In this document: one piece after another, positions 1-28,551 of the stretch
How the letters are laid out: the number at the start of each line of letters is the position of its first letter
Position numbering within the stretch: the stretch's first letter is position 1
Source: Candidatus Auribacterota bacterium
GTDB taxonomy: Bacteria; Auribacterota; JAFGBW01
DNA: 28,551 nt
NCBI GenBank assembly: GCA_016932965.1
Contig: JAFGBW010000075.1
Location: 1 to 28,551, forward strand
Direction of reading: 5' to 3'
Program-made: the position numbers and the translations under genes
Notes under the pieces: generated by a model
Seen by the model: only the letters and a program-made list of their open reading frames with translations
Database searches by the model: none
Told to the model about the DNA's origin: nothing

Positions 1-531
1 CTTATACTTAATTCCAGCTACCATCAGATGCAAAACTCCGAGATTGCCGACAGGCTGATATACAATGCCTTAGTCAATTATGAACCTGAGGCTTCTCAGT
101 CCGAAGATATGACTGTTTTATATCTCCTGGCACAATTACAATCAAAAATGGGGGCGGCGTACCTTCACTGCTCGGATTACTACAAAAGTTATCACTCCCT
201 TAAAAAAGCCATAGATAATTACAAGAAAATTGAAACATGCCTTTTCAATTATCAACCGCCACTTTGTTATGAATTATACGTGGACTTTGCCGAATGCTGG
301 TACCAGTATTATCATTTACTGAAACAACTGAAACTCAAACAACTGAGAATTCCAACTTCAGAGGGGGCCTATTATCCGAAAACATGTCTCACAGAAGCCA
401 TGAACAATATAAACAAAGCTCTGACCATCAACAGTGTATATGGAATCAGAGCTTCGGATTTACGGGAAAATATTTTCAATGAAAATGCCGAAATGAGAAA
501 GGACTACGAGGCGAGTTTTATGACAGATTAA
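1..531 (+). CDS. C-terminal part of an unrecognised TPR-like helical protein (5' end outside window)
   Basis: The frame is already open at base 1, and the first ATG at 28 lacks a convincing Shine-Dalgarno, so this is most likely the end of a longer gene starting before the window. At least 176 residues are visible, closing with TAA at 529-531. The sequence is rich in Tyr, Leu, Ala and Asn, with amphipathic helix pairs of tetratricopeptide style: a YLLAQLQSKMGAAYL helix followed by YYKSYHSLKKAIDNYKKI, and later a CLTEAMNNINKAL helix. I see no signal peptide, membrane segment or catalytic motif in this part. It runs convergently to murJ, with a 27-nt gap and no clear terminator. A scaffold or interaction role is inferred only from the TPR-like pattern; the function is unknown. 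Confidence 0.6.
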   Translation, partial: LILNSSYHQMQNSEIADRLIYNALVNYEPEASQSEDMTVLYLLAQLQSKMGAAYLHCSDYYKSYHSLKKAIDNYKKIETCLFNYQPPLCYELYVDFAECWYQYYHLLKQLKLKQLRIPTSEGAYYPKTCLTEAMNNINKALTINSVYGIRASDLRENIFNENAEMRKDYEASFMTD

Positions 532-558
532 CCTTTGTTTCCGCCGCCTCTTCGACAC

Positions 559-2205
559 CTATAAAAAACGAGTCATTATCTTTTTCCTGATTTCCTCTGC
601 TTCTCTTATTTTCAATGCCAAAGCCATAAAATAATAAAGACCAACACCGCAAAGGATGGCCAGCCCCAAAAAAAACGATAAATGGAGCCGGCCAAAATCC
701 CCTGAAAGATAATGGATTCTGAACCAAACCAAAAAAAAGCCCATGACAGAAGCGGCTGCCAAACTGGAAAGCGCCATCCGGAACTCAAAAATAACATCAA
801 TACCGGAAAATTGTCTCCGTAATCGATTCATCAGATAAACCGCACTCGTCGCCGAAGCAAGCGTGGAAGCCAGAGCAATCCCTCCAATCCCCATCCATCT
901 CGGAAGGGTCATGCATAATATGATATTCACAATCAGAGAATAGACTGCCGAAACCACCGGGGTTTTAGTATCTTTCTGCGCATAAAAAGCCGGGGCATAA
1001 ATCCTGTATAGACCAATAGGAAGGATTCCCAAAGTGTGATAAAAAAGCGCGGTGGATACCAGACGGACGGATTCATCCTGAAAAAGCTTTGACTTGAAGA
1101 ACACCGCCACAATGGGTTCTCTCAACAGAATGAGGCCGATAGAAGAAGGGATGGTGATGAAAATCACGGACCTGACCGAAGAACGGATCAAATCAGCATA
1201 GGCGTTCATGTTGTTTTCAGTCACGTATCTCGATAAAGAGGGCAGAATCACCGTGGTTATGGAAATGACAAAAATCCCAAGGGCAAATTCGATCAGCCGG
1301 TTCGAATAATTCAAGGCAGCCAAACTCCCTTCTTCGAGTAATGCTAGAACAAAAGGGTCCGATACCAGCGTATTAATCTGGTAAATACCGAGCCCGAACA
1401 CACCCGGAAGCATGAGTTTACCGATCTGTTTAATTCGGCGATCCTTGAAATCAAAAGTGAAAGCAAAACGGTACCCTAATCTGCGCATGGGAGGCACTTG
1501 CATGAAAAATTGAATGGCGCCTCCCAATAATACTCCTATGGAGAAAGCTATAGCCGCTTTTGTCGCCTGCAATAACTCCGGATTTTGTTTCAACAAATTG
1601 CTTGTGCACGGGAGACAGGCCAGGATCCAACTCTCAGGGATAAGGTCTTTTAATAAAAAAGGACTGATGATGATCACCGCATTCAATACAACGGAGGTAG
1701 CGGCTGGAACGGCAAACTTGAAATTCGCATTCAAGACCCCCTGAGCCACAACAGCCAGACAGATAAAGCCCAGGTAACAAAACATGATCCGCGTCAATAA
1801 AATGGCCATTTCAGGGGATTGCTTACCGAAAGCGTATAAAAAAATGACCAAAAGAGGAGATAGGATCACTCCCAAAACACACAGAAACATCAATAAAACA
1901 TAAAGCAGACTTAAAAAACGGTTCAAAAACAGGGATTCAACTGCTTTATCATGATTCGCTTCCTTCTGAATCTCCGAAAAAACAGGAATGAAAGCCGGTG
2001 TCAAGCTGCCTTCTCCCAATAAACGGCGGAGCAAATTAGGGATTTTGAATCCAACCGTGAAAGCGTCAGCAATAAAAGTCGTCCCTAAAAAAGAAGCCAT
2101 TAAAATAGATCGGATGAGCCCAAGCACACGTGAAAGGAAATTCATCAGACCTACGATGAAAGCGGAACGAAAAATTCTTTTGTTATCTTTTTCCTGCTTA
2201 TCCAT
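559..2205 (-). CDS. murJ: Lipid II flippase MurJ (MviN family)
   Basis: This is an integral inner-membrane protein of the MOP exporter superfamily, which flips undecaprenyl-linked peptidoglycan precursor (lipid II) to the periplasmic side. The 548-residue product matches the family length and has about 14 hydrophobic segments. The N-terminal signature is clear: FLSRVLGLIRSILMASFLG, then ADAFTVGFKIPNLLRRLLGE and GSLTPAFIPVFSE. It keeps the arginines and the acidic residue lining the central cavity in characterised MurJ proteins. I start at ATG 2205 (MDKQEKDN). The frame extends to a TTG at 2256, but the extra 17 residues are atypical and lack a ribosome site. It lies downstream of dapF on the same strand with a 216-nt gap (2206-2421), so cotranscription is possible. 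The assignment is secure. Confidence 0.96.
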   Translation of the reverse strand: MDKQEKDNKRIFRSAFIVGLMNFLSRVLGLIRSILMASFLGTTFIADAFTVGFKIPNLLRRLLGEGSLTPAFIPVFSEIQKEANHDKAVESLFLNRFLSLLYVLLMFLCVLGVILSPLLVIFLYAFGKQSPEMAILLTRIMFCYLGFICLAVVAQGVLNANFKFAVPAATSVVLNAVIIISPFLLKDLIPESWILACLPCTSNLLKQNPELLQATKAAIAFSIGVLLGGAIQFFMQVPPMRRLGYRFAFTFDFKDRRIKQIGKLMLPGVFGLGIYQINTLVSDPFVLALLEEGSLAALNYSNRLIEFALGIFVISITTVILPSLSRYVTENNMNAYADLIRSSVRSVIFITIPSSIGLILLREPIVAVFFKSKLFQDESVRLVSTALFYHTLGILPIGLYRIYAPAFYAQKDTKTPVVSAVYSLIVNIILCMTLPRWMGIGGIALASTLASATSAVYLMNRLRRQFSGIDVIFEFRMALSSLAAASVMGFFLVWFRIHYLSGDFGRLHLSFFLGLAILCGVGLYYFMALALKIREAEEIRKKIMTRFL

Positions 2206-2421
2206 GCCATTAATCTGTATCCATCCAGCTTTTTCAACAAAAAAATGAGTAGGCAAAAAGGTACCAGCGGTAAAGGCATCACGCGAGCGATGAATAGAAC
2301 CAACTTTATGCCCTGGTTGCCTCAGTGCCTCTCTTTAAATCTATAAGAATCAACCTGACTAACGGCTTCGCCGCACCAATTTTTGGCTTACAAATATATT
2401 CTGAATCCTGCATTCGCAATT

Positions 2422-3246
2422 TTAATTTGAATCAGGAATATCCACCTTTCCTGTAAAACACACATCCACAGGGCCGATTAAATAAAAATCCTGGAAGGGA
2501 TTACCCCTTTCCAGATTCGAATCAACGATCAATTTATCATCCAATAAGGTAGTCGAAGAGACGGGCCAAGCCAATCCTTTTTCAAGGACCGCTTCAATTG
2601 CTCCGGCGCAGGTTCCTGTTCCACAGGAACAGGTTTCATCCTCGACACCCCGTTCATAGGTTCTGACTCTGATGGCGCTTTTTCCTAAAATTTCGACAAA
2701 ATTACAGTTCGTTCCTTCCGGCATAAAAAGCTCGTGGTGCCGAACCATCCTTCCCATTTCAACCACTGGAAATCTCAGAACATCCTGCACAAAAACAACA
2801 GCATGGGGAACACCTGTGTTCACATAAAAAACATCCATGTGTTCCCCCCCTAAAACAAGAGAACCCATCCTCCGGTAATCCTTGGGGTTACCCATATTGA
2901 GACGGATCAGATTTCCCTGCATAGAAGCTTTCACTTCTCCTGCCAAGGTTTCCAGAGATGATATATCTTTGGCGAGTCCCAGCATGCGCGCGAAAACAAA
3001 GGCACAACGGGCGCCATTTCCACACATAGACACTTCACTCCCGTCCGGATTAATGATCCTCATCTTGAAATCCAAAGAAACGGACTTTTCGACCAAAATA
3101 ATTCCATCCGCTCCTATTCCCTTTTTCCTATTGCATAGATGTCTGATACAATCGGTGTCCCCATCCGGAAAAACAGGTTCCCGATTATCAATCAGGATAA
3201 AATCGTTGCCTGTGCCTGACATTTTAGTAAAAAAAATCGAGCGCAT
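2422..3246 (-). CDS. dapF: Diaminopimelate epimerase
   Basis: This cytoplasmic, cofactor-independent epimerase converts LL- to meso-diaminopimelate, the last step before lysine and the peptidoglycan cross-linking residue. At 274 aa it matches the family. The N-terminal FTKMSGTGNDFILID is typical. The two catalytic cysteines are present: Cys75 in the MCGNGARC motif and Cys208 in the ETCSCGTGTCA motif. The latter has an unusual extra Cys at 206, two residues before the usual one. NPDGSEVSMCGNG and the YERGVEDET stretch are also family hallmarks. The start at 3246 gives the standard N-terminus, although no strong Shine-Dalgarno precedes it. murJ follows on the same strand, and together they form a small cell-wall gene block. 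Confidence 0.97.
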   Translation of the reverse strand: MRSIFFTKMSGTGNDFILIDNREPVFPDGDTDCIRHLCNRKKGIGADGIILVEKSVSLDFKMRIINPDGSEVSMCGNGARCAFVFARMLGLAKDISSLETLAGEVKASMQGNLIRLNMGNPKDYRRMGSLVLGGEHMDVFYVNTGVPHAVVFVQDVLRFPVVEMGRMVRHHELFMPEGTNCNFVEILGKSAIRVRTYERGVEDETCSCGTGTCAGAIEAVLEKGLAWPVSSTTLLDDKLIVDSNLERGNPFQDFYLIGPVDVCFTGKVDIPDSN

Positions 3247-3327
3247 AGAGATTGTTCTTATATTTTTTCGTGATAAATTGATATAACTTATTGACTTTAT
3301 TAATGATAACTACTTCTTCAGAAGAGG

Positions 3328-3425
3328 GAAACAGAATCCAGAAACAATCAAGCCGTTGGCTATATCGTTAAAGAGTGTTTCTAATCTGGAATTCTGACTC
3401 CTGAATTCTGGATTTTCTGTTTTCC
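3328..3425. repeat. Inverted repeat pair in the dapF-pilC gap
   Basis: GGAAACAGAATCCAGAA (3328-3344) pairs with TTCTGGATTTTCTGTTTTCC (3406-3425) with small bulges, enclosing about 60 bp. The right side includes ATTCTGACTCCTGAATTCTG (3391-3410), of the same GAATTC-rich type as the repeats in other gaps. It lies directly after pilC in the direction of transcription, so it could act as a 3' stem-loop. It has no T-run. Confidence 0.5.
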
Positions 3426-3431
3426 ATTTCC

Positions 3432-4634
3432 TCATCCCTTGGTAGCCTTGGTCATTTCCCACATGGGCATAAAAATTCCAAGTGCCAATCCCAACACCAT
3501 GATGCCCATGACCACAGTCATCAGAGGCTCTATCAGACTGGTGAGGGCTTTTACCGTATAACGGGTCTCCATTTCGAAATGATCCGCCACTGTTGCCAGC
3601 ATTTCATCAAGGGAGCCGGATTCCTCGCCGATTTGAACCATCTGGGTCAGCATGGCAGGAAAAACCGGACTCTCCTCCATGTATTCATGGATGGGCGCGC
3701 CGGATTCAATACGGGACCGGACTTTAAGGAATTCAGCTTCAATGACCTGGTTCGTGACCGTTTTCTTGATGATATCAATGCAATTCAAAACTGGAACACC
3801 GGAACGGATAAGTGTGGACATGAGGTTGGCAAAACGGGCCATATTGAACTTGATGATGAGTTCCCCGACTACAGGAAGTTTTAATTGAATCCGCGCGAGC
3901 AGATTGGCGCCATATGAGGATTTTTTAAAAGAATGAAATCCCAGATAAAGGGCTATGCCTCCCAATAGGTAGGCCCACCAATAACTCTTCATGGTGGTGG
4001 AAAGAAAAATAAGAATCCGCGTCGGTATGGGGAGATCCAGTTTAAAACGCAGGAACATCGTGGTGAATTTTGGGACGACAATATTGACAAGAAATAAGAA
4101 TGCCCCAACAAGAGCCAGCGTGACATAGGTGGGATACCTCAAGGCGCCTTTGACCTCGGTCATGATCTCATGATCCCTTTCGATCAAAGTAGCCAACCGC
4201 TGCAGCACTTCAGGTAAAACACCTCCTGCCTCTCCGGCTATCACCACATTCACATACAGATCATTAAAAATTTCCGGATAAGCTGATAAGGCCTGGGATA
4301 AAGTTTTACCGCCTGAAATCAATAGTTCCACCTTTTTTAACACATCTGCTAGGCCGGGATTGCCAATCTGCTTCTGCAAACTCTTGACGGCTGTCAAAAT
4401 AGGCACACCGGCTTTCACCATGGTGGAAAGCTGCCGAGTCATCATCATGAGTTCAATAGATTGAATATGGACCGTGCCTTCCTTCCAAATTTTCTCCTTG
4501 TCCTCCTCAATAAAAAACACGCGAAGACTCTGTCTCTGCAGCTTGCTTCTTGCCGAATCCGCTGAATCCGCAATGATATTCCCTTCTCGCAGAGCGCCTG
4601 TTGAGGTTCTGGCTTTGTAAGTATAGGTGCTCAT
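3432..4634 (-). CDS. pilC: PilC/GspF-type inner-membrane platform protein
   Basis: This is the polytopic inner-membrane platform of type IV pili or type II secretion, which couples the cytoplasmic ATPase to pilin extrusion. The 400 residues fit the family. The N-terminal YTYKARTSTGALREGNI is the standard opening. Two type II secretion F domains follow, at about residues 65-190 and 270-390; each contains the duplicated helical pattern (QLSTMVKAGVPILTAVKSL and MSTLIRSGVPVLNCIDII) with a G-E-x-G-G/S-L element (AGEAGGVLPEVL and IGEESGSLDEML). Hydrophobic segments lie near 168-190, 220-235 and 370-390. Its ATG overlaps the TGA of the upstream regulator by 4 nt, indicating translational coupling. 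PilC versus GspF cannot be decided from the sequence because no pilin or secretin genes are in the window. Confidence 0.93.
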   Translation of the reverse strand: MSTYTYKARTSTGALREGNIIADSADSARSKLQRQSLRVFFIEEDKEKIWKEGTVHIQSIELMMMTRQLSTMVKAGVPILTAVKSLQKQIGNPGLADVLKKVELLISGGKTLSQALSAYPEIFNDLYVNVVIAGEAGGVLPEVLQRLATLIERDHEIMTEVKGALRYPTYVTLALVGAFLFLVNIVVPKFTTMFLRFKLDLPIPTRILIFLSTTMKSYWWAYLLGGIALYLGFHSFKKSSYGANLLARIQLKLPVVGELIIKFNMARFANLMSTLIRSGVPVLNCIDIIKKTVTNQVIEAEFLKVRSRIESGAPIHEYMEESPVFPAMLTQMVQIGEESGSLDEMLATVADHFEMETRYTVKALTSLIEPLMTVVMGIMVLGLALGIFMPMWEMTKATKG

Positions 4635-6049
4635 GTCTGCTTCCTCGTTTTAATCGCGTATAAATTCTTGGCTTTAATGGCATATAATTTCATTTTTCTA
4701 TAAAAAGTCATCCTTCCGATATTCAGGATCCCTGCTGCCTTGGAAACATTGAAATCACTTTCAATCAGGGCCTTTTCAATGGCTTCACGCTCCAACTCAT
4801 CCCAGGAAGAAAGCCGGTTGATCAATTGCCCCTCATACAAGGTTTCCACACCCATCATCTTATCAACGATGAAGTCCTCCATCGGACGATTGAACGATTT
4901 CTCATCCTGGTTCTTTTCATCTGTGAAAGATAAATCTTCAACGCCAATGACTGAATCCTCGGACTGGACCATGGCTCTCATGATGACATTCTCTAATTCC
5001 CTCACATTGCCTGGCCAGTCTTGTTTTTTTAATAATTCCAGAGCCTTGTCATCCACGGTCATGGCACCGGTTTTTCCTGTTTTTATTAAATATTTTTCCA
5101 AAAAATAATAAATCAGCCTGGGAATATCCTCTTTCCTGTTCCGGAGAGGGGGAACATAAATCGAGATGGCATTCAAACGGTAATATAAATCTTCGCGAAA
5201 AAGACCCTTCCTGACCAGTTTTTTCAAATCCTTATTGGTAGCCGAAATGATCCTCACATCCACATGGACCGTTTCATTTCCGCCGACTCTTTCAAAAGAT
5301 TGCTCCTCCAAGATGCGGAGCAATTTAGACTGAATGACCGGAGACAACTCCGCGACTTCATCGAAAAAAATCGTGCCTTCGTCCGCCATTTCAAAACGGC
5401 CGATTCTCTTTTCCACGGCGCCTGTGAAGGCGCCTCTTTCATGCCCAAAAAGTTCACTCTCCATCAATGTTTCCGGGATGGCGGCACAGTTGACCGTAAC
5501 AAAAGGTTTCTCAGATCTGGCCCCCCCCTCATGAAGCGCCCGGGCCGTTAATTCCTTCCCGGTTCCTGATTCGCCGAAGATCAAAACGGTAACAGAAGAT
5601 TTCTGTATTTTTCCCAAATATGCAAAATACTCCTTCATCACAGGAGTGGCTCCAATAATCTTGACGGAAAGCGTCCTCAATTCCTTCTCTTCCCACTTTC
5701 GAAGAAGCTTTTCCAGTTCTTTTCGATTATCGATGTCTTCCAAATGAACCGATACAGCATTTTCAATATGTGCTGTAAGCGGCTCCTCCAGAAAAGGCCC
5801 TATCAGAACGATTTTCAAAGCCGGCTGAAGTTTGAGAATTTTAGGAATCAATTCCTCCATTTTCAATAGAGGAAGGGTCGTGGAAACAAAGACTAGCTTG
5901 TAGGTTTCATATCCCAGATATTCCAGACCTGAATATCCGTTCGATGAAATATCCACCTTCTCACAACCCAGCTCATGCAGCCACTGGACAAGCACTTTAG
6001 CTTTCTTGCTTTTTTCATCAATGATCAATATCGGGCCTAGCGCTTTCAT
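4631..6049 (-). CDS. Sigma-54-dependent transcriptional activator with degenerate receiver domain
   Basis: This is an NtrC-type enhancer-binding protein of 472 residues. Residues 6-120 have a receiver-like fold pattern (ILIIDEKSKKAKVL... KLVFVSTTLP), but Ser56 occupies the place of the phospho-accepting Asp and the acidic pocket is reduced. The AAA+ domain is complete: Walker A GESGTGKE at 159-166, the sigma-54 contact loop GAFTGA at 206-211, Walker B TIFFDEV at 226-232, and the FREDLYYRL arginine region at 284-292. A Fis-type helix-turn-helix lies near 425-457 (SDFNVSKAAGILNIGRMTFYRK). The C-terminal tail contains a small LYAIK duplication. Both neighbours overlap it by 4 nt. It probably regulates pilus or secretion genes, possibly independently of phosphorylation; I see no obvious sigma-54 (-24/-12) promoter in the window. 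Confidence 0.94.
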   Translation of the reverse strand: MKALGPILIIDEKSKKAKVLVQWLHELGCEKVDISSNGYSGLEYLGYETYKLVFVSTTLPLLKMEELIPKILKLQPALKIVLIGPFLEEPLTAHIENAVSVHLEDIDNRKELEKLLRKWEEKELRTLSVKIIGATPVMKEYFAYLGKIQKSSVTVLIFGESGTGKELTARALHEGGARSEKPFVTVNCAAIPETLMESELFGHERGAFTGAVEKRIGRFEMADEGTIFFDEVAELSPVIQSKLLRILEEQSFERVGGNETVHVDVRIISATNKDLKKLVRKGLFREDLYYRLNAISIYVPPLRNRKEDIPRLIYYFLEKYLIKTGKTGAMTVDDKALELLKKQDWPGNVRELENVIMRAMVQSEDSVIGVEDLSFTDEKNQDEKSFNRPMEDFIVDKMMGVETLYEGQLINRLSSWDELEREAIEKALIESDFNVSKAAGILNIGRMTFYRKMKLYAIKAKNLYAIKTRKQT

Positions 6050-6864
6050 GCTGAACCGAATTCCTTTCCGCTTTGGATAATAAGCGAAGCATCAATGGAT
6101 TTCGTCTTTTTTCCCATTCCGGTTAAAAGGGAAAGATCACAAAAATGATTGATCTTCCGGGGTATGCCGGTGGAAAACTCATGGATTTTTTGTAAAGCGT
6201 CGGGAGTAAAAATCTCCTTTTCACATCCGGCCACTTTCAAACGATGAACAATATAAGAGGCGGTCTCGTCCTCTTTAAAATGATCCAAATGGCAACGAAT
6301 GGCAATCCGCTGTTCCAGCTGTTTTAGATTGGAAACTTTTTGCCGTATTTCCGGCTGACCGACCAGAAGAAGGGTAAGAAGGAATTTATTCTGCAGTTGA
6401 AAATTCAGCAGCATCCTCAAACTGTCAAAAATCCGGTCATCCGTGATGGCATGGGCCTCATCTATCAACACAACTGTTTCCAATCCGGCCTGCATATTGG
6501 CAATCAATATTTCCTGCAGAATTTCCAATAGTGAATCAGTCATCAATTCATTCATTTTTTCAGGAAGATTCGTGGCCTTCAAATTTCGTACGATGGCCCT
6601 TATGATTTCAGCGGAAGTCGAGGGAGGATGATTGATAAAAGCCATGCGGTATTTTTCAGCACCAAGATCGTTTAAAATGGCCTGTCCCAAAAGAGTTTTT
6701 CCGCAGCCAAAGACACCGGACAACAAAGCGGCTCCCATTCCCTCGGCAACGGCATAGGTCAATTTCAGCAATGCCTCTTCATGCATGGGAGAATGATATA
6801 AAAAACGGGGATCCGGAGTATTCTTAAAAGGCTTTTCTTTCAATTCCCAGTACTTTTCGTACAT
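6046..6864 (-). CDS. ExeA/GspA-like AAA ATPase
   Basis: This is a 272-residue cytoplasmic ATPase of the ExeA/MSHA-biogenesis (AAA_22-like) family. The hallmark N-terminus MYEKYWELKEKPFKNTPDPRF is followed by Walker A GVFGCGKT at 50-57, Walker B VVLIDEAH at 131-138, a sensor strand LLLVGQPE near 165-172, and the GIPRKINHFCDLSL C-terminal lid. Family members with a C-terminal membrane segment and peptidoglycan-binding domain help secretin assembly through the cell wall. That part is absent here, so this is the short ATPase-only form. Its stop overlaps the start of the sigma-54 regulator by 4 nt. A function in pilus or secretin assembly is inferred from the neighbours pilB and pilC. No strong ribosome site is visible before the ATG. 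Confidence 0.9.
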   Translation of the reverse strand: MYEKYWELKEKPFKNTPDPRFLYHSPMHEEALLKLTYAVAEGMGAALLSGVFGCGKTLLGQAILNDLGAEKYRMAFINHPPSTSAEIIRAIVRNLKATNLPEKMNELMTDSLLEILQEILIANMQAGLETVVLIDEAHAITDDRIFDSLRMLLNFQLQNKFLLTLLLVGQPEIRQKVSNLKQLEQRIAIRCHLDHFKEDETASYIVHRLKVAGCEKEIFTPDALQKIHEFSTGIPRKINHFCDLSLLTGMGKKTKSIDASLIIQSGKEFGSA

Positions 6865-6938
6865 GATGGCTCTATTTTGAAATACGGATTAATTGTTGTA
6901 CTTATTTATCATATTAATATTCTTCCCAATTCGTTTAA

Positions 6939-7080
6939 AATTAAGAATTGCGAATTTAAAACCCACCCCATCGCCCGCACTCATATTATTCTACACTTTC
7001 TTACCTGATTTTTCGATCTGAATCATTTATTCAATTTCAAAATATCCTTGTCTTTAATCTGAATTTCCCAATTCTTAATT
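6939..7080. repeat. Inverted pair of AATTAAGAATTG repeats in the pilB-exeA gap
   Basis: A 12-bp sequence, AATTAAGAATTG, at 6939-6950 is repeated in perfect inverted form at 7069-7080, with 118 bp between. The left copy is additionally bracketed by AATTCG and CGAATT. The pair belongs to the AT-rich repeat family found in other gaps of this window. It fills most of the 224-nt gap between pilB and the ExeA-like gene. No gene is visible between the arms. It could form a long stem-loop in the transcript or be the remnant of a small non-autonomous element. Confidence 0.6.
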
Positions 7081-7088
7081 ATAGAATA

Positions 7089-8897
7089 TCATTTCTTATT
7101 GAACCAGGCAGCCAGCTTCTGCTGATAATCTTCGACTATTTGCGGTTTAACATCCGCAATACGTGTCGGCATGATCGTACCAGATTTGGATATCTTTTCC
7201 TTCATTTCCATTTCATCTTTTTTACTTAAAACCTTTACCTCAGTAACGCGGGAAATTTCCTCGAGGGTTGTTTTTCCAGAAAGCACTTTTTCTATACCAT
7301 CCATGGCCAACGTTCTCATTCCCCTCTCAATGCAAAACTGCCTGAGTTCATGCGCCGCAGCGCCGCTCATGATTTTAGTTCTCACGTCATCATCCACGTT
7401 CAACACCTCATAAAGACCGATCCTTCCGGAATATCCGGTTTTACGGCATTCCGTGCATCCCATTCCTTTATAAATCTTATCTTTATCATCGCCTGAAATA
7501 TTCCATCTTTTTAAAACCGGTTCCGGAGGAACGTATTTCTCCTTGCAAAACTCACAAATGGTCCGGACAAGACGCTGCGCAATGATTCCGCTAACACTTG
7601 AGGCAATCAAAAACGGCTCGATTCCCATATTCTGTAAACGGGTGAGTGTGGAAGGCGCGTCATTTGTATGCAATGTTGTAAAAACTAGATGGCCTGTCAA
7701 GGCAGCCTGCATGCAAATGGATGCCGTCTCTGTATCACGGACTTCTCCAACCATCACGATATCAGGATCCTGTCGCAGAATAGCCCGCAATCCTGTGCTG
7801 AAATTAAGGCCCGTCTTCAGATTGACACTGATTTGCCGTATCAGATTCAGTTTATATTCAACGGGATCCTCAATAGTGATGATATGTTTTTCCACGGAGT
7901 TAACCCGGTTCAAGGTCGCATAAAGCGTGGTTGTCTTGCCGGAGCCAGTCGGTCCAGTGACCAGAATCACTCCATGGGGCTGGGAAATCATCCGTTCAAA
8001 CCGCATCAGCGATTCCTCATTGAAACCAAGATCCTCCAATTGCATTTGTGCTGTCTTCATGTTCAAAATACGGACCACTACATTTTCTCCATATATAGTA
8101 GGAACCGTGGCAATACGGGCATCGACCTGGGCTTTGGTGACCTCGATCTTAAAATTGCCGTCCTGGGGGATTCTTGATTCCGCGATATCCAGATTTGACA
8201 AAATTTTAAAACGGGAAATAACCGCATTCTGAAGATATTTAGGGAGAGAAGGAATTTCATACAAGATGCCGTCAATCCGGAAACGGATGCGAAGCATTTT
8301 GTCATCCGGTTCGATATGGATATCAGAAGCGCGGTCGTTGACGGCCTGAAACAGAACCAGATTGACCAACCGGGTGACCGGCGAATCCTCACTGAGGCTT
8401 GTGACATCCCTTCCCTGCTCACCCTTACTCATGGCGGTGACGATCCCGCCCATTTCATCTGTTGCCTTATAACTTTTCAGAATGGCTTCTTCGATATCCA
8501 CACGTGCGGACAGACAAGGCTCTATTTCACAGCCTGTGATAGAGGATATCTGATCAATTCCATTGACATCAGACGGGTCAGACATGGCTATAGACAGGCG
8601 ATTCCCGATAGTGAAAATAGGAATAGCCTTGAATTTCTGTGCTGATTCCTTTGGGACTTTTTCCAGGACCTTGGGATCGCAGACATATTCGCTCAGGTTT
8701 ACGTACGGAACCCCCAGTTTTTCGGCAATGGCCGTAAATAACGTTTCTTTCTCTATACCGAAATTATCAATGAGTATATCTATAAAAGAGACCCCTGATT
8801 CCTCAGAATTGCTCATGGCCTCGTCAAATTCTTCCTTGGCCAGTAATCCACTGGCAACCAAATGATCCCCTATTTCATAGGCATTGTCTTCTAACAT
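7089..8897 (-). CDS. pilB: PilB/GspE-type pilus assembly or secretion ATPase
   Basis: This hexameric cytoplasmic ATPase drives pilin or pseudopilin polymerisation. It has 602 residues. An N-terminal MshEN/GspE-N domain spans about 10-140 (EIGDHLVASGLLAKEEFDEA; LGVPYVNLSEY). The ATPase core follows: SDIHIEP at 191-197, Walker A GPTGSGKT at 315-322, the Asp-box IEDPVEYKL at 342-350, Walker B DIVMVGEVRD at 379-388 and the His-box TGHLVFTTLHTN at 401-412. Zinc-binding cysteines are at 448, 451, 481 and 484. A charged tail of about 50 residues extends past the usual end (KKDEMEMKEKISKSG...). A strong promoter lies 41 nt or so upstream. The downstream partners are the ExeA-like ATPase, a regulator and pilC. 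The retraction motor pilT and pilins are not in the window, so PilB versus GspE stays open. Confidence 0.94.
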   Translation of the reverse strand: MLEDNAYEIGDHLVASGLLAKEEFDEAMSNSEESGVSFIDILIDNFGIEKETLFTAIAEKLGVPYVNLSEYVCDPKVLEKVPKESAQKFKAIPIFTIGNRLSIAMSDPSDVNGIDQISSITGCEIEPCLSARVDIEEAILKSYKATDEMGGIVTAMSKGEQGRDVTSLSEDSPVTRLVNLVLFQAVNDRASDIHIEPDDKMLRIRFRIDGILYEIPSLPKYLQNAVISRFKILSNLDIAESRIPQDGNFKIEVTKAQVDARIATVPTIYGENVVVRILNMKTAQMQLEDLGFNEESLMRFERMISQPHGVILVTGPTGSGKTTTLYATLNRVNSVEKHIITIEDPVEYKLNLIRQISVNLKTGLNFSTGLRAILRQDPDIVMVGEVRDTETASICMQAALTGHLVFTTLHTNDAPSTLTRLQNMGIEPFLIASSVSGIIAQRLVRTICEFCKEKYVPPEPVLKRWNISGDDKDKIYKGMGCTECRKTGYSGRIGLYEVLNVDDDVRTKIMSGAAAHELRQFCIERGMRTLAMDGIEKVLSGKTTLEEISRVTEVKVLSKKDEMEMKEKISKSGTIMPTRIADVKPQIVEDYQQKLAAWFNKK

Positions 8898-8944
8898 ATT
8901 ATCATTTAGACTCTATAAAAAATCTGTGGGTTGATGTTGGAATT

Positions 8945-8973
8945 ATTATAATGTTTTCTATCGTTTTTATCAA
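8945..8973 (-). promoter_or_regulatory. Sigma-70-type promoter of the pilB operon
   Basis: Read on the minus strand, TTGATA (8968-8973) and TATAAT (8945-8950) are separated by exactly 17 bp. This near-consensus housekeeping promoter would start transcription near 8938, about 40 nt before the pilB ATG. It suggests that pilB is transcribed constitutively by the vegetative sigma factor rather than depending only on the sigma-54 regulator encoded downstream. No operator-like palindrome overlaps it. Confidence 0.72.
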
Positions 8974-9050
8974 CTCTCAAAGAAGAATCGGGAATCGAGT
9001 AACAAGAATTCAATAAAAATAGGATCATCGCGCGCCTATATAAACATATT

Positions 9051-9090
9051 TGTATTCTGAATTCTCCATTCTATTTAATTATCCTATAAT
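9051..9090. repeat. Single AT-rich dispersed repeat in the divergent pilB / 9194 gap
   Basis: ATTCTGAATTCTCCATTCTA at 9054-9073 is a solo member of the dispersed repeat family. A TATAAT stands just after it at 9085-9090 on the plus strand and could be a -10 box for the gene at 9194, but no good -35 is found at the right distance. Apart from this and the pilB promoter, the 296-nt gap between pilB and the 9194 gene holds nothing recognisable. Confidence 0.4.
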
Positions 9091-9193
9091 GACACGAAAA
9101 AATCAATTCCATAATTTACTCTTTACGCGGAAAGAGTTATGGCTTAAAGTAAATCTTATAAACCTGACAACCTCAATTAAAAGGAAAATGGGA

Positions 9194-9925
9194 ATGAATC
9201 AGGAAGAAGAAATCCAAAAAGCCCTGACAGCTATCTCACTGAAAATCGAGCTGTTGGAAAAAAAAAGAAAAGGCCTAAAACAATGGAACATTTTTATTAC
9301 CCTTTTGGTATTAGGCGCCATTTTTTTGTTCATCGCTTCCTCTTTTCAAAAAATACAGAGTATGGATGGAACACTTCTTATAAACCATCTTCGTTCTTTA
9401 CCAGTCAGACAAGTGATGGAGAAACAGATCCAGGAAACACTCCAAAAAATATTTCCTAAAGCACGACAAGCTGCTTATGAGACTTTTATAAAAGACCAGA
9501 CTTTTTCCAAATTCATCAATGATGAGATCACAACTTTCCTAACCATCGCTGAATCAGACTTGTCCCATCAAGTCACTCCTCATTTTATTCTTCTTGCTTC
9601 CAAACAAAAAAGGCATCTTTATGAGGCTTTTCCTGAATTGAAGGACAACCCAAAAGTAGAAAAAGCAATGGCGCATCTCATTCAGATTGGCGCCCCAAGG
9701 CTTCGAAACGTTTGGATAAGAATATTCAAGGAACATATCCATTGTCTTCTCGAAATCTATTCATCCGTAAAAGACCTGAAGGATCCCAGCCTGGCAAAAT
9801 TACCGAGTCTTGAAAAGGCTGTTCTTGGAGTGACGCTAGAATTATTCGGAAGAATTCTTACCCGGGAAGGTGAAAAAGGCGAAGCGATGCTGCCTGCCGA
9901 AATAAACCGGCAAGGAGGAAAATAA
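9194..9925 (+). CDS. Unrecognised membrane-anchored helical protein
   Basis: I do not recognise this 243-residue protein. I start at ATG 9194 because AAGGAA at 9181-9186 stands at good spacing; an ATG at 9188 and a longer frame from 9050 exist, but the extra N-terminus is poorly supported and starts inside a dispersed repeat. It has a short charged cytoplasmic helix (EEEIQKALTAISLKIELLEKKRKG), a single membrane span at about 30-50 (IFITLLVLGAIFLFIASS), then a mostly helical, probably extracytoplasmic domain of about 190 residues with no cysteine pairs or catalytic motif that I can see. The layout (helix, one TM, long helical domain) is shared with the next gene, which starts 1 nt downstream. 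It begins a four-gene cluster divergent from pilB. Confidence 0.78.
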   Translation: MNQEEEIQKALTAISLKIELLEKKRKGLKQWNIFITLLVLGAIFLFIASSFQKIQSMDGTLLINHLRSLPVRQVMEKQIQETLQKIFPKARQAAYETFIKDQTFSKFINDEITTFLTIAESDLSHQVTPHFILLASKQKRHLYEAFPELKDNPKVEKAMAHLIQIGAPRLRNVWIRIFKEHIHCLLEIYSSVKDLKDPSLAKLPSLEKAVLGVTLELFGRILTREGEKGEAMLPAEINRQGGK

Positions 9926-9926
9926 A

Positions 9927-10625
9927 ATGACGATTCAAGATAAAATACTCCAAATCAACGATATCCTGGACAAGGAAATCAAGCAAGTAAATCAGAGTAA
10001 ATTACTGGCACTGATTATCGGGATCTTCATTTTAATAGGAGTGGGAGGATATCTTTTCTGGCTGAACCAGGTCTCGTGCAAATATGTGAACGAAAAAAAT
10101 TTTTCCAACATCCTGTTTGACACTCTTTCAAAAAAAATGCCTGAAATGCTGAATATCTTCCAACAATCATTCGTTGCCTCGCTTCCTCAAACCATGAAAC
10201 TCATAAAAACCCAAACTAAAAAAGAAATCATCTCCTTGAGAATAGAAGCAAACCGTTTTTTCCGTCACGCTCTTGCACAAGCTTTTGTCGAGGCGGATAA
10301 AATTCTTGAACAGGAAATCCGGGTTAAAGCCAGTCCCTACCGCCGGCAAATCGAAAAAGAACTGGAAATCCTTTCTGATCCCGATAGCGCTTTGAAAGAA
10401 TTAGAGGGACTTGAAAAGGTCATCGAAATATCCATTTTTAATGAAGTCAATCACATCCTTTCAATGAGCCTGGACAAACTCAAAAAAATTGAAGACCAGA
10501 TGAAAAAAGTCATCAACAAAAAAGAAGGGGCCACCGAGGAAGAAAAATTGATCCGGAAATTCATCGTTTACTGGGTCAATTTTTACGAACACAATTTTGA
10601 TTTTCCCAAAAAGAATAAAACTTGA
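9927..10625 (+). CDS. Unrecognised membrane-anchored coiled-coil protein
   Basis: This 232-residue protein has the same layout as its upstream neighbour: a short charged helix (IQDKILQINDILDKEIKQVNQ), one membrane span at about residues 24-46 (LLALIIGIFILIGVGGYLFW), and a long charged helical region likely outside the membrane. Heptad-like stretches such as LKELEGLEKVIEISIF and LSMSLDKLKKIEDQMKKVI suggest coiled coil. A strong AAGGAGG site at 9912-9918 precedes the ATG, and the previous stop is 1 nt upstream, so the two are surely cotranslated. The two proteins may be distant paralogues and could form a complex; this is inference from architecture only. The next gene overlaps its TGA by 1 nt. 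Confidence 0.82.
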   Translation: MTIQDKILQINDILDKEIKQVNQSKLLALIIGIFILIGVGGYLFWLNQVSCKYVNEKNFSNILFDTLSKKMPEMLNIFQQSFVASLPQTMKLIKTQTKKEIISLRIEANRFFRHALAQAFVEADKILEQEIRVKASPYRRQIEKELEILSDPDSALKELEGLEKVIEISIFNEVNHILSMSLDKLKKIEDQMKKVINKKEGATEEEKLIRKFIVYWVNFYEHNFDFPKKNKT

Positions 10626-11560
10626 TGATGCTGAATAAAAATACATCTTTTATAAATCATATTGGACAACCTAAAAAAATCAAGAGCCTGTTTATCTGTA
10701 TGGCATCTTCCTTTCTTATGGCTTTCCTGTTATCGACAGGAGCGTCGTCTGAATTTCATCAGAGAGAACGAATCCCCCTGACAGGGAAAGTCCTTCCATT
10801 TGATGATAAGCCAGGGCCTTACACTTATCAATCCGTCATCATCCATTACAAGTCAAAGGATTTTGCCTCCATAGAAGCAACCCTCTTGACTCCCGATTCA
10901 ACCGATCCCAAACCCGGACTTATTTTTGTTCATATGTGGGCACGTGACAGAAATACGTTTTGGGGGCTTCCGGAATATCTTGCCACCTATGGATATCCTT
11001 CCATCTATCTGGATTTACGAGGCCACGGGAATTCCAATTTTCCATACGATAAACCCGATAAAAAAATCACCATCAGTGATACGGACAAAAATTATTCCGG
11101 CTTCTATATGGATATCCTCCCTGCCATTGAAATCATGATGGTTCATAAAAATGTCAAAGAAAAACAATTGATCCTTATCGCTGCCTCTTTGGGATGTCCG
11201 CTTGGGGTAAAAGCTGTGGCGCAGTATAAAGACCACTTTATCGGCATGATTCACATGTCTCCCGCTGTCGTCTATTTCGACGTAGACTGCAAAAAAGACC
11301 TGAAAGAATTAACCCATCTTCCCACTTTTGTGATCTTGGAAAAAACCGACAAATCTTTCGGAGGCGGCCAAAAATTTTTTTCCATCCCAGACCAGTATAA
11401 AACTCTTCTGGTCGTGGATAAAATCGGACACGGAACGGATATGTTATTTCACAATATAGGTTTTCCCACCCTGATTCGAACCTGGATGGAACACATCGAA
11501 TATTTATCCCCCTGGCTCACCAAGCTCAGGGAAAAACAATTCTTAATTGAATCAAGATAA
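10625..11560 (+). CDS. Exported alpha/beta hydrolase-like protein
   Basis: This 311-residue protein has a signal peptide (KKIKSLFICMASSFLMAFLLSTGASS) and then an alpha/beta-hydrolase core. Strand and oxyanion region GLIFVHMWARD are followed by YPSIYLDLRGHGNSN, which is typical of the dienelactone hydrolase/S9 esterase type. The nucleophile elbow reads IAASLGC with Ser near residue 188; the usual Gly two residues before Ser is Ala here (A-x-S-x-G). A late IGHGTDMLF supplies the likely catalytic His, and an Asp in VILEKTDKS is a candidate third member. The substrate is unknown. The ATG at 10625 overlaps the preceding TGA; ATG 10628 is an equally possible start. Neighbours are two membrane proteins upstream and a PP2C phosphatase 15 nt downstream. 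Confidence 0.82.
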   Translation: MMLNKNTSFINHIGQPKKIKSLFICMASSFLMAFLLSTGASSEFHQRERIPLTGKVLPFDDKPGPYTYQSVIIHYKSKDFASIEATLLTPDSTDPKPGLIFVHMWARDRNTFWGLPEYLATYGYPSIYLDLRGHGNSNFPYDKPDKKITISDTDKNYSGFYMDILPAIEIMMVHKNVKEKQLILIAASLGCPLGVKAVAQYKDHFIGMIHMSPAVVYFDVDCKKDLKELTHLPTFVILEKTDKSFGGGQKFFSIPDQYKTLLVVDKIGHGTDMLFHNIGFPTLIRTWMEHIEYLSPWLTKLREKQFLIESR

Positions 11561-11575
11561 GGGGAAAAAGGTTCA

Positions 11576-12328
11576 ATGAAAATCCTGTATTATTCCATGA
11601 GCGATAAAGGGCAGGTCCGTGAGCACAATGAGGACAGCTATTTAAACAATGAACTGTTTTCAGTATTCATGGTTGCGGACGGAATGGGCGGATACCAATG
11701 CGGAGACGTGGCAAGTCGGATAGCCTTGGAGTCCGTGATTTCTTACCTGGAAACCTGCTGCAAAAAAGACGGCACATTCACTGAAAGAGCATTTAAATAC
11801 GCCATCGAATACTCAAACCGACGGGTATTCAATTACAAAAAGAAGAATCCTCAAATCAAAGAAATGGGTACCACCTTGGTGGGTTTTGTCCCCTCTGAAA
11901 ACGGAGGAGTTATTTTCAACGTGGGGGATTCACGGCTGTATCATTATAAAAACAATGAACTGATCCAAATAACAAAAGACCATAGTGCAGAACAAGAAGT
12001 CCTCCCGGATTTCATGCAGAACATGAATGAGGGAAAATATTCCGGAGTCATTACCCAGGCACTGGGTATTCATGAAATGGTGAAATATGATACTTATAAG
12101 ATCCAGTATGCAGAAGGAGATTTATTGTTGCTGTGTACGGACGGACTTCACAGCATGATTTCACCAGATGCAATCAGAACGATCCTGGACGGGAAGGAAG
12201 ATATTCAGAAAAAAACAGCATTCTTAGTGGATGCTGCCAATCAGGCCGGAGGAAAAGATAACATCACCGTGACGCTGATTGAAATCCTTTCTACGGCCGA
12301 TCCGTATACCATTGAATACAAAATCTGA
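11576..12328 (+). CDS. PP2C-family Ser/Thr protein phosphatase (Stp1/PrpC type)
   Basis: This 250-residue cytoplasmic metal-dependent phosphatase removes phosphate from Ser/Thr. All PP2C motifs are present: GQVREHNEDS (Glu19, Asp20), VADGMGGYQCGD (Asp35, Gly36), MGTTLVGFV, NVGDSRLYHY, ITKDHSAEQ, LLLCTDGLHSMI (Asp189) and GGKDNITVTLIE (Asp228). It lacks membrane or sensory domains, so it is the minimal bacterial form. Such phosphatases usually oppose a Hanks-type kinase, but none is in the window, unlike the common stp-pknB pairing. AAGG 5 nt before the ATG serves as ribosome site. It closes the four-gene cluster that starts at 9194; a physical or regulatory link with the two membrane proteins is possible but unproven. 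Confidence 0.94.
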   Translation: MKILYYSMSDKGQVREHNEDSYLNNELFSVFMVADGMGGYQCGDVASRIALESVISYLETCCKKDGTFTERAFKYAIEYSNRRVFNYKKKNPQIKEMGTTLVGFVPSENGGVIFNVGDSRLYHYKNNELIQITKDHSAEQEVLPDFMQNMNEGKYSGVITQALGIHEMVKYDTYKIQYAEGDLLLLCTDGLHSMISPDAIRTILDGKEDIQKKTAFLVDAANQAGGKDNITVTLIEILSTADPYTIEYKI

Positions 12329-12333
12329 TTGTC

Positions 12334-12370
12334 AAACCATATGCGTTTCAAACAATAAGTTCTATGGTTT
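12334..12370 (+). other. Small inverted repeat after the PP2C gene
   Basis: AAACCATA (12334-12341) and TATGGTTT (12363-12370) form a perfect 8-bp inverted repeat with a 21-nt loop, just after the phosphatase stop codon and before pabB. It is followed by a C-run and not a T-run, so it is not a standard intrinsic terminator. It may still end or slow transcription of the cluster, or mark the pabB promoter region. Confidence 0.35.
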
Positions 12371-12424
12371 CCCCCTATAGGTTGTGTGTTTCGTTTTTAA
12401 TATGATTCTTACTTCTGTTATAGC

Positions 12425-14239
12425 ATGACTTCAACACGGGCTTTTATTTTTTTAGACACGGTTGCATCCGGGCCGCAGCAAAAACATTCATATGTTTTTT
12501 CCGATCCCGTCCTAGAATTGACGGCTGAAAAATACGAAGAACTCAACCCTTTACTAGACCAGATCCAGGATCACGCTAAAAAATACTGGCTTTGCGGTTA
12601 TCTTGCCTACGAAGCCGCCTATGTTCTCGAAGAAAAACTAATGCCTTTCACATCGCCCCACCCCCCAAATCCATTGGCATGGTTTGGAATTTTTGAATCC
12701 CCCTGCGTCTTTGACCATCAAAAAAAACAATGGAATCACCCCCCTTCTTTTCCTGATGCCGGCAAAGTCTTGCCAATCTCACCACAATTGCCTGAAATCC
12801 GCAGTCAACTTTCCGAGAAGAATTACGTTAAAACCATCCAGGAGATAAAGAAAAAAATAAAAATGGGGGACATTTATCAAATCAACTTCACCTATGATTA
12901 TTCCATCCGCAGTGGCCTCGACGATTGGACCATGTATCAAATCTTCCGAGAAAGACAAAAGGCCCCTTTTTCAGCTTTCATACGGAACAAATATCTGACT
13001 CTTCTTTCTTTTTCTCCGGAGATGTTTTTCACGATAAAAAACCGGATCATCTGGACTCAACCCATGAAAGGGACAGAAAAACGGGGCCGGTATGAACAAG
13101 AGGATAAAAAACTCTTTCACGGCCTTTCCATGGATAAAAAAAATCAAAGTGAAAATGTCATGATCGTGGATCTATTGAGGAATGATCTGGGTAAGATCTG
13201 TGAGACTGGTTCCATCAAAGTTTCAAAATTATTTGAGGTCACAAGCTACCCCACCCTCCATCAAATGACCTCAACCATTTCCGGCAGATTACCCCCCTGT
13301 ACGACATTCAAAAAAATCATTCAAAATATTTTTCCGTCCGGCTCGGTTACAGGAGCTCCGAAAATCCGCTCCATGGAATGGATTCATTCTTTCGAAAAAG
13401 GAAGACGCGAAGTATACTGCGGAGCCATCGGATTCATTTCCCCGCGCATGAAAAAGGCTGTCTTCAGTGTACCGATCCGCATCCTTCAAAAACATAATCA
13501 TGACAAAGCATGGCAGTATCGTGTTGGAAGCGGAATTGTCTGGGATTCCGATCCTGTTTCCGAATGGAATGAATGCCTCACGAAATGCTCATTCCTGACA
13601 GAACCCGCACCTCTTTTCATGATCATGGAATCCATCTTATGGAATGGAAAAAGCCTGGTCTATCTTCAGGAACATTCCAGGCGGCTGAAAAATTCCGCCA
13701 GGTTTCTCGGGTATCCTTGTCTCGAAAACAAATGGAAACAGGCCATTCAATCCATCCTCAACCGCTTGAAAGGCACAAACAGAAAAAAAGTGCGGATTTT
13801 TCTCGATAAGGAAGGAAAGTTCCGCTGGGATTTTTCTCCATTAAACGATTTAAAAAAAGCCAAAATACATGAAATTCTTCTTTCCAAGGTTCCTGTGGAT
13901 GAAAACAACCGTTTTCTGTTTCATAAAACCACGTTTCGTCCCTGGTACGAGCAAGCCATGAAAAACATCAAAAACGGAAAATGTTTTGACGTGATATTCA
14001 TGAATTCAAAAGGACAAATCACTGAAGGCTCCATTACCAATATCTTCATTCAAAAAGGGGATGGTTTATTCACACCAGATGTGACCTGCGGACTTCTGCC
14101 TGGAATTTTACGTCAGCGCCTGCTCAAGAAAAAAAAATGCAGGGAAGCCGTCATTCATGAACACGATTTATTTTCAGCAGACGCCATCTTCTGCGGGAAT
14201 TCCGTCCGGGGACTAGTCCGCGTAAAATTGAAAGAATAA
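12425..14239 (+). CDS. pabB: PabB-PabC fusion: aminodeoxychorismate synthase component I / 4-amino-4-deoxychorismate lyase
   Basis: This 604-residue two-domain enzyme makes p-aminobenzoate for folate. Residues 1-390 are a chorismate-binding PabB domain: GDIYQINFT at 149-155, SPEMFF, QPMKGTEKRG with Lys215, VMIVDLLRNDLGKICETGSIKV, and SGSVTGAPKIRSMEWI. Lys215 in the PxKGT motif is the PabB-type residue; anthranilate synthases have Ala there, as trpE in this window does. Residues 400-604 are a class IV PLP fold: candidate PLP lysine Lys501 in FLFHKTTFR, then EGSITNIFI and CGLLPGILRQRLL. The glutamine amidotransferase partner (PabA) is not adjacent; TrpG encoded at 24248-24814 may serve both. 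It ends 6 nt from the convergent alpha-2-macroglobulin gene. Confidence 0.95.
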   Translation: MTSTRAFIFLDTVASGPQQKHSYVFSDPVLELTAEKYEELNPLLDQIQDHAKKYWLCGYLAYEAAYVLEEKLMPFTSPHPPNPLAWFGIFESPCVFDHQKKQWNHPPSFPDAGKVLPISPQLPEIRSQLSEKNYVKTIQEIKKKIKMGDIYQINFTYDYSIRSGLDDWTMYQIFRERQKAPFSAFIRNKYLTLLSFSPEMFFTIKNRIIWTQPMKGTEKRGRYEQEDKKLFHGLSMDKKNQSENVMIVDLLRNDLGKICETGSIKVSKLFEVTSYPTLHQMTSTISGRLPPCTTFKKIIQNIFPSGSVTGAPKIRSMEWIHSFEKGRREVYCGAIGFISPRMKKAVFSVPIRILQKHNHDKAWQYRVGSGIVWDSDPVSEWNECLTKCSFLTEPAPLFMIMESILWNGKSLVYLQEHSRRLKNSARFLGYPCLENKWKQAIQSILNRLKGTNRKKVRIFLDKEGKFRWDFSPLNDLKKAKIHEILLSKVPVDENNRFLFHKTTFRPWYEQAMKNIKNGKCFDVIFMNSKGQITEGSITNIFIQKGDGLFTPDVTCGLLPGILRQRLLKKKKCREAVIHEHDLFSADAIFCGNSVRGLVRVKLKE

Positions 14240-14254
14240 AGAAATTTATTCTTT
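14231..14254. terminator. Perfect palindrome holding the stop codons of two convergent genes
   Basis: AAAGAATAAA (14231-14240) and TTTATTCTTT (14245-14254) form a perfect 10-bp inverted repeat around a GAAA tetraloop. The pabB-pabC stop codon lies in the left arm and the stop of the opposite-strand alpha-2-macroglobulin gene lies in the right arm, so both proteins end in Lys-Glu-stop. The stem is AT-rich, which makes it a weak candidate for a bidirectional terminator. The geometry itself is seen directly. Confidence 0.5.
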
Positions 14255-17200
14255 GACATTGATCTTGAATCCGGCGCTGTGCGCTGTCATTTCCGGCGCG
14301 TACATGGACTGGAGTGTCGCTGCTCCGACCCGATACGTCCCAGGTTTGGTCGGTTTCAGACGGTATTTGAGAACATATTCACCGTGCGGGATACGGTCAA
14401 AGAAAAAATTGGTCAGAGAATCTCTGGGTTCCTCATAACACCATAAGGGTTCCCATTTCCATCCGCTCAGAAGGTTTTCAGCTTCAAAACCGGCAGCTTT
14501 GGGATCTTTCAAATGCATATACTCAAAACGAGATCGCGTATTCACTTTCAAATGAACCTCAATCTGATCCCCTACAGAGACTTCCCCACCGCTTTTAATG
14601 GGCTTTAAATGATACTTATCCCCTTCCTTGACTCTCAAGAAAAAGGCCCGATGCAATTCCAGCAGTCCAGGAGCAGACTCAAAAGGCACCTGATTTGTCG
14701 AGTATGTCCAGGTCAGGGACGCAAAAGCGAAACCAGGTCCCTCTTTTTCAATTGTGGCTGAAGCTTGTTCATGCCCGATTTCAAATCCTTTTTCCTGCCA
14801 TCGTAAAGGTTTATCAAGAAAATCATCCGCCTTGACCAAAATCTTATCCTTTTTCTGTCCCCATTGAATCGTAAAAGATTCATCCTTGTCCAAGGCCCCG
14901 GTTTGGCTCAAATATCCCAGCAAGGAAAACACCGCCGCTGAAGAGGCTTTGGTGGATTTCCAAACGCATCCTTTTCGGTTGAAAAGCAACCACTGGACCA
15001 TACCTGGGATTCTTTTGTCTTCTGGACGTAATTCCTGTAAGGTCTTCAGGAAAAAGGCATGTTTCTCAACCGTATCCGAATACCAGATCCAGGAAAATTT
15101 TTCCGGAGTCCAGTAAACTCCGACAATCGGATCTTCCCTGGAACCATCAAGCGCCATGTCCAGAATCGAATCCGCCTTTTCCTTGGCTCCTAAACGCAGT
15201 AAAGTGAAAGCCAGATACGCCTTGCCGAAAGGAGTCATGCTGTGAAGATGTTTTTCCAAAAACACCACCCAGGCCTTGGCAGACTCTATTCCTATTTTTG
15301 CCTCGGGAAATTCCTTGATAGAAAAAGAGGTGACCACATAAGCGGCATAGGAAATCAAAGCCAGAGCTTCTTCCTCGGGTTTCAGACGAAGCGGAATAGT
15401 TGAATTGATATAATTCAACGCCTTACTGACCACATCAAGAGGAACCTCGACCCCATAACGCCTGGCTTCGGCAAAACCCGCCAATACGTATAATGTGATA
15501 TAAGGGTCATCCCTTCCGCCGGGCCACCAGGGAAAGGCTCCGCTGGAAAGCTGAGCTGAACGCAGCTTATCCAGATTGATCTGTTTCTGTTTTTCCACGA
15601 CCTCAGGATTCAAAAGATCAATCACAGGAAAAACTGATGGTCTGCCTTCTGATTCATAAATCCAGGGGGTTTCCATGAGCGCGATCAATCTATTGGGATC
15701 CTCTTTCTCCCATTGGGGTGATGGGGTTGAACGTCTGGGAATTTTTGAGACCGCATTTTTCAGGTTCGGATAGGTTTGATAAATCTGGTTCATGACAGAG
15801 AGAGGCACGTATTTATTGAGAAGCTGTTCCACACATTCATGAGGATACTGGACAAGAAACGGAATGGCATTTAAGAGAGTCAATGCCAGCTGCGGTTCCA
15901 CCTGGAGCACCATGCTTTCATTGATGCGCGTCTTATCGTCAGGAAGCTTGATTTCCAGTTTTTTACTCACATTGCCGGACAAGGCTGCAAAGGCTGATTC
16001 AATGAGTCTTTCTCTTGAAGGCAGAATCGGCAGGTCCCTTTCCTCTGCGTCGGAAAGGCCCGATGATACTGCCGCCACTTTCACTTTATATTGACTCACT
16101 CCTTCAGGGATCTCCACCTTCCAGTTACAGGCAGTTAGTCCATGGGGTTTGACTGTGAATTGCTGTCCAGGATTAGTCAGTTTCAGCTTCTGATTAACTG
16201 AGATATTCTTTTCACGAATATCCATCACGACTGAGCCCTGTATTTCACGGTCAGTTTCATTGTGTATGACAGCCGTCACTGTTCCGCAATCCTTTTCGCG
16301 GAAGAAACGGGGTATGTCAGCCCTGACCATCAAATCCTTTTTTGTGACCGCCTCTTCTTCCAAGCTACCTTCACAGACATCTTGATTAAAGGCCCAGACT
16401 TTGACTTTCCAACTGGTCAGCTGTTCAGGCGAAACAAATGAAAAAGACGCCGATCCATCCTTGTCTGTCACCAGATGCGGAATGAAAAAAGCCGTATCCG
16501 AGAAAGCTTTCCTGGTTTGAACTTCTGGCGGCATGTCCTGCGAAAAATGATCTTTTCCTATTCCGCGCTCCTGGGATTCAGGCCTTAACTTCCTATCAAG
16601 CCTATTGTCGATAACAGCGCTTGATTTTTCTTCTTCTCTTTTCATTTTACCCTCATCCACGGGAGCGGAGGCCGTCTGCAAAAAACCGTTTCCTTGCCCG
16701 CCGGGCAGCAAGCATTCCAGCCCTTCCTCAGTGCTTCCAGTATAAGCCCAAGTTCTCCAGGTACGGAGCCCGGGCAATGCGGGTTCTACAGATTCTTTGC
16801 GAAAAGAATTCAATATTTTCTGCAGCATTCCTTCTGTTACAGGAAATGGAAAGACAGATGGATGAAAGACCGAATCCCTGCCGGAAGCTGGAAAAGGACG
16901 CAAAGCATATAAATCATCCAGCCAAAAATTTCCGCCTTTTCGGTAGTATTCCAGAGAACGGTCATACATCAAAGCAAGCGCCTCAGCCTTCACATGGTTA
17001 CCTTCTCTGTCACGGACAAGGAGCCCCCATTTAATGGTTGCACCGGGTTTCATGTCCTGAGAAAAAGGGCTCAAAGACACAGACAATTTCTTTTCCTTCC
17101 AGGGAACAGATACCGTGACCTGGCCGTGAACAAACTGAAGGTTTTTCACTCCAAACCAGCGCAGGGTGAATCCGCCCTTTAGTTCCTCTGTAACAGGAAC

Positions 17201-20200
17201 TTCCAAAAGGGAAACAGGAATACCTTTTTCCATGAATTCACTTTTCACTAAATATCCTCCTGCCCAAAGTTCAAGAACATAAAAACCATCAGCCAGGTGT
17301 GACCCCACAACAAAGCGGGCTGTTTCCCCGACCTCATACTTATCTCTTTCAGACAGAGTCACGGAAAAAGCCTGCACAGGAACAGGAGCTTTTGCATCTT
17401 TAGCCACGATGAATATCTTCTCCTGTGAAATGGTTTCACCTTTATCCTTCATTCTCTCAATGAGTCTGTATACTCCGGCAGGCAGGGGATCAAGCACAAA
17501 CACAACCTTGCCTTTCTGGTCATGTTTGATAACGCCTTTTTGCATTCTTTTATGATTTTTCACATCTTTAAACTGGATATCCAGGCTGGGAACCCAATTC
17601 CATTCGTTTTGATATCTCCAGTTATTCTCTCCCAATGGAGTTGCCGGCACTGCCACAAGAGAATAAACTTCATAGGTTGCTTTTCCTTCACAAGGCGTAT
17701 CATTCACTGTCAGGAGCTTTGATTCGATGTGAATGGGATTATTTTCCAGATCAAAACCATTGAACGGGTCAATAATGAAATACATGGATTTTTTCCCGCA
17801 GCGGTAGGATTCCCTGCATTCAATGGTTCTGCCTCCTGAATCTTTTGCCTCAACTTCGATTAAAAATTCAGTGATTTCAGGGATCTGGCTGTTGTAAGTA
17901 TTTTCCTGGGGACGGGGCGGCGTGAATGGAATTGAAAAACCGCCTTCCTCATCTGTTTTGACTTCACCGGATGCGATTTCCTGGGCTGATCCATAAGAAG
18001 AATTATAAAACCAGGAACGGTAGAACCAGGGAACATAAGCTTGTTTTTTTATTCGATACTTAACCGTCGCGTCCGGAACCGGTCCGCCGAAATAATACGC
18101 GGCAGATCCTTTGATTTCAACCGGTTCATTGTATTTCCAGGGGGTTTCAGTCTTTTTTAATTTGATTTCGAATTCAGGTCTTTTATATTCCTCGACAGAA
18201 AAAGACACCCTGCGGCTGAATGACACCTTGCCTTTTTTTTCAGAATCCTCATTGCATGAGGCTTCCAACGTATATTGCCCCAAAAGTTTTCCGGTAGGAA
18301 TCTCAAACTCAATACTCGCGCTTCCAAAATCATTGACCGGAACATTGTCTTTTTTGAACCATTCCTTCCAGTTGCAGTCCCTGGCAATGAAAGTGAGCTT
18401 TTTTCCAGCCTCCATGGTTTTGAAACCATGAGAAGACCGCCTCACCACAACAGCCTTTGCTTGCACCTTGTGTCCGGGCCGGTAAATAGGTCTGTCCATT
18501 TCAATGAATATTTCAACAGGATGAAGCGGGGTATAATTAAACCAAAGCGGACGATTCCAAAAAGAAAACGATGATTTGTTCTTTGCCAGAGGAGACAGAT
18601 TAAAATAACTGTGCTGATAAGGATAAATCCAGACAGGCATCTCCAAAGATGCCATGCCTTTTGAATCAGAAGTGAGGTCAACCCATTCATTTTTATATTC
18701 AGGTCCGCTTCTATTAACATGAATGTTCAATCCTGTCCCGGGGACACATTTGCCTGTCACGGCATTCAAGCTGTAAAACCGGCATCCGGAATCCCTGATG
18801 GAATCAATCGTCTTCCAGTCATCACAGGCCTGATACGTTTTCAAACTGAATCCCGGCGTTCCGATAAGGACCAGATCTGAAATATTTAAAAAGCAGGTTT
18901 GAAGAAGAAAACTGCCGGCGTTAAAAGAAGAATCAGAACAGGCAAGGATGAGATAGATCCCATGCTGCAGTTCAGGCGGAGTCTGCTTATTTATAGATAT
19001 ATATTTATGGGTGCCATCATCGGAAGTTTTGATATTCCATTCCTTGGACGGAGACTGATTTTTAAGCAAGTCATGTTTCAACCATGTCTTGAACCAGTCA
19101 TCATACCCGCAATGGGTCAAAAGATAATCCCATCCCTGGCCAGTCCAGTTGGGATTATATTTGATAAAAAACTCCTTGAGTTTATAGGGATCAATGCCAT
19201 AGGCCCGCAAATAGACCGTTTTTAAATTTCTGACCGTGAAATCAAAACATTCTTTGGCAGGAGGAAGAGTTGTTCTGACAGCCATTCCAAGGACGGGTCG
19301 TTCAATTTCCAGCTTAAGAGCAGAGGCTTTTTTTGCGATCAGGGTATCGGAATATTCCTGTTCTATCTGGCAGCATAATTCCACTGCCTGGGGAAACGCC
19401 TGATCTGAGTTCAGCATTTTTGCTTTTTCAAAAAGGTTTTCCGCCCTGGCAGCACTTGTCTGCAAATCCTTCAGCCAGTTATCCAGCACTTCAATCGCTC
19501 TTGTCCTGTAGATCTTATAATCCTTATTGTCTGTCACACTTCTGTCATCCGATAAGGTTCTGAAATCCATCAGATGTGTCTGATTCAAGGGCAGCATGAG
19601 CCGTTTTATTTTCCAACGTTCAGCAGCTTCCAGCCTCTTTTCACAGGCAAACCGGCCGGCTTCTTCAAAAATGGACGCGGTCTTGATCAATGGGGGATCC
19701 TTCCAATTTAAAGGGGCTTTCCATTCCCTGACCAGAAAAGGTTCCGGTCTGGGCTTGGCATCCTCTTTTGAAGCAGAAGCTTCTTCAACAAAATAATTGG
19801 AAATGGAAAAAACCGCATAATCAAACAAGGTTGGAAACATCCCAAAATCCACCTTGTCCAGGTTTAAAAAATAACCTTCTTCCTTCAAAGGGATCCCAAC
19901 CAAAACGCTTTTCATCTCCCAAAGAAGCTGATGGGTTTTTACAATCTGGATCCTGATCTCTTCAGGGGTCAGATGAAACACATTGGAATTTTCCTGCCCA
20001 TCCATCACATCGTGGTTCTGAAATGACCCGTACTGCATTAAAAAATTCCGGAACAATTCGGCTTTTAAAATCAAGATTCTGGCTTTATTTTTCTCTTCTG
20101 CAGGCAAGGGAGTTTCGATTAATTTCTGTGCCGCTTCCCCATACCGGAAGAGATGGGCCAGGCATTCGCAGATACGGAAGAAAGCCTTATACTGAACGGC

Positions 20201-20356
20201 TTCGTCATTGGCAGTTTTACGGATATCTTCATATTCTTTCATGGCTCCCTGAAAAACGCCCTTTTCAAAAAGCGTGTCTGCTTTCTGAAAGTCATCCGTC
20301 CAGGCAAACGGCAAAAACAGGAAAAAGGAACAAATCCAAAAAACAAAAGATCGCAT
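14246..20356 (-). CDS. Very large alpha-2-macroglobulin-like protein with thioester motif
   Basis: This 2036-residue exported protein belongs to the bacterial alpha-2-macroglobulin family, thought to trap foreign proteases in the periplasm by a bait and thioester mechanism. Start ATG 20356 follows GAGAGGAG; the frame continues to TTG 20374 but that codon lies in the ribosome site. A signal peptide (RSFVFWICSFFLFLPFAWT) has no lipobox cysteine, so unlike many relatives it is probably not a lipoprotein. A TPR-like N-terminal region is followed by macroglobulin-like beta domains, including the MG2 motif IEMDRPIYRPGHKV. A charged linker near 1240-1280, a plausible bait region, precedes the KAFSDTAFF block. 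The thioester motif CVEQ is at 1508-1511, preceded by Glu rather than the usual Gly. Alpha-helical thioester and C-terminal domains follow. No pbpC partner is adjacent. Confidence 0.93.
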   Translation of the reverse strand: MRSFVFWICSFFLFLPFAWTDDFQKADTLFEKGVFQGAMKEYEDIRKTANDEAVQYKAFFRICECLAHLFRYGEAAQKLIETPLPAEEKNKARILILKAELFRNFLMQYGSFQNHDVMDGQENSNVFHLTPEEIRIQIVKTHQLLWEMKSVLVGIPLKEEGYFLNLDKVDFGMFPTLFDYAVFSISNYFVEEASASKEDAKPRPEPFLVREWKAPLNWKDPPLIKTASIFEEAGRFACEKRLEAAERWKIKRLMLPLNQTHLMDFRTLSDDRSVTDNKDYKIYRTRAIEVLDNWLKDLQTSAARAENLFEKAKMLNSDQAFPQAVELCCQIEQEYSDTLIAKKASALKLEIERPVLGMAVRTTLPPAKECFDFTVRNLKTVYLRAYGIDPYKLKEFFIKYNPNWTGQGWDYLLTHCGYDDWFKTWLKHDLLKNQSPSKEWNIKTSDDGTHKYISINKQTPPELQHGIYLILACSDSSFNAGSFLLQTCFLNISDLVLIGTPGFSLKTYQACDDWKTIDSIRDSGCRFYSLNAVTGKCVPGTGLNIHVNRSGPEYKNEWVDLTSDSKGMASLEMPVWIYPYQHSYFNLSPLAKNKSSFSFWNRPLWFNYTPLHPVEIFIEMDRPIYRPGHKVQAKAVVVRRSSHGFKTMEAGKKLTFIARDCNWKEWFKKDNVPVNDFGSASIEFEIPTGKLLGQYTLEASCNEDSEKKGKVSFSRRVSFSVEEYKRPEFEIKLKKTETPWKYNEPVEIKGSAAYYFGGPVPDATVKYRIKKQAYVPWFYRSWFYNSSYGSAQEIASGEVKTDEEGGFSIPFTPPRPQENTYNSQIPEITEFLIEVEAKDSGGRTIECRESYRCGKKSMYFIIDPFNGFDLENNPIHIESKLLTVNDTPCEGKATYEVYSLVAVPATPLGENNWRYQNEWNWVPSLDIQFKDVKNHKRMQKGVIKHDQKGKVVFVLDPLPAGVYRLIERMKDKGETISQEKIFIVAKDAKAPVPVQAFSVTLSERDKYEVGETARFVVGSHLADGFYVLELWAGGYLVKSEFMEKGIPVSLLEVPVTEELKGGFTLRWFGVKNLQFVHGQVTVSVPWKEKKLSVSLSPFSQDMKPGATIKWGLLVRDREGNHVKAEALALMYDRSLEYYRKGGNFWLDDLYALRPFPASGRDSVFHPSVFPFPVTEGMLQKILNSFRKESVEPALPGLRTWRTWAYTGSTEEGLECLLPGGQGNGFLQTASAPVDEGKMKREEEKSSAVIDNRLDRKLRPESQERGIGKDHFSQDMPPEVQTRKAFSDTAFFIPHLVTDKDGSASFSFVSPEQLTSWKVKVWAFNQDVCEGSLEEEAVTKKDLMVRADIPRFFREKDCGTVTAVIHNETDREIQGSVVMDIREKNISVNQKLKLTNPGQQFTVKPHGLTACNWKVEIPEGVSQYKVKVAAVSSGLSDAEERDLPILPSRERLIESAFAALSGNVSKKLEIKLPDDKTRINESMVLQVEPQLALTLLNAIPFLVQYPHECVEQLLNKYVPLSVMNQIYQTYPNLKNAVSKIPRRSTPSPQWEKEDPNRLIALMETPWIYESEGRPSVFPVIDLLNPEVVEKQKQINLDKLRSAQLSSGAFPWWPGGRDDPYITLYVLAGFAEARRYGVEVPLDVVSKALNYINSTIPLRLKPEEEALALISYAAYVVTSFSIKEFPEAKIGIESAKAWVVFLEKHLHSMTPFGKAYLAFTLLRLGAKEKADSILDMALDGSREDPIVGVYWTPEKFSWIWYSDTVEKHAFFLKTLQELRPEDKRIPGMVQWLLFNRKGCVWKSTKASSAAVFSLLGYLSQTGALDKDESFTIQWGQKKDKILVKADDFLDKPLRWQEKGFEIGHEQASATIEKEGPGFAFASLTWTYSTNQVPFESAPGLLELHRAFFLRVKEGDKYHLKPIKSGGEVSVGDQIEVHLKVNTRSRFEYMHLKDPKAAGFEAENLLSGWKWEPLWCYEEPRDSLTNFFFDRIPHGEYVLKYRLKPTKPGTYRVGAATLQSMYAPEMTAHSAGFKINVKE

Positions 20357-20364
20357 GATTGTTT

Positions 20365-20372
20365 CTCCTCTC
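20365..20372 (-). promoter_or_regulatory. Ribosome binding site of the alpha-2-macroglobulin gene
   Basis: On the minus strand GAGAGGAG stands 8 nt before the ATG at 20356. It decides the start: the upstream in-frame TTG at 20374 overlaps the site and would put six extra residues ahead of the signal peptide. Confidence 0.8.
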
Positions 20373-20383
20373 AACGTACGGGA

Positions 20384-20411
20384 AACATAAAATATCTGTT
20401 TATTCTGACAA
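20384..20411 (-). promoter_or_regulatory. Candidate promoter of the alpha-2-macroglobulin gene
   Basis: Read on the minus strand, TTGTCA (20406-20411) and TATGTT (20384-20389) are 16 bp apart, giving a short leader of about 20 nt before the coding start. The -35 box is close to consensus and the -10 box matches less well. An imperfect palindrome, CCGGAATAAACAATTCCTGG, lies just upstream at about 20430-20449 and could be an operator, though this is speculative. Confidence 0.45.
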
Positions 20412-20532
20412 AATCATTCCAAAAAAGTTCCGGAATAAACAATTCCTGGAGTTATGGGATTCTAAAAAGAGTTTTAATCAAAGAAACAATAAATGTCAAA
20501 CATCACTGAATCTGAAACGTCCTCTATTTCCT

Positions 20533-20844
20533 AAACCGAACAATAGTGATCTAGTTCCATGAATGTCCGGCTTAAAAATAAAGAAATAACGTAAAACACA
20601 ATAAAATAGTGGAATTGATTAAAAATAAAAGGAAGCCGGACATAGAATTGAGGATCGAGAATTGAGAATTCAGAAGGGACGCCTTCGGCGTTTCGCATTG
20701 AATCATAAAATCATTAAGCTGCCTTGCAGCCCTTCTGGATACTGAATTCTCAATTCTGAATTCTTTAAACATCGCATAAAATAAAAACCTAAAAATAACA
20801 TAAAACAATAATTGAAAAATAAACCGGACACTAGTGATGTAGTT
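20533..20844. repeat. Composite repeat island bounded by 24-bp direct repeats
   Basis: A 24-bp sequence at 20533-20556 recurs in direct orientation at 20821-20844 with 3 mismatches (core TAGTGAT.TAGTT). Next to the left copy, ATGTCCGGCTT (20563-20573) and AAGCCGGACAT (20633-20643) are perfect 11-bp inverted repeats around an 81-bp AT-rich unit. A shortened, gapped version of that unit (TAAAAATAACATAAAACA..., ending CCGGACA) lies at about 20790-20830. Between them is a separate nested structure at 20658-20757. The whole looks like a degenerate non-autonomous element pair, with another small element inserted between the copies. No coding potential is credible here. Confidence 0.6.
20658..20757. 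repeat. Nested inverted repeat with two internal hairpins
   Basis: A perfect 16-bp inverted repeat (AGAATTGAGAATTCAG at 20658-20673, its complement at 20742-20757) encloses an AGAAGGG/CCCTTCT pair (20672-20678 with 20730-20736). Two tight hairpins lie inside: CGCC-TTC-GGCG at 20680-20690 and GCTGC-CTT-GCAGC at 20718-20730. The fold resembles a branched RNA or cruciform. The outer arms belong to the GAATTGAGAATT repeat family found in many gaps of this window, so a mobile repeat is more likely than a dedicated RNA gene. Confidence 0.6.
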
Positions 20845-21084
20845 TATAGAATAAAAAATGGTGAATATTAGAAGGATATTTAATAAGCAGGTAGATTATA
20901 TAATAAATCAAAAAATTATTAAAATAAGGACCCGATTAAAATTCAACAAAACCGGTGATCTCAACACCGTTCTCCTGCTCCTTCAGGAAGTCTTTTTCAT
21001 GGTTCCAATTTCAGAACCTCTTCCTTCAGAATCCTCTGTGAGCATGCAGTGTGTATGAGCGTGATAGGAAAGAAATTAAATGAA
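20845..21084. other. Remainder of the 0.87-kb gene-free stretch
   Basis: With the repeat islands described separately, this part of the gap between the alpha-2-macroglobulin gene and the nine-repeat gene shows AT-rich sequence only. A 66-codon frame at 20858-21058 has no ribosome site, biased AT-rich composition and no recognisable motif; I treat it as chance. I see no tRNA or riboswitch. Confidence 0.5.
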
Positions 21085-21116
21085 AATCGTTATTTTATTA
21101 TTTTATGAACGTCCCC
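21085..21116 (+). repeat. Left copy of a 32-bp inverted repeat flanking the nine-repeat gene
   Basis: This sequence ends in ATGAACGTCCCC and recurs in inverted orientation at 24090-24121 with 29 of 32 positions identical. The similarity can be stretched to 35 bp with one more mismatch (21082-21116 against 24090-24124). The two copies enclose a segment of about 3.0 kb holding a single gene. Confidence 0.75.
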
Positions 21117-21169
21117 CTTTTACTCAGTAATAAATCATCGACCCCTGTATTTTTTTCAAAGATAGGGTA

Positions 21170-21175
21170 TATAAT
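21170..21175 (+). promoter_or_regulatory. Candidate -10 box of the nine-repeat gene
   Basis: A perfect TATAAT stands 49 nt before the ATG at 21224. A -35 match at the right distance is weak. With this -10 box transcription would begin near 21182, which coincides with the earlier in-frame ATG; that start would be leaderless, which favours ATG 21224 as the real start. Confidence 0.4.
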
Positions 21176-21223
21176 GTAGTTATGTGTAAAAATATAAAAT
21201 TCAGGATATCCGGTAGCATCATT

Positions 21224-23950
21224 ATGAAAACGCTCCTGCGTTTAATTGTATTATTATCATGTATTATTTCTTCTGAAGCTGGTCAGAACAATTATTTAGC
21301 ACCGATATCCTTTACCAAGCTGAACCATGCGGATAACGATGTTGAAATACATCGTTTTAATAATTGGCTGACACTTGAAGACTCAATTAAAAATATACAA
21401 AAAGCCTTTGAAATCAATCGTCCGGATATCATCGAACGCTATACACATCTTGATAAGTTATCCGCTGACGAGCTGGCACTGTTAACAGATGATATTTATC
21501 AGCTTAGTCATGGTCATTTTAAAATCTGGAACATAGGCTCTGCCTTACACCCTAAAGTAAGATTTTTTAATGGAAGTTATATCAATGCCCTTATTGCAGT
21601 TTTTCCAAAATTAAATCTCAATCCCTTTGGATTTAGACTGAACTGGTCCACCCGGGATACAGCGATTGAATCCATTCAATACGTCTTTAATAAACATATC
21701 CCTGAAATCCTTGAGAAATACAGACGTCTTGATGAATTAAAAGAGGAAGAAATCGAAAGACTAAAGGAAAGGATCTACGGTATTAGTTTTGCCCATTTTT
21801 CTATGTGGGGACTCGCCAGCACTACCGATCAGAGGAAAACCCCCTATTTTGATGGTACATTTGCAGGAGTCATGCAGGCCGTTTTCCCAAGATTGAATCT
21901 TCATCCTCTTGGTTTCCAGTTAGATGGAACTTCAAGGGAAAAAAAGCTGGAATCAATAAAATTTGTTCTTGAAAAAAAAATACCGGAAATATTCCGGAAA
22001 TACAGACGGTTATCAGAATTGTCTGCTGCGCGAATTGAAAGATTAAAAAATGAGATCTATGCAATCACAGGGGCACAGTACAATATTTGGGGATTACATG
22101 CGATGCATTTTGGCAATACCTATGTCGATGCACTATGTGCCATTTTCCCAGACTTGGAACTGGATCCTCTGGGATTCAAATTAAATTGGTCTTCTGAAGC
22201 CATGGCGATTCAATCCATCCGCTTTGTTCTGAAAAGGGAAAGACCCGGTTTGGTAGAGACCTACGACAGTATTGACTCCATCTCAGATGGAGAAATCTCC
22301 AGTCTAAAGGAAAGAATTTATTCCATCACTTCCTATCATTTTCAGATATGGAATCTGTCATCAGCTATGAATACAAGGCACGCCCCATACTTTAACGGCA
22401 GCTATGTTTCAGCTCTTCATCGGGTTTTCAGTAATCCAAAACTCAGTTTTGACGAAAATGAATTCATGAAAAATCGTCATAGCCAATGGGAAATGAAATA
22501 CAGTTGGACGCAAGGATTAGAAGCTTGTATTGCAAATGTCAGGGATGCTATACAGGAGAATAAGCCGGACCTTTTATCAAGATATGCCAAGCTGGATTCA
22601 CTCCCTGCAGAAGAAGCAGAAGAATTAAAAGATGATATTTATCAGATAACCTATGGACATTTTGGCATTTGGGGTATTGCATCCGCAACCCATAAAGATC
22701 ATGTCCCCTATTTTCAAGGAAGCATTGTAGTTGCGTTGCAATATGTTTTTCCCCGATTGCATTTAAATCCACTGGGATTCCAGCTCAACTGGAGCAATTA
22801 TGAAACATCTCTTGAATCCATACGATATGTCCTCTGGAAACAAAGACCAGACCTTATGAATAAATATGAACACTATACCTCTCTAAGCATTGAGGAACGT
22901 AATGATCTGATAGCTGATATTTATAAGATCGGTTCCGACGAATTCATGTTGTGGGGAATCTCCAATCTGGATTTTTTTGAAGGAAGCTATATTCCGGCAT
23001 TACAAGCCGTTTTTCCTGATTTAAAGTTAAATCCACTGGGGTTTCGCCTTGATTATTCTACAAAAGAACGTGTCAAGGCTTCTCTAGAATATTCTTTAAG
23101 AAAAAATATTCCACAGGTACTGGAAGCTTATGATCGGATAGAGGAATTAAGCCCTGCAAAGATTGAAGTTCTGAGAAGGAATGTTTATAAAATCACCGCG
23201 GCTCATTTCCAGATTTGGCATCTGGGAGATATCCTGACACGGGATACGGCTCCTGAATATGAGGGCAGTTATATCAGCGTCTTACAGGATTTTTTTCCAG
23301 AACTTCATCTGAATCGATTGGGTTTTCAATTGGATTGGTCTGATAAAGACAAGGCAATTGCATCGATCCGGTTTGTTCTTTCAAAAGAAATTCCTGAGCT
23401 CATCAAAAGCTATGATTCACGGGCGACTCTTAAACCTGCAGAACTTGAAAGATTAAAAAAGAATATCTATTCCATATCCTATGGGCATTTCAAACTCTGG
23501 GGTCTTAGCGGCGCTGCAAACCGAGAGAACTCCCCTTATTTCAACGGAAGTTTCATTAATGCACTGATGGAAGTTTTTCCTGACATTGGACTCGAAAAAG
23601 CTGGATTTGGACTTGACTGGTCCTCGTTAACATCGGCTGTTGAATCAATCCGATTTAAATTACTTGAAACCGCCCCGGAATTGATGGAATCCTACTCAAG
23701 GATAGAATCAATGCCACCTGATTTACTGGACGCTTTACGAAATGACATTTACGCCATAGGACCGCAAAAAATCAGAGACTGGGGATTAAAGATGTCTCTG
23801 GATCCGAAATCAGCGCCTTATTTTAACGGAGATTTCAGGGATGTTCTGATGCAGACTTTTAATCATCCGTTACTTGCTTTAGATAAAAATCGTTTCTTAA
23901 AGAAATCCCGTAATGTTTTAAAACCAAAAGAGGTGGAGACAAGCCCTTAA
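21224..23950 (+). CDS. Exported protein with nine copies of an unrecognised ~90-residue repeat
   Basis: I do not recognise this 908-residue protein (922 if the ATG at 21182 is used). I prefer ATG 21224 because it gives a clean signal peptide, MKTLLRLIVLLSCIISSEA; the LLSC within it could alternatively be a lipobox. Nine divergent repeats of about 86-95 residues fill the rest, beginning at about residues 48, 141, 236, 322, 428, 523, 611, 705 and 799. Each has an N-terminal helix (ESIRFVL..IPEL...Y), a second helix ending in IY.I, an h-F-x-x-W-G/N-L motif, a Y-F-N-G-S-Y-x-x-A-L motif and an ending VFP-x-L-x-L-x-P-L-G-F-x-L-D/N-W-S. Repeats 3 and 6 lack about eight residues before the YFNGS motif. 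No catalytic residue set is obvious; a binding or scaffold role is plausible. It stands alone, bracketed by inverted repeats. Confidence 0.85.
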   Translation: MKTLLRLIVLLSCIISSEAGQNNYLAPISFTKLNHADNDVEIHRFNNWLTLEDSIKNIQKAFEINRPDIIERYTHLDKLSADELALLTDDIYQLSHGHFKIWNIGSALHPKVRFFNGSYINALIAVFPKLNLNPFGFRLNWSTRDTAIESIQYVFNKHIPEILEKYRRLDELKEEEIERLKERIYGISFAHFSMWGLASTTDQRKTPYFDGTFAGVMQAVFPRLNLHPLGFQLDGTSREKKLESIKFVLEKKIPEIFRKYRRLSELSAARIERLKNEIYAITGAQYNIWGLHAMHFGNTYVDALCAIFPDLELDPLGFKLNWSSEAMAIQSIRFVLKRERPGLVETYDSIDSISDGEISSLKERIYSITSYHFQIWNLSSAMNTRHAPYFNGSYVSALHRVFSNPKLSFDENEFMKNRHSQWEMKYSWTQGLEACIANVRDAIQENKPDLLSRYAKLDSLPAEEAEELKDDIYQITYGHFGIWGIASATHKDHVPYFQGSIVVALQYVFPRLHLNPLGFQLNWSNYETSLESIRYVLWKQRPDLMNKYEHYTSLSIEERNDLIADIYKIGSDEFMLWGISNLDFFEGSYIPALQAVFPDLKLNPLGFRLDYSTKERVKASLEYSLRKNIPQVLEAYDRIEELSPAKIEVLRRNVYKITAAHFQIWHLGDILTRDTAPEYEGSYISVLQDFFPELHLNRLGFQLDWSDKDKAIASIRFVLSKEIPELIKSYDSRATLKPAELERLKKNIYSISYGHFKLWGLSGAANRENSPYFNGSFINALMEVFPDIGLEKAGFGLDWSSLTSAVESIRFKLLETAPELMESYSRIESMPPDLLDALRNDIYAIGPQKIRDWGLKMSLDPKSAPYFNGDFRDVLMQTFNHPLLALDKNRFLKKSRNVLKPKEVETSP

Positions 23951-23954
23951 TAGA

Positions 23955-24121
23955 ACGATGATTATTTTCTTATTATTACTGGATCAATTACCTAACGTCC
24001 CCTCTCCTCTCTTTCCCTTTCCGGATTTTCCCGGTTACGATTCAGTCAGCTTCGTCAGGCACAATGAACTCCTTCCTCTAGACGGGATAGGGGACGTCCA
24101 TAAAATAATAAGATAATGATT
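23955..24121. repeat. BIME/REP-like palindromic unit with GGGGACGTCC core
   Basis: The left half (about 23955-24007: AT-rich, then AACGTCCCCTCTCC) and the right half (about 24085-24121: GGATAGGGGACGTCC, then AT-rich) are inverted copies of one another, the left one with a small insertion. The right end is the 32-bp partner of the copy at 21085-21116. The core contains a CCGG...CCGG hairpin near 24020-24035. A TTCCCT/AGGGAA hairpin with an A-rich loop follows at 24121-24145, and another GGACGTC stands near 24148. This resembles repeats mobilised by REP-associated tyrosine transposases, but no such transposase is in the window. Confidence 0.6.
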
Positions 24122-24247
24122 TCCCTATGAAAAAAAATGAGGGAAGAGGACGTCAAGAGATTAAAGGTTGGGCGGATGTCGAGAAGATTCGAGGATAAAA
24201 AGATACCGGAATTCCAATAACGAAATAGAAAATCTTTGAAATGCGGG

Positions 24248-24814
24248 CTAGAACTCGCAAAAATTCTTCAGCAAAGTGAAACCATGCTCAGTGAGAACGG
24301 ATTCAGGATGAAACTGGACGCCGAAAACAGGTGATTTCCTGTGCCGGACGCCCATGATCTCGCCGTCTTTGGTTCTGGCAATGATTTCCAGCTCTTTTTC
24401 AGGGAATGATTCCGGTTCAATGGCCAGGGAATGATACCGTGTGGCTTTGAATCCATCGGGAATATCTTTGAAGATGTCTTTCCCATTATGAAAAATCTGC
24501 GAAATTTTTCCGTGCATGATGGCTTTGGCGCTCACAATTTTTCCGCCGAACACTTCTCCGATGGCCTGATGGCCGAGACACACTCCCAGGATCGGTTTTT
24601 CTTCTTTAAACTGACGGATGATTTCCATGGAAATCCCGGCATCAAATGGCCTGCCGGGCCCAGGTGAAATCACGATCCTGTCCGGATTCATTTTTTTTAT
24701 ATCCGGGATACTGACCGCATTATTGCGGTAGACAACAACCTCATATCCGAGCTGAAAAAGGTACTGCACCAGGTTCCATGTGAAGGAGTCAAAATTATCT
24801 ATCATCAGGATCAT
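24248..24814 (-). CDS. trpG: Anthranilate synthase component II (glutamine amidotransferase)
   Basis: This 188-residue class I glutamine amidotransferase releases ammonia from glutamine and passes it to TrpE. The catalytic triad is visible: Cys79 in GVCLGHQAIGE, His169 and Glu171 in VQFHPESVLTEHG. The oxyanion loop SPGPGRPFDAG and the opening MILMIDNFDSFTWNLVQYL are standard. It starts with a 4-nt ATGA overlap with trpE, so the two are translationally coupled. Sequence alone does not separate TrpG from PabA; the trpE context makes TrpG the right name, but dual use with the PabB-PabC fusion at 12425-14239 is likely since no other copy is visible. Downstream is the GGGGACGTCC repeat unit; no trpD, C, F, B or A follows. 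Confidence 0.96.
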   Translation of the reverse strand: MILMIDNFDSFTWNLVQYLFQLGYEVVVYRNNAVSIPDIKKMNPDRIVISPGPGRPFDAGISMEIIRQFKEEKPILGVCLGHQAIGEVFGGKIVSAKAIMHGKISQIFHNGKDIFKDIPDGFKATRYHSLAIEPESFPEKELEIIARTKDGEIMGVRHRKSPVFGVQFHPESVLTEHGFTLLKNFCEF

Positions 24815-26292
24815 GGAGCCTCCTTCAGCGTCTGGGCAAGCTGAACAGCCCGGGCCATGGCTCCGGCCTTATTTTTCGTTTCCTCGTATTCGTTTTCGGG
24901 AACAGAATCAAACACCAGCCCGGCTCCAGCCTGAAAATAGGCGACATTCTCTTTCAATAAAATAGTACGAATGGTGATGCAGGAATCAAAATTGCCGCTG
25001 AAATCAAAATAACAAACAGACCCGGCATAGGGGCCGCGTTTCACAGATTCAAGCTCTTCGATGATTTCCATGGCGCGGATTTTTGGGGCCCCGGATACCG
25101 TACCTGCAGGAAAAGTCGCCCGGATCAAATCAAAGGCATCTTTATCATCCATGAGATCGCCCCGGACATTGGAAACAATATGAATGACGTGGGAATAACG
25201 CTCAATGACCATCAACTGGTCTACTTTCACGGACCCGGGTTTACAAACCCGGCCTATGTCATTTCTGGCCAGATCAACCAGCATCACATGTTCCGCGATT
25301 TCCTTTTGGTCATTCAGCAGTTCCTTCTCCATTTTCAGGTCACCTTCTTCGGTCCCTGTTCTCTTTCTGGTTCCGGCTATGGGACGAATGATGACCTCCC
25401 CCTTTTCCACTTTGACCATCACTTCCGGAGAGGCCCCCACGAGACTGAAATCAGGAAAATTAATGAGAAACATGTATGGTGAGGGATTGATCATTCTCAG
25501 CGCTCTATAGAGGCTCAAACTATCCCCGTTAAAGGGAAGACTGAAACGCTGGGAACCCACAATCTGAATGGCATCACCCCTGATGATATAATCCCTTGCC
25601 TTTTCAACCATCTGACAAAACTCTTGTTTGGTCATATTGGATGAATAATCCTGTTTCTCCACCTTCTCATGCAGACTCAATAGAGGCAAATCCAAAGCAT
25701 GATAAAACAGCTCTTCGATCTGACGGATGGACTCCTCAGCCTGATGATAAAGGGACTCAGCCTGTTTCTTATTATCAATGAACACATTGACAGTGAGACG
25801 GATCGTATGCCTGTAATGATCAAACATCACGATGGTCTTGGGGATGATGAAATACAAATCCGGCACCTCTTGTTCATCCTTTTGTTTCAAAGACAGGTCT
25901 TCAATACAGGCCACGATGTCATAACTGAGATACCCGACAGCTCCACCGCAGAATCCGGCAATACTGTCAAAATTGACCGGCTTATAGCGGCCAATCACCT
26001 GTTTAAGGACATCCATGGGATTTCCGGAAATGACGCTGGTTTCCCCGTCAAAATCCCTTACCATGGTTTCTCCCTTGAAATAGCAGATTGTAAATTTGGG
26101 GTCCATCCCGATAAAAGAATGCCTGCCGAACCGTTCGGAACATTCTACGGATTCCAGAATAAACGTGTAATTCTTGTTCAAGGCTGAAAAAAATCCGACC
26201 GGGGTGATGAAATCACAGGCCAGTTCTGTAGATAAGGCGATGACCGTATGATCATCGGCCAAGCTAAAAAATTGTTCTTTGGTTAAATTCAT
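24811..26292 (-). CDS. trpE: Anthranilate synthase component I
   Basis: This 493-residue enzyme converts chorismate and ammonia to anthranilate, the first step of tryptophan synthesis. The N-terminal FILESVECSERFGRHSFIG includes the LES tryptophan-binding element, so feedback inhibition by Trp is expected. The catalytic part has GDAIQIVGSQRF, PIAGTRKRGTEEGD with the Ala typical of TrpE, VMLVDLARNDIGRVCKPGSVKV, HIVSNVRGDL, and FPAGTVSGAPKIRAMEII. Two adjacent ATGs (26295 and 26292) are possible; AGGAG stands 1 nt before the first and 4 nt before the second, which favours the second. It overlaps trpG by 4 nt. A strong promoter lies immediately upstream, so it can be transcribed apart from the his genes. 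Confidence 0.97.
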   Translation of the reverse strand: MNLTKEQFFSLADDHTVIALSTELACDFITPVGFFSALNKNYTFILESVECSERFGRHSFIGMDPKFTICYFKGETMVRDFDGETSVISGNPMDVLKQVIGRYKPVNFDSIAGFCGGAVGYLSYDIVACIEDLSLKQKDEQEVPDLYFIIPKTIVMFDHYRHTIRLTVNVFIDNKKQAESLYHQAEESIRQIEELFYHALDLPLLSLHEKVEKQDYSSNMTKQEFCQMVEKARDYIIRGDAIQIVGSQRFSLPFNGDSLSLYRALRMINPSPYMFLINFPDFSLVGASPEVMVKVEKGEVIIRPIAGTRKRTGTEEGDLKMEKELLNDQKEIAEHVMLVDLARNDIGRVCKPGSVKVDQLMVIERYSHVIHIVSNVRGDLMDDKDAFDLIRATFPAGTVSGAPKIRAMEIIEELESVKRGPYAGSVCYFDFSGNFDSCITIRTILLKENVAYFQAGAGLVFDSVPENEYEETKNKAGAMARAVQLAQTLKEAP

Positions 26293-26316
26293 CATGCTCC
26301 TAAAAAATCGGAAGAT

Positions 26317-26345
26317 ATTATCTCAGGACAGTTTAATAGAGTCAA
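26317..26345 (-). promoter_or_regulatory. Sigma-70-type promoter of trpEG
   Basis: On the minus strand TTGACT (26340-26345) and GATAAT (26317-26322) are separated by 17 bp. Transcription would begin near 26310, leaving a leader of under 20 nt that holds only the AGGAG ribosome site. There is no room for a leader peptide or T-box, so tryptophan attenuation or tRNA sensing of this operon is unlikely. Confidence 0.75.
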
Positions 26346-26364
26346 CTCAAATGGAGGAACGAGA

Positions 26365-26482
26365 GTGGAATTAAGAAGTTATATTTCTATTTTATAAATA
26401 TTAGGGATCATCTTCCTTACTGCGGAATGTCATGGGCTTGTCTGGGACAAGCGATATTTTCAATTCTTAATTCTTACTTCTT
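26365..26482. repeat. AT-rich inverted repeat pair between hisI and trpE
   Basis: GGAATTAAGAAGTTA at about 26367-26381 and CAATTCTTAATTCTTACTTC at 26461-26480 are related in inverted orientation and belong to the dispersed GAATT repeat family. The right arm overlaps the 3' end of hisI, including its stop codon. Between them a perfect 7-bp hairpin, GCTTGTC-TGG-GACAAGC (26436-26452), lacks a T-run and is not a clear terminator. Confidence 0.55.
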
Positions 26483-26857
26483 ATACACTCCTTCAGGATC
26501 AAAACATTTCTTTCCCACGGTCCTGATCTGATCTCCCTCCAACGCCCTGTAAAAACAGGATTCATAGCCTTCATGACAGGCGCCGCCTTGTTGTTCCACT
26601 AAAAACAACAGGGCATCCACATCGCAGTCAAAACGCACTTCCTTCACCTTCTGGAAGTGGCCGGACGTTTCACCTTTGAGCCATAATTTCTTTCTGGAAC
26701 GGCTGTAATAACAGCATTTTTTTTCCTTCAATGTGTATTCCAGGGACTCCCGGTTCATGTAAGCGCACATCAACACTTCTTTTGAATGCGCATCCTGCAC
26801 CACTGCCAGAACCAAACCATTAGCATCCCATTTCACTTTATTCATAAAATCATTCAT
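26474..26857 (-). CDS. hisI: Phosphoribosyl-AMP cyclohydrolase
   Basis: This 127-residue cytoplasmic metalloenzyme opens the adenine ring of phosphoribosyl-AMP in histidine synthesis. The metal-binding DCDVD (Asp77, Asp79, Asp81) and the zinc cysteines Cys94 and Cys101 in [14 protein letters not shown] are present, as are [14 protein letters not shown] and [17 protein letters not shown]. It is the single-function form: the HisE pyrophosphohydrolase domain found fused in enterobacteria is absent and must be encoded elsewhere. AGGTGAG precedes the ATG, which overlaps the hisF stop by 4 nt. It ends the his part of the cluster; the stop codon is inside a dispersed AT-rich repeat. Confidence 0.97.
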
Positions 26858-27624
26858 AATCTCACCTCTATTCCTTTGTTTTTTAATGCTGTCTTGACTT
26901 CATTGACCGTCATTTCGTTGTAATGGAAGATGGAGGCAGCCAGCACCGCATCCGCCTTCCCCTTTTTCAGAACATCCGCCATGTGTTCAATCGTTCCTGC
27001 TCCGCCGGAAGCAATGACTGGAACTGAAACGAGTTTCGAAACAGTCTCGTATAAGGGGATATCATAACCTTTTTTCGTTCCGTCGCAATCCATGGAGGTG
27101 ATCAAAAGCTCTCCAGCCCCTCTCAGGCAGACCTCCTTTATCCACTCCAGGGCATCCTTACGGGTGTTGGTTCTCCCGCCGTGCGTATAAACTTCCCAGC
27201 CTTCCTCAGGATGCATGGGATTTTTTCGCTTCACATCCACCGCTACCACGATGCACTGTGATCCAAACTGCTCGGCCCCCTTATTGACCAGTTCAGGTTG
27301 ATTCACTGCCGCCGTGTTGACGGACACCTTATCCGCTCCTGAAAGCAGGATTTTCCTGATATCATCCATATTCCTGATCCCGCCTCCGACAGTCAGCGGC
27401 ATGAACACTTCATCGGCAGTCCTTCCCACCACGGAAAGAATGATGTCCCTCTTATCCGAGGAGGCGGTGATGTCCAGAAAAACCAGTTCATCCGCACCTT
27501 GCCTGTCATATTCCTTTGCGCAGTCCACCGGATCGCCTGCGTCCCGGATATCGACAAAGTTGATTCCTTTGACGACCCGGCCGTCCTTCACGTCCAGACA
27601 CGGAATGATTCTTTTAGCCAGCAC
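26854..27624 (-). CDS. hisF: Imidazole glycerol phosphate synthase, cyclase subunit
   Basis: This 256-residue (beta/alpha)8-barrel uses ammonia from HisH to convert PRFAR to imidazole glycerol phosphate and AICAR. Both catalytic aspartates sit at their standard positions, Asp11 in [15 protein letters not shown] and Asp130 in VVAVDVKRK. Phosphate-binding loops [12 protein letters not shown] and [13 protein letters not shown] are intact. The start codon is GTG at 27624, chosen because it gives the family-standard N-terminus [12 protein letters not shown]; a G-rich stretch (GGGGGG) lies about 9 nt upstream. It overlaps hisH by 11 nt and hisI by 4 nt, so hisH-hisF-hisI are tightly coupled. hisA, which usually lies between hisH and hisF, is absent. 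Confidence 0.98.
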
Positions 27625-28222
27625 AGGATTCCCCCCAGTTCTTCAAAAGACGCAATCCGTCTTTCTGACTCTTTTCCGGATGAAACTGAAAACCCAGCAT
27701 ATTGGCTCTATTGACCGCGGAAACATAATGGCCGTGATAATCCGTCTCACCCAGCATCACGGATTGATCACCAGGTTCCACTTTATACGAATGAACAAAA
27801 TAAAAATAACTTTTCTCGGGGATTCCTTCAACAAAAGGAGCATTTTGTCTGAATTGAACCTGGTTCCATCCCATCTGAGGAATCTTATAGCAGCCCTGAA
27901 AACGGACGACTTTCCCCTTTAAAAGGGAGAGCCCCCTCACACCGGGGGATTCTTCTGATTCCTCGAAAAGAAGCTGTAATCCAAGACAAATTCCCAGAAA
28001 AGGCACTCCTTTTCCTATCCGCTCTATCATGATTTCAGGGAAACCTTTATTTTCCAGCTGGCTCATGCAATCTCCAAAAGCGCCTACCCCTGGCAGAACG
28101 ATCCCTGAAGCTGAATTCAATTTTTCAGGCTGATTCACTATCTCTGCCTGCAAGCCAAGGGAGAGAAAGGCCTTGTGTACTGAACGAAGATTCCCCCTGC
28201 CGTAGTCGATGATGTGAATCAT
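27614..28222 (-). CDS. hisH: Imidazole glycerol phosphate synthase, glutamine amidotransferase subunit
   Basis: This 202-residue class I glutaminase supplies ammonia through the HisF barrel. The triad is Cys79 in [13 protein letters not shown], His181 and Glu183 in FQFHPEKSQ. Other hallmarks are [15 protein letters not shown], the [14 protein letters not shown] oxyanion region, IPQMGWNQV and [10 protein letters not shown]. Its last 11 nt overlap the GTG start of hisF, fitting the obligate 1:1 complex. It lies 141 nt downstream of hisB, with an inverted AT-rich repeat pair in the gap. No clear ribosome site precedes the ATG. Confidence 0.97.
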
Positions 28223-28233
28223 GAGAAATAATT

Positions 28234-28366
28234 TAGAATTGAAAATTGAGAATTACAAAAAGCATTTCATTATACTTAGAATTATTTCGACTATTAAAGA
28301 CATTCTGTTTATTAACAATTATTTTTTATTGTATAAATTAATTTAAATTCTCAATTCTTAATTCTA
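28234..28366. repeat. 21-bp inverted repeat pair in the hisB-hisH gap
   Basis: A 21-bp sequence at 28234-28254 (ends TTGAGAATT) is repeated inverted at 28346-28366 with 19 of 21 positions matching, enclosing about 91 bp of AT-rich DNA. The right arm includes the stop codon of hisB. These arms are the clearest members of the GAATTGAGAATT family. The transcript could form a long stem between hisB and hisH, perhaps affecting relative expression. Confidence 0.65.
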
Positions 28367-28551
28367 CAAAGCTCCCTTAGTAGTCGGAATTCCTTTTCCG
28401 GTCACTTTGACGGCCTGTTCCAGCGCTTTGGCTGTCCCCTTAAACACGGCTTCAATCATATGATGCTTGTCCTCGCCGCAGATCAGTTCGATATGAAGAT
28501 TGCATTGCAAATGGTCTGAAAAGGAACGAAAAAAATGCCGGCAATGTTCCA
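28364..28551 (-). CDS. hisB: Imidazoleglycerol-phosphate dehydratase, C-terminal part (5' end outside window)
   Basis: The frame is open to the edge of the window and ends with TAG at 28364-28366, so only the last 62 residues are visible. They read EHCRHFFRSFSDHLQCNLHI, then GEDKHHMIEAVFKGTAKAL and finally KVTGKGIPTTKGAL, the unmistakable C-terminus of HisB. The metal-binding HHxxE (HHMIE) is present. HisB dehydrates imidazole glycerol phosphate, the product of HisF/HisH. Because it starts upstream of the window, it cannot be seen whether a HisB phosphatase domain is fused. The his promoter also lies outside. Confidence 0.95.
   Translation of the reverse strand, partial: EHCRHFFRSFSDHLQCNLHIELICGEDKHHMIEAVFKGTAKALEQAVKVTGKGIPTTKGAL

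Follow-up and report, generated by a model that had tools for sequence, protein, structure and literature searches.

The repeat gene and its surroundings

The window, by which we mean the entire stretch of 28,551 nucleotides that was analysed, carries on its forward strand a gene whose product consists of a leader and an array of tandem units spanning residues 64-907, and of nothing else (Table 1). The frame encodes 922 aa plus stop and is free of internal stop codons, and an in-frame stop lies upstream of the gene (open frame of 938 codons). Translation likely begins at Met15, from which the sequence looks more signal-peptide-like; this in-frame methionine is also the start chosen in an earlier reading of the window made without database searches (hereafter the sequence-only reading). 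The N-terminus holds the sole hydrophobic segment of the protein, with a hydropathy maximum of 2.05 versus at most 1.06 elsewhere. The protein is apparently exported; hydropathy and sequence are in keeping with the signal peptide, followed by an array of modules, that the sequence-only reading had described. SPase I could possibly cleave between SEA and GQ, and a lipobox split between LLS and C is a weak alternative. The leader beyond this segment loosely resembles SNYSAPLSVVDLTSLK, located past the hydrophobic segment of a 2383-aa protein of Candidatus Theseobacter exili.

Housekeeping genes surround the repeat gene, together with a divergent one that is alpha-2-macroglobulin-like, and no conserved operon partner was found among them. 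The alpha-2-macroglobulin-like gene (14246-20374, reverse strand) encodes a 2042-aa protein of the bacterial type with a hydrophobic N-terminus, a CVEQ motif of thioester type and matches to MG2, the bait region, A2M and MG10; it is the only one of 12 neighbouring window genes whose product reaches a hydropathy of 2.0. Between the two divergent genes, at 20640-20770, lies a palindromic element of ~125 bp, MITE- or REP-like, which has at least 40 related copies in its own genome, many of them partial. The stretches at 12425-14239 (forward) and 24248-28222 (reverse) hold a gene of PabB-PabC type, in which a chorismate-binding and an aminotransferase class IV part are fused, along with distinct TrpE/TrpG-like genes and genes of histidine biosynthesis, while genes for a T2SS/type IV pilus-type ATPase, an AAA_22 protein, a sigma-54 activator and a T2SSF platform protein stand in a row at 3432-8897 (reverse).

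Table 1. Features of the repeat gene, with window positions and residues of the 922-aa frame
Feature	Position	Strand	Residues	Basis or remark
Complete ORF of repeat protein	21182..23950	+		922 aa, start likely 21224
Signal-peptide-like segment MKTLLRLIVLLSCIISSEA	21224..21280	+		hydropathy maximum plus sequence reading
Leader GQNNYLAPISFTKLN...	21281..21367	+		sequence reading
Unit 1, first-type of block A	21368..21646	+	64-155	profile; closest to first-type units
Unit 2	21647..21928	+	156-248	profile
Unit 3, short subtype	21929..22189	+	251-336	profile
Unit 4, last-type of block A, VFSNPKLSFDENEF	22190..22474	+	337-431	profile
Junction of blocks A and B, RHSQWEMKYSWTQGL; in other phyla ..YR...ERKYSW..	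22475..22519	+		unit placement by profile
Unit 5, first-type of block B	22502..22792	+	446-537	profile; closest to first-type units
Unit 6, short subtype	22793..23056	+	538-625	profile
Unit 7	23057..23338	+	626-719	profile
Unit 8	23339..23620	+	720-813	profile
Unit 9, last-type of block B, TFNHPLLALDKNRF	23621..23908	+	814-907	profile
C-terminal tail, short	23909..23947	+		protein ends with array

Nine units in two blocks

Searched with a profile of its own nine units, the window protein yields exactly nine contiguous copies, with domain E-values of 1.8e-32 to 2.1e-42 that reflect the presence of these same units in the profile; independent support comes from another genome, in whose proteins the profile detects 6-8 tandem copies at E-values down to 6e-36. 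The units are ~94 residues long and share a mean pairwise identity of 37.5% (range 26-52%). Units 3 and 6, at 87 and 88 aa, are without the stretch between WGL and YF, a matter of about seven loop residues. The motifs HFxxWGL, YFNGSYxxAL and VFPxLxLxPLGFxLDW recur in the units, and Y25, L39, W54 and F80 are invariant across a set of 25. The nine in-frame copies, the short subtype and the three motifs had all been read correctly from the letters. A search for two-fold symmetry inside the unit found none, and the array as a whole is not basic, with a net charge of -10.

What the sequence-only reading did not see is that its nine units, correct in number, do not form a uniform array: they fall into two blocks (1-4 and 5-9) with a junction between them and specialised first and last units. 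The usual order among the relatives is a block A of 3-5 units, a junction of ~15 residues ending in K-Y-S-W, and a block B of 3-5 units, and this layout with its KYSW junction is found in three phylum-level groups. The blocks measure 4+5 in the window, 4+4 (up to the end of the contig) and 3+3 in Theseobacter, 4+4, 4+4 and 5+3 in Omnitrophota, and 3+3 to 5+5 in Elusimicrobia. The Elusimicrobia junction reads ..VFxHPrLxLtxxGFkdYRkxxxERKYSWxT.. and that of the window VFSNPKLSFDENEFMKNRHSQWEMKYSW. By manual count, a single junction is present in 16 of 18 scorable arrays, a set that leaves out divergent, frameshifted and contig-cut arrays, and two junctions in the other two. Block sizes are equal or differ by one in 15 of the 16 single-junction arrays, many of which come from two related genomes and are not independent cases. 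On the strength of these sequences, the two-block arrangement that arrays usually take is a new finding of this work.

Block position (first, inner or last) tracks the unit tree far more closely than expected from within-protein shuffles (25 changes over all columns, where the shuffles need at least 67; 50 versus at least 68 over core columns only), an agreement that stems largely from orthologous arrays in related genomes. When one array set from three phyla was compared over core columns, the first-type class was weakly supported (11 of 300 shuffles) and the last-type class was not significant (110 of 300); last units do not form a separate clade once their defining ends are removed.

Distribution, host proteins and selection

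The array is single-copy in its own genome (3.14 Mb in 300 contigs), and the unit occurs in three of 44 genomes of the window's phylum, in 3 of 340 from the phylum of an Elusimicrobia MAG and in 9 of 384 from that of an Omnitrophota MAG. Relatives include two Elusimicrobia MAGs, whose genomes hold ~72 and ~71 copies, one Omnitrophota MAG and Candidatus Theseobacter exili, which the NCBI classification places in Candidatus Auribacterota, the phylum to which the window, from an uncultured bacterium, is taken to belong as well. Among ~340 bacteria outside the window's phylum, drawn from a 384-genome sample of relatives of the window genome, no credible unit was found; one match there (G952, E 4e-4) overlaps a frame read as endonuclease III and was taken as chance, because ~0.4 such matches are expected over 384 genomes. 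The phages, plasmids and viral contigs searched held no relatives. The unit thus defines a real but sporadic family, so far confined to three phylum-level groups.

Most relatives are giant mosaic ORFs (3417 aa in G013, 1741-2531 aa in G060 and 13,082 aa in G450). In Ca. Theseobacter exili, for example, the frame of 2383 aa has eight units besides its matches to PGK and GlpX-type FBPase, and another of 4551 aa contains six. All 11 complete relatives measured have a hydrophobic N-terminus (15-residue hydropathy maximum 2.03-2.79), and a further one (G472), although broken up between two frames, has units behind an N-terminus of the export type. The giant host proteins are therefore probably exported, as judged from their N-termini. 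Giant ORFs are described for Omnitrophota and other PVC phyla related to them (Seymour et al. 2023, PMC10066038; PMC12057145), and the unit of the window protein is embedded in such ORFs, in frames of 2000-13,082 aa with export-type N-termini and mosaic domains. The window ORF, at 2.77 kb, stays below the 20 kb that would mark a giant ORF and holds only leader and array. Giant Omnitrophota ORFs have been proposed to act in cell-cell adhesion, and the giant exported proteins found in ultra-small bacteria of the PVC group, which lack annotation over most of their length, are thought to serve attachment or predation (PMC10066038). A keyword search of the literature returned discussion of the giant ORFs of these phyla and no account of this repeat.

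Between the two Elusimicrobia genomes, orthologous nine-unit arrays share 88% protein identity (dN 0.059, dS 0.307, dN/dS 0.19) and are under purifying selection. This ratio, together with homologous units in three phylum-level groups, bears out the suggestion that the array is old and kept by selection. Ten columns stand out as the most variable (28, 33, 37, 44, 47, 51, 57, 60, 63 and 73). They show a dN/dS of 0.43 versus 0.17 elsewhere, with few changes (18.5 nonsynonymous), and were picked for variability in the same units; faster evolution at these positions is at most suggested. Some variation at the surface is to be expected of any repeat.

Relation to known families and folds

Neither the whole protein (searched against Pfam, NCBIfam, PHROGs and PADLOC, with no match reaching cut-off) nor 25 units taken singly against Pfam gave a curated match, the latter also lacking any consistent one, and profiles of 25 and 60 units had no consistent match in all PDB sequences. 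Low-scoring rows in the Pfam, NCBIfam, PHROG and PDB searches, for MinE, Dynamin_M, leuS_arch, bicaudal, septin and HIV reverse transcriptase p51, were dismissed as helix or chance matches. Profile searches of Pfam and the PDB sequences thus yielded no clear match to a described domain. With every library negative and confident models that match no solved fold (see below), the sequence-only reading was right to leave the protein outside any known family, and the repeat appears to be a previously undescribed one.

The one affinity it had faintly proposed, to HNH/homing-endonuclease-associated repeats, did not survive comparison. The GSYxxAL of the unit does resemble the GSWxxAL of PF18780 (HNH_repeat), but that repeat spans 54 positions and is nuclease-linked, whereas the window unit spans 94 in a protein with an export signal. 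PF18780 was absent among the matches of 25 single units up to E 5, from a scan of the whole window protein up to E 10 and from the window's own genome (0 matches). In a profile-profile comparison with hhalign, in which six copies from a same-phylum genome represented PF18780, only 10 columns around GSYxxAL aligned, at 1% probability, and we rejected homology on these grounds. The same likeness is what would recommend nucleic-acid binding as the role of the units, whether as repeats of this type or as distant relatives. So would an Omnitrophota frame (L095; G738:C32, 2105-8533, reverse strand) in which sigma-70 regions 2, 3 and 4, all above cut-off, precede eight units that are followed by hydrophobic stretches, and another (L097) in which unaided reading finds a helix-turn-helix-like stretch directly before the unit. 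We consider such a role very improbable in view of the PF18780 results, the export signals and the negative charge of the array.

AlphaFold2 predicts all-helical folds with high confidence for four units (window residues 57-437; pLDDT 90.8, pTM 0.72) and for two (units 7-8; pLDDT 94.3, pTM 0.84), and the two-unit model suggests definite packing between adjacent units. Each modelled unit contains helices of 15, ~8 and ~12 residues, one that bears HFxxWGL, another that is short, and one that bears GSYxxAL. Foldseek found no meaningful match to either model in the PDB (best E 0.69 and 4.8), the best E in BFVD was 0.8, and VIA-align gave Z-scores of at most 3.8 and 2.7; cullins, CAND1 and AP2, the top structural rows, were taken as generic helix packing. 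No known repeat fold was thus recovered for the modelled repeats in these searches, which for a confidently predicted helical repeat is unusual, yet no proof of a new fold.

The overall shape is probably solenoid-like, and a tandem all-helical repeat with predicted defined packing could be a TPR, HEAT/ARM, PPR or similar alpha-solenoid diverged too far for our searches, as can happen in such families. We think this rather unlikely. TPR, HEAT/ARM, PPR and Sel1 profiles were all missing among the matches listed for the 25 units, PDB sequence profiles did not reach them, and the structural comparisons gave only weak scores despite pLDDT values above 90. The unit is also longer than those of the alpha-solenoids, has six or more short helices and carries motifs of its own.

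A possible role for the array

We favour, with middling confidence, the view that the window protein is an exported scaffold for binding or spacing, a stand-alone form of a module otherwise built into giant proteins. Its N-terminus would send the chain over the inner membrane by Sec, and the nine units would then build a four-unit and a five-unit block, both solenoid-like, helical by prediction and curved by our assumption. The sequence shows the units, the blocks, each with its own first and last unit, and the short conserved junction between them, which would act as an elbow. Outside the cytoplasm, such arrays might hold a partner or carry domains at a distance. In the core, Y, W, F, GSY and LNPLGF would keep the fold intact, and variable positions near the HFxxWGL helix and the next loop may perhaps tune binding. 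A location outside the cell is less certain for some relatives because they contain typically cytoplasmic domains (sigma-70, PGK).

Alternatively, the units may be purely structural, non-binding rigid rods that set length in giant surface proteins, with the window gene a shortened relic that kept its signal peptide and rod. Unit number varies freely within blocks, arrays sit between unrelated domains, the window protein has only leader and array, and third-position G+C is 0.35 in its gene versus 0.46-0.59 in the neighbours, which suggests that this gene is recent or evolves differently. Specialised ends, conservation of the junction and blocks of nearly equal size point instead to a defined functional unit, and the window frame is intact, so that we regard this spacer reading as possible but doubtful. 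A bolder form of the favoured scaffold is unlikely in our judgement: a new helical fold in a modular extracellular recognition array, in which two arms of matched length, with 3-5 units each, grip an elongated partner and variable positions around the HFxxWGL helix set the specificity.

One recurrent module of giant exported proteins is now named, delimited, modelled with confidence and given a two-block grammar, and the 922-aa stand-alone version is small enough to be expressed and solved, so that the function of part of the giants becomes testable.

Several other features of the relatives deserve mention. The Theseobacter PGK and FBPase domains belong to a frame with an export-type N-terminus (L042, 3959-11110). 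The usual PGK motif is VRVDFNVP; here it reads VRVNMNVS, and with so divergent a motif this PGK may be inactive. The frame upstream of L095 (L105) ends, by reading, in another sigma-like stretch, and a frameshift in the record between the two is possible. Two giant proteins (L011 and L013) have, close to their repeats, a recurrent module SSHLFEDH..NGFIG...HELxHEA, whose HExxH motif resembles that of zinc proteases. Another recurrent module, IRDLHCQ/IQDAHG..EAQ..I...FLEG, which we take to be ChaN-like, follows the leader in giant and medium exported proteins (L042, L011, L094, L106 and L046-L049) and is also present in several medium proteins of the window's own genome.
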